Of a DNA stretch of 64,000 nucleotides, positions 1-64,000 are shown one piece after another; position 1 is the stretch's first letter; every line of letters begins with the position of its first letter. Source of the DNA: Roseiflexus sp. RS-1 (GTDB lineage: Bacteria > Chloroflexota > Chloroflexia > Chloroflexales > Roseiflexaceae); contig NC_009523.1 in the NCBI RefSeq assembly GCF_000016665.1, positions 2,108,001 through 2,172,000 of the forward strand. Direction: 5' to 3'. The translations under genes were made by a program, and so were the position numbers. The notes under the pieces are model-generated. The model saw nothing but the letters and a program-made list of their open reading frames with translations, did no database searches and was not told the origin of the DNA.

Positions 1-1476
1 GTAGCGCGCTTCGATACCCAGCGCCTCCGCCAGGCGGCGGCGTGTTTCCGGTCGTCCGCTGTAGTCGATGATCACCGTGTGTTCATAGATGCGGGTGACA
101 GTCGCCGGATCGGCAATGATAAACCCGCGATCTGCAAGGAAAGCGCTCACACGTCCGGCGATCCCTTCGACACGGGCGCCGTTGAGCACCTGGACAACCG
201 TGTCCGGCTCGGCGACGGCGGGGAGCAGGGTGGGCGTTGGTTGCGCCGGGTCGAGCGGCGGCGAATCAGGTGCAGCCGCCTGGGTCGGCAGACTCGTAAT
301 CGATGGTGCAACGCTCAGGTCTGGTCCAGCCTTCCAGCGCGCCACCAGCGCCGCCAGATCGGTCGGGTTCCAGTAAATATCCGAGCCGTCCTCGCGGTCG
401 ATTGCCACATCGTTCGGATTGATTGAGAGTTGCAAAATGCGATTGCCATCGAGATCGCGCGCCAGCGCCGCCAGTTCCGCTGCCGCGCGCAGATCGGAGA
501 CCGGCAGGGTAGTGCGCACATGTTCGCTGACGACCTCGATCCAGCGTGGGAGCAGCGCTGCGTTATCGAGCAATCCACGGGCGCGCACCTGATCGAGGAG
601 CGCGCGCAACACCTGCTGCTGCCGCCTGCCCCGCTCGAAATCACTGCTGCCATGGCGCGTGCGGGCGTAGATCAGCGCCATGCGCCCATCGAGCACTTGC
701 AGACCCGCTGGAATATAGATCCGCTCAACGCCATAGTTTTCGGTGGGATATTCTGCATCGAGGATCGGCGCCGGTACGTCAATCAGCACACCGCCGACCG
801 TATCGACGAGTCGCTCAAAGCCGCGAAAATCGACCTGTGCGATGTAGTCGACCGTGACGCCGAGGAATTGCTCGACTGCTTCAGCTGCGAGTGCGCCGCC
901 AGCCGCCGATGGATCGGTTGCTGCGCCATAGAGCGCGGCAGCGTTGGCGTACCCGTATCCATAGGCAGCGTTGATCTTTGCCCAACCGAGGTGTGGGATC
1001 GGCGCGACTGAGTCGCGTGGGATCGAGAGCATACTGGCAGTGCGCGCCTGCGGATCGACCCGCACCAGGATCAGCGTGTCGCTGCGCACCCCCTCTTCGG
1101 GGTTTGGGCGACGATCAACCCCGAGCAGCAGCACGGTAAAAGGACGGCTCAACAACTGTGTTGAGGGTTGGTCGGACGTTGCGGGAGCCGTTGCCGCAAC
1201 GGTTGCGTCGTGGTTCGAGGGTTGGAGCGTGGTTGGAAGCGGCAATGGAGCAGTCGTTGCGCGCTGGCGTGGATCTTCCTGTTCGAGGCGCTCCAGGACG
1301 CGACCGGCCTGACGCAGCGCCATGACGCCAGCGGTCAAAAGCGCCAGCAGCGCCAGCGCTCCAATTGCCAGCGCAAACGTGGTCCAACTGGTGGTGCGCC
1401 GTGCACGCCGGCGTGCTGCAATGCGCTCGCGCGCTGTCGTACCGTTTCCGGATCGTTGCCGATAATCATTTGCCAC
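1..1476 (-). CDS. LytR-CpsA-Psr (LCP) family protein, 3' end beyond window
   Basis: The reverse strand is open from a GTG at 1476 to the window edge (492 codons, no stop), so the C-terminus is missing. LCP proteins are membrane-anchored enzymes that transfer glycopolymers from lipid carriers to the cell wall. The product has a basic cytosolic N-terminus, one membrane segment at about residues 28-52, and a Pro/Thr-rich linker. The LCP core follows, with the pattern DTLILVRVDP, SIPRDS, KINAAYGYG and later YARTRHGSSDFERGRRQQ, which supplies the conserved Asp and Arg residues. The visible end (SGRPETRRRLAEALGI) resembles a LytR_C domain. The GTG was chosen because GAGG lies about 9 nt upstream and the extended -10 promoter at 1513-1521 precedes it. 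Confidence 0.85.
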   Translation of the reverse strand, partial: MANDYRQRSGNGTTARERIAARRRARRTTSWTTFALAIGALALLALLTAGVMALRQAGRVLERLEQEDPRQRATTAPLPLPTTLQPSNHDATVAATAPATSDQPSTQLLSRPFTVLLLGVDRRPNPEEGVRSDTLILVRVDPQARTASMLSIPRDSVAPIPHLGWAKINAAYGYGYANAAALYGAATDPSAAGGALAAEAVEQFLGVTVDYIAQVDFRGFERLVDTVGGVLIDVPAPILDAEYPTENYGVERIYIPAGLQVLDGRMALIYARTRHGSSDFERGRRQQQVLRALLDQVRARGLLDNAALLPRWIEVVSEHVRTTLPVSDLRAAAELAALARDLDGNRILQLSINPNDVAIDREDGSDIYWNPTDLAALVARWKAGPDLSVAPSITSLPTQAAAPDSPPLDPAQPTPTLLPAVAEPDTVVQVLNGARVEGIAGRVSAFLADRGFIIADPATVTRIYEHTVIIDYSGRPETRRRLAEALGIEARY

Positions 1477-1512
1477 ATGCAATCCTCGTGCAGGATCGAT
1501 TTCTGGCGCGTG

Positions 1513-1521
1513 ATTATACCA
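1513..1521 (-). promoter_or_regulatory. Extended -10 promoter for the LCP gene
   Basis: Read on the minus strand the sequence is TGGTATAAT, an extended -10 (TGn plus perfect TATAAT), about 36 nt upstream of the GTG start. No good -35 is seen, as expected for extended -10 promoters. Confidence 0.5.
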
Positions 1522-1541
1522 TAGCGCTCGTATCCTCATAT

Positions 1542-1571
1542 TTGACAGATGCCATAAATGTCGTGTATTCT
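1542..1571 (+). promoter_or_regulatory. Sigma-70-like promoter facing the HNH gene
   Basis: TTGACA (1542-1547) and TATTCT (1566-1571) are separated by 18 bp. It is back to back with the LCP promoter. The first good start of the downstream gene is about 300 nt away, so a transcript from here would have a long leader (1580-1876) in which I see no convincing gene. Confidence 0.45.
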
Positions 1572-1876
1572 ATAAGTACGACAGTCAGGCGTTATGACTG
1601 CACGAAATAGCGTCATTATTAAGGGTTTATCAAACGTGACGTTTCGACACAACAGCGACAGGACGCATACCGAAATCGACCGATGCGCACTATGCGCAGC
1701 GATCGTCGGAGATTCTGCTATTGTTTGCACTGTTGCCCGGCGATGCGTCACACGCTCCTTCAGGGTGGTGCTCTCTGCGAGCGCCGCTGATGTCATACGC
1801 GCTCGAGCGTAGGGTCATTCCCCCTTCGCCAGAGCGCAGTGAGTTGGCTTTGCAGCTTCTGGAAAGGGGGAAAGGC

Positions 1877-2383
1877 TTGGGGCAACGAGTTCTTGTTCTC
1901 AACGCAAGCTACGAGCCGCTACAGTTTATTTCTGTTCGTCGCGCGATCGTTCTCTTGCTGCAGGATAAAGCAGAGCTGGTCGAAGCTGCCCAGCAGCGTC
2001 TTCGCGCGCGCGGCATCTCCCTCGAAGTTCCGCTGGTTATCAGGCTGGTGCGATATATCCGCATCCCTCGTCGCATGCGTCTCCCCTGTTCACGGCGCAG
2101 TATCCTGCTGCGCGACCGGGAGACGTGTCAGTACTGCGGTGCGCAGCCTGGTCGCGCTCACCTGACGGTCGACCACGTGGTGCCGCGTTCCCGTGGCGGT
2201 GAGACAACCTGGGAAAATGTGGTGACTGCCTGTCGCGACTGCAATCACCGCAAAGGTGGGCGCACGCCGGAAGAAGCCGGCATGACCCTGCTGACCATTC
2301 CTCGCCAGCCGCAGTATGTCGCTTTTGCGCTCCTTGGTGAACTCGAACGCCACGATGTGTGGCGAAAATACGCATATACATAA
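1877..2383 (+). CDS. HNH endonuclease family protein
   Basis: A 168-residue protein of the short stand-alone HNH nuclease family common in Chloroflexota, Cyanobacteria and Actinobacteria; its role is unknown. It opens with QRVLVLNASYEPLQF, the usual N-terminus of the family. The treble-clef HNH motif is CQYCG, then LTVDHVVPRSRGG, then WENVVTACRDCNHRKGGRTP, giving four Cys ligands, the catalytic His in DH, and the Asn. I chose TTG at 1877 because GGAAAGGGGG lies 6 nt upstream and the product then begins where family members begin. The frame stays open upstream, and ATG at 1790 is an alternative giving 29 extra residues of low-complexity sequence. Confidence 0.85.
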   Translation: MGQRVLVLNASYEPLQFISVRRAIVLLLQDKAELVEAAQQRLRARGISLEVPLVIRLVRYIRIPRRMRLPCSRRSILLRDRETCQYCGAQPGRAHLTVDHVVPRSRGGETTWENVVTACRDCNHRKGGRTPEEAGMTLLTIPRQPQYVAFALLGELERHDVWRKYAYT

Positions 2384-2395
2384 GCTATGGCAGGA

Positions 2396-2433
2396 GTTGC
2401 ATACTGCCTTGCCACAAACAAGGGGGGAACACT
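2396..2433 (+). repeat. 38-nt direct repeat, copy 1
   Basis: These 38 nt recur exactly at 2467-2504, offset 71 bp, just downstream of the HNH gene. The unit ends in AAGGGGGGAACACT. In this copy the G-run has no complementary C-run after it, so it cannot form the hairpin that copy 2 forms. Confidence 0.8.
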
Positions 2434-2466
2434 GCCAGGCAAGCGCCAGCGCAATCACGCCGTCGT

Positions 2467-2504
2467 GTTGCATACTGCCTTGCCACAAACAAGGGGGGAA
2501 CACT
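2467..2504 (+). repeat. 38-nt direct repeat, copy 2
   Basis: Exact second copy of the unit at 2396-2433. Its last 14 nt form the left arm of the hairpin at 2491-2517. Confidence 0.8.
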
Positions 2505-2517
2505 CTGTTCCCCCCTT
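2491..2517. terminator. Bidirectional terminator hairpin between HNH gene and phoX
   Basis: A perfect 12-bp stem AAGGGGGGAACA / TGTTCCCCCCTT with a 3-nt loop (CTC). It sits between two converging genes. The arm ends are A/T rich (AA...TTTG), so it can act on both strands, though the U-tract is short. Confidence 0.6.
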
Positions 2518-2546
2518 TGTGCTGCTGTATATGCGCCTGACTGCAA

Positions 2547-4490
2547 CTACTGACCAATGCGGCGGTTGTCGAACGCCTGAATGGTGATCACGCTTGGGCG
2601 CGGCAGACCCTGACGGTCGGGCCAGGTGCTGATCGGCTTCTCGAATGTGCCACCCTCGCCCGGATGCTGGATTGCCAGGAACAGCGTGCGGTTATCGGGC
2701 GTGAACTCCGGACCGCACACCTCGCTTCCCGCCACCGACGAGAAAAATTGTTGGACGTGGCCGCGCTCCGAACCGGCGACCGGAATGGCGAACAGACCAT
2801 CGTTCAGTTTGATCGCGCTGGGGGCGCCGTCGGTAGCGACCCAGGCGTTGCCAGCAAGGTCGAAGACAATGTTGTCCGGCGTGGCGATAGGGCTGACCTT
2901 GCTCTTGTCGTACCCGGCGAAGTAGGTCGACTCGTCGGTCGGCAAACCTGCCAGGATGAAGATGTTCCAGGTGAAGCGAGTTGCTGCGTGGTTGTTCCCT
3001 TCCTCGGTCAGTTCGATAATGTGACCAGCGCGGTTGTTCGCGCGCGGGTTGGCAGCATCGACCGGCGGACCGCTGCCGACGCCGCGCTGGCTGTTGTTCG
3101 TCAGGATGATGTAGACCTTCTTGTTGACCGGGTTGGTTTCGATGTCCTCCGGCCGGTCCATCTTGGTTGCGCCAAGCGCGTCGGCAGCGTTGCGCGTCTT
3201 GATCAGCACGTCTCCCTGCGACATGAAACCGTTGCCCTCGTTCAGCGGACCGAAGCCGTGCTTCAGCGGCAGCCACTCGCCGGTGCCGTCCGCGTTGAAG
3301 CGCGCAACGTACAGCATGCCATCGTCGAGGAGGTTGAAGTTCGCCTCACGGTTGCGCGGGTTGTAGCGCCCGTTCGAGACGAACTTGTAGACATACTCGC
3401 CGCGTGCATCGTCGCCGGAGTACGCCACAACCTGACCGCTGGGCGCGATCACAATCGTCGCCGCCTCGTGGCGGAAGCGCCCCAGCCAGGTGCGCTTCAC
3501 CGGCACTGATTTAGGATTGTAGGGGTCGAACTCGACGATCCAGCCGAAGCGGAACCCTTCATTCGGTTCTTTGGCGACATCGAAGCGATCATAGAAGTTC
3601 TCCCACCTGCGCTCGGATGCGCCAGTCGGCATCCCGTAGCGTGCGTGGATCGCCTTGCGATAGTCGCCATCCCGCAACCCGCGCAGGTTGGCGAAATACT
3701 GGTGGAAGTTCTCCTCGGCGGTCAGCACTGTGCCCCACGGCGTCTTGCCGCCAGCGCAGTTATTCAGCGTGCCGAGAATGTTGCGCCCCGTCGGGTCAGC
3801 ACTCGTCTTCATCCATTCATGGTCGGCTGCCGGACCGCTGATGGTCATCGGCGTGTAGCCAGTCAGTCGGCGGTTATAGGGCGAATTGCGCACTACATTC
3901 CAGCGACCATCGCGACCGCGCGCGACTTCGATAACCGTTACGCCATGCGCTGCCAGTTCGACATCGACCTGCGTCTTCGTAGGGTTGGGGTTCTCGACAT
4001 CGTAGCCGGGGAACATCAGTTCGGGGTTGGTATATTCGTGGTTGACGACCAGCAAACCGCGCGTCGAATTGTTCGAGGTGTACGACGGCAACGGGAAATA
4101 GCCGATATAGTCGCAGTTGTAGCCGAACTGCTTCTCCTGCTTTTCCTTCGTCTGCGTCCAGACGTCGAACTCCGGCGCATCGGCGAAGATCGGCTCACCC
4201 CAGCGGATGAGCGTTGCTGCATAGTACCCGTCTGGTACGGCAATCTCATCTACTTCTGGTGCGGTTGGCGAAACTTTGCGGAACTTTGGCAGCATCGGCG
4301 CCGGGCGCGTTTGCGCTGTAGCAACATCAACGCCCATCGCTGTGGCGGCGACTACCAGCCCTGAAGTAACCGCGGCAGTCTTGAGGAAAGAACGGCGGCT
4401 CAGATGCTGTTCCAGAATGTCTTCGAAGTGCTCACCCTTGCCATCGACCGACCGGACGATCAGTTTGTCCTGTTCGTCGCGTCCACCCAT
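2547..4490 (-). CDS. PhoX-family (DUF839) phosphatase, Tat-exported
   Basis: A 647-residue protein of the PhoX/DUF839 family, whose characterised members are calcium- and iron-dependent periplasmic alkaline phosphatases. The N-terminus has a twin-arginine signal, SRRSFLKT with Arg at 32-33, followed by a hydrophobic stretch and ATAQ near the likely cleavage site. The body shows family landmarks such as NHEYTNPELMFPGY, NNCAGGKTPWGTVLTAEENF, AYSGDDARGEYVYKF and DRPEDIETNP. The frame is open back to 4850, but that extension overlaps the upstream gene and looks non-coding. ATG at 4490 has GGGAGAAAG in front and puts the Tat motif at the usual distance. I cannot tell whether phosphate starvation controls it. 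Confidence 0.88.
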   Translation of the reverse strand: MGGRDEQDKLIVRSVDGKGEHFEDILEQHLSRRSFLKTAAVTSGLVVAATAMGVDVATAQTRPAPMLPKFRKVSPTAPEVDEIAVPDGYYAATLIRWGEPIFADAPEFDVWTQTKEKQEKQFGYNCDYIGYFPLPSYTSNNSTRGLLVVNHEYTNPELMFPGYDVENPNPTKTQVDVELAAHGVTVIEVARGRDGRWNVVRNSPYNRRLTGYTPMTISGPAADHEWMKTSADPTGRNILGTLNNCAGGKTPWGTVLTAEENFHQYFANLRGLRDGDYRKAIHARYGMPTGASERRWENFYDRFDVAKEPNEGFRFGWIVEFDPYNPKSVPVKRTWLGRFRHEAATIVIAPSGQVVAYSGDDARGEYVYKFVSNGRYNPRNREANFNLLDDGMLYVARFNADGTGEWLPLKHGFGPLNEGNGFMSQGDVLIKTRNAADALGATKMDRPEDIETNPVNKKVYIILTNNSQRGVGSGPPVDAANPRANNRAGHIIELTEEGNNHAATRFTWNIFILAGLPTDESTYFAGYDKSKVSPIATPDNIVFDLAGNAWVATDGAPSAIKLNDGLFAIPVAGSERGHVQQFFSSVAGSEVCGPEFTPDNRTLFLAIQHPGEGGTFEKPISTWPDRQGLPRPSVITIQAFDNRRIGQ

Positions 4491-4654
4491 AACAGCTTTC
4501 TCCCTTTCTAGAATCAGAATAGATGCCCCTGGCGGTTGCTTGGGTGTGTAGTGCAGATTACATACTTCCCGGAGCAGTTGTGATTCTAGCGTGCGGGTCG
4601 AGATGATTGGGTGCGCTGGCTGTAAAGTTCTTGTAAGATTTTTGTTAACTCGTG

Positions 4655-5041
4655 TTAATATATGTGCTCTTCTATTCGTCGTCGTGCTGCGCGCTCGCGA
4701 TCTGCCAGGACGATCAGACTGTCGATCAGGCGGGTGAGGGTGGCATGAACCGCATTGATCTGGCGCAATTCCGGTTCGAGCAGCCACCAGGCAATGCGCC
4801 GCCGCAGCCGGTCGAGCAACCCGCGTGGCGGTTGCGGTTGGATTTCCCACATGGCGTGCAGCGCTGCGAGTTGCTCCGCCAGGTACGGGTCGCCCTGCGC
4901 AACATCGGTCAGCAATGGCAGGCCATCAGGCGCGGAGCGACGTTCGTTCAACGCGCGCGCGATCTGCGCCGCCAGTGGTTCATCGTCCGGTCCAGGCGGG
5001 ACGAGGAAGATCGGTTCAGGGTGTGGCTTACCGTCGTTCAT
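4655..5041 (-). CDS. Hypothetical protein coupled to the upstream membrane protein
   Basis: A 128-residue soluble-looking protein, rich in Arg, Leu and Glu and mostly predicted helical by eye, with a PQPPRGLLDRLRRRIAWWLLEPE segment that may be a short amphipathic or membrane-touching helix. No family was recognised. Its ATG overlaps the stop of the gene at 5038-7521 (ATGA), which supports translational coupling and a shared role. It is read in preference to the N-terminal extension of phoX on the same bases. Confidence 0.65.
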   Translation of the reverse strand: MNDGKPHPEPIFLVPPGPDDEPLAAQIARALNERRSAPDGLPLLTDVAQGDPYLAEQLAALHAMWEIQPQPPRGLLDRLRRRIAWWLLEPELRQINAVHATLTRLIDSLIVLADRERAARRRIEEHIY

Positions 5042-7521
5042 GGGTGTGGTCCTGTCACAATGCGATACACAGTAAACTCATCATCCTCATAGACCTGCGC
5101 GAGTTCCGGTTGCTGCGTAGCGCGTTCGCGCCATCCGGGCCGCTCACGGTCCATAGCATTGCGGCGCACCAGGATATACTCGCCCCCTAATCGCCGGAGG
5201 GTTGTCAGGGCGCGTTCGGATGGAAACTCGCGCAGCCATACCAGGTCGGCTGTCGCGCCAGCCGGCTCGAATGTGCCATAGCCCGTCAGACTTGGACGTT
5301 TCGAGAAAAGGGCGTAGTACTCGATCGCACCGGAGAAAGAATCAGGGACCTGAAGCGTTGCGCCGGATCCCGGTTGGGTCGCCAGCCAGCGATCAACCGG
5401 TCGTGGTGCGGTCGATGCGCTCCATGGAGCGGCGTGAGCGACTTCCAGCAGAACACCGCAGACCGCAACCACCCCCAGCGCCTGCCACGCTCGACGCCAC
5501 TGCGCAAAACCGGTCAAACCGAGGGCTGCCAGCAGACCGACGCATATCTGGACGTAGAATGCCATGCGTGACCAGGCGCGGATGCTGCGCAGCACCGGTA
5601 TATGCTCATATGCCAGGAGCGCCGGGAGCGGGATCGTCCGGTCGCCGAGACGCAACTCCGGTCCCAGGCTCAACACAAAACAGACCCCTGCGATGATCAA
5701 TAGCGTCCACGTGATTGGGCTTCGTCGCCAGCGCCATGCCCCAACGCCCGCCAGCGCCAGCAGCGCAAACCCTGGCGCCACGAGTTGTGCGCCGGCGGTA
5801 TCGGGCGCAATCTGCGCCGACCACGCGCCCCAGGTCGCGTGGTATCGGCTGGGAGTCAGGTAGTCGAGCGGACGCGCGGAAAGGGACAGAAGCGAAGTGT
5901 ACTCGTGACGGGTGTCGCCGCCGCGCAGCGCCTGGATGGTCGGTTGGGCATAGGGTGCGATCAGCGCCAGTGCGACGAGCGGCGCCGTCAGCGCCGCCGG
6001 ACCTGCCGTTCGTAGCGAGCGCGTTTCCTTCCAGGGCCAGCGCATCAGCAACCAGAGCGCCATGATCAGCCACAGCGTCGGTCCGTAGTACCACGACGAC
6101 CACGCCGCCAGTGCGACGCCTGTTCCCATCAGCGCTGCATCAGAGGAGCTTCGCCGCCTGATGAAGCCTTCCAGTCCATAGAGTGCAAGAACCGTCCACT
6201 GCGTACCGATCATGTTCATCTGCCCCAGAGTATGCTGGTATCGCCACAGGCAGAAACCAACGCCAATACCTGCTGCAAATGCGCCCAGTCGCCCGGCGCC
6301 CAGACGCTCTGCCAGCAATGCGGTCAAAAGTGTTGTCAGGACGAACGATATGACGATCAGAACATTGTATGTGAGCGTCGATCCTGCAAGCAATGTCAGC
6401 GGTAGACCCAGAAGCGTGTGGGCGGGCGTCAACTCGGAATATGCCAGTTCGTATCCGGTGGGATAGAACAGGTATGGAACGAAGGTCGGTGATCGCCGCT
6501 CGGCAATCGCGTCGGCGAACCACTGGAGTTTCCAGACGTACTCCAGGTTATCGCCGGGCGGACCGGGGACGAAGCGTGCAGGATCGGGAGTGAGCGGTGC
6601 AAGGAGCAGCACAGCGAGAAGGGTCGCGACGCCGGTGGTGATCAAGGGAAAGGCTAAATGGTGAGCGTTGAACGTTGAACGTTCAACGCTTGCTTCGGAA
6701 CCTTTCCATCGCGCAGTAATTAAGAGGAAGAGGGCGAAGACCGTTGCCAGCCCCAGGGTCAGCAGCAATGCTTCCCAACGATGGGCAAAGCGCAGATCGG
6801 AATGGCGCATGCTCAGGCTGATCAGTGTGAATAGTGCAACAACAATCCATCGCAGCGCGCCAATGCCGGATGATCGGAGCGCAATCAACAGCGCCCAGGC
6901 AGCGCCGGTCACTGCTGCCGCCTGCACAGACGGCAACCAGGCGGTTTCGTTGAGCGCTGCACATGTTACTGCAAACGCAACCACACCCAGATCACGTCGA
7001 TCACCGGGTACGCGCGTGGTGGCAGTGCGGAGCGTGATGTCATTCCCGGCGATAGCGATCCGATGGTGCGGCGCCAGCAGTCGATAGACGCGCGGCGCTG
7101 GCAGAACCGGCAGAGTTGCCAGATGAGTGCGGTTCAGATCGACCGCAACCGCTTGCGGCATAGAGGGGGCGACACCCGTCGGCGCAGCCAGGCGCAACAT
7201 CAGCAGGTGGTCGGTCACACCGTGCGCTGGCAGTCGAACCGTTGCTTCTGCGGTTGTCCACCGGAAGGGGCGCCCGTCCGCCTGACTGATCTCTGCTCCA
7301 TGGAATCCCGTTGCGATGCCGCGATCACTGGCGCCGATGATCACCAGATGCTGCGTGTCCAGAGGGCGGTTGAGGAAAACGAACGACGTGATTGCGACCG
7401 CGATCACCATCACTGCATCGAGGATCAGATTGAAACGCGGCGGCGCATAACGTACTGCCGCCGCGTCATCCGTTCCCGCAGCGCCCGGTTCGGAGTGCGA
7501 GGGGTTTGTTGCGGAAGCCAT
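5038..7521 (-). CDS. Multi-pass membrane protein, GT-C glycosyltransferase-like
   Basis: An 827-residue integral membrane protein. After a short cytosolic N-terminus there is one membrane segment, an extracytoplasmic beta-rich domain of about 130 residues, and then about ten further hydrophobic segments. It ends in a soluble C-terminal domain of about 130 residues (from about 700) with SLTGYGTFEP and LRRLGGEYILVRR. This layout, with the loop PGDNLEYVWKLQWFADAI after a membrane helix, resembles GT-C fold transferases that move sugars from lipid carriers. Substrate cannot be told. It is translationally coupled to the small gene downstream. Confidence 0.65.
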   Translation of the reverse strand: MASATNPSHSEPGAAGTDDAAAVRYAPPRFNLILDAVMVIAVAITSFVFLNRPLDTQHLVIIGASDRGIATGFHGAEISQADGRPFRWTTAEATVRLPAHGVTDHLLMLRLAAPTGVAPSMPQAVAVDLNRTHLATLPVLPAPRVYRLLAPHHRIAIAGNDITLRTATTRVPGDRRDLGVVAFAVTCAALNETAWLPSVQAAAVTGAAWALLIALRSSGIGALRWIVVALFTLISLSMRHSDLRFAHRWEALLLTLGLATVFALFLLITARWKGSEASVERSTFNAHHLAFPLITTGVATLLAVLLLAPLTPDPARFVPGPPGDNLEYVWKLQWFADAIAERRSPTFVPYLFYPTGYELAYSELTPAHTLLGLPLTLLAGSTLTYNVLIVISFVLTTLLTALLAERLGAGRLGAFAAGIGVGFCLWRYQHTLGQMNMIGTQWTVLALYGLEGFIRRRSSSDAALMGTGVALAAWSSWYYGPTLWLIMALWLLMRWPWKETRSLRTAGPAALTAPLVALALIAPYAQPTIQALRGGDTRHEYTSLLSLSARPLDYLTPSRYHATWGAWSAQIAPDTAGAQLVAPGFALLALAGVGAWRWRRSPITWTLLIIAGVCFVLSLGPELRLGDRTIPLPALLAYEHIPVLRSIRAWSRMAFYVQICVGLLAALGLTGFAQWRRAWQALGVVAVCGVLLEVAHAAPWSASTAPRPVDRWLATQPGSGATLQVPDSFSGAIEYYALFSKRPSLTGYGTFEPAGATADLVWLREFPSERALTTLRRLGGEYILVRRNAMDRERPGWRERATQQPELAQVYEDDEFTVYRIVTGPHP

Positions 7522-7564
7522 ACCTGACGAGACTCAGCGCCGCCCTGGGACGGTCACGCGCTGT

Positions 7565-8737
7565 TCACTCCTGATCGTATGCCTTGATATACAGATCGAT
7601 AATCTCTTGCCTGGTTGGCTTGCGCGGGTTGTTCGCCGGGCTGCCGCTATCGATGGCTGCATCTGCCATCGAAGGCGCGAGTTCGATCAGGCGTTCACGC
7701 TCGACCCCCAGTTGCTTCAGCGATGGGATGCGGATATCGCTGACCAGACGGCGGATGGCGTGCACGACGCGATCCGCAGCCTCCATGACCGAGAGACCCT
7801 GAATCGGTTCGCCCATCGCTTCGGCAATCTGCGCATAGCGCACCGGGTCGCCGATCAGACTGAACTCGGTGACGGCTGCCAGCAGCGCCGCGTTAGAAAC
7901 GCCATGCGCGATATGGAAGTGCGCGCCGATCGGGCGCGACATCCCGTGAACCAGCGCAACCGACGAGTTGCTGAATGCGACTCCCGCCTGGAAGGCGCCG
8001 AGCATCATCTGCTCACGCGCTTCGATGTTGTTGCCGTTTGCCCATGCCTGGCGAATATTCTGGGAAATCAGCCGGATTGCCGACAGACAGAAAATGTCGG
8101 TCATCGGTTGACGCTTGACCGACACATACGCTTCGATAGCGTGCACCAGCGCATCGACTCCGGTCGCCGCTGTCACGCTCTGCGGCGACGACACCGTCAG
8201 CATGGGATCGACAATGGCGATGGTCGGCATGAGATACGGGCTGCCGATCAACATCTTGACATCGGTCTTCTGGTCGGTGATGACGGTGTAGACCGTCGCT
8301 TCGCTGCCGGTGCCGGCTGTGGTGGGGATAGCCACGACCGGCACGCCGGGTGCGGCGATTTTCCCGATACCCTTGTACTGCTCGATGGAACCGGGATTGG
8401 TCACCAGCACTGCGATGGCTTTGGCTGTGTCGATGGGGCTGCCGCCGCCAACCGCGACGACGAAGTCGCAGTTGCCTTCCCGATACGTCTGCAAGCCTTC
8501 CTGAACGTATTCCACCACCGGTTCGGTGTTGACGCCGGCGTACACCGTGCTGGCGATTCCGCTCTCGGCAAGATACTGCTCGACTTTGCCGACCAGCCCC
8601 AGCCCAAGCATGATTTTGTCGGAAACGATCAGGGCTTTCTTCCAACCGCGCTTCTGACACTCGGCGCCGACCTGTTCAACCGCGCCTGAGCCGATGAGAA
8701 CCTGCGCCGGCATGAGAAATGCTCGTGGCGGCATCAT
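7565..8737 (-). CDS. Iron-containing alcohol dehydrogenase
   Basis: A 390-residue, full-length group III (Fe) NAD(P)-dependent alcohol dehydrogenase. The nucleotide-binding loop GGGSPIDTAKAIA is at about residues 93-105, and PTTAGTGSEAT is intact. Metal ligands are seen in the region D(A)LVHAIEAY and in HFHIAHGVSNA (two His). The start ATGATG at 8737 has AAGGAGG 6 nt upstream. The true substrate (ethanol, butanol, propanediol, a glycerol-like polyol) cannot be read from sequence. A separate transcription unit or the tail of the pyrE-GT4 run are both possible; the gap to the upstream gene is about 90 bp. Confidence 0.9.
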   Translation of the reverse strand: MMPPRAFLMPAQVLIGSGAVEQVGAECQKRGWKKALIVSDKIMLGLGLVGKVEQYLAESGIASTVYAGVNTEPVVEYVQEGLQTYREGNCDFVVAVGGGSPIDTAKAIAVLVTNPGSIEQYKGIGKIAAPGVPVVAIPTTAGTGSEATVYTVITDQKTDVKMLIGSPYLMPTIAIVDPMLTVSSPQSVTAATGVDALVHAIEAYVSVKRQPMTDIFCLSAIRLISQNIRQAWANGNNIEAREQMMLGAFQAGVAFSNSSVALVHGMSRPIGAHFHIAHGVSNAALLAAVTEFSLIGDPVRYAQIAEAMGEPIQGLSVMEAADRVVHAIRRLVSDIRIPSLKQLGVERERLIELAPSMADAAIDSGSPANNPRKPTRQEIIDLYIKAYDQE

Positions 8738-8826
8738 AGACAGCCTCCTTTACCAGCAGTTCTTCCTGTACACAACAACGCACGTTTCGGGAGTAACGCT
8801 AAGTGTAATCGACATTACGCACAGCG

Positions 8827-9984
8827 TCAAACCGGTGCTGCCACTGCCAGCAGCCGTGCATGGATCCGCTCTGCTGCGTGCGCCCACGTCCAGCGCGCCG
8901 CTGCTTCCTGCGCCGCACGTGCGCCAACCTGTCGCGCTTCGCCAGGGTGTTCATAGACATAGCGCATAAGCGCAATCAGGTGCTCCTCATCCGGGTCTGC
9001 CCAGCGCCATCCCAGATAGTAGGGGCATTTGGCATTGGCGGCGACCAGTCGGCGTACACGCAATGGGTAGCCGACCCCGCTGTGGAAGAATTCGGTCTGG
9101 CCGCTCCAGTCGGTGGCGATCACCGGCAACCCGCACGCCATCGCTTCGAGAATGGGCAATCCCCATCCCTCACCACGAGTCGGCAACACGAAACAGTCGG
9201 CGCTGCGGTAGAGCGATCCCAGGCTATCGTCGCTGATCTGACGGTTGTAGATCACAACGATGGGCGGCGCATCGGCAGGCAGCCGGAGCGCAGCGATCTG
9301 TCGGGCGACATCGACGTCTGCATCGAAATTGTTTACGCGCAACACCAGCAGCACATCATCGCGTCGCGTGAACGCTGCTGCATAGGCGCGCAACAACACC
9401 TCCGGCGCTTTGCGCTCACCCCATTCGAAGATCGACAGGAAGGTGAATCGCCCGGCAATGCGACGCGCCGGTCCATCGGGACGAAAACGCGCCGGATCGT
9501 ACCCCAGCGGCATCACAACAATCGGGCGTGTGACGCCAGCATCGGCAAACACTGTCGCCCCCCAGCGGCCTGGCGTCCAGATTTCGTCCATCGCGTTGCA
9601 TGCGGCGACCCATTCGCGCGGCAGACCATCGACTTCCAGCATGGTGTATCCGATTTTGTACCCTGGATGTTCAGTGAAGAACAGATCGGCCTGATCGTAG
9701 CTGACCTGGATCGCATCATCGCGTGGCGTGCGCGCCGCCGCTGCACGCAGCGCCGGGTGGCGGATCACCCCCGGCATATGCCAGGGTGTCGGGCGATACA
9801 TCAGTTCAACGCCGCGCGAGAGAAGTTCGAGTGCCAGCGCTTCCGATGAGACAGCATACCCGATCGGGAGACCCCAGCGCGATTGCCAGACGACCGGGAG
9901 CGCTGGTGCATGGTCATGCCTGATCGCCGGTGCTGAGCTTGCGACATTCGTGGATTCCATTGCTGGCAACCTGCGCCTATCCAT
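8827..9984 (-). CDS. Glycosyltransferase family 4 protein
   Basis: A 385-residue GT-B fold transferase. The C-terminal Rossmann half contains LSIFEWGERKAPEVLLRAY, then PTRGEGWGLPILEAMACGLP, the E-x7-E sugar-nucleotide motif of GT4. It probably adds a hexose to an envelope glycan or lipid; acceptor and donor are unknown. ATG at 9984 overlaps the end of pyrE by 8 nt. ATG at 9960 (MESTNVASS) is an equally possible start because neither has a strong ribosome site. Confidence 0.85.
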   Translation of the reverse strand: MDRRRLPAMESTNVASSAPAIRHDHAPALPVVWQSRWGLPIGYAVSSEALALELLSRGVELMYRPTPWHMPGVIRHPALRAAAARTPRDDAIQVSYDQADLFFTEHPGYKIGYTMLEVDGLPREWVAACNAMDEIWTPGRWGATVFADAGVTRPIVVMPLGYDPARFRPDGPARRIAGRFTFLSIFEWGERKAPEVLLRAYAAAFTRRDDVLLVLRVNNFDADVDVARQIAALRLPADAPPIVVIYNRQISDDSLGSLYRSADCFVLPTRGEGWGLPILEAMACGLPVIATDWSGQTEFFHSGVGYPLRVRRLVAANAKCPYYLGWRWADPDEEHLIALMRYVYEHPGEARQVGARAAQEAAARWTWAHAAERIHARLLAVAAPV

Positions 9985-10612
9985 CCGACGGCGGCGACCA
10001 GCCCTGGGGGTTGATCGCCCATGCCTCGATCATGGTACGCTCGTCCGCTGTCAGGCGCCCGGTGTGCTGGGCGACTTCGAGCACGTCGGCGAGGGTTGCC
10101 AGCGCTACAAGATCAAGGTCTGTCGCTGCAAAACGCGCCGTCGTCTCACGCCATCCCCAGGTGAAAATACAGACACAGCGCATCACAACGCCGCCTTCGG
10201 CGCGGATCGCTGCGGCTGCCTGGAGCGCGCTCTCGCCGGTGCTGACGGTGTCTTCCAGCAGAACGATCCGCTGACCGCCAACCGCTGCGCCTTCGATCTG
10301 ACGCCCGCGTCCATGCCCTTTTGCAGCGCTGCGGACATACGCCATCGGTATGCCGTTCATCTCTGCAACCCACGCAACCCACGGGATGCCGCCGGTCGCC
10401 GGACCGGACACAACGCTGGCGTCGGTGCAGTGTGCGGCGAAACTGCGGATCACAATGCGGCGCGCTGCCACATCGCCGAGCAGAATACGGTTATCGCAGT
10501 AGATCGGCGAGCGGAGACCGGAAGCGAACGTGAATGGCTGATAAGGGCGAATGAGCACCGCGCCCGCCTCGATCAGCACGCGCGCAATATCGTAAGCAGA
10601 ACTGGCAACCAT
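9977..10612 (-). CDS. pyrE: Orotate phosphoribosyltransferase
   Basis: 211 residues, normal length. The enzyme makes OMP from orotate and PRPP in pyrimidine synthesis. The PRPP loop is IVLLEDTVSTGESALQAA; SGLRSPIYCDNR near the N-terminus is the orotate-site signature of PyrE, and SGPATGGIPWVAWVA matches the second phosphoribosyl loop. It heads a minus-strand run and overlaps the GT4 gene. No other pyr gene is nearby. Confidence 0.85.
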   Translation of the reverse strand: MVASSAYDIARVLIEAGAVLIRPYQPFTFASGLRSPIYCDNRILLGDVAARRIVIRSFAAHCTDASVVSGPATGGIPWVAWVAEMNGIPMAYVRSAAKGHGRGRQIEGAAVGGQRIVLLEDTVSTGESALQAAAAIRAEGGVVMRCVCIFTWGWRETTARFAATDLDLVALATLADVLEVAQHTGRLTADERTMIEAWAINPQGWSPPSDG

Positions 10613-10855
10613 CGCAACATATCTCTATCGCTTATTATCGTATCAGTGCTGGAGTATCATACCACAAGCGTCATCCGGTGCGCTGTGTGCGCCGCCGGGT
10701 GAACATTCCGTAACAGGACAGCATGCTCTGGTTTCACAACTCTTAACTTTGCATATCTTCCGCCACCCGCATCTATCGTGCTATACTACGCAACGTGTGG
10801 CACAGGCGGACGATGTCGTCCTGATACAGTACGCTCAACGAGGAGGACAGGAAGT

Positions 10856-12109
10856 ATGACTATGGAGCAGGAAAGCGCGCTCGCCAGCGCGCAGCGCCAG
10901 TTCGACATTGCAGCCGATCTCTTGCAACTCGAACCCGGTCTCCGCCGCATCCTGCGAGTTCCGCAACGCGAACTGACGGTGACGTTTCCGGTCAAGATGG
11001 ATGATGGTCGGATCGAAACGTTCGTCGGGTACCGTGTCCATCACAACATTACACGCGGTCCGGCAAAGGGGGGCATTCGCTACCATCCGCAGGTCACGAT
11101 CGATGATGTGCGCGCACTGAGCATGTGGATGACATGGAAGTGCGCGACGGTCAATATTCCCTACGGCGGTGCAAAAGGCGCGGTGGTTGTCGATCCGCGC
11201 ACGCTGTCGATGGGTGAACTCGAGCGGCTGACCCGCCGCTATACATCTGAAATCAGCATTCTGATCAGTCCTGATCGTGATATTCCGGCGCCGGACATTG
11301 GCACGAATCCGCAGATCATGGCCTGGATCATGGATACCTACTCGATGCATAGCGGGCACACGGTTCCTGCGGTCGTCACCGGCAAGCCGATCGATATCGG
11401 CGGTTCCTATGGGCGGCGTGAGGCGACTGCGCGCGGGTTGTCGTATGTACTGCGCGAAGCCGCCGAGGCGCTGAGTTTCCCGATCGCTGGCGCGCGGATC
11501 GTCATTCAGGGGTTCGGCAATGTTGGCGCCACCTGTGCGCGTCTGCTGGAGGAAATGGGGGCGACCATCGTTGCCGTGTCGGACAGCAAGGGCGGCATTT
11601 ATCGCCGGAACGGCTTGCCGCTGGCGTCGGTCATTGCCCACAAGCAGCGCACCGGCACAGTCGCCGGTTTCCCGGAAGCCGATCAGGTCACGAATGCGGA
11701 ATTGCTTGAACTGCCGTGCGATATTCTGGTGCCGGCGGCGATTCACTCGCAGATCACGGCGCGTAACGCCGACCGGATCCGTGCGCGGATCATCGGCGAA
11801 GCCGCCAACGGACCAACGACTCCCGATGCCGATGCGATCCTGTATGATCGCGGAGTGTTCGTCATCCCGGATATCCTGGCTGGCGCTGGCGGTGTGACGG
11901 TCAGTTATTTTGAATGGGTGCAGGGATTGCAGGAGTTCTTCTGGACCGAACGCGAAGTCAACGCCCAACTCGAGCGCGTCATGGTGGGCGCGTTCAACCA
12001 TGTGCTGCGTGTCGCGCACGAGCGTCGCGTTCATATGCGAACTGCCGCCTACCTGATCGCCGTTAATCGCGTTGCCGAGGCCACCCGCATCCGCGGCATT
12101 TATCCATGA
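10856..12109 (+). CDS. gdhA: Glutamate dehydrogenase (Glu/Leu/Phe/Val family)
   Basis: 417 residues, the length of hexameric GDH, interconverting glutamate and 2-oxoglutarate with NAD(P). Visible motifs are RGPAKGGIRYHP and PYGGAKGAVVVDP (substrate and catalytic Lys), PAPDIGTNPQIMAWIMDTYS, the dinucleotide loop IQGFGNVGATCARLL, and GEAANGPTTPDAD. ATG at 10856 is preceded by GAGGAGGACAGGAAG. The 243-bp gap to the divergent pyrE should hold both promoters; a TATACT at 10782-10787 is suggestive but lacks a clear -35. Confidence 0.92.
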   Translation: MTMEQESALASAQRQFDIAADLLQLEPGLRRILRVPQRELTVTFPVKMDDGRIETFVGYRVHHNITRGPAKGGIRYHPQVTIDDVRALSMWMTWKCATVNIPYGGAKGAVVVDPRTLSMGELERLTRRYTSEISILISPDRDIPAPDIGTNPQIMAWIMDTYSMHSGHTVPAVVTGKPIDIGGSYGRREATARGLSYVLREAAEALSFPIAGARIVIQGFGNVGATCARLLEEMGATIVAVSDSKGGIYRRNGLPLASVIAHKQRTGTVAGFPEADQVTNAELLELPCDILVPAAIHSQITARNADRIRARIIGEAANGPTTPDADAILYDRGVFVIPDILAGAGGVTVSYFEWVQGLQEFFWTEREVNAQLERVMVGAFNHVLRVAHERRVHMRTAAYLIAVNRVAEATRIRGIYP

Positions 12110-12115
12110 GGCGGC

Positions 12116-12487
12116 ATGGCTGAGCGGCGCAGGCGTCTCGGTGATTGGGGCGAAGCGGTGGCAGTCGCGTACCTGGCGCAGCATGGGTACCAGGTTGTGG
12201 CGCAAAAATGGCGCTGCGCGGCTGGCGAGATCGACATTGTGGCACAACGTGACGGTGTGCTGGCGTTCGTGGAAGTGCGCACGCGTCGGGGTGTCGATCC
12301 GGGAATGGCGGCCGGATCGATCACCGGCGCCAAGCGTGCGCGTTTGATGATGCTTGCCTGCCTGTTTCTTGCAGCCCATGACCTTCCGGCAGATACGCCA
12401 TGGCGCATCGATGTCGTTGCGATTGCCGTCGCATCGCAGGGGCGGGTGGCGATTGACCATATTCTCGCGGCTGTTGAAGAGACATGA
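12116..12487 (+). CDS. YraN/UPF0102 family nuclease-like protein
   Basis: 123 residues, typical length. The fold is a restriction-endonuclease-like domain. The family signature runs [20 protein letters not shown], then [21 protein letters not shown], which carries the catalytic-type E...D...ExK-like residues (here EVR in place of EVK). It begins 6 nt after gdhA and its stop overlaps the next start (ATGA), so the three genes are probably one operon. Biological role in this family is not settled. Confidence 0.85.
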
Positions 12488-13092
12488 ACCGCCGTCACCC
12501 GTTCGATGGCGACGCTACACCGGAAACGATTCGGGAGTATCGTATGGCATTCATTCATCCAACCGCCGACGTATCGCCGCAGGCGGAGATTGGCGAGGGA
12601 ACGCGCGTCTGGCATGGCGCGCAGATTCGTGAACGCGCCAGGCTGGGCAAGGGGTGCATCGTCGGCAAGAATGTCTATATCGATTTCGAGGTGGTCATCG
12701 GCGATCACGTCAAAATTCAGAACAACTCCTCGCTCTACCACGGTCTCACTGTTGAAGATGGAGTTTTTATCGGTCCCCACGTTGTGATCACCAATGATCG
12801 CATCCCGCGCGCCATCAATCCAGACGGGTCGCTCAAAGGCGCCGCAGATTGGGTGGTGGGGCGAACGCTCATCCGGCGTGGCGCCTCGATCGGAGCAGGG
12901 GCGATCATCGTCACCGGGGTGACTGTCGGGGAGTGGGCATTGTGCGGCGCTGGCGCGGTCGTCACGCGCGATGTGCCCGCCCATGCTATCGTCGCTGGCA
13001 ACCCGGCGCGTGTGATAGGATATATAAGCGCGGGCGGCGTTCGCTGCGCCACGCAGGAAGAAGCCATCGAACGCACGGCGCAGGAGCGGTGA
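12484..13092 (+). CDS. Left-handed beta-helix N-acetyltransferase (WbpD-like)
   Basis: 202 residues with hexapeptide repeats (V/I-G-x-x-x-x) from about residue 23 to 180: [67 protein letters not shown], and the terminal [11 protein letters not shown]. This pattern is that of CoA-dependent acetyltransferases acting on UDP-3-amino sugars (WbpD group) in polysaccharide synthesis. The exact sugar is inferred only from family. The ATG overlaps the yraN stop by 4 nt; ATG at 12544 ([10 protein letters not shown]) matches most relatives and could be the real start. Confidence 0.82.
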
Positions 13093-13139
13093 ACGCTGAG
13101 GTTCGCCAGCGGCAGCCGTGCGGGGAAAGGGAGACTCAC

Positions 13140-13556
13140 GTGGAACATAAACGAGTCAGTGATGTGATGCACTACGGCGTCATTTCGTGTCGGGTCGAAA
13201 CGCCGGTCGAGGAAGCCATCGAACTGATGCAGAAGCATCGCATCCACGCGCTGGTCGTGGTCGATGGTCCTGGTTACCTGGCTGGCATCGTGTCGCAGAC
13301 CGACCTGTTGCGCGCGTGGAAGGAGGGGTCATCGTTTGAGAACGTGATGCGCGGTCCGGTCGGCGAAATTATGACCCGGAGCGTGATCACCTGTATGCCG
13401 GAAATGGAACTTGAGCGCGCTATTCAGCTGCTCAACCGCAACCATATCCACCGGCTTGTGGTGGTCGAAGAGCGGAATGACGGGCGCTTCTGGCCCGTCG
13501 GCATTCTGTCGATGACCGACATTGTGCGGGCGCTGGAGACCATGCAGGTTCCGTAG
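13140..13556 (+). CDS. CBS-domain protein
   Basis: About 138 residues forming one Bateman module: CBS1 (VSDVMHYGVISCRVETPVEE through GIVSQTDLLRAWKE) and CBS2 (VGEIMTRSVITCMPEMELER through VGILSMTDIVRAL). Such pairs bind adenine nucleotides and regulate partners. There is no catalytic domain attached. The GTG at 13140 has GGGGAAAGGGAG upstream. A GTG at 13089 overlapping the previous stop is also in frame with AGGAG ahead of it and would add 17 residues. Confidence 0.8.
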   Translation: MEHKRVSDVMHYGVISCRVETPVEEAIELMQKHRIHALVVVDGPGYLAGIVSQTDLLRAWKEGSSFENVMRGPVGEIMTRSVITCMPEMELERAIQLLNRNHIHRLVVVEERNDGRFWPVGILSMTDIVRALETMQVP

Positions 13557-13575
13557 CGACAACCGGGCACGAAAA

Positions 13576-13602
13576 GAGAGACGCTGCACCGCAACGTCTC
13601 TC
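13576..13602. terminator. Terminator hairpin between converging CBS and E2 genes
   Basis: GAGAGACG (13576-13583) pairs with CGTCTCTC (13595-13602); inner TGC/GCA extends the stem. It is the only structure in the 68-bp gap between two convergent genes, so it probably ends both transcripts. U-tract is pyrimidine-rich but not pure T. Confidence 0.5.
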
Positions 13603-13624
13603 CCTCCCTCTATCGATCCCGCCT

Positions 13625-15004
13625 CTAACCGACCAGTAGCGCCAGCGGCTGTTCGAGCAGTCGTTTGACGTCGTTGAGAAACCGGGCAACTTCGGCGCCA
13701 TCGGTGACCCGGTGATCCGCCGAGAGGGTCAGCATCATCAGGTGCTTTGCCACAACTTCGTCGCTGTCGTCCTTGAACGCCGGGGTGCGGCGAATGGCGC
13801 CGACTGCCAGACTCGCCGCCTGTGGCGGGGTGATGATCGAGGTGAATTCGGGAATGCCGTACATTCCCAGATTGCTGACCGTAAATGTGCCCCCCTGGAG
13901 CAGGTCGGGGGTGATCTTCCCCTCGCGCGCCAGCGCAACGATTCGTTTGGTTTCACGCGCGATTGATCCGAGCGACCGATCCTGGCAGTTGGCGACGACC
14001 GGCGCCATCAGTCCGCTCTCCAGCGCCACCGCGATGGCGATGTTCACAGTCGGGTGCAGGATGATCCCATCATCGCTGTAGGAAGCGTTCAGGTTCGGGA
14101 ATGCCAGGAGCGCGACAGCGCATGCCTTGACCACCATATCGTTGACCGAGATCTGATCCTCTCTGGGGCGTCCGGCATTCGCCTGGGCGCGCAGAGCGAG
14201 CGCCGCGCCCATATCAACCTCGATCGAGACGAAAATATGGGGGAACTGCTGCCAGCTCTGGATCATCCGGCGCGAAATCGTTTTGCGCATATTGCTCAAC
14301 GGTACAACGGCGCCCGCTGTGGGTTGCGCCACACTGACCGCTGCGGGAGCGGGCGGGGGTGCGCTGACCGCTGCGGGAGCGGGCGGGGGTGCGCTGACCG
14401 CTGCGGGAGCGGGCGGGGGTGCGCTGACCGCTGCGGGAGCGGGCGGGGGTGCGCTGACCGCTGCGGGAGCGGGCGGGGGCGCACTGACCGGCGTGGGGGC
14501 GGGTGCACCGCCGCGAGCGCTCAGGTACGCCTCAATATCTTCCTTTACGATTCGCCCTGCCGGACCACTGCCGCGCACCTGGCGAAGGTCGATGCCGTAC
14601 TCACGCGCCAGCCGACGCGCCAGCGGGGATGCGCGGATGTCACCAATGTCCGCCGGAGGCTCTGCCAGAGGCGCCGGTGTTTCGGGAAGCGGCGCAGGCG
14701 GAGGCGACACCTCCGCAGGCGGGGGAACTGCTGGCGCAGCGGCGACCGGTACAGGCGCCTGCGAACCATTCCCGCCGTCGAGCCGGGCGATGACCGCATT
14801 GACCGGCGCAGACTGCCCTTCCTGAACGACAATCTCCGTCAGAGTGCCAGACTCGAACGCCTCGATTTCGATCGTCACCTTATCGGTCTCGATTTCGGCA
14901 ATCGGTTCGCCGCGGCGCACCGCGTCACCCGGCTTTTTCAGCCAGCGAACGATCGTGCCCTCCTGCATATCGAAGCCCATCTTGGGCATAGTAATGTCAG
15001 GCAT
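13625..15004 (-). CDS. pdhC: Dihydrolipoamide acetyltransferase, E2 of pyruvate dehydrogenase-type complex
   Basis: 459 residues. The lipoyl domain spans about 1-78 with the lipoylated Lys at 42 in EIETDKVTIEIEA. A Pro/Ala linker, an E3-binding domain (ASPLARRLAREYGIDLRQV...GPAGRIVKEDIEAYL), a second long Pro/Ala linker made of five PPPAPAAVSA repeats, and the catalytic domain follow. The active-site signature SADHRVTDGAEVARFL holds the catalytic His and Asp. ATG at 15004 has GGAG in front; a GTG at 15016 overlapping the E1 beta stop is also in frame. No E3 (lipoamide dehydrogenase) lies in the window. Confidence 0.9.
   Translation of the reverse strand: MPDITMPKMGFDMQEGTIVRWLKKPGDAVRRGEPIAEIETDKVTIEIEAFESGTLTEIVVQEGQSAPVNAVIARLDGGNGSQAPVPVAAAPAVPPPAEVSPPPAPLPETPAPLAEPPADIGDIRASPLARRLAREYGIDLRQVRGSGPAGRIVKEDIEAYLSARGGAPAPTPVSAPPPAPAAVSAPPPAPAAVSAPPPAPAAVSAPPPAPAAVSAPPPAPAAVSVAQPTAGAVVPLSNMRKTISRRMIQSWQQFPHIFVSIEVDMGAALALRAQANAGRPREDQISVNDMVVKACAVALLAFPNLNASYSDDGIILHPTVNIAIAVALESGLMAPVVANCQDRSLGSIARETKRIVALAREGKITPDLLQGGTFTVSNLGMYGIPEFTSIITPPQAASLAVGAIRRTPAFKDDSDEVVAKHLMMLTLSADHRVTDGAEVARFLNDVKRLLEQPLALLVG
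14341..14490 (-). repeat. Five tandem 30-bp repeats in the E2 linker
   Basis: Five units of exactly 30 bp, the first four identical and the fifth differing at two bases. Each encodes PPPAPAAVSA, a flexible swinging-arm linker. Near-perfect identity at synonymous sites points to recent expansion. Confidence 0.95.
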
Positions 15005-15015
15005 ATACTTCTCCA

Positions 15016-15984
15016 CTACGACAGCGTCTTGCGGATCGCATGCACGATCCGATCGACAGTCACCACGGTCTGCAACTCCAGATTCTTCGAGTAAGGCATG
15101 GGCACTTCGCGGAAGTTGACCCGCGCAATTGGCGCGTCGAGATAATCGAAGCCATATTCATACAGGCGCGCCGCAATTTCCGCGCTCGTGCCGAACGATT
15201 GCCAGTCTTCGGTTACGACGACAGCGCGGTTGGTTTTCTTGAAACTTTCGATCGCCACACTCATATCGAGCGGACGCAACGTGCGCAGATCAACGATTTC
15301 GACCTCGATGCCATCGCGGGCAAGAATGTCGGCTGCCTGCTGCGAGAGGTGCACCATGCGCGAATAGGTGACGACGGTCATATCGCGCCCTTCGCGCGCC
15401 AGACGCGCTTTGCCCAGCGGAACCGTATAACTCTCCTCTGGTACCTCACCCTTGACGGTGTACATCAAGGTATGCTCGATGAACACCACCGGATCGGGGT
15501 CCTCGATCGCCGCCTTCAGCATTCCCTTCATATCGTAGGGCGTCGCTGGCGCAACGACCTTGAGACCCGGCATATGGGCAAAGTAGACATCGAACGACTG
15601 CGAGTGGGTGGCGGAAAGTTGCGTCCAGCCGTTAGTCGTGCGCAGCACCATCGGCACCGTCATCTGGCCGCCGAACATGCTGTAGATCTTGGCGGCGTGG
15701 TTGAAGAGCATATCGAACGCCAGCAGTGAAAAATTCACCGACATAATTTCGGCGATCGGGCGCATGCCGACCATTGCTGCGCCAATGGCGATGCCGACAA
15801 TGCCGGATTCGGCGATCGGAGCGTCGCGGATGCGTTCTGGTCCGTACTGTTCGAGGAATCCGGCAGTGACGCCATACGTGCTGCCGTAATGCCCGATATC
15901 CTCACCAATGATAAAGACGCGCTCGTCCTGCATTGCGTCGTGCAATGCCTGGCGCAGCGCTTCGCGGACAGTTATGACCGGCAT
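15016..15984 (-). CDS. pdhB: Pyruvate/2-oxoacid dehydrogenase E1 beta subunit
   Basis: 322 residues, normal length for the separate beta subunit of alpha2beta2 E1. Motifs: VFIIGEDIGHYGSTYGVT near the N-terminus, RIRDAPIAESGIVGIAIGAAMVG (cofactor and subunit interface), and TEDWQSFGTSAEIAARLYE near the C-terminus. ATG at 15984 has GGAG 9 nt upstream. It begins 3 nt after E1 alpha and ends 11 nt before the E2 ATG, so the three are one operon. Confidence 0.92.
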   Translation of the reverse strand: MPVITVREALRQALHDAMQDERVFIIGEDIGHYGSTYGVTAGFLEQYGPERIRDAPIAESGIVGIAIGAAMVGMRPIAEIMSVNFSLLAFDMLFNHAAKIYSMFGGQMTVPMVLRTTNGWTQLSATHSQSFDVYFAHMPGLKVVAPATPYDMKGMLKAAIEDPDPVVFIEHTLMYTVKGEVPEESYTVPLGKARLAREGRDMTVVTYSRMVHLSQQAADILARDGIEVEIVDLRTLRPLDMSVAIESFKKTNRAVVVTEDWQSFGTSAEIAARLYEYGFDYLDAPIARVNFREVPMPYSKNLELQTVVTVDRIVHAIRKTLS

Positions 15985-15987
15985 AGT

Positions 15988-17040
15988 TCATTCTCCATGG
16001 ATGGGTGGGTCGACTGCAATCGGCGCGGCATACACGCCTGCCTGTGTAATCCATTCGTGCCCTGGCTCCGGACTCTCGTCGGCGAAGCGTACCGCCGCTT
16101 CGACCTGATCGTCGATCATCCGGTCAATATCACGGATCTGTTGTTCGGTGGCAATGCCCTCGTTGAGCAGCAGCGTGCGATACCGCACAATCGGATCGTT
16201 CCGCCGGTGGCGTTCGATATCCTCTTTGGTGCGGTACTTTTGCGTATCCTGCGCCGAATGACCGCGAAAGCGGTAGGTCATCGCTTCGAGCAGCACCGGT
16301 CCTTTGCCGGAACGCGCATGCTCAACCGCGCGCAGGGAGGCTTCGCGCATCACCAGCACATCGTTGCCGTCCACCCGTTCCGCCTTCATATCAAAGGCGC
16401 ACGCTTTGCGGTAGATTTCGGTGACCGACGAATGGACTTCCAGCGGCGTCCCCATGGCGTAGAGATTATTCTCGCAGACAAAGACAACCGGCAATTTCCA
16501 GAGTTGCGCAAAATTGAGCGACTCGTAGAACTCGCCGCCATTGGTGGCGCCATCGCCAAAGAAGACCATCACGACCGAGTCTTTACGCTGCATTTTCATT
16601 CCCAGCGCCACACCGGTCGCCAGGGGCAGGTGGCTGCCCACGATCGCATACCCGCCCCAGAAGTTCTTGCTGGCATCGGCAAAGTGCATTGAGCCGCCCA
16701 ACCCTTTCGAGCAACCGGTCACCTTGCCGAACAGTTCCGCCATCAGTGCATTAATGTCGAGTCCGCGCGCAATCGCGTGACCGTGATCACGATAATGGGT
16801 GAAAATATGGTCATCGGGTCGCAGAGCGGCAATCGCGCCGACGGCAGTCGCCTCTTCGCCGATGTACAGGTGGAGGAACCCGCCAATTTTCGCTCTGGTA
16901 TACATCTCCTGGCATTTCTCTTCGAAGCGACGGATGAGCACCATCTGACGGTAATAGTCGATCAGCGTTGCAGCATCAAGCCCGGAGTCGTTCGAGAGGA
17001 TGCCAGCAGAGTTGCGTCCATGTTCATCAACGTGCGCCAT
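15988..17040 (-). CDS. pdhA: Pyruvate/2-oxoacid dehydrogenase E1 alpha subunit
   Basis: 350 residues. The thiamine diphosphate motif runs GDGATNGGEFYESLNFAQLW to CENNLYAMGTP, with the invariant GDG and NN. GGYAIVGSHLPLATGVALG and FRGHSAQDTQKYRTKEDIE (phosphorylation-loop region in eukaryotic homologues) are also present. Acetoin dehydrogenase E1 alpha looks much alike, so the substrate could be acetoin; the lack of acetoin genes nearby favours pyruvate. ATG at 17040 follows GGAAGCACGATTT. The frame is open to 17124, but that extension has no site. The 243-bp upstream gap should hold the operon promoter. Confidence 0.9.
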   Translation of the reverse strand: MAHVDEHGRNSAGILSNDSGLDAATLIDYYRQMVLIRRFEEKCQEMYTRAKIGGFLHLYIGEEATAVGAIAALRPDDHIFTHYRDHGHAIARGLDINALMAELFGKVTGCSKGLGGSMHFADASKNFWGGYAIVGSHLPLATGVALGMKMQRKDSVVMVFFGDGATNGGEFYESLNFAQLWKLPVVFVCENNLYAMGTPLEVHSSVTEIYRKACAFDMKAERVDGNDVLVMREASLRAVEHARSGKGPVLLEAMTYRFRGHSAQDTQKYRTKEDIERHRRNDPIVRYRTLLLNEGIATEQQIRDIDRMIDDQVEAAVRFADESPEPGHEWITQAGVYAAPIAVDPPIHGE

Positions 17041-17283
17041 AAATCGTGCTTCCCTTTCGTTGATGCGCCAGAGGCATGGCGCATATTGCTCCAATCGCCT
17101 GGCGCCCGCGCTGCGGGCGCACACGCTTCCATTGCAATGGCGCTTCCACGCGATTCAGTGCGCTATTGCATAGTCCAAACAGCATCCACACTATGATGAT
17201 AGACTCGGAAGAAGCGACAGCGCGGCGGAGACGCGCTCTCGCTTGCAGCAACCGCCAGGTATGGCGGAACGTTCATGCTGAAA

Positions 17284-18135
17284 CTACTTGCGCCGGTTGA
17301 CGACCGGCGCCGCGTGTTCCATAAACAGCGCCTCACCCTGGATGACCCGCACCAGTTCTGCCAGCGTCAGGCGCGAGAGGGAGCGAGGCGGCGCCTTGGG
17401 CGTGCCACAGAGCAGCATCCGTTTTCCCGGGTGCAGATACCAGTCAGCGTCACGATCAATGATGCGCAGGTCGTGATAGACCGGCGACAGATCGACATTC
17501 GATCGTGATCGGGCGGCGATGCCCATCCATCCCTGTTCATTCCGATACGCATACAGCACTGCGCCGTGGCGATACGCCAGTTTACTCGACCCGCCATCAT
17601 CGCCGTCAAGCGCAATCCCCAGCCCCCACGGCGTCTCGAACTCGACGCGCCGCGCAAACGCCTTTTCGAGGCGGATCTGGCGCTGCTCGTGCTCATACCA
17701 TGCATCCAGATTGGGGAGCATAGCGTATGCCACATGGTGAGGGCGATTAGGGAACAGCAAGTTGTAGCCGGAGACCAGGGCGTTGACGTTGAAAAACCCC
17801 TGCGAACCGCGTGGAGCGGAGGCGTGGTCAATCTGATTGACCTGCTCGACCAGCCGGGCAAGCGCCTCATCGTCGGGAGCGACACTGCGGCGTACCAGTT
17901 CAGCGGCGCACAATCCCTGTGCGTCGGGCCGATGGTGGTCGAACCGTCCACCGCCAGTATCGACATGAATGATGTGGGGGTCTTCATCGGGCGGGCGATT
18001 GTGGAGGGTCTGTCCCGCAGGCACAAATTGAAGCGCCGCGTTGCCTGCGCCGCCAAACCGCACCAGAATCCAGATTGCCGTCAGACAATCGAGATCCGGA
18101 GCGAGATGCCCCACGATGGTGGTCAACTGCTCCAC
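17284..18135 (-). CDS. DHH-like metal-dependent phosphoesterase-type protein
   Basis: 283 residues from GTG at 18135. It starts TTIVGHLAPDLDCLTAIWIL, matching the first DHH-type motif (H-x-x-P-D-x-D), and has HVDTGGGRFDHHRPDAQG, matching the second Asp and DHH motif. Later VEQVNQIDHASAP supplies a further Asp-His. These are the metal ligands of DHH phosphoesterases, and the layout recalls the MYG1 group. The C-terminal half (from about 150) has no recognised DHHA1 motif. Substrate is unknown. The frame is open to a TTG at 18243, so the start is uncertain. Confidence 0.65.
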   Translation of the reverse strand: MEQLTTIVGHLAPDLDCLTAIWILVRFGGAGNAALQFVPAGQTLHNRPPDEDPHIIHVDTGGGRFDHHRPDAQGLCAAELVRRSVAPDDEALARLVEQVNQIDHASAPRGSQGFFNVNALVSGYNLLFPNRPHHVAYAMLPNLDAWYEHEQRQIRLEKAFARRVEFETPWGLGIALDGDDGGSSKLAYRHGAVLYAYRNEQGWMGIAARSRSNVDLSPVYHDLRIIDRDADWYLHPGKRMLLCGTPKAPPRSLSRLTLAELVRVIQGEALFMEHAAPVVNRRK

Positions 18136-18288
18136 GGCGACGAAACTCGCTTTCCAGACCTGGCGGGTGTACGTTCTGCATATGAATGCAGCAAGCGTAT
18201 CAATCCAACTGACAAGTATAGCAAAAAAGCTGCATTCAGGCAACGCCGAACTGACCCGCCTCAGGCGAGCGATTGCGCACCGTTACGC

Positions 18289-18317
18289 TTGCGTTTTGCA
18301 TGTGAACGCCGTATAAT
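18289..18317 (+). promoter_or_regulatory. Sigma-70 promoter of rpsA
   Basis: TTGCGT (18289-18294), 17-bp spacer, perfect TATAAT (18312-18317). The start codon is about 65 nt downstream of the expected transcription start. Confidence 0.7.
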
Positions 18318-18388
18318 ACCACAAAGTCCCGCGCACCTATTCGCCCTCTGGCGCATATCACCTCTTGCCGCCGGGATAAGGAAAGGGC

Positions 18389-19600
18389 ATGGAACAGCAA
18401 GAACAGGCTGCAACAAACCATCATACGACGAGTACTGCTCAGTCGCCCGGTGATGCTGACTACGCCAACGGTCAGGGCGCCGATCAACGGAGCGACCGGG
18501 AACTGATGGAACAGTTCCTCGCCAACCCTGCTCACGACTATCGCAATCTTCAGTACGGCGACACGGTTGACGGCATTATTATGCGGGTCAGCCGTGATGA
18601 GATTCTGGTCGATATCGGCGCCAAAGCTGAGGGTGTGGTGCCGGCGAAGGAGATGCAATCGCTCTCCGAAGAAGATCGCGCGGCGCTGAAGCCCGGCGAC
18701 TCACTGCTGGTCTTTGTGGTTCAGTCGGAAGACAAGGAAGGGCGAGCAACCCTGTCGATCGACCGGGCGCGCCAGGAAAAGAGCTGGCGGCGGTTGCAGC
18801 AGTGCTACGAGACCGGCGAGGTCATCGAAGCCAGGGTTGTCAATTACAATAAAGGCGGCTTGCTGGTCAATCTCGACGGGGTGCGCGGCTTCGTGCCTTC
18901 GTCGCAGGTCAGCGGCATCAGTCGCGGTTCTGATACCCAGAAGCAGTCGGAGATGGCGCGGATGGTTGGTCAGACTCTGATGCTGAAGGTGATCGAGATC
19001 AATCGGAACCGCAACCGGCTGATCCTTTCCGAACGCCAGGCTGCGATGGATATGCGCGAAGGGCGTAAGGGCGAGTTGCTCTCGGCGCTGAAGGAAGGCG
19101 ATGTCCGCGAAGGGATCGTGACATCCGTCTGCGACTTCGGCGCGTTTGTTGATATAGGCGGCGCTGATGGCCTGGTGCATCTTTCCGAGATTTCCTGGAG
19201 CCGGATCAAGCATCCAGGCGAGGTGCTGAAACCTGGCGATAAAGTGCAGGTCTACGTTCTCAGCATCGATAACGAACGGAAGCGCATTGCGCTCTCGCTG
19301 AAGCGCACCCAACACGAGCCGTGGGCGACGGTTGGTGAACGCTACCAGATCGGCCAGATGGTCGAAGGAGTGGTGACGCAGCTGGCGCCGTTCGGGGCGT
19401 TTGTGCGGATCGAAGATGGCGTCGAAGGACTGATCCACGTCTCTGAAATGGGTGATGGGCGCGTCCAGCATCCGCGCGATGTGTTGCAGGAAGGGGATGT
19501 CGTCCAGGCGCGTATCATTCGGATCGATCCGGCGCGAAAACGCATCGGTTTGAGTATGCGCCCGCCATCTGACGATACGGAGGTCGCCGCCGGGGAGTGA
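18389..19600 (+). CDS. rpsA: Ribosomal protein S1
   Basis: 403 residues with four S1 (OB-fold) domains at about 55-125, 140-215, 230-300 and 315-390. The repeats are clear: GDTVDGIIMRVSRDEILVDI, GEVIEARVVNYNKGGLLVNL, GDVREGIVTSVCDFGAFVDI and GQMVEGVVTQLAPFGAFVRI. It binds mRNA at the 30S platform. Four rather than six domains is the short form seen in Firmicutes-like and Chloroflexota lineages. Start has GATAAGGAAAGGGC ahead. It heads an operon with clpC, 79 bp downstream. Confidence 0.9.
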   Translation: MEQQEQAATNHHTTSTAQSPGDADYANGQGADQRSDRELMEQFLANPAHDYRNLQYGDTVDGIIMRVSRDEILVDIGAKAEGVVPAKEMQSLSEEDRAALKPGDSLLVFVVQSEDKEGRATLSIDRARQEKSWRRLQQCYETGEVIEARVVNYNKGGLLVNLDGVRGFVPSSQVSGISRGSDTQKQSEMARMVGQTLMLKVIEINRNRNRLILSERQAAMDMREGRKGELLSALKEGDVREGIVTSVCDFGAFVDIGGADGLVHLSEISWSRIKHPGEVLKPGDKVQVYVLSIDNERKRIALSLKRTQHEPWATVGERYQIGQMVEGVVTQLAPFGAFVRIEDGVEGLIHVSEMGDGRVQHPRDVLQEGDVVQARIIRIDPARKRIGLSMRPPSDDTEVAAGE

Positions 19601-19679
19601 GTGCGCCGCCCATCTGGTGCGCGGCGAAGGGACGGTTCCAGGTTTCTGGTTGTATTTCACAGTGCCAGGGAGAATAGCC

Positions 19680-22217
19680 ATGTCCGATCGGGCGTTCGAT
19701 AAGTTTACAAAACGCGCGAAACAGGTGCTGCAAATTGCCACCGAAGAGGCGCGTGCGTTCAATCACCCGTACATCGGCACCGAGCATCTGCTGCTCGGTC
19801 TGATCCGTGAGGGTGAAGGCGTTGCAGCACGTGTGCTGGACGAGTTGGGGGTCAAACTCGTGCAGGCGCGCCACGCTGTTGAGTTCATCGTTGGTCATGG
19901 CGAGGGTGCGCCGCGACAGGACCTGGAACTCACGGCACGCGCCAAGAAGGTAATTGCATATGCGGTCGAGGAAGCCAAGCGGCTGAATCACCACTACATC
20001 GGCACCGAACACCTGCTGCTCGGACTGGTGCGTAACGGTGAGGGCGTGGCGACCGGTGTGCTCGACATTCTTGGCGTATCACTTGAACAGGTGCGCACAA
20101 ACGTGATGCGCGTGCTGCGTCAGGGCGCCGGTGCGGGTCTCGAACGCCCCGGTACGGTCTCGTCGGGTTCATCGCAATCATCGCAACGCCAGAGTAAGAC
20201 GCCGTACCTCGACGCCCTGGGCACCGATCTGACGGAGATGGCGGAAGCCGGGCGCCTCGACCCGGTCATCGGTCGTCAGCACGAGATCGAGCGAGTCATT
20301 CAGATTCTCAGCCGTCGCACGAAGAATAACCCGGCGCTCATCGGCGAGCCAGGCGTTGGGAAGACGGCGATTGTCGAGGGTCTGGCGCAGCGGATTGTGG
20401 CAGGCGATGTGCCGGACAGCATCAAAGGGAAGCGGGTCGTGACGCTCGATATGGGCGCACTCGTCGCTGGCACGAAGTATCGTGGTCAGTTCGAGGAGCG
20501 GTTGAAGCGGGTGGTCGATGAGATCAAGGAAACCCGCTGCATCCTGTTCATCGATGAGTTCCATACGATCATCGGCGCCGGCGGCGCGGAAGGTACGCTT
20601 GATGCTGCGAACATTCTGAAGCCAGCGTTGTCGCGCGGTGAGTTGCAGACGATTGGCGCCACAACGCTCGACGAGTATCGCAAGTATATCGAGCGTGACG
20701 CAGCCCTTGAGCGGCGCTTCCAGCCCGTGATGGTCGAACAACCGACCGAAGAAGAAACCATCGAAATCCTGCGCGGCATCAAGAGTCGCTATGAGGATTT
20801 CCATCAGTTGCAGATTTCCGATGAGGCGATCAAGGCGGCAGCGCACCTCTCGGCGCGCTACGTGCCCGACCGCTTCCTGCCGGATAAGGCGATTGACCTG
20901 ATCGATGAGGCTGCGGCGCGCGTGCGCATGACGCGCTCGGCGACTCCCCCTTCGCTGCGCGATGCGCTGCGTGGTCTGGAGGCGATCCGCAAGGAGCGTG
21001 AGGCGGCAATCGAGGATCAGCAGTTCGAACTCGCTGCCGATCTCCGCGAGCGGGAAGAGCGCATGCTTGCGCGTATCCAGAAGATCGAAGCCGAACTGGG
21101 CATCGGCAGCGATGCGCACCTGATGGAGCGCCCGTATGTCACCGAAGACGATATTGCCGAGGTCGTCGGCATGTGGACCGGCATCCCGGTCAAGCGCCTG
21201 AAGGGTGACGAAACCACGCGCCTGCTCCAGATGGAGGAGTATCTGCACAGTCGCGTCATTGGTCAGCACGAGGCGATTGTGACCATCTCCAAGTCGGTGC
21301 GCCGCGCCCGCGCCGGTCTGAAAGACCCCAAGCGACCGATCGGCTCGTTTATCTTCCTCGGTCCTACCGGCGTCGGCAAGACCGAACTGGCAAAGGCGCT
21401 GGCGGAGTTCATGTTCGGCTCCGAAGAGCACCTGATCAAGATCGATATGTCCGAGTTCCAGGAGCGCCACACCACGTCGCGTCTGGTCGGGTCGCCGCCG
21501 GGGTATGTGGGGTATGGCGAAGGTGGTCAGTTGACCGATGCGGTGCGCCGCAAACCGTACTCGGTGGTGCTGTTCGACGAGATCGAGAAAGCGCACCCCG
21601 ATGCGTTCAACCTGCTGCTCCAGGTGCTGGAGGACGGGCACCTGACCGACGGCAAGGGGCGGCGGGTCGATTTCCGCAATACGATCATCATCATGACCTC
21701 GAACGTCGGCACCGAGCACATCCGACGCGCGTCGCGCATTGGGTTCTCCGGTTACAGTAGCGGCAGCGAGCTGGACAACGAGGATATTCGCAAGAAGGTG
21801 GATGATGCGCTCAAGCAGTTGTTCCGCCCTGAGTTCCTCAACCGCATCGATGCGACGATCATCTTCCACGCGCTGACGAACGATGAGATCCGGCAGATTA
21901 CGCGGTTGATGCTCAAGCGGGTGCAGGATCAACTCAAGGAGCACAATCTGACGCTCGAGATCACCGACGAAGCCTGCGATCTGCTGGCAAAGCGCGGCTA
22001 CGATCCGGCGTATGGCGCCCGCCCGTTGCGCCGCATCATCACCAACCTGATCGAAGACCCGCTCTCGGAAGGAGTGCTGGAAGGTCGCTTCCGCTCCGGG
22101 GATCGGGTGCTGGTCGATGTGGCGACCCTCGACAATGGCGAACAGTACCTCCGCCTGCGTCCGGCGCGTGAAGTGGAGGAGACGGTGGAAACGGAGACGG
22201 TTGAAGTCTCCGGTTGA
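19680..22217 (+). CDS. clpC: ATP-dependent Clp protease ATPase subunit ClpC
   Basis: 845 residues. Two N-terminal Clp_N repeats ([20 protein letters not shown] and [19 protein letters not shown]) are followed by AAA1 (Walker [11 protein letters not shown], Walker [14 protein letters not shown]). A UVR-like coiled segment ([20 protein letters not shown]) is diagnostic of ClpC over ClpB. AAA2 ([29 protein letters not shown]) and a C-terminal D2-small domain complete it. It unfolds substrates for ClpP. Start ATG has CAGGGAG 7 nt upstream. No mcsAB or ctsR genes accompany it, so regulation differs from Bacillus or lies elsewhere. Confidence 0.93.
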
Positions 22218-22242
22218 TCGACACACAGAATAAGCGACGCCC

Positions 22243-22287
22243 TGGAGCCGGAGCAGTTGATGTGACTGCTTCGGCTCTGGTTTTTTT
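22243..22287 (+). terminator. Intrinsic terminator after clpC
   Basis: Stem GAGCCGGAGCAGT (22245-22257) with ACTGCTTCGGCTC (22265-22277), one G-T pair, 7-nt loop, followed by TGG and seven T (22281-22287). A textbook Rho-independent terminator. Confidence 0.9.
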
Positions 22288-22303
22288 GCGATGGAGAGCA
22301 GCC

Positions 22304-22333
22304 TGGATAAGGAGCGCGATCCCGGTGTATAAT
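22304..22333 (+). promoter_or_regulatory. Probable promoter of radA
   Basis: Perfect TATAAT at 22328-22333 with TGGATA 18 bp upstream as a weak -35. It lies between the clpC terminator and radA. Confidence 0.5.
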
Positions 22334-22418
22334 GGAACATATGAGCGTTACTGGCTTTCCAGGTCAGCATCGCTGAGTTCTACGGAATCGCTATTCAGTG
22401 CAAGTCAGGCGGTGCAGT

Positions 22419-23867
22419 GTGGCGAAAGCGCGTACCGTATTCGTCTGCCAGCAGTGCGGTTCACAGCAGTCGCGCTGGATGGGCAGATGCCCCGATTGTG
22501 GAACATGGGACAGCCTGGTTGAACAGACCGAGCGACGAGATGTGACGCCGCGCAGTCGCAGCGCTGTTCCAGGTATGCAGAGCCGTCCGGTGGGTCTGCG
22601 CGATGTCGCCATCGGCGGCTTTGTGCGACTGCCGGTGCTGGGGAGTGAGTTTGCCGGGGTGTTGGGCGGCGGTCTGGTACCCGGCAGCGTGGTGTTGATC
22701 GGCGGTGAACCGGGGATTGGCAAGAGCAGCCTGTTGCTTCAGGCGGCTGCCCATTTTGCGGAGCATGTCGGTCCGGCGCTCTACGTCTCAGCAGAAGAGT
22801 CGGTGCAGCAGATCAAACTGCGCGCAGCGCGCATGGGGTTGGAACCGGAACACCTGCTGGTCTACTCCGAAACGAACCTGAACGTCATTCTTGATCAGAT
22901 TGCAGCGCTCAAACCGCACCTGGTAGTGGTCGATTCGATCCAGACGGTGTACCTGGACGAGATCGGTTCCGCCGCCGGCAGCGTCAGTCAGGTGCGCGAA
23001 GGGGCATTGCGCCTGCTGCGGCTCGCCAAAGATCACGCCATTCCCATGTTTCTGGTCGGTCACGTGACCAAAGAAGGAACCATCGCCGGACCGCGCGTGC
23101 TGGAACATATTGTCGATGTGGTGCTGTATCTCGAAGGAGATCGCTTCCATCAGTACCGCTTGCTGCGCGGCGTCAAGAATCGCTTCGGCTCGACCGACGA
23201 GGTCGGCGTGTTCGAGATGACTGCGCAGGGGTTATGCGAAGTGCCCAATCCCTCGCAGGCATTTCTCTCGGAGCGCACCGCCGATGCGCCTGGATCGGCA
23301 GTGGCAGTGACAATGGAAGGAACGCGCCCGATCCTGGTTGAAGTCCAGGCGCTGACCGCCAGCAGCGCCAGCGCTCAGCCGCGCCGTACTGCCAACGGAT
23401 TCGATATGAACCGGTTGCTCATGCTGGTGGCAGTGCTGACCAAACGTGTCGGGTTGCCTTTGTTCAATCAGGATGTTTATGTTAACATTGTAGGTGGTCT
23501 GCGCATCGATGAACCAGCCGTCGATCTGGCAGTTGCGGTCGCTATTGCGTCGTCGTTCCGCAACCAGCGCGTGCACCCGGACCTTGCCATGGTTGGCGAA
23601 GTCGGGCTGGCGGGGGAGTTACGCAGCGCGGGGCAGCTGGAACGACGCCTGATGGAAGCGTCGGGACTCGGTTTCACCCGCGCGCTCTGCCCGGAAACGA
23701 CCCATCCGCCCCGGGTGGATGGTCTTGGCGTCGTGATGGCGCGCGCACTCGCCGATGCCATCGAGATTGCGCTGCACAACCCCGGCGTGCGGCACGGGTC
23801 GGCGTGTGGCGCTCCTGACGCCGGTTCACAAACCGCGGCGCCAGATTCTGTATCTGGCGATCAGTGA
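22419..23867 (+). CDS. radA: DNA repair protein RadA
   Basis: 482 residues. An N-terminal zinc finger (CQQCG, then CPDCG), Walker A GGEPGIGKSSLL, the RadA-specific KNRFGSTDEVGVFEM, and a C-terminal Lon-like domain (VGGLRIDEPAVDLAVAVAIA) are all present in order. It is a RecA-like helicase that helps branch migration in recombination. GTG at 22419 gives the normal N-terminus (AKARTVFVC) with AGGCGG upstream; GTG at 22398 is in frame but has no site. Confidence 0.93.
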   Translation: MAKARTVFVCQQCGSQQSRWMGRCPDCGTWDSLVEQTERRDVTPRSRSAVPGMQSRPVGLRDVAIGGFVRLPVLGSEFAGVLGGGLVPGSVVLIGGEPGIGKSSLLLQAAAHFAEHVGPALYVSAEESVQQIKLRAARMGLEPEHLLVYSETNLNVILDQIAALKPHLVVVDSIQTVYLDEIGSAAGSVSQVREGALRLLRLAKDHAIPMFLVGHVTKEGTIAGPRVLEHIVDVVLYLEGDRFHQYRLLRGVKNRFGSTDEVGVFEMTAQGLCEVPNPSQAFLSERTADAPGSAVAVTMEGTRPILVEVQALTASSASAQPRRTANGFDMNRLLMLVAVLTKRVGLPLFNQDVYVNIVGGLRIDEPAVDLAVAVAIASSFRNQRVHPDLAMVGEVGLAGELRSAGQLERRLMEASGLGFTRALCPETTHPPRVDGLGVVMARALADAIEIALHNPGVRHGSACGAPDAGSQTAAPDSVSGDQ

Positions 23868-23899
23868 CATGGTAGTCTCTTCTGGTGGCATTCACATTC

Positions 23900-24985
23900 A
23901 TGAAAATCAGTCTCAATTTTCTGGTTCGTCTGGCAGGGATGTTCGGATTAGGGTACCTGGGTTTTCGCATTGGTATCGCGTTATCGGGCGAACCGCCAAC
24001 TGAAATCGAAATACTGGCGACCCAATTGCTGACGCTGGCAGGAGCAGGATTGGGACTGTTGACCACCCATCGCTGGACGGTCGAACCGGTGCGCGATCTG
24101 GTCCGCCATATGCGCAGCGTGTCGATAGCCGAGTTGACGGCGCTGGTCTTTGGTGCGCTGGTTGGTCTCATCTTCGCCGTCCTCCTGTCTGTTCCGCTGG
24201 CGCAACTGCCGCCGCCGTTCGGTCAGTTTGCGCCGATCATCGTTGCCGGGGCGCTGGCATATCTCGGCGCCCTGATCTTCTCCAGTCGCAAAAAGGACAT
24301 TGCCGATCTCCTGCTTGCATCGCGGCGCGGAACGTTCTCCTGGTCGCAGCAGGTTGGCGATGCGATCCAGCCACAGCGGCGCTACCTGGTCGATACGTCT
24401 GCGATTGTCGATGGGCGCATTGCAGCCGTGGCGCAGACCGGCTTCATCGAGGGGACGCTCCTGGTGCCCAATTTTGTGCTGCACGAACTGCAATCGCTGG
24501 CGGACTCAGCCGACGAACTGCGTCGGATGAAGGGGCGTCGTGGTCTTGAAATCTTGAACACGATGCAAAAACAGATGCACAACACGGTCGAGGTGTTGAA
24601 CGTCGAGGTGCCGGGAACGATGGGGGTAGACGAGAAACTGGTCATTCTGGCGCGCCAGTATCGTTGCCCGGTGATCACGAACGACCATAATCTGGGGCGG
24701 GTCGCCGAACTCCAGGGGGTCAAAGTCCTGAGTCTGAACCAGCTCGCCGATGCCGTGCGCCCACCCGTCATCCCCGGTCAGGACCTGCGGGTGACGATTC
24801 GGGACATCGGGCGCGAGCGCGAGCAGGGCATCTCCTTCCTGGAAGATGGCACGATGGTGGTGGTGGAAGATGCACGACGCCTGATCGGGCGCGAAGTAGA
24901 CACGATTGTGACGCGCGTGTATCAGACGCAGACCGGTCGGATCGTGTTCGCGCAGTTGCGCCTGGAACAGGTGGCGAAGGGGTGA
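23900..24985 (+). CDS. YacL-type membrane PIN/TRAM domain protein
   Basis: 361 residues. About 110 residues of membrane-spanning sequence (four hydrophobic segments) are followed by a PIN nuclease domain (YLVDTSAIVDGRIAAVAQTG, FVLHELQSLADS, RRGLEIL, CPVITNDHNLGRVAELQGV) with the acidic metal ligands, and a C-terminal TRAM domain (GISFLEDGTMVVVEDARRLIGREV). This order is that of Bacillus YacL, which also neighbours radA, so the linkage is conserved. ATG at 23900 was chosen; a GTG at 23885 is in frame. Function is probably RNA cleavage, inferred. Confidence 0.88.
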   Translation: MKISLNFLVRLAGMFGLGYLGFRIGIALSGEPPTEIEILATQLLTLAGAGLGLLTTHRWTVEPVRDLVRHMRSVSIAELTALVFGALVGLIFAVLLSVPLAQLPPPFGQFAPIIVAGALAYLGALIFSSRKKDIADLLLASRRGTFSWSQQVGDAIQPQRRYLVDTSAIVDGRIAAVAQTGFIEGTLLVPNFVLHELQSLADSADELRRMKGRRGLEILNTMQKQMHNTVEVLNVEVPGTMGVDEKLVILARQYRCPVITNDHNLGRVAELQGVKVLSLNQLADAVRPPVIPGQDLRVTIRDIGREREQGISFLEDGTMVVVEDARRLIGREVDTIVTRVYQTQTGRIVFAQLRLEQVAKG

Positions 24986-25111
24986 GGGGATCTGCGCGAA
25001 GGAAATTCAAGTCTGCGCGAAAACTTCAGAAAAAAGATGGATGCCATCTGCCGGATCAATCGGTAGAATAGTCATGACGCGCGCAAATCCGTGTCATTCA
25101 AGGGCATAAAG

Positions 25112-27832
25112 ATGAGCCAGAGCCACTATTATGGCGCCCGCTGGGTTCGTGCCGATTTTCACTTGCATTCGCCTGGTGCGTACTCCTTTCGTTTTCCCGA
25201 CGGTCTTTCTCAAAAGGATCGCAATGAACTGATCCGTCGCTACGTGGATCAGTTACAGGCGCAAGGCATCGAAATCGCCGCAATCACCGATTATCAGCAC
25301 GTTCGGGTGGAGTGGTTCGTTCCCATTCGGGACGCAGCGGCACACAAAGGGATTTACATCTATCCCGGCGTGGAACTCTCGTTTGGCGGGGGAGTGGCGG
25401 GGAAGCATGGCTTGCATGTGCTGGCTATCTTCCCCTACCAGGCCAATCCGGAGTCCATCAACCGCGCTATTGACAAACTGCTAGACGATGATACCACCGA
25501 ATTACTCCTGGACGATGGCAGACACCGCGACCTGAAGCCGCAAGCGCCGATCCGGGAGTGTTTGCCCAGATTGCGCCAGGAGCAGGATTGTCTGTTCATC
25601 TTTGCCCATCCTCACGATAGTCATGGTCTCTTCAAAACCTATAGCCCGGTCGAAGCAGCAGACGTGCTCAGATCCCTGTCACCGGAGGCCATCGAATCGT
25701 TCGACGAGGACGACCGTCAGCGCCTGCACAGCACCGGCAAGGTGACGTTGGAATATCTGCGAACGATCGCCGGGATCGAGAATAGTGACAACCATAGCAT
25801 TGCAGAGATTGGCACAAAAGCGCACGATGGTCGGCTGCGCCGCACATACCTTAAGCTCAGCGCCCCGGACGACCTGCGCGCTATTCGCCTGGCGCTGCGC
25901 GATAACGCCCTGCTGGTGCGTGTGGGTGATCCGCCTGCGCCAGACTATACCCGTCTCCTGCGTCTGACCGTCGAAGGGAGCGGCTTCCTGGGCGGCGTGG
26001 ATCTGACGTTCAGCCCTGAACTCAACGTACTGGTCGGTGGACGTGGTGTGGGCAAGTCGGCTATTCTGGAGACAGTGCGGTTTGTGCTGGACCTGGAAGC
26101 CTTTTCCCCTACCGAATATCGGGAAAGGCTGGTGGAGCATGCCCTGGGCAGCGGGGGCAAAGCCATCCTGACCCTGTGCCAGGCGGTTCGTCCTGGCGTA
26201 GAACGAGAATTTCGGATCGAGCGCGTGTTGGGCGAAGCGCCGCGCGTTTTTGAAGGCGAACGGGCAGTGCAACTTTTACCGCGCGAAGTCCTGGGAGAAC
26301 GCGAAATCCCGCTCTTCTTCGGTCAGCGTGAGATGTACGAGGTCACTCAGGTGCCTGCGTTGCGTCGTCGCCTGTTGGATGCGATCATTGGCCGCGAATC
26401 CGATCAACAACGACGCCAGGTCAAAAAACTCGAAGAGGAAGCGCGGCGCAATATGCGCGCCATCCTGGAGCGTCAGGAACGGCTGGCGCAACGGGAGGAC
26501 CTGGAAAAGCGCTGGCAGGAAATCGAACATCAGGTGGCGCTCTATCGGCAGTACGGCATTGCGCAAAAATTGCAGGAGGCCACGGCGCTGACCCGCGATG
26601 CGGAGCGGCTCAGGCAAGCCCGCGAGCAGTTTGATCAGGCGCGAAGTGACTGGCACGAGTTCCGGCAACGTCTGTCTGAACGATGGGCGAGCGCTCTATC
26701 GAGGTTAGGGCAGGCCGGGAGCGCGCAGGCAGCCCTGCTTCAGGAAGCCGCCAGGTTGGTGCGCCACCTGCGAGAGACGCTTGACGGCTCCCTGCAACAG
26801 GGTGAAACAAGCCTTCAGCAGGCGCTGACCGAGTTTGACCGCTTGCTGGAACGCTGGGAGCAGGAACGACGGCCGCTCGATGAAGCAATCCAGCGTCTCA
26901 AGCAGGAACTGGGAATGCAATTGCCAGACCCTGATGTTCTCATCCGTCTGACACAGGAGCAGGAGACCCTCCGCCCTCAGCTGGATCTGCTCAGGCGAGA
27001 GGAGGCAGCCATCGTCGCGTTGCAGCAAGAGCGGCGGCAGAAACTGGGCGACCTGCGCGAACAGCGTCGGCAGGTGTTCCAGTTGCGGCAGAAGCAAGCC
27101 GAAGCTATCTCGCAGGCGCTCAGGGACCGCGTGACCGTCCAGGTGAAGTGCCGAAGTCAGCGCAAAGACTTCGCCGAAGCGCTGATCGCTTTCTTCAGCG
27201 GCTCCGGGCTGGATAAGGAAACCTTGCATCGGGTGGCCGAGAGAGCGACGGACGGCTTGGAGCTGGCTGAATGGATTCGGCAGGGCGAAGAGAGCCTGGT
27301 CAACGAAGCCAACCTAACCCTCTCCCGCGCCCGGCAGATGATCCGCTTTGTCGAACAGAGTCCGCCGAGAATCTACGACCTGGAACTGCTGACGCCAGAA
27401 GATGAAGTCGAAGTCGCACTCAGGGTGAATGAAACGTGGCTCCCGCTCGAGAAACTCTCAGCCGGGCAGCGGGCTGCCGCTATGCTGCTCATCCTGCTCA
27501 CCCGGCACGATCGTCTCCTGCTGGCAGACCAGCCGGAAGACGATCTGGACAATCGTTTCATCTTCGATGATGTGGTACCGCTCCTGCGCGAGCAAAAGGG
27601 GCGGCGCCAGATTATCGTCGCCACGCACAATCCGAACATCCCTGTTCTGGGTCACGCTGAGTTGGTCGTGGCTCTGGAAGCCCGTGATGACCGGGCATCC
27701 CCACGGGTGCAGGGCGCGATTGATCGCCACGACGTGCAGGACATTGTTCGCAACATCATGGAGGGCGGCGATGAGGCGTTCCGGCGACGTGCCGAAAAGT
27801 ACGGGGTAAACCTGGAGGGCGGGAGGACGTAA
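25112..27832 (+). CDS. PHP-domain plus SMC-like ATPase (TrlF-type)
   Basis: 906 residues. The N-terminal PHP phosphoesterase (about 1-250) has intact metal motifs: FHLHS (His17, His19), ITDYQH, GVELSF, FAHPHDSHG and ENSDNHS. An SMC/RecF-like ATPase follows: Walker A GGRGVGKSAILE (Lys315), a coiled-coil insert of about 300 residues rich in Glu, Arg and Gln (about 420-720), then the ABC signature LSAGQRAAAMLLILL and Walker B LLLADQPEDDLDNRF. This PHP-SMC fusion matches what I know as the TrlF-like family. ATG at 25112 has AAGGG 8 nt upstream; a GTG at 25091 is possible. It is 2 nt from the next gene, so the two form an operon. Nucleic-acid cleavage gated by ATP is inferred. Confidence 0.85.
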   Translation: MSQSHYYGARWVRADFHLHSPGAYSFRFPDGLSQKDRNELIRRYVDQLQAQGIEIAAITDYQHVRVEWFVPIRDAAAHKGIYIYPGVELSFGGGVAGKHGLHVLAIFPYQANPESINRAIDKLLDDDTTELLLDDGRHRDLKPQAPIRECLPRLRQEQDCLFIFAHPHDSHGLFKTYSPVEAADVLRSLSPEAIESFDEDDRQRLHSTGKVTLEYLRTIAGIENSDNHSIAEIGTKAHDGRLRRTYLKLSAPDDLRAIRLALRDNALLVRVGDPPAPDYTRLLRLTVEGSGFLGGVDLTFSPELNVLVGGRGVGKSAILETVRFVLDLEAFSPTEYRERLVEHALGSGGKAILTLCQAVRPGVEREFRIERVLGEAPRVFEGERAVQLLPREVLGEREIPLFFGQREMYEVTQVPALRRRLLDAIIGRESDQQRRQVKKLEEEARRNMRAILERQERLAQREDLEKRWQEIEHQVALYRQYGIAQKLQEATALTRDAERLRQAREQFDQARSDWHEFRQRLSERWASALSRLGQAGSAQAALLQEAARLVRHLRETLDGSLQQGETSLQQALTEFDRLLERWEQERRPLDEAIQRLKQELGMQLPDPDVLIRLTQEQETLRPQLDLLRREEAAIVALQQERRQKLGDLREQRRQVFQLRQKQAEAISQALRDRVTVQVKCRSQRKDFAEALIAFFSGSGLDKETLHRVAERATDGLELAEWIRQGEESLVNEANLTLSRARQMIRFVEQSPPRIYDLELLTPEDEVEVALRVNETWLPLEKLSAGQRAAAMLLILLTRHDRLLLADQPEDDLDNRFIFDDVVPLLREQKGRRQIIVATHNPNIPVLGHAELVVALEARDDRASPRVQGAIDRHDVQDIVRNIMEGGDEAFRRRAEKYGVNLEGGRT

Positions 27833-27834
27833 GT

Positions 27835-29025
27835 ATGGATATGTGGGAACTCCAACGGCGGATTGCGCGCTGGGAAGATATACATACTGAGTTCAAAGAG
27901 CAGGATGTCCATACCGATGACATTGCTGCGGCGTTGGTGGCTTTTGCCAACACCGATGGCGGACAGTTGATCTTCGGCATCAATCAAAACCGGGCCATTA
28001 TCGGCGTTGATGACCCTGATCGCCTGATGCAGCGCGTTGATCAGATTGCCTGGAACAACTGCGAGCCGCCGCTCACCGTCCTGCAAGAAACCATTCGCAG
28101 CGAGGAAGGCCGCGTCGTGGTGGTTGTCAACATCCCTAAAGGGGATCAGCGCCCCTATCGTACCATCAGAGGCGACTACTTCATACGCACCACCTCGGGA
28201 CGCCGACGGGCTTCCCGGCAAGAACTGCTCCGCCTGTTTCAATCGACGGAGAGTCTCTATTACGATGAGACCGTGGTCTGGCGCGCCACGTTACGCGATC
28301 TGGACGAACAGCGTTTTGCCGATTTCTTCCGGCGGTCCTATAACCGCGAGATCACGTCAGAGCAAGAAACAGAGCGCCTGATGAAAAACATGCGCTTGCT
28401 GGAAGAACGTGAGGGCGCATGGCGTCCCACACTGGCGGGCCTGCTCTGCTTCGGACGAGAGCCGCAGCGATTTCTGCCGTATGCGCAGATCAGCGCTGCC
28501 CGCATCCCCGGTGAGACGCTGGCGCTGGCGCCTTCCGATGCCAGGACGATCGGCGGCACGTTGTTCGACATGCTGGAAGATGCCGCCCGCTTTCTGCGGA
28601 TTCATCTGCGCCGCCCGCACGTCATCCAGGGATTTGAGCCTGAAGAACGCCCGGAGATCCCCGAAGAAGCCTTGCGCGAGTTGCTGGTCAACGCGCTGGT
28701 GCATCGCGATTACACCGTCACTTCTCCGATTCGCGTCTTGATCTTCGATGATCGCATCGAAATCCGCACACCGGGCAACCTGCCCAACACAGTTACGATC
28801 GAGGCAATTCTTCTGGGCGCTGCGCATGTTTTGCGCAATCCCATCATCTACACCATGTTCAGTCGCGCCGGACTGGTCACTCACCTCGGCAGCGGCGTGT
28901 TGCGCGCCAGACAACTCATTGAGCAGGACGCGCGCGCCACACTGCGCCTGGAAGTTGTGGCGAACGAGTTCGTGGTTTCTGTTTCCCGTCCCGAAATGTG
29001 GCATGGACCGGGCGGACAGCAATAG
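27835..29025 (+). CDS. AlbA_2/Schlafen-like ATP-binding protein (RecG-related)
   Basis: 396 residues. The N-terminal AlbA_2 domain begins at about 15 with HTEFKEQDVHTDDIAAALVAFANTDGG and QLIFGINQN, the Schlafen-AAA-like signature. After a middle region, a C-terminal GHKL-like segment has PEEALRELLVNALVHRDYTV, FDDRIEIRTPGNLP and GSGVLRAR, the pattern annotated as HATPase_c_4 in many regulators. Proteins of this class are often called ATP-dependent helicase-like regulators and are common in mobile and defence contexts. The ATG lies 2 nt after the PHP-SMC stop with GGGAGGACG ahead. Joint function with that protein is inferred from the operon. Confidence 0.82.
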   Translation: MDMWELQRRIARWEDIHTEFKEQDVHTDDIAAALVAFANTDGGQLIFGINQNRAIIGVDDPDRLMQRVDQIAWNNCEPPLTVLQETIRSEEGRVVVVVNIPKGDQRPYRTIRGDYFIRTTSGRRRASRQELLRLFQSTESLYYDETVVWRATLRDLDEQRFADFFRRSYNREITSEQETERLMKNMRLLEEREGAWRPTLAGLLCFGREPQRFLPYAQISAARIPGETLALAPSDARTIGGTLFDMLEDAARFLRIHLRRPHVIQGFEPEERPEIPEEALRELLVNALVHRDYTVTSPIRVLIFDDRIEIRTPGNLPNTVTIEAILLGAAHVLRNPIIYTMFSRAGLVTHLGSGVLRARQLIEQDARATLRLEVVANEFVVSVSRPEMWHGPGGQQ

Positions 29026-29079
29026 GACAGCCCGGAACCCGCCTGGCACCAATCCCGTACCATCCCTGCAATAACGGAG

Positions 29080-29645
29080 AACCACGCGCCCCCTGGGTGC
29101 GCGGGCGTCCCGCCCGCATACGCGCAATCCTGCGCGTGCCAGGAGCGCGGGCGTCTCGCCCGCATACGCGCAATCCTGAGCGTCCCTGGGTGCGCGGGCG
29201 TCCCCGCCCGCATACGCGCAATCCTGAGCGTCCCTGGGTGCGCGGGCGTCTCGCCCGCATACGCGCAATCCTGAGCGTCCCTGGGGGCGCGGGCGTCCCG
29301 AACCGAGAACCAAGAACCAGGAACCGAGAACCACATGCCCCCTGGGTGCGCGGGCGTCCCCGCCCGCATACGCGCAATCCTGAGCGTCCCTGGGTGCGCG
29401 GGCGTCCCGAACCGAGAACCAGGAACCAGGAACCGAGAACCACATGCATCCTGGGTGCGCGGGCGTCCCGCCCGCATACGCGCAATCCTGCGCGTCCCTG
29501 GGTGCGCGGGCGTCCCGAACCGAGAACCAGGAACCAGGAACCGAGAACCACATGCATCCTGGGTGCGCGGGCGTCCCGAACCGAGAACCAGGAACCAGGA
29601 ACCGAGAACCACATGCATCCTGGGTGCGCGGGCCGTCCCGCCCGC
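29080..29645. repeat. Array of family B and family C repeats
   Basis: About ten copies of a unit reading GGTGCGCGGGCGTC then CCGCCCGCATACGCGCAATC and CTGAGCGTCCCT. It is built on the palindrome CGGGCGTCCCGCCCG. Four blocks of heptameric units (GAACCAG, GAACCGA) are interleaved, at about 29299-29334, 29409-29443, 29517-29551 and 29578-29612. Open frames through this array are all low-complexity, so I call no gene between 29026 and 29993. Confidence 0.9.
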
Positions 29646-29699
29646 ATGCGGAGACTGCGGGCTGATGGAGATTGAGCACTCAATCCGGTATGCGCTTTT

Positions 29700-29915
29700 G
29701 CTGTGGGGCTGATGGAGGTTGAGAAATAAATCCGCTATACGCCTCTTGCCGTCGGGCTAAAGCCCTCGGCTAGGCAAGGCGAAGCCCGCCTGCGCGGGCT
29801 GTAGCGGATTATTTACTCAAAGACCATAAGCCCTCGCTGAGCACGTGGAAGCCCCTGCGGGGCTACGGCGGAGAGTGTCCCTGGGTGCGCGGGCGTCCCG
29901 CCCGCATGTGTGCAG
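29700..29915. repeat. Family A repeats upstream of the NACHT gene
   Basis: Stem-loop units with GTCGGGCTAAAGCCCTCGGC, AAGCCCGCCTGCGCGGGCT and GCCCCTGCGGGGCT, in the orientation opposite to most other copies, plus one B unit at about 29880-29910. The NACHT gene begins about 80 bp later; a TAGTAT at 29945-29950 could be its -10, but no good -35 is seen. Confidence 0.8.
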
Positions 29916-29993
29916 CCCCAGCGTTTAAAGTTCTGCCTTTGCTGTAGTATCATGACCGTCAACGAGAGCCAGGCGCAAGCGTGCTGAGCGACG

Positions 29994-32900
29994 ATGATCC
30001 CACCGGAACTGCACCAGGCCCTGCAACGACTGCACGACGGAACCGATACCCCTGCCGATCTTGAGGCAGTGCGGGCTGCATTGCAGACGCGCCTGATTAC
30101 GCTGGCGCCCGCCACCCGCACGGTGACGGTCGGCGGCAACTCCGAGGGCACGGTCATCGTGACCGGCGATGGCAACACCGTCCAGGTGTTGCACGGCGCT
30201 GCCGCTGAAAAATTACGCCAGATCGAGATCGATGATCTCACCGAACGCTACCTGCGCGCCGTCGCCGACGACTGGCAGTACCTGACCATCACCACGCGCG
30301 GCGACGATCGCCGGTTGCCGCTGGAGGGGGTCTTTTTCATGCTCCAGGCTCGTCCGCGCCCGCAACCGCGGCCAACCGACCCGCCATTGCCGGACATCGA
30401 ATCGACGGAGCAGCGGCTGGCGGATGCGGGAGACCTCGATCCACGCGATATGCTTCGCACCGCCGATCAGGAGAATGACCGGCTTTCAGGCGCCCCCAAA
30501 ACCGCCGAGCCGCCCCCACCCGTGCCGCTTGATACGGTGATGCAGACCGACGAGCACCTGGCGATCCTGGGTGAACCGGGCGCTGGCAAGTCAACCGCGC
30601 TGCAATTCATCGGTCTGTGTTACGCCCGCGCTGCTACGAGTCAGGCGGTTGAACAGTTGACGATCAAGCGCCCTGCCATTCCCATCCTGCTGCGCTTGCA
30701 GGTCAGCGCGTCTACCATTGTCCGATCCACGCTTCGCACTGCCCTGCGCGCCGAGATTCAAAGCAGGTTGCAGTGTCAGGATGAGGACGCCAACCGACTG
30801 TTCGACGCCTGGCGCCAGTCGCCCGGTCTGATCATCCTGCTCGATGGGCTGGACGAGGTGCCGGCGGAGGTGCGCCAGTTGGTGCGTGAGCGGATCGAGC
30901 GGGCCGCCCGCAGCGGGATCGGTCGGGTCATCCTGACCTCGCGCCCGGCCGGGTTTCTCACCCTGGGCGGGTTGCAGGAATACACGCTCAAACCCTTCGC
31001 AGATACCAGGCAGGAAGCGTTGCCCTACCTGAAGGGATGGCTGCGGGCGCTGAAGCCCGAATGGCAGGCGCAGGTTGAGGAGAAAGCACAATCCCTGATC
31101 GAGCAGATGCAGGCAAGCGCCGCCCTGCGCCGCCTGCTCAACAACCCGCTGCTGCTGCGCCTGAGCGCCCAGCACTACGCCGCAACCGGCGCGATCGCCC
31201 GCAGTCGCGCCGACCTGTACCGGCAGTGGGTGGAGGAAGCCTGGCAGCGCGCCCGGCAGCGTGGCGCAGCGGAGCAGGACAAACAACAGTATCTGGCGGC
31301 ACTGCAAGCGCTGGCATGGCACATGCACACCGGCGGCGACAGCAGTGCAACCGCTCTGCAAGCCGCGCTACGCAACGCGGGCCTGGCCCCCAATGACCAT
31401 GCCGCTGCTGACCTGCTACACCGCCTGCGCGAACAGACCGGGCTGCTAGCGCGGCTGAGCGAGGTGGACAGCGACCGCTACCTCTTCATCTTCAGTCACC
31501 TGACCCTGCGCGAATACCTGGTCGCTACCCGCCTGTACAACGCCTGGCAGCAGAACGCACGCCGCACCTGGCGCTTCCTGAACCTGCGGTTGCATCTGAC
31601 TGAATGGCGCGAACCGCTCGCGCTGCTGGCAGGGTTGCTCGACGAAGCCGACGCCGGACACCTGCTGACCTGGATCGTGCGTGCTCGCTCGCCGGAGGAA
31701 CAGTATCTGCACCGCGACCTGCTGCTGGCGGCTGAGCTGGCGATTGAGAGTGGGTATGCGCAGGTGATAGGAGTGATGCTGGTACCGCGATTGCTGCAGG
31801 TGCTGCGTGGTCGGCAGGTAGGGTATAGCGTGCGCGAGTCGGCAGTGGAAGCATTGGGACGGATCGGCGATGCAGAAGCCGTGCCGGGGCTGCTGGAAGC
31901 GCTGCACGATGCGGATGCAGATGTACGCTGGGCGGCTGCGGCAGCGTTGGAGCGGATCGGGGATGCGGCCGCCGTGCCGGGGCTGCTGGAAGCGCTGCAC
32001 GATGCGGATGCAGATGTACGCTGGGCGGCTGCGGCAGCGTTGGAGCGGATCGGGGATGCGGCCGCCGTGCCGGGGCTACTGGCAGCGCTGCGCGATGCGA
32101 ATGCGGGTGTGCGCCGAGCAGCGGCGGAAATGTTGGGGCAGATCGGGGATGCGGCGGCAGTGCCAGGGCTGCTGCACGCGCTGCGCGATGCAGAGGCGAG
32201 GGTGCGCAAAGCGGCGGCGAAGGCGTTGGGGCAGATCGGGGATGCAACAGCCGTGCCGGGGCTGCTGCACGCGCTGGGCGACACAGCGTGGTTGGTGCGC
32301 GCAGCGGCTGCGGAAGCGTTGGGGCGGATCGGTGCTCCAGCTGTGCCGGGGCTGCTGCAAGCGCTGGGCAACGCGAATGCGAATGTACGCCAGGCGGCGG
32401 CGGAAGCGTTGGGGCAGATCGGCGATGCAACAGCCGTGCCGGGGCTGCTGCACGCGCTGGGCGACGCGAATGCGGATGTACGCAAGGAGGCAGCACGGGC
32501 GTTGGGGCAGATCGGCGATGCAGCAGTGGCGCTGGGGCTGCTGGCAGCGCTGCGCGATGCGGAATGGTCGGTGCGCCGGGCGGCGGCGGCGGCGTTGAAG
32601 CAGATCGGCACACCAGCCGTGCCGGGGCTGCTGGCAGCGCTGGGCGATGCGAATGCGGACGTGCGCCGGGCGGCAGCGTGGGCGTTGGGGCAGATCGGTA
32701 ATGCGGCAGCCGTGCCGGGGCTGCTGGCAGCGCTGGGCGATGCGGATGCGGACGTGCGCCAGGCGGCGGCGGCGGCGTTGGGAGAGATCGGCGATGCGGC
32801 TGCCGTGCCGGGGCTGCTGGCAGCGCTGGGCGATGCGGATGCGGACGTGCGCCGGGCGGCGGCGGCGTTGGGAGAGATCGGCGATGCGGCTGCCGTGCCG

Positions 32901-34310
32901 GGGCTGCTGGCAGCGCTGGGCGATGCGGATGAGGACGTGCGCGAAGCGGCGGCGGCGGCGTTGGGACAGATTGGCGATGCGGCTGCCGTGCCGGGGCTGC
33001 TGGCAGCGCTGCGCGATGCGTATGGGTGGGTGCGCTGGGCGGCGGCTAAGGCGTTGGGGGAGATCGGCGCACCAGCCGTGCCGGGGCTGCTGGCAGCGCT
33101 GGGCGATGCGGATGCGGACGTGCGCCGGGCGGCGGCGTGGGCGTTGGGGCAGATCGGCGATGCAACAGCCGTGCCGGGGCTGCTGCACGCGCTGGGCGAC
33201 GCGAATGCGGATGTACGCAAGGAGGCAGCACGGGCGTTGGGGCAGATCGGCGATGCAGCAGTGGCGCTGGGGCTGCTGCAAGCACTGCGCGATGCGGATG
33301 CAGATACGTGCCGGATGGTGGCGCGGGCGTTGGGGCAAATCGGTGACAAAGCAGCCGTACCGGGGCTGCTGCGGGCGCTGCGCGATGCGCGTGTGGGAGT
33401 GCGCGCAGCAGCGGCAGCGGCGTTGGGGCAGATCGGCGATGTGGCAGCCGTGCCGGGGCTGCTGCAAGCACTGCGCGATGCGGATGCAGATACGTGCCGG
33501 ATGGTGGCGCGGGCGTTGGGGCAAATCGGTGACAAAGTAGCGGTGCCGGGGCTGCTGCGCGCGCTGTGCGATGCGCGTGTGGGGGTACGCGTAGCAGCGG
33601 CGGAGGCGTTGGGGCAGATTGGTGATGCGGCAGCCGTGCCGGGGTTGCTGGCAGCGCTGCGCGATGCGGATAAGTTAGTGCGCGAGACGACGGCGGCGGC
33701 GTTGGGGCGGATTGGCGCACCGGCAGTGCCGGGGCTGCTGCGCGCGCTGGTCGACGATGATGCGGATGTGCGCGAGTCGGCGGCGAAGGCATTAGGGCAA
33801 ATTGGCACTCCAGCCGTGCCAGGTCTGCTGCACGCGCTGGGCGACACAGCGTGGTGGGTGCGCGCAGTGGCGGCGGCGGCGTTGCGAAACCTGCTCCCGA
33901 ATGCTCCTCCGCACGACCGCAAGGAACGCCGTGTCTGGCAGGAGGCAATGGCTGCGATGCAGCGCACAGCCCTGCAACGAGGCGAATACGATCTCCTCAC
34001 CGCTATCCTGGAGCGACGGGCGGCCTGGCAGGCGGCGCTCGATCCATGGCAAGACCCGCTGCAACCACTGCCGGTACCCGTCTGGCAGCGATGGGTGCTG
34101 CGGATCGGTCGGGGCGGGCTGGTGGTGCTGCTGGCGGGTCTGGTCGGGGTAGTGACGGTGGCGCTGGCCGGTGTCGGTGATGCGGTGATGGCGGCGGTGT
34201 TGCCCGTCCTTCAGGTGCAGCCGTGGTGGGTGTCTGTCGGGCTGGTGTTTGGGCTGGGGGCGCTGGCGACGCTGCTGGGCTGGCTGGTGGATGCAGTGCG
34301 CAAAGCGTAG
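29994..34310 (+). CDS. NACHT-type STAND NTPase with HEAT repeats and membrane tail
   Basis: 1438 residues. Residues 1-70 are a small helical region followed by VTVGGNSEGTVIVTGDGNTV, a segment that resembles N-terminal adaptor regions of bacterial STAND proteins. The NTPase has Walker A LGEPGAGKSTALQFIGL (about 190), Walker B GLIILLDGLDEVP, sensor VILTSRPAG, and NNPLLLRLSAQHYA, typical of NACHT. A helical region ends in FSHLTLREYLVA. Residues 613-1288 are HEAT/PBS-lyase-type repeats. Two hydrophobic segments (about 1365-1430) form a membrane tail. Such proteins sense ligands and oligomerise; many bacterial ones block phages. The ribosome site is weak. No separate effector gene is adjacent. Confidence 0.82.
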   Translation: MIPPELHQALQRLHDGTDTPADLEAVRAALQTRLITLAPATRTVTVGGNSEGTVIVTGDGNTVQVLHGAAAEKLRQIEIDDLTERYLRAVADDWQYLTITTRGDDRRLPLEGVFFMLQARPRPQPRPTDPPLPDIESTEQRLADAGDLDPRDMLRTADQENDRLSGAPKTAEPPPPVPLDTVMQTDEHLAILGEPGAGKSTALQFIGLCYARAATSQAVEQLTIKRPAIPILLRLQVSASTIVRSTLRTALRAEIQSRLQCQDEDANRLFDAWRQSPGLIILLDGLDEVPAEVRQLVRERIERAARSGIGRVILTSRPAGFLTLGGLQEYTLKPFADTRQEALPYLKGWLRALKPEWQAQVEEKAQSLIEQMQASAALRRLLNNPLLLRLSAQHYAATGAIARSRADLYRQWVEEAWQRARQRGAAEQDKQQYLAALQALAWHMHTGGDSSATALQAALRNAGLAPNDHAAADLLHRLREQTGLLARLSEVDSDRYLFIFSHLTLREYLVATRLYNAWQQNARRTWRFLNLRLHLTEWREPLALLAGLLDEADAGHLLTWIVRARSPEEQYLHRDLLLAAELAIESGYAQVIGVMLVPRLLQVLRGRQVGYSVRESAVEALGRIGDAEAVPGLLEALHDADADVRWAAAAALERIGDAAAVPGLLEALHDADADVRWAAAAALERIGDAAAVPGLLAALRDANAGVRRAAAEMLGQIGDAAAVPGLLHALRDAEARVRKAAAKALGQIGDATAVPGLLHALGDTAWLVRAAAAEALGRIGAPAVPGLLQALGNANANVRQAAAEALGQIGDATAVPGLLHALGDANADVRKEAARALGQIGDAAVALGLLAALRDAEWSVRRAAAAALKQIGTPAVPGLLAALGDANADVRRAAAWALGQIGNAAAVPGLLAALGDADADVRQAAAAALGEIGDAAAVPGLLAALGDADADVRRAAAALGEIGDAAAVPGLLAALGDADEDVREAAAAALGQIGDAAAVPGLLAALRDAYGWVRWAAAKALGEIGAPAVPGLLAALGDADADVRRAAAWALGQIGDATAVPGLLHALGDANADVRKEAARALGQIGDAAVALGLLQALRDADADTCRMVARALGQIGDKAAVPGLLRALRDARVGVRAAAAAALGQIGDVAAVPGLLQALRDADADTCRMVARALGQIGDKVAVPGLLRALCDARVGVRVAAAEALGQIGDAAAVPGLLAALRDADKLVRETTAAALGRIGAPAVPGLLRALVDDDADVRESAAKALGQIGTPAVPGLLHALGDTAWWVRAVAAAALRNLLPNAPPHDRKERRVWQEAMAAMQRTALQRGEYDLLTAILERRAAWQAALDPWQDPLQPLPVPVWQRWVLRIGRGGLVVLLAGLVGVVTVALAGVGDAVMAAVLPVLQVQPWWVSVGLVFGLGALATLLGWLVDAVRKA
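31830..33857 (+). repeat. 22 tandem HEAT-repeat units (90 or 93 bp each)
   Basis: I count 16 units of 31 residues and 6 of 30 residues, total 676, matching the span exactly. Consensus is VRxAAAxALGQIGDAAAVPGLL-AL-DA-AD. Longer exact DNA duplications are present: 138 nt at 32406-32543 equals 33141-33278, and 83 nt at 33269-33351 equals 33455-33537. The array therefore grew by block duplication. Confidence 0.95.
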
Positions 34311-34395
34311 CCGTGGCGATGGTCAACGTGGCTAAGCGATGCTGTCATAATCCTTGTGCATCGGATGGTCTCACGCGGAGTAACTGTGTTGCTTG

Positions 34396-35358
34396 TCAAG
34401 GGGCGCTCGTATGCACAGCCGGATCCCAGGGCTTTTGCTGACGCAATATTGCGCCGAGAATAGTCAGCAGCTTGCGCATCGCAGCGACGATGGCGACCTT
34501 GCGCGGCTTGCCAGCTTGACACAGGCGCTGATCGAAGGCGCGCCTGACCAGACGGCGCCGCGTGGCCGCCAGGGTCGCCATGTACAACACGCTGCGCACA
34601 TCCCTCCTGCCGCCGGAGATATGCCGGGGTTTGTGCTGTGCGCCGCTCTGATTGGCATACGGCGCAACGCCCACAACGGCCGCCGCTTCCGTGCGCTTGA
34701 TGGTCCCCAGTTCGGGCAGGCGGAGCAGCAGGTTCAGTGCGGTGATCGCGCCGATGCCGGGCACGCTGTCGCGCAGCTCCCGTTTCCGGCGCACCTCGTC
34801 GGTGCGCTCCGCCTCGTTGTCGCGTTCCTGCTCAAGCGCACGGATCTCCTGATCCAGCCAATCAATATGCTTCTGGATGCCCGGGCGGAGGTTCGGCGCG
34901 GCAGCCGTCAACCGATTGATCTCAGCCGTCCGCATCTGAATCACCTGCTCCCGCCGGACCAGCAGGTCGCGCAAGGATGCGCGCTGCTCGTCCGTCGCTT
35001 GGTGGTGCGGCGGGCGCACCCGTTCGGCAAAGCGGGCGAGCAACCGGGCATCCAGGCGGTCGGTCTTCGCCTGGCGTCCTTCCGCGTGCGCCAGGGCGCG
35101 CACGCGGCGTGGCTGCACCCGCGCCGTCGGCAAGCCAGCCTGGAGCAGTTGGGCGAACACCATGCGCTCCAGCCCGCCGGTCGCCTCCAGCACAATCAGG
35201 GTCGGCTGCAGGCGCTGGAGTCGCGTGACCAGGAGCTGGACACCTTCGTCGGTAGACGGTATCGTCTCGCGTGGCGCGTGCGGGTCGGCGCCAAACGCCA
35301 CATCCAGCGTCTGTTTGGAGACATCAATGCCGATAAAGAGCGACTCACGGGAAGCCAT
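34396..35358 (-). CDS. IS110 family transposase
   Basis: 320 residues, typical length. The N-terminal RuvC-like DEDD domain shows FIGIDVSKQTLDVAF (first Asp), VLEATGGLERMVFAQLL (Glu) and KTDRLDARLLARF (Asp pair). The C-terminal Tnp_20 domain has VPGIGAITALNLLL and VGVAPYANQSG with the catalytic Ser region near HISGGRRDVRSVLYMATLAA. These enzymes recombine DNA guided by a structured RNA made from the element's own end. ATG at 35358 has AGGAGG 8 nt upstream. The frame is intact, so the element may be active. Confidence 0.92.
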   Translation of the reverse strand: MASRESLFIGIDVSKQTLDVAFGADPHAPRETIPSTDEGVQLLVTRLQRLQPTLIVLEATGGLERMVFAQLLQAGLPTARVQPRRVRALAHAEGRQAKTDRLDARLLARFAERVRPPHHQATDEQRASLRDLLVRREQVIQMRTAEINRLTAAAPNLRPGIQKHIDWLDQEIRALEQERDNEAERTDEVRRKRELRDSVPGIGAITALNLLLRLPELGTIKRTEAAAVVGVAPYANQSGAQHKPRHISGGRRDVRSVLYMATLAATRRRLVRRAFDQRLCQAGKPRKVAIVAAMRKLLTILGAILRQQKPWDPAVHTSAP

Positions 35359-35530
35359 ACACAGAACCTCCTGAGGAAAACGGCGCCAGCCTTGCTAGCA
35401 TATGCGGGTTTGAGGGCCCAGATAACTGTTCGGCTTGGTCGCGTTGAAGGACACGGCTACCCAACACTCCGCGGCGATCTCGTGAACCTGGCGCAGAACG
35501 GTATACCGTGTCCCGTTAGATTATACTAGG
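35359..35530 (-). ncRNA. Candidate bridge RNA region upstream of the IS110 transposase
   Basis: About 170 nt of non-coding leader on the transposase strand. In the IS110 subgroup the bridge RNA is encoded just 5' of the transposase, at about this length. GGGACACGGTATACCG near the outer end and local GC stems fit a structured RNA, but I could not fold it or identify target- and donor-binding loops. Inference from family, not directly seen. Confidence 0.35.
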
Positions 35531-35649
35531 CGCGGAGACGCGGAGGGGTGGAGCGCAGTTCTCGCAAAGGCTGGACATATTGGACAGGGTTGACACTCCT
35601 CGGACGACCGCAATCACCATTGCGCTTCCCACACAGCGACCGAAATGAT

Positions 35650-36180
35650 GGTCTTTGAATAAATAATCCGGTATAGCCCGCGCAGGCGGGCTTCGCCTTG
35701 CATAGCCGAGGTTCAGCCCGACGGCGCGCCGTCGCCCTGAAGGGCTCGGCTACCAGGACGAAGGCCGCTGACGCGGCCTGCTGGCAAGCCCGCGCAGGCG
35801 GGCTTCGCCTTGGCTAGCCGAGGGCTTCAGCCCCACGGCTAGCGCAGTATAGCGGATTTAATTTTCAATCTCCATCAGCCCGACGGCGTGCCGTCGCCCT
35901 GAAGGGCTCGGCTAGCAGGACGAAGGCCGCTGACGCGGCCTGCTGGCAAGCCCGCGCAGGGGGGCTTCGCCTTGCATAGCCGAGGGCTTCAGCTCCACGG
36001 CTAGCGCGGGATAGCGGAATAAATTCTCAATCTCCATCAGCCCGCCGTCGCCGCACGCGGGCGGGGACGCCCGCGCACCCAGGGACGCACGTGGTTCTCG
36101 GTTCCTGGTTCTCGGTTCTTGGTTCCTGGTTCCTGGTTCTCGGTTCTTGGTTCTCGGTTCGGGACGCCCGCGCACCCAGA
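35650..36180. repeat. Dense family A, B and C repeats
   Basis: Several family A modules: GCCCGCGCAGGCGGGCTTCG, TAGCCGAGGGCTTCAGCCC, and a linker reading AGCGGATTTAATTTTCAATC, in places with CTCCATCAGCCCGACGGC. A 100-bp stretch is duplicated nearly exactly (about 35710-35800 and 35880-35970). Family B follows at about 36058-36085 and heptamers of the GGTTCTC/GGTTCCT type at 36090-36160. No gene seen in 35541-36344. Confidence 0.85.
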
Positions 36181-36344
36181 GACTTCAGCCCGCAGTCTCC
36201 TGGCGCGACGATCCCGCGCTGCGGTATAATCTGCCCGTGTTGGCAGGACGACGTGCATCTCCGTGTGACGTGACCGCCAGCAATCACGACCAAACAATGT
36301 TGCCGGGATGGGGCGCTTCCCATCCCCCCGATGGAGATGTTTCC

Positions 36345-37742
36345 ATGACCCTTTCATCTTCAAATACGCATATCTCTGTTGAAGCAGGCATTCCCGGACC
36401 GCGCGCGATGGCGCTGATCGCCCGTGATCACAGGGTCTACGCTCCGTGTATGGGGCGGGTCTACCCCTTTGTGATGGAACGCGGCATCGGGTGTGAGGTG
36501 TGGGATGTCGATGGCAACCGTTACCTGGATTTCAACGCTGGCATTGCAGTCGTGTCCGCCGGGCATGCGCACCCGCGGATTGTGCGCGCCATTCAGGATC
36601 AGGCGGCGCGCTTCATCCATATGGCAGCGACCGATTTCTACAACGAGCCGATGATCACGCTCGGCGAAAAACTGGTCGCCACCATGCCGCGCGCGTATGA
36701 CTGGCAGGTGTTTCTGGCGAATTCGGGCACGGAGGCGGTTGAGGCGGCGATCAAACTGGCGCGGTATGCCACCGGTCGTCAGGGGATCATCGCCTTTTTC
36801 GGCGGATTTCACGGGCGCTCCTACGGCGCACTGTCGCTGACGGCGTCGAAACTGGTGCAGCGACGCGGCTATTTCCCGCTGGTTCCCGGTACGTTCCATG
36901 CGTTCTACGCCAATCCCTACCGCCCGCCGTTCGATGTCGATCCATCACGGGTGGCGGAAGCATGCCTGGCGTACATCGAAGATACGCTGTTCCGCACGGT
37001 TGCGCCGCCACGCGACATTGCCGCCATCGTGGTCGAGCCGATCCAGGGCGAGGGCGGTTATGTCGTTCCGGCGCCGGGTTTTCTCTGCGGATTGCGTCAG
37101 TTGTGCGACCGGTACGGGATCGTGCTGATCCTGGACGAGGTGCAGAGCGGCGTGGGGCGCACCGGAACGATGTGGGCATTCGAGCAGGAGTGCCCCGCGA
37201 ATGCTGCCGGCGCCTGCGTTGCCTGTGGTCGCGCTCAACCGATCGGATGCGTCCCGGATATTCTGGCGACTGCCAAAGGGTTGGGCGGCGGCGTGCCGAT
37301 TGGCGCAATTGTGGCGCGGAAAGAGTTGACCGCCGTGTGGGAACCCGGTTCGCACGGGAACACCTTTGGCGGAAACGCACTGGCGTGTGCTGCGGCGAAC
37401 GAAGTGCTCGATCTGGTGCAGCACGAACTGGCAGCCAATGCTGCGCGCGTCGGCGCATATCTGATGCAGGGGTTGCGCGACCTTCAGCAGCGGTACGACG
37501 TGATCGGCGATGTGCGCGGGCGCGGTTTGATGATCGGCATCGAACTCGTCAAGGATCGGGAAACGCGCGAACCGGCGCGCGCCCTGGCGCAGGGTGTGAT
37601 GGAAGAAGCATTCCGGCGCGGTTTGCTGATCCTGACCTGCGGCGCATCAACGATTCGCCTCTGCCCGCCGCTGGTTCTGACCGAGGCGCAGGTTGATGAA
37701 GGATTGACCATCTTCGAGGCAGCGCTGCGCGCCTGCCTGTAG
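36345..37742 (+). CDS. Class III aminotransferase (4-aminobutyrate/acetylornithine type)
   Basis: 465 residues. PLP-dependent transaminase with GNRYLDFNAGIAVVSAGHAH, NSGTEAVEAAIKLAR, FHGRSYGALSLTASK, the metal-like LILDEVQSGVGRTG, and the Schiff-base Lys311 in ATAKGLGGGVPIGA. Odd feature: between FEQE and PDIL there is an insert with Cys283, Cys291-x2-Cys294 and Cys302, not usual in GabT or ArgD. Closest functions are 4-aminobutyrate or ornithine-type transamination; the sequence does not decide. ATG at 36345 has GGAGATG ahead; the open frame back to 36147 runs through repeats. Confidence 0.85.
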   Translation: MTLSSSNTHISVEAGIPGPRAMALIARDHRVYAPCMGRVYPFVMERGIGCEVWDVDGNRYLDFNAGIAVVSAGHAHPRIVRAIQDQAARFIHMAATDFYNEPMITLGEKLVATMPRAYDWQVFLANSGTEAVEAAIKLARYATGRQGIIAFFGGFHGRSYGALSLTASKLVQRRGYFPLVPGTFHAFYANPYRPPFDVDPSRVAEACLAYIEDTLFRTVAPPRDIAAIVVEPIQGEGGYVVPAPGFLCGLRQLCDRYGIVLILDEVQSGVGRTGTMWAFEQECPANAAGACVACGRAQPIGCVPDILATAKGLGGGVPIGAIVARKELTAVWEPGSHGNTFGGNALACAAANEVLDLVQHELAANAARVGAYLMQGLRDLQQRYDVIGDVRGRGLMIGIELVKDRETREPARALAQGVMEEAFRRGLLILTCGASTIRLCPPLVLTEAQVDEGLTIFEAALRACL

Positions 37743-37746
37743 TCGA

Positions 37747-38250
37747 TCATCCGACGGTGTATGCTGGCGGCGCCATCGGCGGCTGCGGTCGCTGACGCAC
37801 TGCCAGCCACCCCCCAAGCGCTCCAAGGAGAACAGCAAAGAGCAGGTGGATCAACCCGGCGCAGAAACCGATTACCGGACCCACAAACCCGATCAGGTTG
37901 CGAATATCGTCTTCGGTCAGTCCCGAAGCGGGTTGTTGCTCCTCAACCTGCCTGATGATCTCATCGAAAAGTGCCGGATCACTCTGCGCGATCAGGATCG
38001 CAACGATCCAGAAAATGACCGACCCGATGAGCGCACCGATCCCGGAAATGCCCCCCGCCAGCGTACCGCTGCCGATCCCGGCAGTCGGACCGCTCCAGCG
38101 CACCCCGATATAGCCGGCAATTGCGCCCAGCGCCATGGTTGCGATTGGTCCGCAGCAAAAGACCCCGATCGCCGGAATGAAGGAAAAGCCAACCACGGCG
38201 ATAATGCTGACCAGGGCAAAAATAAGCCCCGATTTGAGACCGCCAGACAT
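37747..38250 (-). CDS. Small Gly-rich membrane protein
   Basis: 167 residues with four hydrophobic segments (about 8-28, 32-50, 60-88 and 118-148), a Gly/Ile-rich middle and a Pro-rich tail. The loop between segments 3 and 4 (QSDPALFDEIIRQVEEQQP) is acidic. No family recognised; hypothetical. GAGGAGG precedes the ATG. It converges with the aminotransferase, 4 bp away. Confidence 0.7.
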   Translation of the reverse strand: MSGGLKSGLIFALVSIIAVVGFSFIPAIGVFCCGPIATMALGAIAGYIGVRWSGPTAGIGSGTLAGGISGIGALIGSVIFWIVAILIAQSDPALFDEIIRQVEEQQPASGLTEDDIRNLIGFVGPVIGFCAGLIHLLFAVLLGALGGWLAVRQRPQPPMAPPAYTVG

Positions 38251-38287
38251 GCTGCCTCCTCATGCGCGGTAGTGCGGTGATGTTCTC

Positions 38288-38296
38288 ATTGTATCA
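38288..38296 (-). promoter_or_regulatory. Extended -10 promoter of the small membrane protein
   Basis: On the minus strand TGATACAAT (TGn plus TACAAT), about 40 nt upstream of the ATG at 38250. Confidence 0.4.
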
Positions 38297-38412
38297 CGTC
38301 TCGCCGGTGTCGTGCGTGGCTGCGACCCCTTGCGCCGGTTGACACGCTCCGACCGATCCCATAGAATGCCAAAGCTCTGGAAGGTGATCTGAATGCTCAT
38401 CGATGCACGCGC

Positions 38413-40632
38413 ATGACGAATGCTCCCGCTCTTCTTTCGCTCGATGGCGTCTGGAAACTGCTGCCGGTCGACACGTTTCGTCAGGGGTTTTATCCGCCTG
38501 ATGATGATACCTGGTTGGCGCAGGAGATACCGGCGCACTGGCAACAGCACCCGCTGCTGGAACGCTATGCGGGGTGTATGGTCTACCGGCGGCGGTTCAC
38601 CCTGCCGGACGCGCCTGCCATCCCGCCGGATCAGTCCGCGCCGATCCGCTATTTCCTGCGCTTCAACGGCGTTTTCTATTGGGCGCAGCCGTACTTCAAC
38701 GGCGTTGATCTGGGGCGCCACGAAGGGTACTTCGAGCCGTTCGAGCACGAGGTGACCGCCTGGATCGCTCCGGAGAATGACATTGTCGTCGAGGTCGAAT
38801 GTCCCGATGAGGTCAATAAGTCCGGCAAGCGCCTGATCACCGGCATCTTCTCGCACTGGGACTGCATGGACCCGCTGGCGAACCCCGGCGGCATCTGGTT
38901 GCCGGTCGAACTGGTGAAGACCGGTCCAGTGCGTCTCCGTGAGGTGCTGCTTCAGACCGAGGCATCCGGCGAGTCGCTGGCGGAGTTGCGTTTTCGTGCG
39001 CTGTTCGATGCGCGCGCAGCGCGTGATGTCGTGTTGCGCTGGACGTTTGCGCCGGTCAACTTCGCTGGCGCCGTGCAGACGATTGAGCAGCGCCGCGCCC
39101 TGGCGGATGGAGCGCATGAGATCGCTGGCGTTCTGCTGCTGAACGATCCGCGTCTCTGGTGGACCCACGACATGGGTGCGCCGAACCTGTATGCGGTGAC
39201 GCTCGAAGTGCTCTGCGATGGGGTAGTCTCAGATGCGCGCACCTTCCGCTTCGGCATTCGCACATTCGAACTGCACGACTGGATACCCTATCTCAACGGA
39301 ACGCGCTTCTTTGTCAAGGGGAACAACTATCCGCCGACCGATGTGCGGATTGCAACCACCACACGCGAACGGTGTCTCGTAGATCTCCGCCTGGCGCGCG
39401 AGTGTCATATGAACATGCTGCGCGTCCATGGGCACATTGCGCACCCGGCGCTCTACGACGCCGCCGATGAGATGGGCGTTCTGCTCTGGCAGGATTTCCC
39501 GCTGCACTGGCTCTACCGTCGTGAAATCCTGCCCGAAGCGCGGCGTCAGGCGCGTGCCATGGTGCGCCTGCTGGGCAACCATCCATCGGTCGCACTCTGG
39601 TGCATGCACAACGAACCGGTGTACGTCGTCGATACGCGCGACGAACGCCTGATAACGCGCCTGCGCACCTATGCATCGATGTTCATCTTCAGCTGGAACC
39701 GCGATGTGATGGATAGCGAGTTGAAGCGCGTCGTCGAACGGGAAGATGGCAAACGCCCGGTCGTGCGCTCATCGAATGAGTTTCCCATACCGGGAATTCG
39801 CAAAGGAACCAGCACCCATTTCTACTACGGCTGGTACAAAATCTATGGACGCCTCGAAGAGTGGGAGCCGCTGATCCGTCGCTTCCCGCAGTTGGTGCGC
39901 TTCGTCACCGAGTTTGGCGCCCAGAGTTTCCCGAATGTCGAGAGTTGCGTCAGATTCATGGATGCCGACATCAGGCGCATCGACTGGCAGCATCTGGTTG
40001 AGCGCCACCAGTTTCAGGCGGATATCATGGCGCACTGGTACGACTGGCGCGCCGCCCGTTCGCTCGACGAACTGGTGCAGATGTCGCAGGAGTATCAAAT
40101 CAAGATCAATCGCCATTATATCGACCGGTTGCGGTTGCGCAAATATCGTCCAACCGGCGGTATTATGCCGTTTATGTTTCACGATGCGAACCCGTCGGTT
40201 TCCTGGTCGATCATCGACTACTGGCGGGCGCCGAAGCGATCATATGATGCCATGCGCATGGCGTTCAGTCCCCAGTATCTCTTCACCGTGCTGGAAAAAG
40301 AGTCGATCACGGTTGGCGAAGCCCTTGATCTGCCGGTGTATATCGTCAACGACGACCACCGTGACGATGTCGTTGCCATTACCGCGCGCCTGATCGGTCC
40401 CGACGATGCAACGCTGGCGTGTGTCGAGCGTTCGTTCACGCTTCCTTCCGACTGTATGGCGATGGAAGTTGAGCGTCTGCGTCTGATCCCGCCCGATCCC
40501 GGAACGTATCGCCTGGAGCTGATCCTGCGGGGCAGCCGGGTGGAAACACTCGTCAACACCTATCTCATTCACGTTGCAAGCGCTCAGAAAGGAACCCTGT
40601 ATGCTCGACAAAGCTCAAGCCATCGCTCCTGA
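38413..40632 (+). CDS. Glycoside hydrolase family 2 protein
   Basis: 739 residues with the GH2 order: sugar-binding jelly roll (LDGVWKLLP through YFNGVDLGRHEGYFEPFEHEV), an Ig-like middle domain, then a TIM barrel. The barrel has FFVKGNNYPPTD, MNMLRVHGHIAHPALYDAADEMGVLLWQDFPL, the acid/base in CMHNEP (Glu401) and the probable nucleophile in VTEFGAQSFP (Glu500). No signal peptide, so it acts in the cytosol. The GN-pattern and DFP motif resemble beta-mannosidases more than beta-galactosidases, but the sugar is not certain. It overlaps the next gene by 32 nt. Confidence 0.85.
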   Translation: MTNAPALLSLDGVWKLLPVDTFRQGFYPPDDDTWLAQEIPAHWQQHPLLERYAGCMVYRRRFTLPDAPAIPPDQSAPIRYFLRFNGVFYWAQPYFNGVDLGRHEGYFEPFEHEVTAWIAPENDIVVEVECPDEVNKSGKRLITGIFSHWDCMDPLANPGGIWLPVELVKTGPVRLREVLLQTEASGESLAELRFRALFDARAARDVVLRWTFAPVNFAGAVQTIEQRRALADGAHEIAGVLLLNDPRLWWTHDMGAPNLYAVTLEVLCDGVVSDARTFRFGIRTFELHDWIPYLNGTRFFVKGNNYPPTDVRIATTTRERCLVDLRLARECHMNMLRVHGHIAHPALYDAADEMGVLLWQDFPLHWLYRREILPEARRQARAMVRLLGNHPSVALWCMHNEPVYVVDTRDERLITRLRTYASMFIFSWNRDVMDSELKRVVEREDGKRPVVRSSNEFPIPGIRKGTSTHFYYGWYKIYGRLEEWEPLIRRFPQLVRFVTEFGAQSFPNVESCVRFMDADIRRIDWQHLVERHQFQADIMAHWYDWRAARSLDELVQMSQEYQIKINRHYIDRLRLRKYRPTGGIMPFMFHDANPSVSWSIIDYWRAPKRSYDAMRMAFSPQYLFTVLEKESITVGEALDLPVYIVNDDHRDDVVAITARLIGPDDATLACVERSFTLPSDCMAMEVERLRLIPPDPGTYRLELILRGSRVETLVNTYLIHVASAQKGTLYARQSSSHRS

Positions 40633-41788
40633 AATCATTCGTCTGCGTCGTGAAATCCACGCGCATCCAGAGCTTGCGTTCCAGGAAGTGCGAACCGCGC
40701 AACTGGTTGTCGAAACATTGCGCGAAATCGGCGGCATCGACATTCGTACCGGCGTCGGCAAAACCGGTGTCGTGGGACAACTCGGTGACGGCAACGGACC
40801 GACGATCGGCATCCGTGCCGATATGGATGCCCTGCCGATCGATGAGGCGACCGGTTTGCCGTTTGCTTCCCGGAATCCAGGGGTGATGCACGCATGTGGT
40901 CACGATGCCCACACCGCGATCCTGCTCGGCGTGGCGCACCTGCTCCGGCAGGAGTTTGCCGCCGGCAACCTGCACGGCACCGTGCGCTTCCTTTTTCAGC
41001 CAGCCGAAGAAGCGCAGGACGACGAGGGTCTCAGCGGTGCGCCGCGCATGATCAACGACGGCGCGCTCGATGGGGTCGATCACGTGATTGCCCTGCACGT
41101 CGACTCGGGACTGCCGGTTGGGAAAATCACCATCCGTGACGGAGCGAGTTCGGCAGCGGTCGATACCTTTCGCGGGTGGATCACGGGGAGTGGCGGGCAT
41201 GGCGCCTACCCGCACCTGGGCACGGATCCGCTCTGGATGCTGTTGCCGGTGATGCAGGCGTTGCACGGGATTGTTGCGCGCCGGATCAACCCGATGCACC
41301 CGGCGGTCGTCAGCCTTGGCATTGTGCGGGGCGGCACAGCGTCGAACGTTCTTCCCGCCGGGGTGTATCTGGAAGGAACATTGCGCAGTTTCGATCCGCA
41401 GGTGCGCGAGCAGTTGATCGTCGAAGTCGAACGCGCATTCGCGGTTGCACGCGCCGTAGGCGGCGATTATCGGCTGGAGATCGAGCGCGGCTATCCTGCC
41501 GGGCACAACGATGCCACCGTCAGCGAATGGATCGCCGCCACGACCGCCGATCTGATCGGCGCCGATGCAATCGACCGGAGTCGCAGCGGGATGGGGGCGG
41601 AAGATTTCGCCTATATGACCCAGAAAGCGCCTGGTGCGATGTTCATGCTCGGCGCTGCGATTGACGATGGTGTGAATCGCGGACATCACACCCCGATCTT
41701 CGACATCGATGAGCGCGCGCTGCCGATCGGCGCGGCAATTCTCGCCGAAACAGCGCGACGCTATCTGGCAGGCGAAGTGAAACGCTAG
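40601..41788 (+). CDS. M20 family amidohydrolase (N-acyl-amino-acid/hippurate hydrolase type)
   Basis: 395 residues. Dinuclear metal motifs are complete: GIRADMDALPI, HACGHDAHTAILLG, FLFQPAEEAQDDEG, GAEDFAYM and the C-terminal HTPIFDIDE. The lid domain lies at about 185-300. This group cleaves N-acyl or N-acetyl groups from amino acids. ATG at 40601 follows AGAAAGGAACCCTGT inside the end of the GH2 gene, implying translational coupling. Confidence 0.9.
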   Translation: MLDKAQAIAPEIIRLRREIHAHPELAFQEVRTAQLVVETLREIGGIDIRTGVGKTGVVGQLGDGNGPTIGIRADMDALPIDEATGLPFASRNPGVMHACGHDAHTAILLGVAHLLRQEFAAGNLHGTVRFLFQPAEEAQDDEGLSGAPRMINDGALDGVDHVIALHVDSGLPVGKITIRDGASSAAVDTFRGWITGSGGHGAYPHLGTDPLWMLLPVMQALHGIVARRINPMHPAVVSLGIVRGGTASNVLPAGVYLEGTLRSFDPQVREQLIVEVERAFAVARAVGGDYRLEIERGYPAGHNDATVSEWIAATTADLIGADAIDRSRSGMGAEDFAYMTQKAPGAMFMLGAAIDDGVNRGHHTPIFDIDERALPIGAAILAETARRYLAGEVKR

Positions 41789-41789
41789 G

Positions 41790-42050
41790 TCTGGGAGTGC
41801 GGGCATCTCGACCGCGTGCAGCGTTGCCTGGGAGCGCGCCTGGGAGCGCGGGCATCTTGCCCGCAGGCAGCGCCGCGTGGGAGCGCGGGCATCTTGCCCG
41901 CAGGCAGCGCCACCTGGGAGCACGCCTGGGAGTGTGGGCATCTTGCCCGCAGGCAGCGCCGCGTGGGAGCGCGCCTGGGAGCGCGGGCATCTTGCCCGCA
42001 GGCAGCGTCGCCTGGGAGCGCGGGCATCTCGCCCGCAAGAAGCGGTGCGC
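41790..42050. repeat. Array of family D repeats
   Basis: About seven units of GGGAGCGCGGGCATCTTGCC followed by CGCAGGCAGCG, built on the palindrome GGGCATCTTGCCC. It starts immediately after the amidohydrolase stop and may act as its terminator. Confidence 0.9.
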
Positions 42051-42094
42051 TCGATGTACAGGCGTCTCGCCCTCATCCAGTCCGTATGCTTATG

Positions 42095-42650
42095 GTCTTT
42101 GAAGAAATAATCCACAATAGCCCGCGCAGGCGGGCTCCGCCCTGGATAGCCGAGGGCTCTAGCCCGACGGCAAGGGGCGCATAGCGGATTTCATGCTCAA
42201 TCTTATCAGCCCGACGGCACGAGGCGCATACGAGGGGGCGCAGCAGCGCTGCACCCGTACAGGGGGCGCGGGGGCGCGGGGTGCAGCGCCCCTCATAAAT
42301 AATCCGCTCTCGCCCGCACAGGCGGGCTTCACCTTGCAGAGCCAAGGGCTTATGCCGCCATAGTCCACGCAGGCGGGCTTCGCCCTGGCTAGCCGAGGGC
42401 TTATGGTCTTTGAATACATAATCCGGTATAGCCCGCGCAGGCGGGCTTTGCCTTAGCTAGCCGAGGGCTTCAGCCCCACGGCTAGTGCGGGATAGTGGAT
42501 TTATTTCTCAATCTTCATCAGCCCCACGGCTAGCGCGGTAGAGCGGAATAAATGCTCAATCTCCATCAGCCCGACGGCAAGGGGTGCATACCGGATTTAA
42601 TACTCAATCTTCATTAGCCCCACGGCAAGTTCGGCATAGCGGATTATTCC
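42095..42650. repeat. Family A repeat cluster
   Basis: At least five modules with AGCCCGCGCAGGCGGGCT, CTAGCCGAGGGCTT, AGCCCCACGGCTAG and A/T-rich linkers reading ATTTATTTCTCAATCTTCAT. Both orientations of the stems occur. No coding frame of normal composition between 41789 and 42697. Confidence 0.85.
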
Positions 42651-42697
42651 ACCAGACAGTACCCCTCGCCGTTGTCCAGAACCCGGCGTGTAGCGGC

Positions 42698-43279
42698 TTA
42701 CGGCTCGATCTTCGTGCCCAGAACGGCGAGGAACTTCGCAATCCAGTCGGGATGCGCAGGCCAGGCGGGCGCCGTCACCAGGTTGCCATCGACATGCGCT
42801 TTATCCGCCGGAATATCGACGTACCGACCGCCGGCGCGGTTGACATCGGGACCCACCGCCGGGTATGCTGAGCACGATTTGCCTTCGAGGACGCCAGCTG
42901 CTGCCAGCACCTGCGCACCGTGGCAGATCGCGGCAATCGGCTTGTTGGCTGCTGCGAAGTGGCGTACAATCTCCAGCACCTTCTCATTCAAACGAATGTA
43001 TTCAGGCGCGCGCCCGCCGGGGATCACCAGGGCATCGTAATCCTCCGCCCGAACCTCGGCAAATGTTGCATTTAGCGTGAAGTTGTGCCCGGGTTTCTCG
43101 CTGTACGTCTGATCGCCCTCGAAATCGTGCACCGCCGTGCGCACCTTATCGCCCGCCTTCTTGTCGGGGCAGACCGCATGCACATTGTGCCCGACCGCCT
43201 GAAGCGCCTGGAACGGCACCATTACCTCGTAGTCCTCGACGTAATCGCCGACGAGCATCAGGATGTTCTTCGCCGCCAT
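42698..43279 (-). CDS. PfpI/DJ-1 family protein
   Basis: 193 residues. The nucleophile elbow is [14 protein letters not shown] (Cys in ICHG), with [14 protein letters not shown] upstream and the acidic residue in [12 protein letters not shown] near the N-terminus, matching the PfpI subgroup. Members are proteases, glyoxalases or deglycases; which applies here is not clear. ATG at 43279 has GGAAAGGAGTTTCCCG ahead. Confidence 0.88.
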
Positions 43280-43351
43280 CGGGAAACTCCTTTCTGCTTC
43301 TTTGCACGATTTGCCACTTGTCTGGTTGCGTCTTGTGATGGGGACATGGGT

Positions 43352-43360
43352 ATTATATCA
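43352..43360 (-). promoter_or_regulatory. Extended -10 promoter of the PfpI gene
   Basis: TGATATAAT on the minus strand, a perfect extended -10 about 70 nt upstream of the start codon. Confidence 0.5.
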
Positions 43361-43470
43361 AAATCTGGCGGAACGATGTGGATGGGAGGCGCTCCAACCA
43401 CGTGTGCGCCACCCGTAAGGAGATGCCGGGTTCCGTGAACGAACCGTCGAGAGTTGATGTGACAATGAGC

Positions 43471-43512
43471 CGATCCCACCCCCGGAGCGGTGGTGCTCTG
43501 GAAGTGGGATCG
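43471..43512 (-). terminator. Inverted repeat after the beta-helix gene, possible terminator
   Basis: CGATCCCAC (43471-43479) pairs with GTGGGATCG (43504-43512), with an inner GAGC/GCTC stem. It lies 50 bp past the stop of the beta-helix gene. No clear T-run follows, so termination is only inferred. Confidence 0.4.
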
Positions 43513-43560
43513 TGAGCGGCAACTCAGCCGGGTAGCGAGGGTTGGCGTTGTCGATGACGG

Positions 43561-46500
43561 TTACGGCGTATTGCCGCCGCCGAAATCATCGAACCTGGCG
43601 TTTGCCGTCTGATGATACCAGACACCAATCCGACCGCCGCGGTTGACGAAGAAGCTGCTCGTTGAAGTCGCGCCGATGAGCACCCCGTTCTTGTACACCC
43701 GCACCGAACCATCGGCAAGGGCGCGCGCCCCAAGGGTATCGCCGTTGGCGAAGGCAACAGGAATGGTGACACGGGTTGTCCAGCTCTGGCCGGGTTGGAT
43801 GCTCTCAACCACGACCTGCTGATTGACTGCATCATACGAGACGAGGATCATCCCTTTCGCATAATTGTTCGTGGCCTGCGCCTTCAGGATGAGCGTATGA
43901 TGCTTACCCTGCGGATCGATAGTTGCCAGTTGCACACAGGCCGTCTGATCGGCGCCAAACGTGCGCGGCGCCCGGTTCCAGAAGATCGTTCCTGCGGTGG
44001 TGAAGGGTTGCACCTGGTTGCTCAGGATGCGGTAGGTGCTGGTTGCGCCTGTCCAGTTACTCCCAAGCCCCTTCGTTGTGTTCGCCCGATTGAAGTTGTC
44101 GAGCAACGGGCAGACCAGCGCTGGACCGACGTAGGTGTTCTGTACTGTCGCCTGAGCGGTTTGCTGCGGTGCGACGATAGCCGGTGAGCCGGTAATGTTG
44201 ACGACCCAGTCACTTCCCGGCGCCTCACTCACCGTGTAGCTGCCCGGTACGAGCGGTCCAAACGTCAGCGAACCACCGCTTGTGCTCTGGCAGAAGGGGG
44301 TGGGGTAGGATGGACCGCTGATGCAGATGTTGAAGGTTGTTCCAGGGATGGGTGTCACCCCTTGCCAGTTGACCGTCTTTGTGACCTGCAACATGCCTGG
44401 ACTCAGCGTGTTCGTGACCGTCGCGTTCGCCGGTTGCGTGTCAGAAACACTCACCGTGCCAGGAAGCGTGACGCTCCACGCCGGACCGGGATCGGTCTCG
44501 GTGACGATATAGTCACCGGACTGCAAATTGTTCCACGTCACAGCGCCGCCGCTGGTCGTCTGACAGTTTCCTGATGGATACGACGGACCGGTGATGCAGA
44601 TCTCGAAGGTCTGGCCCGCAGCCGGCGGAGCGCCGTTCCAGTTGACGACTTTGGTAACGGTCAGATCGCCCAGTCCATCGCAGTTGGTTGTAACATCGGG
44701 CTGGAAACCAACCGCCGGATCGGTATCCGCGCCATTGCACAGCCAGGGTGTAAAATCGGTATTGCCAGCAGCCGTATCGGCGCCGGTGCTATTCGGACCG
44801 GTAGCAGCGCCCCACCAGTTCAACTCGCTGTTGCTGGTGAAGTCGTCGGTGTCACTGACCAGACCGTTGTCGTTGGCGGTAATACTGTTGAGCTGTACGG
44901 TAGCATTGACGAAGTCGCTGCTTGTGCAGTAACCTTTCCCGGTGCATTGATACAGCACTACGCCGTATTCCCAGTTTCGCACATAATTGTTCGTCGCCGT
45001 AAAATCGAGATTCATGGGTCCAAAGCCGCCATCGGCTTCGATGCCGACGCCGCCTGCTGATCCATCACTATCGAGTTCATTGTTGATAACCAGAATGGTC
45101 TTGACGTTGGTGGCAGCAGTGCTGTTCATTGCGGCAGATGCCGCATTTGGAACGGTGATGGACAGCGGGTTGCTGCTCTTCCCGAACGGCGAAGGTAATC
45201 GACCGGGGGGCGGATCATCGGCAATGATGCCCCAGAAACCGGGTGAGCCGGTGCCAGTTGCGGTGGCAAAGATCAGGTTGCCGTTGTGCGTGCCACTGCC
45301 ATTAATGTGGTAGATACCCACCTGATTCTGGTTGATCGTGTTCCCTTCGGTATCGGCATTCGCATCATAGATGAGGACACCGGTAGAAACATAGGTAAAG
45401 GGGGTGTACGAATGACCGTTGATCGTGTTACCCTTTACTGTTGCCGTAGCGCCGAAGCTTACCTGCACACCGTTTTGGGCGATGAAGTTCACCGCACCCG
45501 CGCCGGTGACGGTGTTGCTCTCTATCAGCGCATTCGATCCCGTGCCGCTGATGGTGATGCCGTTCTTTTGGTAACCAAAGACAGTGTTGTTCTGGATGGT
45601 AGCGGTTCCACTGGTCGTTGAGCTTCCGACAAGAATGCCGATCCCATTCTGACAGCCGCTGATCGGGTTATCACGGATATCGCGGATAACGTTGTCGTGG
45701 ATGAAGGCGTCTGCGCCATCACGCACGAAGATGCCCGCCCTGATGGTGCCGCAGCCGCCTGGTCCAGGACCGGTGATGGTAAAGCCGGTCACCTCAACAT
45801 CGATGCCTGATCCTGAAATCTTGACAATTGTCGAGTCGGGGTTGGAAGCGGGCGGAATGCTCGTCGGCGCCTGAATGAAGGTGGCGGATGCGCCGCTTTC
45901 ACCAACCAGTTGCAACGTCTTGGTGATCACCACCTGCTCGACATAGGTTGCTGCCTTGACCAGAACGGTATCGGTCGGTTGCGCGTTATCGACCTCATTC
46001 TGGATCACGGCGCCGATCCGTTTGGTATTTGGGAAGGTATATCCAGCCGTATATGTGTAACTTCGCACATCGAATGGAGGATAACTTCCCACCAGTGCGA
46101 CAACCGCCTTGTCGTAGGTATTGGCAGACCAGTAGCTCGTCCAGTCGAACTCACCGGCGATGACGGTTCCGCGCGAGCGAATGTACTGTGTAGAGCCGCT
46201 GAAGGTATTGCCTTGAATGATCGCGCCACCAACCGGATGGACGAACCACGGAACGGTTGTTCCCGAACCGGTCAGGCTGATAGCGGGATTCGTTGAACCG
46301 TTCATTGTGAAGGTATTATTGCGGATAATACGGTTGCTTACCGAGCCGCCAACACCCGTCCCATTGTTGATCGAAATCAGCCCACCCAGATCGAACCAGT
46401 TTTCTTCGATCAGGTACGACTGAATATGAGCGATATTGTTGACGGTGTCGTACCGCCAGTCGCCGAAATACACGGCGCCGAAGCCCGGAGCGGTTACCTT

Positions 46501-47715
46501 CAAATGGACATCGCGCAGGGTAAAGTCATCGCCGATCACTTCGATCGTCTTGTTGTTGCCTGGCGTGTTCGGACCGATGCGCAACCCCTGAATCGTGACA
46601 TTGTCGCCTTCAACAAAAATGCCGCTGTAGCCAAACGTATTCGTAGCGTTGGTGTTGACGGTGGCAAGAACGGCTGTTGCATCGGTGATCGGGGCATCGC
46701 TCGCACTAACGCCCATGATCGTCACACCGTTTTTCGCAATGAACAGACCGAACTGGTGTGGACCATTGCTGCCGAGAACAAAGCGATTCGTAGCCACCTC
46801 GTTATACGTGCCGGGGAGCACACGTACCTGACCGCCGGGCTGGACGGCATCGATAGCAGCCTGAATGGTTTTCTTTGCAGAGGTCAGCGTCTGACCGCTG
46901 TTGGCGTCATTGCCGTTAACCGCATCGACATAACAAACCGTTGTGCACTGATCGACCTCAAAATTGGCGTGCACCTCATCGCTGCCCCACTGCAACGTCA
47001 CATTATCGACGAAGCCGCGGAATATGGCGCCCCAGCCGGAGCCGACGCCGACATTCACGCCGAAAACGAGCGACAGGTTATCAATATTGATCGGCGGCGG
47101 ATCACCCGGTTGACCGACCGGCGAACCGGTGATCCAGTCGTTCAACGTGGCATTATAGTTTTGTACAACCCCGCTCGGAATGGATTGCCCTGAAGGGACG
47201 AACATCCAGAACTTTCCGTTCAGAATGTTCTGCGTGATCCACTGATCGGTCGGTATCGGGGCTGCCCCATTGTAAACAGGCTCCCAGATGAGGAGCGCAT
47301 ACTTCCCGAAGGTCGACGATGATGGGTTGGCGTCAACCACGTACAGGCGGAGGACTGGCGCGAGATGGTTTGCTGTTGTACTGCTGCTGGCGCGGTAGTA
47401 CTCATAGCTGAGCGCAGTCAGTCCCGCCAGTGTGCGGCCAGAAAAATTGGCGGGATTCCAGATCTTCTCGTAATCGGCCTTGTCCTGACCAGGAGTAATG
47501 GTATTGGTGGTAAACTCCAGCGAGCCGTTGCCCGAACGTGGTTGGGCAGTGGTAATGGCGACGGTGGCGTTGGCGCGCACATTGGCCGGCGCCCAACCGT
47601 CGGGTGCACTGGGAGTGACGACAACTGCAAACGCTGCGGTGGTGGTCAGAAAAAGTAGACAGATGATGCCAGCGAACGTCCACAGCAAGCGCTGGTATCG
47701 GCGACGAAGATTCAT
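43561..47715 (-). CDS. Large secreted parallel beta-helix protein
   Basis: 1384 residues with a Sec signal peptide (basic MNLRRRYQR, hydrophobic 11-27, cleavage after AFA about 29). A lectin-like region leads into [20 protein letters not shown], the start marker of a DUF1565/beta-helix domain, and repeats such as [47 protein letters not shown] (about 280-1000). Two domains like prealbumin or SdrD-B folds follow ([20 protein letters not shown] and [20 protein letters not shown]), and a concanavalin-like C-terminal domain. No anchor or sorting tail seen, so secreted or sheath-bound. AGGAGGAGAGAGG precedes the ATG. Confidence 0.85.
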   Translation of the reverse strand: [1384 protein letters not shown]

Positions 47716-48250
47716 AGCCTCTCTCCTCCTGTCGTTTGTGCGAACTGTCGTCTCATGCGGTACACAGTGAGATTGCGTGGCCGACCGTGCTGGACGTGAT
47801 AACGTTGTGAGGGCGATATACGAACTTCGACGTCTCTGCGACTCACCTCCTTCAGAACAACACCCAAATCAGGACTCCGCCAGGTTGGTTTTCAGGCAGC
47901 GACGATGTGAAGCGACGTCGATAGATTTCCTGGTCGCCTCGCACGACAGAGGAGAGGGGCTGACTGAACAAACACAGAGATATGGATGATCGCCAGTCTG
48001 CCAAACCGTATTCGACTGTGCCGTGCGTTCCAGTTGGCAGTGGATGGGTGACGAATGATAATCAGCCTGCAACTGGCTGAATCTGACAAAAGAACTGTAC
48101 CCTGGTCTGGGTCGTAGAAGTTCGCTGATGTGCATCATTGTACCAGTATGTCCATAGATGAGTAAAGTGACAGTTTTTTCATAAAAAGGGTTATCTTAAT
48201 AATGATTTGATTGAGAAATGCCAGGATAGGCGCCTGTAATTGTCGTATTG
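47716..48250. other. Non-coding gap between beta-helix gene and repeat module
   Basis: About 530 bp with short frames of unlikely composition. It should hold the promoter of the beta-helix gene. The stretch 48150-48230 is unusually A/T rich (GTGACAGTTTTTTCATAAAA), unlike the rest of the window. No gene seen. Confidence 0.5.
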
Positions 48251-48430
48251 CTTAACATCTCCCGTTTCAGGCATCAGGACGCCCACATTCCCATCTCCCA
48301 TGCGTAGGAGATGTCTCATGGGGGTAGATTTTTTGAAAGCCCCTGCGTGCCATCTCCTGTTTCAGGCATCAGGACACTCATACTCCCCCTTCTCCACTTG
48401 TGGGAGAAGGGGGGTGGGGGGATGAGGGGC
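48250..48430. repeat. Family E composite repeat module
   Basis: Order: CATCTCCCGTTTCAGGCATC, then AGGACGCCC, a first hairpin (CATCTCCCATGCGTAGGAGATG region), GAAAGCCCCTGCGTGCCATC, a second copy of the opening words, then a hairpin CCCCCTTCTCC/GGAGAAGGGGG. The same order recurs at 59990-60166 and 61550-61585. Confidence 0.85.
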
Positions 48431-48567
48431 AGAAGAAAAAGGACGTCAGGGCGCCACAAACGCTCCTGGCAAAAGTGAGCCGTCTCACGTCCCGCGCGCC
48501 GGATGGAGCGCCGCTCTCCTACCCCACGTTCATCCCTTGCATATGCAATGTGCCGCTTTTGTAAACC

Positions 48568-48596
48568 TTGACGCAACCTTTCAAATCTACTATAGT
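48568..48596 (+). promoter_or_regulatory. Strong sigma-70 promoter of the haem cluster
   Basis: TTGACG (48568-48573), 17-bp spacer, TATAGT (48591-48596). Just downstream the leader carries ATTTGACAG, ATTTGAAAG and AATTTGG in a near-direct repeat (48605-48630), a possible regulator site. Confidence 0.65.
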
Positions 48597-48636
48597 AAGC
48601 GCGAATTTGACAGATTTGAAAGAATTTGGTGCGTCC

Positions 48637-50103
48637 ATGACTGCGATGTATGCCACATCGACGGCGATGCCGTTCTCGCATGATCATCCCCACATCGTGG
48701 TGGTTGGCGGCGGGATCAGCGGAATGAGCGCAGCGTATGAACTGGGTCGCGCAGTGCGCGACGGCGCTGCGCCAGTCGCCGTCACGCTGATCGAGCGCGA
48801 GGCGCGTTTAGGCGGCAAAGTGGTGACCGAACGGAACGGCCCCTTCATCATCGAGGGAGGTCCCGACTCCTTCATGGCGCAGAAGCCGTGGGCGGCTGAA
48901 CTGGCGCGTGAAATCGGGTTGGGCGATGAGTTGATGGTCGCCTCGCCGATGCGCCGTACCACCTGGGTGTTGCACAACGGGTGTCCCCACCCCCTGCCCG
49001 AAGGCATGCTGCTCATTGTGCCGACGCGCATCGCTCCTTTCGCTTTCTCGCCACTGATTTCTCCGCTCGGTAAACTGCGCATGGCGCTCGACCTGTTCGT
49101 GCCAGCGCGTCGTGACGATGGCGATGAAACCCTCGCCGACTTCATCCGCCGACGCCTGGGGAATGAGGCGCTCGACCGTCTGGCGGAACCGATCCTCTCC
49201 GGCATCCACAGTGCAGAATGTGAGCGCCAGAGCATTATGGCGACCTTCCCGCGCTTCCGCGAGTTAGAGAAACGGCACGGCAGCCTGATCCGCGGCATGC
49301 TTGCCGCGCGTCGCTCAATGCCGCCGTCTTCAGCGCATCAGTCGCCCTTCATGACCCTTCGCGGCGGCATGGGTTCGCTGGTCGAGCGGCTGGAACAGCG
49401 CCTGACGGCGCGTGTCCTGACCAACCGCAAGGTCATGGCGCTGGCATATGATCCGACTGCTGCGCGTCCATATCGTCTGCGGCTGGACGATGGCGCCACG
49501 CTGGATGCCGACGCCGTCATCCTGGCGACCCCATCCTACACTGCTGCCGATCTGGTGGACGAAGCGTTCCCGGATCTGGCGAGCGCTCTGCGCGCCATCC
49601 GGTACGTTTCGACGGCGACGATCTCGATGGTCTACCGACGTAGTGAAGTTGGCACGCCGCTCGATGGGTATGGGTTGGTGATCCCGCGCAGCGAACAGAC
49701 CTGGATCAACGCCTGCACCCTCTCATCGGTGAAGTTCCGCCACCGCGCCCCCGACGATTATCTGCTGCTGCGCTGCTTCGCTGGCGGATCGCGCCGCCCG
49801 GAACTGCTCGCGCGGGACGATGACGACCTGGTGCGCCTGGCGCAGTCCGATCTGCGCGCTATCCTGGGTATCACCGCCGCCCCTGTGCTGACGCGCGTCT
49901 ATCGCTGGCACAATGGCAACCCGCAGTACGATGTCGGGCATCTCGATCGCATCGCCGCGCTCGAAGCGCGTTGTCCAGATGGATTGTTGCTTGCTGGCGC
50001 AGCGTACCGCGGCGTCGGCGTGCCCGACTGTATCAAACAGGGGCGGGACGCTGCGCGTCGGGCGCTGGCGCTGGTGACGTCTGTCCAACCGGCGAAAAGT
50101 TAA
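48637..50103 (+). CDS. cgoX: Coproporphyrinogen/protoporphyrinogen oxidase (HemY/CgoX type)
   Basis: 488 residues. FAD enzyme with the dinucleotide motif VVVGGGISGMSAAYELG at about 20, EREARLGGKVVTE, and a C-terminal FAD-binding GLLLAGAAYRGVGVPDCIKQG. Oxygen-dependent HemY family; in haem pathways that also contain HemQ it oxidises coproporphyrinogen III to coproporphyrin III. ATG at 48637 gives a sensible N-terminus, though its ribosome site is poor; ATG at 48646 (TAMYAT region) and 48667 are alternatives. Confidence 0.88.
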   Translation: MTAMYATSTAMPFSHDHPHIVVVGGGISGMSAAYELGRAVRDGAAPVAVTLIEREARLGGKVVTERNGPFIIEGGPDSFMAQKPWAAELAREIGLGDELMVASPMRRTTWVLHNGCPHPLPEGMLLIVPTRIAPFAFSPLISPLGKLRMALDLFVPARRDDGDETLADFIRRRLGNEALDRLAEPILSGIHSAECERQSIMATFPRFRELEKRHGSLIRGMLAARRSMPPSSAHQSPFMTLRGGMGSLVERLEQRLTARVLTNRKVMALAYDPTAARPYRLRLDDGATLDADAVILATPSYTAADLVDEAFPDLASALRAIRYVSTATISMVYRRSEVGTPLDGYGLVIPRSEQTWINACTLSSVKFRHRAPDDYLLLRCFAGGSRRPELLARDDDDLVRLAQSDLRAILGITAAPVLTRVYRWHNGNPQYDVGHLDRIAALEARCPDGLLLAGAAYRGVGVPDCIKQGRDAARRALALVTSVQPAKS

Positions 50104-50114
50104 GGTTTCTCAAC

Positions 50115-50143
50115 TTGCGTAATCATTGTGAAAATTGTAACAT
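50115..50143 (+). promoter_or_regulatory. Possible promoter giving a leaderless MerR-like mRNA
   Basis: TTGCGT (50115-50120), 17-bp spacer, TAACAT (50138-50143). Transcription would begin at about 50150, next to ATG 50151. The spacer holds two ATTGT-type words (ATTGTGAAAATTGTAAC), where a MerR-type regulator could bind. Confidence 0.4.
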
Positions 50144-50150
50144 TATTGCG

Positions 50151-50768
50151 ATGATGAGCACTGAATCAACCGACAACGAATGGCTTTCGCTCGCAGAAGC
50201 GAGCGCGCTCGTCGGTGTAGCGGCAGCGACGCTGCGCCGCTGGGGGGACGCCGGGAAAGTGCCGATGAAGCGCACCCTTGGCGGTCATCGCCGCTTCTCA
50301 CGGACAGGGCTGCTGAAGACGATGGAAGAGGCGCAGTCGCGTGATCACACCCCGCCGCTGGCGCCGCTCTCGTTGCTGCGCTTCGACGCCCACGCCATGG
50401 CGCGCGCCGACTGGCACTCGCGCCTGATGACGCATTCCAATGCTGAACGGATGCGTGGTTTCGGGCAGCGTCTCCTGGGCTTGCTCATCCAGTACATCAA
50501 CCGTCAGGAAGAGGACGAGCGGTTTCTCAACGAAGCGCGCGCGATTGGCGTCGGGTATGGACGTGAGACCCGCGAGGCAGGCGTCAGTATGCACGACACG
50601 GTGCAGGCATTCCTGTTCTTTCGCAACTCGTTTGCGTGTCTGGCGATGCCGGTGCCCGGCATTGCCCAACCGAATGACCTTGATCAGGCGGTCGCTCTCC
50701 ATGCGCGGATTGACCGTTTTATGGATGCAGTGCTGCTGGGAGCGATCACCGGGTATGAGCAGCAGTAG
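50151..50768 (+). CDS. MerR-like HTH regulator with RsbRD-like helical domain
   Basis: 205 residues (ATG 50151, or ATG 50154). The N-terminal winged helix is WLSLAEASALVGVAAATLRRWGDAGKVPMKRTLGGHRRF, the HTH_17/MerR type. The C-terminal half (about 80-200) is all-helical, with LIQYINRQEEDERFLNEARAIGVGYGRETREAGVSMHDTVQAFLFFRN, a pattern like the N-terminal domain of RsbRD sensors. There is no B12- or metal-binding Cys cluster. It sits between cgoX and hemA and probably regulates tetrapyrrole genes; the signal is unknown. No clear ribosome site, consistent with leaderless translation. Confidence 0.75.
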   Translation: MMSTESTDNEWLSLAEASALVGVAAATLRRWGDAGKVPMKRTLGGHRRFSRTGLLKTMEEAQSRDHTPPLAPLSLLRFDAHAMARADWHSRLMTHSNAERMRGFGQRLLGLLIQYINRQEEDERFLNEARAIGVGYGRETREAGVSMHDTVQAFLFFRNSFACLAMPVPGIAQPNDLDQAVALHARIDRFMDAVLLGAITGYEQQ

Positions 50769-50783
50769 ATGAGGTGGTCAGGT

Positions 50784-52061
50784 ATGCAGATAACCCTGAT
50801 CGGTGTGCATCAGCGTAATACGCCGGTGACCGTGCGTGAGCGGCTGGCGTTCAACCTCTATGAGTTGCCCGACGCACTCCTGGCATTGCGCCGGTATGTC
50901 GATGAAGGGATCATCCTCTCGACATGCAATCGGGTCGAGGTGTGCGCAGTGACGCGCAATGGTGTGGCAGGCGATGAGGCGCTGAAAACGTTTCTCGTCG
51001 AACAGCGTGGCGTTGATCAGGCGCTGTTTGCCCCGTCGCTGTACGTCTATCACAACGAAGCGGTCGTGCGCCACCTCTATCGACTGGCAGCCGGTCTTGA
51101 TTCGATGGTGCTGGGTGAGGATCAGATCGTCGGGCAGGTGAAGGAGGCGTTGGCAATTGCGCACGCTGCGGGCGCGATCGGTCCGGTGCTCCATCGGGTG
51201 CTTCACGGTGCGCTGGCGGCTGGCAAGCGTGCGCGCACGCACACCGGCATCGCGACCGGTCACGTGTCGGTGGTGTCGGTTGCGATCGATGCGATGCGCC
51301 AGTATCCCGATCTGCTCAAGCGGGGACGTGCGCTGGTGATCGGCGCCGGGCATATTGCCGAACTTTCGTTGAAACATCTGCTTGCCGGGGGATGCTCCGC
51401 CATTACCATCGTCAATCGGACTGAGGCGCGCGCCGACGCGCTGGCGCAGCGCTATGGCGTCGCCTGGCGTCCGTGGAGCGATCTGGAGGATGCGCTGGCG
51501 GCAAGCGACATCGTTGTCAGCTGCACCTCGGCGCCCGGCATCGTTCTGTCACAGCAGATGGTGGAACGCGCCGCAGCAGGGCGCTCGACGCCGCTGCTCC
51601 TCTTCGATCTGGCAGTCCCGCGGGATATCGATCAGGGAGTCGCAGAAATTCCCGGCGTCTATCTCCATGACGTTGATGCGCTTGAGCCGATCTGTCGCAC
51701 GAATCGCGCGCTGCGCGCTGCGGAAGCTGAACGCGCTGAGACGATCATCGAGGGCGAGGTTGCGAAGTTTATGGAGTGGTGGGCGGTGCAACAGGCGGTT
51801 CCCACCATTCGCGCTTTGCGCAAGCGCGCCGAAGATATCCGCGACGCCGAGATCCGGCGGGCGCTGGCGCGCTGCCCGGAACTGTCGCCGCAGCAGCGCG
51901 AAACCGTCATTGCGCTGAGCACGGCGATTATCAATAAGTTGCTGCACGAGCCGATTGTGGCGCTGCGCGATCCGGAAGCCAGCGGCGAACTGCTGACCGC
52001 TGTGCGCCGGTTGTTCAATATCGATGATACCGCAGTCTATACGTCGGCTAACATGACATAA
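50784..52061 (+). CDS. hemA: Glutamyl-tRNA reductase
   Basis: 425 residues. First step of the C5 route to 5-aminolevulinate. Catalytic Cys48 lies in ILSTCNRVEV; LGEDQIVGQVKEAL, the NADPH domain (VIGAGHIAELSLKHLL) and the C-terminal dimerisation helix are all present. ATG at 50784 matches the family start (MQITLIGVHQRNTP) after GAGGTGGTCAGGT; ATG at 50769 is in frame. It follows the regulator gene by 15 bp. Confidence 0.94.
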   Translation: MQITLIGVHQRNTPVTVRERLAFNLYELPDALLALRRYVDEGIILSTCNRVEVCAVTRNGVAGDEALKTFLVEQRGVDQALFAPSLYVYHNEAVVRHLYRLAAGLDSMVLGEDQIVGQVKEALAIAHAAGAIGPVLHRVLHGALAAGKRARTHTGIATGHVSVVSVAIDAMRQYPDLLKRGRALVIGAGHIAELSLKHLLAGGCSAITIVNRTEARADALAQRYGVAWRPWSDLEDALAASDIVVSCTSAPGIVLSQQMVERAAAGRSTPLLLFDLAVPRDIDQGVAEIPGVYLHDVDALEPICRTNRALRAAEAERAETIIEGEVAKFMEWWAVQQAVPTIRALRKRAEDIRDAEIRRALARCPELSPQQRETVIALSTAIINKLLHEPIVALRDPEASGELLTAVRRLFNIDDTAVYTSANMT

Positions 52062-52090
52062 GCAATAGCCTGGAGAGGAAGCACAAACGT

Positions 52091-52792
52091 ATGACCGATC
52101 AGGATCACCCAACCACGTCCGTAACTCCCTGGTTTGTTCAGTTTACCGCTTTCAAGGTCGATCCTGCCTGGCGTCGTCTGCCGCAGGGCGCGCGCGCCGA
52201 TGGACGTGAAGCCTTTGCCGCCGTCGTCGATGAGTATTCCTCGTCGATAACGACCTGGGCATACAGTGGCATCGGCTTGAAGATCGGCGCCGATCTCCTC
52301 CTCTGGCGGCGCGGCATTGACCCAAAACCGATGCAGGAGATGACGGCGCGCCTGCTGACCAGCGGCATCGGCTGTTACAGCGAGATTTCCTACCAGCTCT
52401 TCGGCTATACCCGCCCCTCGGTGTACACCCGCCGTCCGACCAGTCAGGAACAGGCGATTGATCTGAATGATCGCCAGACCTATCTGATCGTCTATCCGTT
52501 CAGCAAAACGACGGACTGGTATCTGATGAGCCGCGATGCGCGTCAGGGAATGATGAATGAACATATGCGCGTCGGTCATGAGTATGCCGATATCCGGCAG
52601 GTGCTGCTCTACGCCACCGGTCTTGATGATCAGGAATTCGTGGTGGCTTACGAAACCGAAGACCTGCCGCGCTTCAGCCAGTTAGTCACCGACCTGCGCG
52701 CGACCGAAGCGCGCCGTTACACGCTGCGCGATACGCCGATCATCACCGCTATTCACCGACCCCTGCGCGAAGCGCTGGCGCTGATTGGATGA
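52091..52792 (+). CDS. chdC: Coproheme decarboxylase (HemQ/ChdC), chlorite dismutase family
   Basis: 233 residues. The last step of the coproporphyrin-dependent route turns coproheme into haem b. The active-site loop YPFSK carries Tyr135 and Lys139 (matching Tyr145 and Lys149 of Geobacillus HemQ), and EHMRVGHEY supplies the proximal His158. It lacks the distal Arg feature expected of true chlorite dismutases, as far as I can see by eye. GGAGAGGAAGCAC precedes the ATG. Next gene starts 4 nt after its stop. Confidence 0.88.
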
Positions 52793-52796
52793 ACCT

Positions 52797-53843
52797 ATGA
52801 CACATTCACGTTTTCTGGCGGCGTGTCGTCGTCAGCCTGTTGATGCCACGCCGGTCTGGTTTATGCGTCAGGCGGGGCGCTATATGCCGGAGTATCGCGC
52901 GATCCGCGAGCGTTACGGCTTTCTGGAGATGGTGAAAACGCCTGAACTGGCGGCGGAAATCACCATGCAACCGATCCGCGCCTTTTCGGTTGACGCTGCG
53001 ATTATTTTCGCCGATATTCTGCCGCTGCTCGAAGGCATGGGGCTGCACCTGACGTATGAACAGGGAGAAGGTCCGGTCATCCACAACCCGGTGCGTTCGC
53101 CCGCCGATGTTGCGGCACTCCGCACTCCCGATCCGCGTGAGACGGTGGCGTACACGATCCAGGCGATCCGCCTGGTGAAACGTGACCTGGAAGGACGTGC
53201 ACCGCTGATCGGTTTCAGCGGGGCGCCGTTCACGCTGGCAGCATATGCGATTGAAGGCGGTTCATCGCGTGATCACCGGCTTACCAAGGCGCTGATGTAC
53301 GCCGAACCGCAGGCATGGCGCGAGTTGATGGAACGTCTGACGGCGCAGGTGAGCGCCTATCTGATTGCACAGATCGAGGCGGGCGCGGATGCGGTGCAGA
53401 TCTTCGATAGTTGGGCGGGGGCGCTGGCGCCCGGCGACTATGCCGACTATGTTTTGCCGTTTGTGCAAAAGTGCATCATTGCAGTGCGCGCCGGTTGCGG
53501 CATCGTTCCCCCGCCGCCGATCATCTATTTCGGCGTTGGACTGTCGGGCATGCTGGGGTTGCTGCGTCAGACCGATGCTGACGTGATTGGTCTCGACTGG
53601 CGCATTCACCTCGATGATGGATGGGCGCAGGTTGGTCCCGGCGTCGCCGTTCAGGGCAACCTCGATCCGCATACGCTGCTGGCGCCGTGGACCGAAGTGC
53701 GCCGCCGCACCGCCGATATTCTCGACCGCGCCGCCGGTCGTCCGGGGCACATTTTCAACCTGGGTCACGGGATTGTGCCGGAGACGCCGGTCGATACGGT
53801 GCGTCGTCTGGCTGAGTTCGTTCATGAGTATTCAGCGGAATAA
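52797..53843 (+). CDS. hemE: Uroporphyrinogen decarboxylase
   Basis: 348 residues. Signature motifs [16 protein letters not shown] and [17 protein letters not shown], with [19 protein letters not shown] for the substrate cleft and the C-terminal [14 protein letters not shown]. It makes coproporphyrinogen III. ATG 52797 is 4 nt past chdC; it ends 3 nt before hemH, so translation is tightly linked. Confidence 0.95.
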
Positions 53844-53846
53844 CCT

Positions 53847-54788
53847 ATGACACACACATCACCGCCTGTGGGCGTTTTTCTGCTGGCGTATGGCACGCCG
53901 GAGAGCCTCGACGATGTCGAGCCGTATTTCACCCACATCCGTGGAGGACGTAAGCCGTCACCCGAAGCGGTAGAGAATCTGCGCGAGCGCTACCGCCTGG
54001 TCGGCGGGCGTACGCCGTTGAAAGACCTGACCTTTGCGACTGCCGACAAATTGCAGGCGCGGCTGGATGCTGAAGCGCCGGGACGCTACCGCGTCTATGT
54101 CGGTATGAAGCACTGGCATCCGTTCATTGCCGAAACGATGCCGCACATCGCTGCTGATGGGGTGCGCGACGTGGTTGCGCTTGTGCTGGCGCCGCACTAT
54201 TCCCGCATGAGCGTCGGCGGCTATCGCCGGTATGTCGATGAGGCGAATGCGACGCTCGAACAACCGCTCCAGATCACATTCATCGAACGCTGGCACGACC
54301 ATCCGGGATTTCGCCGCCTGATTGCGGATCGGATTGTTGCAGCGCGCGCCGAACTGCCGCCCGACTTGCATGACCAGGCGCTGGTGCTCTTTAGCGCGCA
54401 CAGTCTGCCAGAGCGCATTCTGTCATGGAACGACCCGTACCCCGATGAACTGCGCGAGAGCGCGGCAGGCATCGCCGGTTTGCTTGGTCTGACCGACTGG
54501 CGCCTCTGCTATCAGAGCGCCGGGATGACCGGCGAACCGTGGCTCGGTCCCGACATCCTCGATTATCTGGAAGAACTCCACAGCGAAGGGGTGCGTGCCG
54601 TCATCAGCGCACCGTTCGGGTTCGTTGCCGACCATCTCGAAGTGTTGTGGGACATCGACCGTGAAGCGCAGGATAAGGCGGCGGAGTTGGGGATGGAACT
54701 CCGGCGCATACGTATGCCGAACGCCGATGATGAATTCGTGGACGTGCTGGTGTCGCTGGTTCGTGATGCACTCCGGCAGCGCGTATGA
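53847..54788 (+). CDS. hemH: Ferrochelatase (coproporphyrin type expected)
   Basis: 313 residues. GVFLLAYGTPESLDDVEPYFTHIRGGRKP starts the fold; the metal-site His185 is in LFSAHSLPERI and the Glu is in the region GFVADHLEVLWDIDREA. Length and lack of a C-terminal [2Fe-2S] tail fit the CpfC group. With ChdC in the same operon, it likely inserts iron into coproporphyrin III rather than protoporphyrin IX. Overlaps hemC by 4 nt. Confidence 0.92.
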   Translation: MTHTSPPVGVFLLAYGTPESLDDVEPYFTHIRGGRKPSPEAVENLRERYRLVGGRTPLKDLTFATADKLQARLDAEAPGRYRVYVGMKHWHPFIAETMPHIAADGVRDVVALVLAPHYSRMSVGGYRRYVDEANATLEQPLQITFIERWHDHPGFRRLIADRIVAARAELPPDLHDQALVLFSAHSLPERILSWNDPYPDELRESAAGIAGLLGLTDWRLCYQSAGMTGEPWLGPDILDYLEELHSEGVRAVISAPFGFVADHLEVLWDIDREAQDKAAELGMELRRIRMPNADDEFVDVLVSLVRDALRQRV

Positions 54789-55696
54789 AACAGACTCTGA
54801 TTATCGGCACGCGCGCCAGTAAACTTGCACTGGTGCAGACGTATATGGTCCGCGACGCCTTGCAGTCGGCGCATCCCGGATTGACGGTCGCTGTCGAGCA
54901 TATTACAACACGCGGCGACATCATTCTTGATCGTCCACTCAATGCGATTGGCGACAAGGGGTTGTTCGTCGTCGAGATCGAGGAAGCGATGCGTGCCGGC
55001 AGAATCGATCTGGCAGTTCACAGCGCCAAAGATCTGCCATCGGTGTTGCCGCCCGATATGACGCTTGCGGCATGCCCGCGACGCGCCGATCCGCGCGATG
55101 CGCTGGTGGCGCAACCGGGTATGACGCTGGCTGCCCTCCCTTCCGGCGCGCGTGTCGGAACCAGCAGCCTGCGGCGCGCCTGTCAGTTGCGCGCCCTGCG
55201 ACCCGATCTCACGCTGGTCGATCTGCGCGGGAATGTTGATACACGGTTGCGAAAGTTGCGTGAAGGGCAGTACGATGCGATTGTGCTTGCCGCAGCCGGC
55301 TTGAAGCGCCTTGGTCTCGACGGTGCGATCTCCGAGTTGATCGAACCGGACGTGCTGATTCCGGCGGTGGGGCAGGGGGTGATCGGCGTCGAGGCGCGCG
55401 CCGACGATGAGGAGGTGCTCCGCCTCCTTGCACCGCTGGACGATCAGGCGGCGCGCATCGCCATTACCGCCGAACGCGCATTTCTGGCGCGCATTGGCGG
55501 CGGCTGTCAGGTGCCGGTCGGAGCGCTGGCGCATCTCGAAGGCGATGAATTGCTGCTGCGCGGGATGATCGGCGCGCGCGACGGGCGGATGGTGCGCGGG
55601 ATGCAGCGTGGCTCAGCGTCCGATCCGGTTGGTCTGGGTTGTGCGCTGGCGGACGAGTTGCTCGACCAGGGCGGGCGGGCATTGCTTGCAGGATAA
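54785..55696 (+). CDS. hemC: Hydroxymethylbilane synthase
   Basis: 303 residues. The dipyrromethane cofactor attaches to Cys241 in IGGGCQVPVGALA. Substrate motifs LIIGTRASKLALVQT, HSAKDLPS and GTSSLRRACQL are intact. ATG overlaps the hemH stop (ATGA). The last eight residues are a normal length extension. Confidence 0.95.
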   Translation: MKQTLIIGTRASKLALVQTYMVRDALQSAHPGLTVAVEHITTRGDIILDRPLNAIGDKGLFVVEIEEAMRAGRIDLAVHSAKDLPSVLPPDMTLAACPRRADPRDALVAQPGMTLAALPSGARVGTSSLRRACQLRALRPDLTLVDLRGNVDTRLRKLREGQYDAIVLAAAGLKRLGLDGAISELIEPDVLIPAVGQGVIGVEARADDEEVLRLLAPLDDQAARIAITAERAFLARIGGGCQVPVGALAHLEGDELLLRGMIGARDGRMVRGMQRGSASDPVGLGCALADELLDQGGRALLAG

Positions 55697-55705
55697 CGAA
55701 GGACT

Positions 55706-56488
55706 ATGAAAGCCGTTGGTCGATTGCAGGGCAAACGGATTGCGGTCACCCGCGCCGCCGAACGCGCCGAAGGTCTGGCGTCGGCGTTGCGCGCGGAAGG
55801 CGCGGAGGTGTCGATCTGCCCAACCATTGCCTATGCTCCGCCAGAAGATCCAGCGCCGCTCGAAGCAGCGTTGCGACGGCTTGATCGGTACGACTGGATT
55901 GTTTTCACCAGCGCGGCTGCGGTTGATGCGCTCGCAGAACAGGGGGCGCTGCCCCCGCCTGCGCACGTGCGCGTGGCAGCGGTCGGCAAAGCAACCGCTG
56001 CATCAATCGAAGCGCGTGGCGGGCGGGTCGATCTGATCCCCGCCGAACAGAATGCGGAGGGGTTGCTGGCGGCGCTGCACGATGTCGCTGGCAAACGTTT
56101 TCTCCTGCCTGTTGCCGACATTGCGCGCGACGCACTGGCTGCCGGTCTTCGCGCGCGTGGGGCTGTGGCGGATATGGTCATCGCCTATCGAACGGTTCCT
56201 GGTCCAGGGGCGCGTGAGTTGATCACGCTGCTCTGCGGGCGTGCGCTCGATGCAATTCTGTTCAGCAGCCCATCGACGCTGCGCTACCTGCTCGATGGCA
56301 TGGAACAGTTCGGCATCGACCGTTCGGTTGCGCGGGCGCTGCTGACTGGCGTGGCGCTGATCGCTATCGGACCGACAACGGCGCGGGCGTTGCGGGATGA
56401 AGGGTTACCGGTTGCAGCGCAGGCGCCAACGCCAGATACCGGAGGCGTGCTTCAGGCGTTGTATGATGGGCTGGCAGAAAAAGGTTAA
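55706..56488 (+). CDS. hemD: Uroporphyrinogen-III synthase
   Basis: 260 residues. Two Rossmann-like halves: IAVTRAAERAEGLASALRAEGAEV, then DWIVFTSAAAVDALAEQ, and later FLLPVADIARDALAAGLRARGA, ILFSSPSTLRYLLDG, IAIGPTTARALRDEGLP. HemD is weakly conserved, but the position between hemC and hemB and these motifs make the call secure. Start 9 nt after the hemC stop with GAAGGA nearby. Confidence 0.92.
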   Translation: MKAVGRLQGKRIAVTRAAERAEGLASALRAEGAEVSICPTIAYAPPEDPAPLEAALRRLDRYDWIVFTSAAAVDALAEQGALPPPAHVRVAAVGKATAASIEARGGRVDLIPAEQNAEGLLAALHDVAGKRFLLPVADIARDALAAGLRARGAVADMVIAYRTVPGPGARELITLLCGRALDAILFSSPSTLRYLLDGMEQFGIDRSVARALLTGVALIAIGPTTARALRDEGLPVAAQAPTPDTGGVLQALYDGLAEKG

Positions 56489-56506
56489 AGGTCGAAGGAG
56501 GATCGT

Positions 56507-57490
56507 ATGCTGATCCAGCGTCCGCGGCGATTGCGCCGCACACCGGCGCTGCGTCGCATGGTGCGCGAAACGACGCTCAGCGTCGACCATTTGATTGCGC
56601 CGCTCTTCATTGCCGCCGGCAGCGGCATTGTGCGCCCGATCCGCTCGATGCCGGGTCATGCCCAGTTGTCTGTCGATCAACTCGATCTCGAAATCAACGA
56701 GATTGCCGAACTCCAGATACCGGCGGTGCTGCTCTTCGGCATTCCAGCGCACAAAGATCCGATCGGTAGCAGCGGATGGGATCCAGAAGGACCGGTGCCG
56801 CAGGCGATCCGCGCGATCAAACAACGCGCCCCGCAACTGACCGTGATTGCAGATGTATGCGTCTGTGAATACACCAGCCACGGTCACTGCGGCATTCTGG
56901 CAGAAACGCCCGGCAGCGGCGATGTGCTCAACGATCCCACGCTCGACATCCTGGCGCGCTGTGCGGTTGCGTATGCCGACGCTGGCGCCGACATCGTTGC
57001 TCCCAGCGCGATGATGGATGGGCAGGTCGCTGCCATTCGCTCCGCCCTCGATGCTGCCGGTCATACCCAGGTGGCGATCCTTTCGTATGCCGCCAAATTC
57101 GCCTCCGCCTTTTACGGTCCCTTCCGCGAAGCGGCCGAGTCCACTCCGGCATTCGGCGACCGGCGCGCCTACCAGATGGACCCGGCAAACGGGCGTGAGG
57201 CGTTGCGCGAAGTGGATCTCGATGTTGCCGAAGGCGCCGACATGATCATGGTCAAACCGGCTGGCGCCTATCTCGACATCATCAGCGCCGTGCGCCAGCG
57301 CTACCACCTGCCGCTGGCAGCGTACCAGGTGAGCGGCGAGTATGCCATGATCAAAGCGGCAGCGCAACTCGGCTGGCTCGACGAGCGTCGCGCTGCACTC
57401 GAAAGCCTGATCGCCATTCGACGGGCTGGCGCGGATATGATTATCACCTACTTCGCCAAAGACGCCGCGCGCTGGATTGCTACAGAGTGA
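56507..57490 (+). CDS. hemB: 5-Aminolevulinate dehydratase (porphobilinogen synthase)
   Basis: 327 residues. The two active-site Lys are Lys197 ([14 protein letters not shown]) and Lys250 ([10 protein letters not shown]). Cys118, Cys120 and Cys128 ([14 protein letters not shown]) form the zinc site, so this is a zinc-dependent form. It is the last gene before a repeat block; GAAGGAGG precedes the ATG. Confidence 0.95.
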
Positions 57491-57498
57491 GGCGAGAG

Positions 57499-57547
57499 GG
57501 TTGCAGGTTGCAGGTTGCAGGTTGCAGGTTGCAGGTTGCAGGTTGCA
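57499..57547 (+). repeat. Seven tandem GGTTGCA heptamers
   Basis: Seven perfect copies of GGTTGCA, then a partial GGTTG, directly after hemB. Confidence 0.95.
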
Positions 57548-57704
57548 GGTTGAACCCACCGTTCGATCATTTTTCTGTTGAACGGTCGGAAAGCATTGCG
57601 CGTTGCGGGTTACAGGTGGAAAGGTGGAAAGGGCGCCTATGGGAAGGCAAGCGATCTAACCCCTAACGCCTGACTCCAGGTTCGCGGTTCTCAGTTCCTG
57701 GTTC

Positions 57705-57788
57705 TTAGAGCCTATCCGAAAAACTGTAACCTTTTCACCTGTGGCGTGATCGCCGTGCGCGCCGCCGGGTTATTCGGATAGGCTCTAA
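57705..57788. repeat. 84-bp MITE-like inverted repeat element
   Basis: Perfect 16-bp inverted arms TTAGAGCCTATCCGAA (57705-57720) and its complement (57773-57788) around 52 bp. Degenerate copies start at 57967, 58227 and 58487 inside the tandem array. The arms resemble IS ends; no transposase inside. Confidence 0.75.
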
Positions 57789-58568
57789 GACGTGGAAGTC
57801 CGACGGGCTGGTCTACGGGCGAGCGGGATGCGCTCCCTCACGCCCGCGCAGGCGGGCTTCCCGCCTGCCAGCCGCGACTTCAGTCGCCAGGCGGCGAGCG
57901 GAAACACCCTGTCGCACCAGGTTCGTCGTTCCGACACTCGCAACCGTCATGCGACCCGGTGTGCTCAGAGCCTATCCGCAAAACTGTAACCTTTTCACCT
58001 GTGACGTGATTGCCGTGCGTGCCGCCGGGTTATTCGGATAGGCTCTAAGACGTGGAAGTCCGACGGGCTGGTCTACGGGCGAGCGGGATGCGCTCCCTCA
58101 CGCCCGCGCAGGCGGGCTTCCCGCCTGCCAGCCGCGACTTCAGTCGCCAGGCGGCGAGCGGAACCACCCTGTCGCACCAGGTTCGTCGTTCCGACACTCG
58201 CAACCGTCATGCGACCCGGTGTGCTCAGAGCCTATCCGAAAAACTGTAACCTTTTCGCCTGTGGCGTGATTGCCGTGCGTGCCGCCGGGTTATTCGGATA
58301 GGCTCTAAGACGTGGAAGTCCGACGGGCTGGTCTACGGGCGAGCGGGATGCGCTCCCTCACGCCCGCGCAGGCGGGCTTCCCGCCTGCCAGCCGCGACTT
58401 CAGTCGCCAGGCGGCGAGCGGAAACACCCTGTCGCACCAGGTTCGTCGTTCCGACACTCGCAACCGTCATGCGACCCGGTGTGCTCAGAGCCTATCTGAA
58501 AAACTGTAACCTTTTCGCCTGTGGCGTGATCGCCGTGCGTGCCGCTGGGTTATTCGGATAGGCTCTTA
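57707..58568. repeat. Tandem array of a 260-bp unit (three copies plus 82 bp)
   Basis: Units start at 57707, 57967, 58227 and 58487, exactly 260 bp apart, differing at few bases. Each is the MITE-like hairpin followed by about 176 bp containing CCGCGACTTCAGTCGCCAGG and GCCCGCGCAGGCGGGC palindromes. Each copy keeps the same 65-codon open frame, but this is a by-product of repetition; composition is not protein-like. Confidence 0.95.
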
Positions 58569-58637
58569 GTTCTCAGTTCTCAGTTCTCGGTTCTCAGTTC
58601 CTGGTTCTCGGTTCTCGGTTCTCGGTTCTCGGTTCTC
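58567..58637 (+). repeat. Heptamer array (TTCTCAG and TTCTCGG)
   Basis: About ten 7-bp units GTTCTCA, GTTCTCG or GTTCCTG, ending 30 bp before hemL. It is the complement type of the GAACCGA/GAACCAG heptamers at 29.3-29.6 kb. Confidence 0.9.
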
Positions 58638-58666
58638 GCAACCCCTATGATTGCCTGGTCACAACT

Positions 58667-59950
58667 ATGAAGACAACCCGTTCAGAATCACTATTTGCCG
58701 AAGCGCAGTCGCTCTTTCCCGGCGGCGTCAACAGCCCGGTGCGCGCCTTTCGCGCGGTCGGCGGAACACCCAGATTCATCGCGCGTGGCGAAGGCGCCCT
58801 GATCTTCGATGTCGATGGCAACCGCTACATTGATTACGTTCTCTCGTGGGGACCGCTGATCGCAGGGCATACCCACCCCGATGTGGTTGCCGCAATTGCG
58901 GAACAGGCAGCACGTGGTACGTCATTCGGCGCACCGACCGAACTGGAGAGCGAACTGGCGCGTCTGATCATCCAGGCGATGCCAGCGGTCGAAATGGTGC
59001 GTTTCGTATCGTCGGGCACGGAGGCGGCGATGAGCGCGCTGCGCCTGGCGCGCGCCGCAACCCGCCGCGACAAAGTCATCAAGTTCGCCGGGTGCTACCA
59101 CGGGCACTTCGATGGATTTCTCGTACAGGCGGGATCGGGCGTGGCAACGCTGGGTCTGCCCGACAGTCCTGGGGTCACAGCGGCGACGGCTGCCGGCACA
59201 TTGACGGCGCCCTACAACGATCTGGATGCGGTTGAAGCATTGTTGAAGGCGAACCCTGGCGAGGTAGCCGCGATTGCGGTCGAGCCGGTTGCAGGAAATA
59301 TGGGACTGGTGCTGCCGCAACCTGGCTTTCTTGCTGGCCTGCGCCGCCTGGCTGATGAACACGGTGCGTTACTGATCTTCGATGAAGTGATGACCGGCTT
59401 CCGTGTGGCGTATGGCGGCGCTCAGGGACGGTATGGCATCACTCCTGATCTGACCTGTCTGGGAAAGGTGATTGGCGGCGGTTTGCCCGCTGCTGCGTAT
59501 GGCGGAAGGCGTGAGTTGATGGAACTGATCGCGCCTGCCGGTCCTGTCTACCAGGCTGGCACCCTCTCCGGCAATCCACTGGCGATGGCGGCAGGTATTG
59601 CCACACTGCGCATCATCGGAGCGCCCGGCGTCTTTGAGCGTCTGGAACAGGCGACAGCCGCCTTGTGCGCCGGTTTCGAGCGCGCGGCTGCAGACGCCGA
59701 CATTCCGCTGCGCGCAGCGTATGCTGGCAGTATGTGGGGCTTCTTCTTTACCGGCGATCCGGTGGTCGATTACGCTTCGGCGAAGAAAGCCGATACCCGC
59801 AGATATGCACGATTCTTCCACGCCATGCTCGAACGCGGCGTCTACCTTGCCCCGGCGCAGTTCGAGGCGGCGTTCGTATCGCTCGCCCACAGCGACGCGC
59901 TCATTCAGGAGACAATTGCCGCCGCTGCCGATGCCTTGCGCTCGCTCTGA
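58667..59950 (+). CDS. hemL: Glutamate-1-semialdehyde 2,1-aminomutase
   Basis: 427 residues. PLP enzyme that finishes the C5 route to 5-aminolevulinate. [11 protein letters not shown] starts the family signature; [43 protein letters not shown] and Lys267 in [15 protein letters not shown] are intact. It belongs to the haem cluster in function but is separated from hemB by 1.2 kb of repeats, so it likely has its own transcript. Confidence 0.95.
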
Positions 59951-59989
59951 TATCAAATCTTGATCGATGAGGGGCAGGTTGTTTGGGAG

Positions 59990-60166
59990 GCCCTTGAGCT
60001 CCTTCACTCGTTTTGGGCATCAGGACGCCCAAACGCCCCCTTCTCCCCTTGTGGGAGAAGGGGGGTTGGGGGAATCTCACAGGGGTGGATGTTTTGGCAA
60101 GCCCCTGCGTGCCATCTCCCGTTTCAGCCATCAGGACGCCCAAACGCCCCCTTCTCCCCGTGTGGG
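59990..60166. repeat. Family E module, left part interrupted by the IS4-like element
   Basis: Two CATCAGGACGCCCAAACGCC words, each followed by a CCCCCTTCTCCCC hairpin arm. The first hairpin is whole; the second is split by the insertion and resumes at 61550 with GTGTGGGAGAAGGGGG. Confidence 0.9.
60156..60166 (+). repeat. Target-site duplication, left
   Basis: CCCCGTGTGGG, identical to 61550-61560 on the other side of the element. Confidence 0.9.
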
Positions 60167-61549
60167 TTGAAAGGGGGGGGATTTAGGGCGATTTCAGGCA
60201 TTGGGACGGGTCATCGATATGCATGGTTACGCTGTCACCTATTTTGGGCAAGGGCTCCGGGCGCAACCACAAGCGGACCCAACAACGCCCTTGCGCCAGC
60301 AACCAGCGCAGGCGCCGACCTGCCCCCCGCCGGAGCAGGCTGATCACCCGCTGCGCCGTGCCGCTCCAGCGACGGCGCAGCGGTGCGCCCGTCGTCGGCG
60401 GCGCCCGCCGCAAGCGACCGGGCGGAACCCCCTGCGGTTCTGCATCGTCGATCCGCGTGCCGACGGCCACCGTCCACCGCGTGACCGTCGCCACCACCAG
60501 ATACTGCCAGGCCACCGCATCCGGGTCCGTCACCTGACCGCGTTGCCAGTCCCAGCCCATCGACGTACTTTGGCGGAAGCCCGCCTCGTCCCAACTGCGC
60601 AGGGCATACCACGCGGCATCCACCCGCGCGGCTGAACGCTCGACGAGCGGCGCCCACGGTTCCGCATGGCCGGCGCCCCACGCCACCGCCAGCGTGCCCG
60701 CAATCCGCTTGGGTGCGTGCGTGAAGGCGACCCCCGCGCCCACCCATCCATGCCCCGGTCCGGGCGCCAGACGCAGCACCGACTGGCGCACCTGACCGGT
60801 CGGCGCGAAGGTCGACGTGGGACGCACCCGCATGATGGGATGGACCTGCTGCGACCGGATGGCGTGCCACAGCCGGGGGCTCCACAACCCCTGATCCGCC
60901 AGCGTGAGGACCTCCTGGTCGAGCGGCAGCGCGCTGCGGGCCCAGCGCAGCATCCGCTCCCAGGGCGGTTCCCACGCGCCCGGTTGGTTCGCCGGGACGA
61001 TCACCCAGGCGACCGGCAGGGCAGCGCCCCGATAGAGGACGCTCATGCGCAGCAGAACGACGTCAGCGCGCCGATGGGAGGCATCCAGCCCGAGCACGAG
61101 CGGTCCGCCGGTCCAGTGCGCGCGAATCCAGCGGAGCAGGTCGGCGCCGCACGCCAGCGGACTGACCACCGGTGGCGCACCCGCCGCAGGTGGGTCGGCG
61201 GTGTTTATGAGATGGGCCGGGGCGGCGATCCAGGCGTCCCAGGCGTCCGCCAGGGTGGCGGCACGGGCGATCCCGGCAGTGGCGAGCGCTGGCGCCAGCG
61301 CGGGACGATTGGCGCTCCCCGCCAAGAGGGCGCCCAAGACCCAGCGGGCCAGGGCGCGGCGCCAGTGACGCGACAAGCGCGGGAAGAGGGTCTGGATCTG
61401 CTGCTGCAGCAACCGTTCCGTGGGCGTGCGGGCCATTCCATCCTCCGTGTCTCGCGATCCTTCCATGATCATGATACCGACGGATCGGCCCGTGCGTTCG
61501 GTGGAACGGAAACGGTTGACAATCTGCCTGCGAATCCCCCCCCTTTCAA
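60167..61549 (-). mobile_element. IS4-like insertion sequence, complete (1383 bp)
   Basis: Perfect 17-bp terminal inverted repeats TTGAAAGGGGGGGGATT (60167-60183 and its complement at 61533-61549), flanked by an 11-bp direct duplication. One transposase gene fills it. An 11-bp duplication fits IS4-family insertion. The intact ends, frame and duplication suggest a recent move. Confidence 0.93.
60183..61436 (-). CDS. IS4-like DDE transposase
   Basis: 417 residues from ATG 61436 (GGAGG 5 nt upstream); an ATG 30 nt earlier is in frame. The DDE triad is plausible as Asp in LGLDASHRRADV, Asp in TLADQGLWSP, and Glu in RSWDEAGFRQS, the last matching the Y-(2)-R-(3)-E-(6)-K-like region of IS4 transposases in weakened form. 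N-terminus (LFPRLSRHWRRALARWVLG) is a basic helical region. The stop codon falls at the inner edge of the terminal repeat. Confidence 0.85.
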   Translation of the reverse strand: MARTPTERLLQQQIQTLFPRLSRHWRRALARWVLGALLAGSANRPALAPALATAGIARAATLADAWDAWIAAPAHLINTADPPAAGAPPVVSPLACGADLLRWIRAHWTGGPLVLGLDASHRRADVVLLRMSVLYRGAALPVAWVIVPANQPGAWEPPWERMLRWARSALPLDQEVLTLADQGLWSPRLWHAIRSQQVHPIMRVRPTSTFAPTGQVRQSVLRLAPGPGHGWVGAGVAFTHAPKRIAGTLAVAWGAGHAEPWAPLVERSAARVDAAWYALRSWDEAGFRQSTSMGWDWQRGQVTDPDAVAWQYLVVATVTRWTVAVGTRIDDAEPQGVPPGRLRRAPPTTGAPLRRRWSGTAQRVISLLRRGAGRRLRWLLAQGRCWVRLWLRPEPLPKIGDSVTMHIDDPSQCLKSP

Positions 61550-61560
61550 CCCCGTGTGGG
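61550..61560 (+). repeat. Target-site duplication, right
   Basis: Second copy of CCCCGTGTGGG; the family E hairpin arm GGGAGAAGGGGG continues to 61570. Confidence 0.9.
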
Positions 61561-61789
61561 AGAAGGGGGTTGGGGGGATGAGGGGCAAAGGCGCACGGGA
61601 ATGCAGAAAACCGCCCATCTCTCCCAAGAACTCTACCCTTGAGAGCTCGCCCTTCCTCCCTTGAAGTTTACTCCCCTTCATAGTATGATAATGCATAAGC
61701 GTACCATGCACCTCATATGTTCTTGCGCTATTCCTCAAAGAAGCAGTACGCATCACCTCAATAACAGCCAGGAGAAAGAGAGAACAGGA

Positions 61790-62824
61790 ATGAACCGCTA
61801 TCGGGTCTCTGGAGTGCTGCTGGTGCTGGCACTCTGGTTCACGTCTGCTTCATTCGTTCCCCTCCACGCGCGTGTCACACGGTCGCCGTCGTCCGCCGAT
61901 ATGGGTCTGACCACGCTCGTGTTGATGCCGGCAACAACGGGTGATGCTGCGGACAGTCCGGTTGGGTTGTCACCGGTTGCCCAGAGCGGTTGGGGAAACT
62001 GGGAAGCGGTTCCCGGCGCGGTGCTGGCGACATCAGCGCCAAGTGTGACGACCTGGAGCCGCGATCGGCTGGAAGTCTTTGTTCGCGGCGATGGCGGTGC
62101 ACTGCTGTGGCAGACATTCGCCGGAGGGAAATGGTCGGGATGGCGCAACATCGGCGGTGGGCTGGCATCGGCGCCTGCCTGCGCTGCCTGGGAGCAGAAT
62201 CGGATGAGTTGCTTCGCTCTTCGGCAGGGGAGCAGCGCCGTCTGGCACATCTGGTGGAACGGTGAACGCTGGAGCGAATGGCAGAACCTGGGAGGCATCG
62301 CCACCTCAGCGCCAGCGGCGGTCTCGTGGGGAGCGCAGCGGGTGGCGGTGTTCGTGCGCGGCAGCGATAACAAGATGTACCAGGCATACTACGACGGTCA
62401 GCGCTGGATCAGCTGGATCAACCACGAAGGCATACTCACCTCGGTGCCCGCCTGCACCTCGCCGGGCGACAATCAGGTGCAATGTTTCGTGCGCGGCAGC
62501 AACAATCGGCTCTACCGTCGCGTGTGGAACGGTATCCAGTGGACCATTTGGGAAGACATGGGGGTGAATGCAACCTCCGCGCCAACTGTCGCATCGTGGG
62601 GACCGAACCGGATCAGTCTGTTTGCACGGGGCGACAACGGCAACCTGCTGCACCGCTACTGGGACGGCAGTCGCTGGATTGGATGGGAAGACCTGGGCGG
62701 CAATATCGCATCGTCGCCTGCCTGCGTCTCGTGGGGCGCCAACAGCCTCGACTGTTTTGCCCGCGGCGTCGATCCGGTCTTCAACACCGATCAGGGATTG
62801 ATCCGGCGTTCGTGGCGCGGATGA
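61790..62824 (+). CDS. Exported lectin-like beta-propeller protein
   Basis: 344 residues with a Sec signal (MNRYRVSGVLLVLALWFTSASFVPLHA). From about 70 there are six repeats of about 47 residues of the pattern W-x-W-x2-L/M-GG-x3-S-x-P-x4-W-G-x3-x3-F-x-RG-x-D-x2-L-x3-Y/W-x-G-x-x-W (for example WEDLGGNIASSPACVSWGAN). This matches the bacterial PLL-type fucose-binding beta-propeller lectins. Sugar specificity and location (secreted or surface) are inferred. ATG at 61790 has AGGAGAAAGAGAG upstream; the frame upstream is not protein-like. Confidence 0.82.
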   Translation: MNRYRVSGVLLVLALWFTSASFVPLHARVTRSPSSADMGLTTLVLMPATTGDAADSPVGLSPVAQSGWGNWEAVPGAVLATSAPSVTTWSRDRLEVFVRGDGGALLWQTFAGGKWSGWRNIGGGLASAPACAAWEQNRMSCFALRQGSSAVWHIWWNGERWSEWQNLGGIATSAPAAVSWGAQRVAVFVRGSDNKMYQAYYDGQRWISWINHEGILTSVPACTSPGDNQVQCFVRGSNNRLYRRVWNGIQWTIWEDMGVNATSAPTVASWGPNRISLFARGDNGNLLHRYWDGSRWIGWEDLGGNIASSPACVSWGANSLDCFARGVDPVFNTDQGLIRRSWRG

Positions 62825-62969
62825 GAAGCATCGTTCATGTGCGCGCATTACTGTATCTTGCGTTGTTTTCATTGATTCTGCGCTCCTGGCGTGGATGAGC
62901 AACATCGCTCCGGCGCAGGGCGTCCATCAGTCCAATCGCCAGGAGTGCAGGAATGAGTTTTCAGAATTC

Positions 62970-63115
62970 AATATGGTCTGGCCTGCGCAGGCGGGCTTCG
63001 CATTCCATAGCCGAGGACGTATGGTCTTGGAATAAATAATCCGGTCTAGCCCGCGCAGGCGGGCTTTGCCTTGCATAGCCGAGGGCTTCAGCCCCACGGC
63101 TATACGGGATACCGG
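62970..63115. repeat. Family A repeats after the lectin gene
   Basis: Two to three GCGCAGGCGGGCTTTGCC and TAGCCGAGGGCTTCAGCCCC modules, with the AGCGGATTTAT-like tail. No gene seen from 62825 to the window end; frames there are repeat-derived. Confidence 0.85.
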
Positions 63116-63399
63116 ATTTATAGCAGTTCTCAAATACGTTGACCCTCGTCCGGGTCTGCCGCGTTGCACGAGGCGCCCACTTCCAGCGACGGGTGTGGGG
63201 GCACGGCATGCCGTGCCCCCCACGGCGCCGCCTCGAGGTGGCACGTGAAGCGCTCGTTTCCAGCGACGGGTGCAGCCCCGTCTGACAGACCTTGCAAGAC
63301 CTGCGCGCGCTCTCCGCGCCTCCGCGCCTCCGCGTGAGCCGGTCTGATGCACACAGAGACGCGAAGCACGCGAAGGGATGGCGTACACGGCGTCTGCTT

Positions 63400-63720
63400 T
63401 CGATAGTGGGTGCAACCCTGCCCAACAAGACCAATCTTTGTGAGAACTGCTATAATTCTCAACGTAACTGCTCAGGCATGCGGTTGAAACCGCGCCTGAG
63501 CGGACGCTTCGCGCCGGGCGACCGCCTCTGCGATCGCCGTGGCAGCGTCCACGCAGGTGGACGCCCGGCGAAAAGCCTTCCAGAGGCGATTTCAATCGCT
63601 GAACGCCAAGGCAGCCTGAGTAGTTGCTTCTCAATCTCCATAATCTAGGAATAATGGTCGATGTATCTGAGAAATGCTGTAATTCTCAATCTCCATCAGC
63701 CCGCACGTGCGGAGTCACGC
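63400..63720. other. Repeat-rich non-coding stretch
   Basis: GAGAACTGCTATAATTCTCAACG recurs in varied form at about 63438, 63665 and 63830, with a GGCGATTTCAATCGCTGAACG element. These look like dispersed repeats, perhaps promoters or termini of small elements. Nothing coding supported. Confidence 0.4.
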
Positions 63721-63754
63721 CTGACGACGGACGATGTCGAATGTCTTCTCTTAC

Positions 63755-63776
63755 CGACCGACATGCATGTCGGTCG
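63755..63776. repeat. 22-bp perfect palindrome
   Basis: Starts CGACCGACATG at 63755 and continues with its exact reverse complement to 63776. No gene lies next to it within the window, so role is unknown. Confidence 0.7.
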
Positions 63777-64000
63777 CCGTGCGGGGAGCGCGATGGTGAC
63801 TGCGGTCGTCCGAGGAGGTTCAACCTCTACGAGAACTGCTATATACTCCTGAGCTTCGTGACTGCGCAGGGCGGGCGCTGTTCATATAGTGTGCCGGGCG
63901 AAGTCTGGGACGGATCATTTCGGTAGTTTCGCAGATGACCGGGAAAACCTGCTGTTCGAGAAGCGGTCAGGGGCACGGTTTGCTCTCCGAATTCGTTATG

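What the first reader, a model, noticed from the sequence alone, without database searches (positions are those of the whole stretch)
25112..29025. Two-gene PHP-SMC plus AlbA_2 operon, a candidate conflict system
The first protein joins an intact PHP metal site to an SMC-like ABC ATPase with a long coiled coil; the second has a Schlafen-like AlbA_2 domain plus a GHKL-like tail. They are 2 nt apart. Each class turns up in mobile or defence settings. A nuclease gated by a DNA-end-sensing ATPase, with an AlbA_2 partner as regulator or co-effector, would be a plausible anti-invader module. That function is inferred.
Basis: partly seen in the sequence, partly recalled or inferred. Interest (0 to 1): 0.65.

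Follow-up and report, generated by a model that had tools for sequence, protein, structure and literature searches.

The report
TrlF–TrlG, a restriction-linked conflict cassette
Two adjacent genes in this heat-loving bacterium form a pair (TrlF and TrlG) known only as a growth-temperature brake in an insect pathogen, but across bacteria the same pair sits next to, and often inside, DNA-restriction operons, which makes it very probably a back-up anti-invader module rather than a thermometer.

Summary
The two genes are real and 2 nt apart. The first (25112-27832) belongs to NCBI's TrlF family: a PHP domain fused to a Rad50/SMC-type ATPase. The second (27835-29025) has the AlbA_2 + HATPase_c_4 layout of TrlG. 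The pair is therefore trlF-trlG, published only as the "temperature restricting locus" of Photorhabdus. It lies on an ~11.3-kb island absent from the same locus in four related genomes. In a sample of 83 TrlF loci (80 from a scan of 84,980 species), 72 have TrlG directly downstream, from Chloroflexota to archaea, and the two proteins co-diversify (Mantel r 0.94). Of 41 pairs with room on both sides, 17 directly adjoin type I, type III or HMA restriction/modification genes; 16 pairs overall lie between subunits of one such system, some beside prrC. That strongly supports the conflict-system reading. Corrections: the PHP site is not fully intact (TDH to TDY), no TrlG-linked TrlF sampled has the full canonical PHP ligand set, and published genetics points to TrlG as the growth-arresting partner. 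Most likely TrlF is the DNA-sensing ATPase and TrlG the effector of an RM-associated back-up response. The window's own copy has no restriction genes beside it. Phage protection is untested.

The parts
25112..27832 (+). trlF: PHP domain + Rad50/SMC-type ABC ATPase with coiled coil, 906 aa (P0001); an upstream GTG at 25091 is an alternative start
   Evidence: NCBIfam NF045780 454.6 bits, cut-off 350; AlphaFold2 model pLDDT 89.7; head Z about 22 to Rad50/SMC
25139..25927 (+). PHP domain of TrlF (residues about 10-272); ligand positions H17 H19 Y61 E88 H102 H166 D226 H228 (Y61 replaces the usual His)
   Evidence: alignment with Ppl and other PHP proteins; PHP-family profile hits in the PDB such as 2anu, 9etk, 7ug9
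26036..26059 (+). Walker A of TrlF, residues 309-316 (GGRGVGKS, K315)
   Evidence: G309, G312, G314, K315, S316 invariant in 55 aligned TrlFs
26393..27118 (+). coiled-coil arms of TrlF (residues 428-669)
   Evidence: secondary structure of the model
27458..27550 (+). ABC signature (S783-G-Q) to Walker B (D806QPEDDLD813) of TrlF
   Evidence: S783, G785, Q786, D806-E809, D811-D813 invariant
27814..27826 (+). purine-rich ribosome site for trlG inside the 3' end of trlF
   Evidence: sequence GGAGGGCGGGAGG, 8 nt before the trlG ATG
27835..29025 (+). trlG: AlbA_2 + middle domain + HATPase_c_4, 396 aa (P0002)
   Evidence: Pfam; model pLDDT 93.4; full-length match to 3lmm, Z 23.8 over 357 residues
27874..28212 (+). 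AlbA_2 domain of TrlG (residues 14-126); E14 and K21 invariant in the family, E19 and Q51 at the other two Schlafen catalytic positions
28723..28977 (+). HATPase_c_4 (GHKL) domain of TrlG (residues 297-381); with the N-box E282/N286 and HRD 290-292 just before it
24986..36330 (.). strain-specific island between yacL-like PIN/TRAM gene and a class-III aminotransferase gene: trlF, trlG, repeats, NACHT-HEAT gene, IS110
   Evidence: homology to same-genus and sister-genus genomes stops at about 24980 and resumes at about 36330
29994..34310 (+). island neighbour: NACHT/STAND-type ATPase with about 20 HEAT repeats; not shown to belong to the TrlFG system
   Evidence: Pfam; no relative of its N-terminal 590 aa in the loci of the eight closest TrlFG relatives

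Best explanation
The pair is a TrlF-TrlG cassette: a horizontally moving two-gene conflict module that most often accompanies restriction-modification systems. Proposed working: TrlF binds DNA through its Rad50/SMC-like ATPase and reads a sign of invasion (broken or processed DNA ends, a blocked restriction enzyme, or a changed nucleotide pool). TrlF then licenses TrlG. TrlG binds nucleic acid through AlbA_2, is gated by ATP through its GHKL domain, and stops growth of the invaded cell. Shown here or published: gene pairing, co-inheritance, island location, embedding in restriction operons, invariant ATPase motifs in TrlF, invariant GHKL and E14/K21 residues in TrlG, growth arrest needing TrlG in one organism. 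Inferred: the trigger, the physical TrlF-TrlG contact, the molecular target of TrlG, and protection against phage or plasmids.
For: 72 of 83 sampled TrlF loci have TrlG directly downstream (gaps -80 to +57, mostly -22, -19, -13 or +9); 4 of the 11 others end within 350 bp of TrlF. No TrlG-like gene among 333 control genes. Distance matrices of the two proteins correlate at r 0.94 (best of 2000 permutations 0.22), and 23 of 50 tree splits are shared against 0.18 expected. Of 41 pairs with at least 1.5 kb on both sides, 17 directly adjoin a type I, III or HMA gene on the same strand, against 2 of 333 control genes; 16 pairs lie between subunits of one system. Families identified by Pfam and PADLOC, including PrrC at 471 bits. 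Island absent from relatives. On conjugative plasmids it is cargo beside Tn7-like genes. In E. coli 38 of 5426 genomes carry it, and every row listed is annotated next to hsdR and hsdS. In Photorhabdus TRL is induced on up-shift and growth stops; mutations fall in TrlG, none in TrlF (PMC7554251). By target size alone 16 hits all in TrlG have probability 6e-9 (my count of independent hits from Table 1). AlbA_2 matches SLFN11/13/14 and the SAMD9 tRNase domain. Ppl, the nearest tested relative of TrlF, is an anti-phage exonuclease (PMC12904381). 'Schlafen + minimal histidine kinase' genes are reported linked to BREX and BREX-related loci (PMC12839542).
Against: The window's own copy has no restriction genes beside it. 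18 of 41 well-flanked pairs have none of the nine families within 9 kb. The nine neighbour families were chosen after seeing the data, and the controls are Chloroflexota only. TrlG's third Schlafen catalytic position is Q51 here, and only 19 of 60 TrlGs have the full acidic set, so RNase activity is doubtful. The probability of 6e-9 assumes equal mutability and independent hits; the paper itself allows that TrlF plays no role. No anti-phage assay of TrlFG was found in the papers held.
Confidence: 0.72

Rival explanations
1. Ppl-like: the PHP domain of TrlF is the effector nuclease, gated by the ATPase and NTP binding, and TrlG is an accessory regulator or RNA/DNA-binding cofactor.
For: TrlF aligns to the Ppl profile over residues 15-902 (209 bits). 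The window's PHP keeps 7 of the 8 ligand positions compared. Ppl is an ssDNA 3'-5' exonuclease released by NTP depletion and 3' ends (PMC12904381).
Against: None of 72 TrlG-linked TrlFs has the canonical ligand set, and one clade has lost both motif-I histidines (QxN), whereas 21 unpartnered relatives and Ppl keep all. The Ppl cut-off of 1000 bits is not reached.
Confidence: 0.2
2. Temperature or stress growth regulator: the operon serves to stop replication at unfavourable temperature, as proposed for Photorhabdus.
For: Published genetics and heat induction of TRL (PMC7554251).
Against: The pair occurs in this genome, whose size equals that of a hot-spring Roseiflexus from memory, and in thermophile-named lineages such as Hakubella thermalkaliphila and Thermoflexales. 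It sits inside restriction operons on plasmids and in E. coli. It is sporadic within genera.
Confidence: 0.06
3. Toxin-antitoxin-like pair: TrlG is a latent toxin and TrlF mainly its restraint; selection is for maintenance of the mobile element or operon rather than for defence.
For: Growth arrest depends on TrlG, and loss of TrlF was never selected, as expected if TrlF loss is itself harmful. Overlapping genes and mobile location.
Against: Some TrlFs of the same clade lack TrlG (L025, L026, L081, L100), so TrlF has a use of its own. Deep co-diversification inside restriction operons fits a working partnership better.
Confidence: 0.15

Closest known systems
trlR-trlF-trlG, Temperature Restricting Locus of Photorhabdus laumondii (PMC7554251)
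   Same: Same gene order and same domains: TrlG AlbA_2 14-128 and HATPase_c_4 298-365 against 14-126 and 297-381 here; TrlF is the family that NCBI names after it. The pair in Photorhabdus loci L048 and L068 was recovered by my scan.
   Different: No trlR-like regulator upstream here; different PHP motif variant (TDY/DxH against TNH/DxK); 28% TrlF identity; different genomic site; lives in a presumed thermophile.
Ppl (single-gene anti-phage PHP-ATPase; NF042955)
   Same: Full-length homology to TrlF: PHP domain followed by SMC-like ATPase.
   Different: Ppl acts alone and has the canonical PHP ligand set; TrlF here scores far below the Ppl cut-off, has Y61, and is paired with TrlG.
PrrC in EcoprrI and RloC (restriction-linked anticodon nucleases)
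   Same: ABC-type ATPase-based back-up effectors tied to restriction; PrrC is encoded inside a type I operon, as trlFG is in homologous loci, sometimes next to prrC itself.
   Different: TrlFG has two proteins, PHP and AlbA_2/GHKL instead of a HEPN-type nuclease, and also enters type III and HMA operons; substrate unknown.
Schlafen + minimal histidine kinase RNases linked to BREX and BREX-related systems (PMC12839542)
   Same: Same AlbA_2 + GHKL layout as TrlG and the same kind of neighbourhood (DUF1156/DUF499 systems).
   Different: That report describes the protein with a C-terminal wHTH, which P0002 lacks, and does not mention a PHP-ATPase partner (no hit for PHP, histidinol or TrlF in its main text).
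Lamassu / DdmABC and Wadjet (SMC-based defence)
   Same: SMC-like ATPase head and coiled coil used as DNA sensor with a separate effector.
   Different: No LmuA/LmuC, Jet or kleisin partners; only 47 bits to PADLOC LmuB.

Membership tests
TrlF family (NCBIfam NF045780) | Score over the curated cut-off along the whole protein | tested here: met
   454.6 bits against 350, residues 15-905
TRL operon (trlR-trlF-trlG) | trlF followed directly by trlG with AlbA_2 + HATPase_c_4 | tested here: met
   2-nt gap, Pfam domains at matching positions
TRL operon (trlR-trlF-trlG) | Small regulator trlR upstream in the same operon | tested here: not met
   The gene upstream of trlF is a PIN/TRAM (yacL-like) gene ending at 24985; no regulator ORF between
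Ppl | Score over the curated Ppl cut-off (1000 bits) | tested here: not met
   209.4 bits
Ppl | PHP followed by SMC-like ATPase | tested here: met
Ppl | Canonical PHP ligand set HxH, xDH, E, H, H, DxH | tested here: not met
   Y61 in place of His; Ppl itself has the set
Ppl | ssDNA 3'-5' exonuclease relieved by NTP depletion | not testable with these tools
   needs purified protein
Schlafen-type RNase (AlbA_2 catalytic triad E-E-D) | Acidic residue at all three catalytic positions | tested here: not met
   E14, E19, Q51 in the window; full set in 19 of 60 TrlGs; positions inferred from residue ranges of structure matches
Schlafen-type RNase (AlbA_2 catalytic triad E-E-D) | AlbA_2 fold | tested here: met
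   Pfam 70 bits; Z about 10-11 over about 106 residues to SLFN5/11/12/13/14 and 9.6 to the SAMD9 tRNase domain
RM-embedded back-up effector (PrrC-like) | Encoded within a restriction-modification operon | tested here: inconclusive
   Met in 16 homologous loci, not met at the window's own locus
RM-embedded back-up effector (PrrC-like) | Activated when the restriction enzyme is inhibited | not testable with these tools
   needs a phage or anti-restriction assay
Lamassu | LmuB-type SMC with LmuA effector | tested here: not met
   46.7 bits to LmuB and no LmuA-like partner

The most novel reading that the evidence does not exclude
TrlF-TrlG is an unrecognised two-gene anti-invader cassette, built to plug into type I, type III and HMA restriction operons as a back-up. 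Its PHP enzyme has been turned into a sensor or ligand-binding pseudo-enzyme, while the killing or arresting activity passed to an AlbA_2/GHKL partner. The 'temperature restriction' of Photorhabdus would then be accidental triggering of a defence module.
Probability: 0.4. Interest if true: 0.75.

Novelty: new variant of a known kind. Interest (0 to 1): 0.58.

Why it matters
Restriction operons are known to carry a few built-in back-ups such as PrrC. A second cassette found inside three unrelated kinds of restriction/modification operon, and across bacteria and archaea, would show that such modularity is general. It would also give a defence explanation for a published temperature phenotype. 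Close copies occur in E. coli inside type I restriction operons, so the idea can be tested at once with cloned genes in a laboratory strain.

Tried and rejected
A search for 'TrlF' returned mostly unrelated papers, with one relevant; 'PHP-SMC' and AlbA_2 + phage defense gave none. The 2020 classification of ABC ATPases, which may mention such pairs, is not held, nor are bioRxiv preprints, so prior description cannot be ruled out. The NACHT-HEAT neighbour as a third subunit: rejected, since no relative of its N-terminal 590 aa lies near the eight closest TrlFG relatives. Degenerate PHP as a strict mark of the TrlG partnership: rejected, since TrlG-less members of the TNH/DxK clade share it. RecG helicase, the automatic annotation of TrlG: rejected; it lacks helicase domains.
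Full report
What is in the window. Two + strand ORFs lie 2 nt apart at 25112-27832 and 27835-29025, and the ribosome site of the second overlaps the end of the first. The first protein passes the NCBIfam TrlF model (454.6 bits, cut-off 350), with weaker full-length similarity to the anti-phage protein Ppl (209 bits, cut-off 1000). Its model (pLDDT 89.7) has an N-terminal alpha/beta PHP domain, long helices at 428-669, and an ATPase head that matches Rad50, SMC and RecF at Z about 19-22. A profile of the PHP part finds PHP-family structures in the PDB. The second protein has AlbA_2 and HATPase_c_4 domains. Its model (pLDDT 93.4) matches 3lmm over the whole length (Z 23.8, 357 residues), Schlafen AlbA_2 domains (Z about 10-11) and the SAMD9 tRNase domain (9.6) at the N terminus, and SpoIIAB and histidine kinases (9-10) at the C terminus.

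The pair has a name. Photorhabdus laumondii carries trlR-trlF-trlG, the Temperature Restricting Locus; its TrlG has AlbA_2 at 14-128 and HATPase_c_4 at 298-365 (PMC7554251), essentially the positions found here. There the operon is induced on temperature up-shift and growth stops, and the mutations found in this operon in temperature-tolerant isolates were all in trlG. I count 16 independent trlG lesions from the paper's Table 1. If trlF were equally required, target size alone gives a probability of 6e-9 that none would fall in trlF. This assumes equal mutability. The authors drew the milder conclusion that TrlF is dispensable or compensated. I proposed no experiment in that organism.

Mobility. 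The window is part of a 5,801,598-bp genome; from memory that is the size of the hot-spring isolate Roseiflexus sp. RS-1, and this identification is mine, not a tool result. In four related genomes (three of the same genus, one sister genus) the yacL-like gene is followed at once by the aminotransferase gene that here lies at 36147. Homology stops at about 24980 and resumes at about 36330. So trlF, trlG, a repeat block, a NACHT-HEAT gene and an IS110 form an 11.3-kb insertion. TrlF is absent from all 11 other family members searched, and 6 of 151 sampled genomes of the phylum have it. The nearest relatives of TrlF (41-56% identity) are in Thermoflexales, Anaerolineae, Bacillota, Clostridium and Acetobacteraceae, which points to horizontal transfer.

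The two genes belong together. Of 83 TrlF loci (80 from the genome scan, the window, one other Chloroflexota genome and one IncC plasmid), 72 have a TrlG ORF directly downstream; 4 of the 11 others end within 350 bp of TrlF. No TrlG-like gene occurs among 333 control genes, and only 1 of 63 viral-contig loci with TrlF-like ATPases has one. Distances of the two proteins correlate at 0.94 (best permutation 0.22), and 23 of 50 tree splits are shared against 0.18 expected. Same-contig inheritance alone would give this, so it shows long co-inheritance, not contact. The same genome also has an 807-aa protein joining PHP and AlbA_2 (C1:1618266-1620689), a hint that the two domains work together.

The neighbourhood is restriction. 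Clustering neighbours of the pairs gave recurrent families, identified by Pfam and PADLOC as type III Mod and Res, type I HsdR, HsdM and HsdS, PrrC, and the HMA system HmaA, HmaB and HmaC. Of 41 pairs with at least 1.5 kb on both sides, 23 have one of these within 9 kb and 17 directly adjoin one on the same strand; among control genes the latter is 2 of 333. Sixteen pairs lie between subunits of one system: six type III (mod-trlF-trlG-res), five type I (four hsdR-trlF-trlG-hsdS-prrC-hsdM, one hsdM-hsdS-trlFG-hsdR) and five HMA. The IncC plasmid pNDM-KN shows the type I form next to Tn7-like transposition genes, and 38 of 5426 E. coli genomes carry that allele. Neighbours of pairs without these families include further PADLOC candidates such as LmuB, AbiU and HNH genes. 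Limits: neighbour families were picked from the same data, controls are all Chloroflexota, and the window's own pair has no restriction gene beside it.

Active sites. All aligned TrlFs keep the ATPase motifs. The PHP site is another matter: 0 of 72 TrlG-linked TrlFs has the canonical set (HxH, xDH, E, H, H, DxH), whereas 21 unpartnered relatives and Ppl have it. The main clade reads TNH and DxK, the HMA-rich clade QxN in motif I, and the window clade TDY. The window and L027 are the least altered, with only the TDY change. The pattern follows the tree, and some TrlG-less members of the TNH/DxK clade share it, so it is a correlation. In TrlG, E14, K21, E282, N286, H290 and R291 are invariant in 60 sequences. 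The second Schlafen position is Q in 34 of 60, and the third is acidic in about 60% and Q51 here; all three are acidic in 19 of 60. A classical Schlafen RNase is therefore doubtful for this copy, though AlbA_2 nucleic-acid binding is likely.

Mechanism. The best-supported model is a DNA-sensing TrlF ATPase that licenses or restrains TrlG, whose ATP-gated nucleic-acid-binding module arrests growth. It would act beside restriction systems as a back-up, as PrrC does in EcoprrI. That TrlG is needed for arrest is published for one organism. Trigger, target and phage protection are inferred. The Ppl-like alternative, with PHP as the effector nuclease, stays open for this copy because its site is nearly complete.

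Known and new. Known: the operon name, Ppl as an anti-phage PHP-ATPase (PMC12904381), and Schlafen-plus-kinase proteins near BREX and BREX-related loci (PMC12839542). That last paper gives no hit for PHP, histidinol or TrlF. I found no held paper that joins TrlF-TrlG to restriction operons or reads the temperature locus as a conflict module. The library lacks most subscription papers and all bioRxiv preprints, so novelty is provisional.

Noticed in passing
window 43300-48500: A second insertion absent from two same-genus genomes, GC as low as 0.55, with a 1384-aa ORF (43561-47715, minus strand) whose only Pfam hit is a SpaA/prealbumin-like domain.
   Followed up: partly
own genome C1:1618266-1620689 (L017:10267-12690): An 807-aa protein with a PHP domain (HxH, TDH, DAH motifs by eye) fused to AlbA_2, a possible one-gene counterpart of the TrlF-TrlG partnership.
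   Followed up: partly
window 29994-34310: NACHT/STAND-type ATPase with about 20 HEAT repeats and a hydrophobic C terminus in the same island; weak EAD10 similarity at its N terminus (below Pfam cut-off).
   Followed up: partly
window 29073-29640 and 35675-36200: Two blocks of GC-rich interspersed repeats (units of about 47 and 109 nt, and of 14, 112 and 162 nt) flank the NACHT gene and the IS110 copy within the island.
   Followed up: no
L025 7932-10553 and L026 7980-11618: Plasmid TrlFs of the TNH/DxK clade without TrlG; on the Serratia plasmid two small unknown ORFs follow instead, possible alternative partners.
   Followed up: no
L109-L114, L118-L122 (viral contigs): Virus-borne ATPases of about 630-650 aa that match TrlF only from residue 274 onward, that is, TrlF-like ATPases without the PHP domain.
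   Followed up: no
TrlG residue 19 and TrlF residues 59-61 across 60 loci: Q19 in TrlG goes with TNH in TrlF, while clades that lost the TrlF HxH motif keep acidic residues at TrlG 14/19; may be plain clade structure or a trade of catalytic roles.
   Followed up: partly
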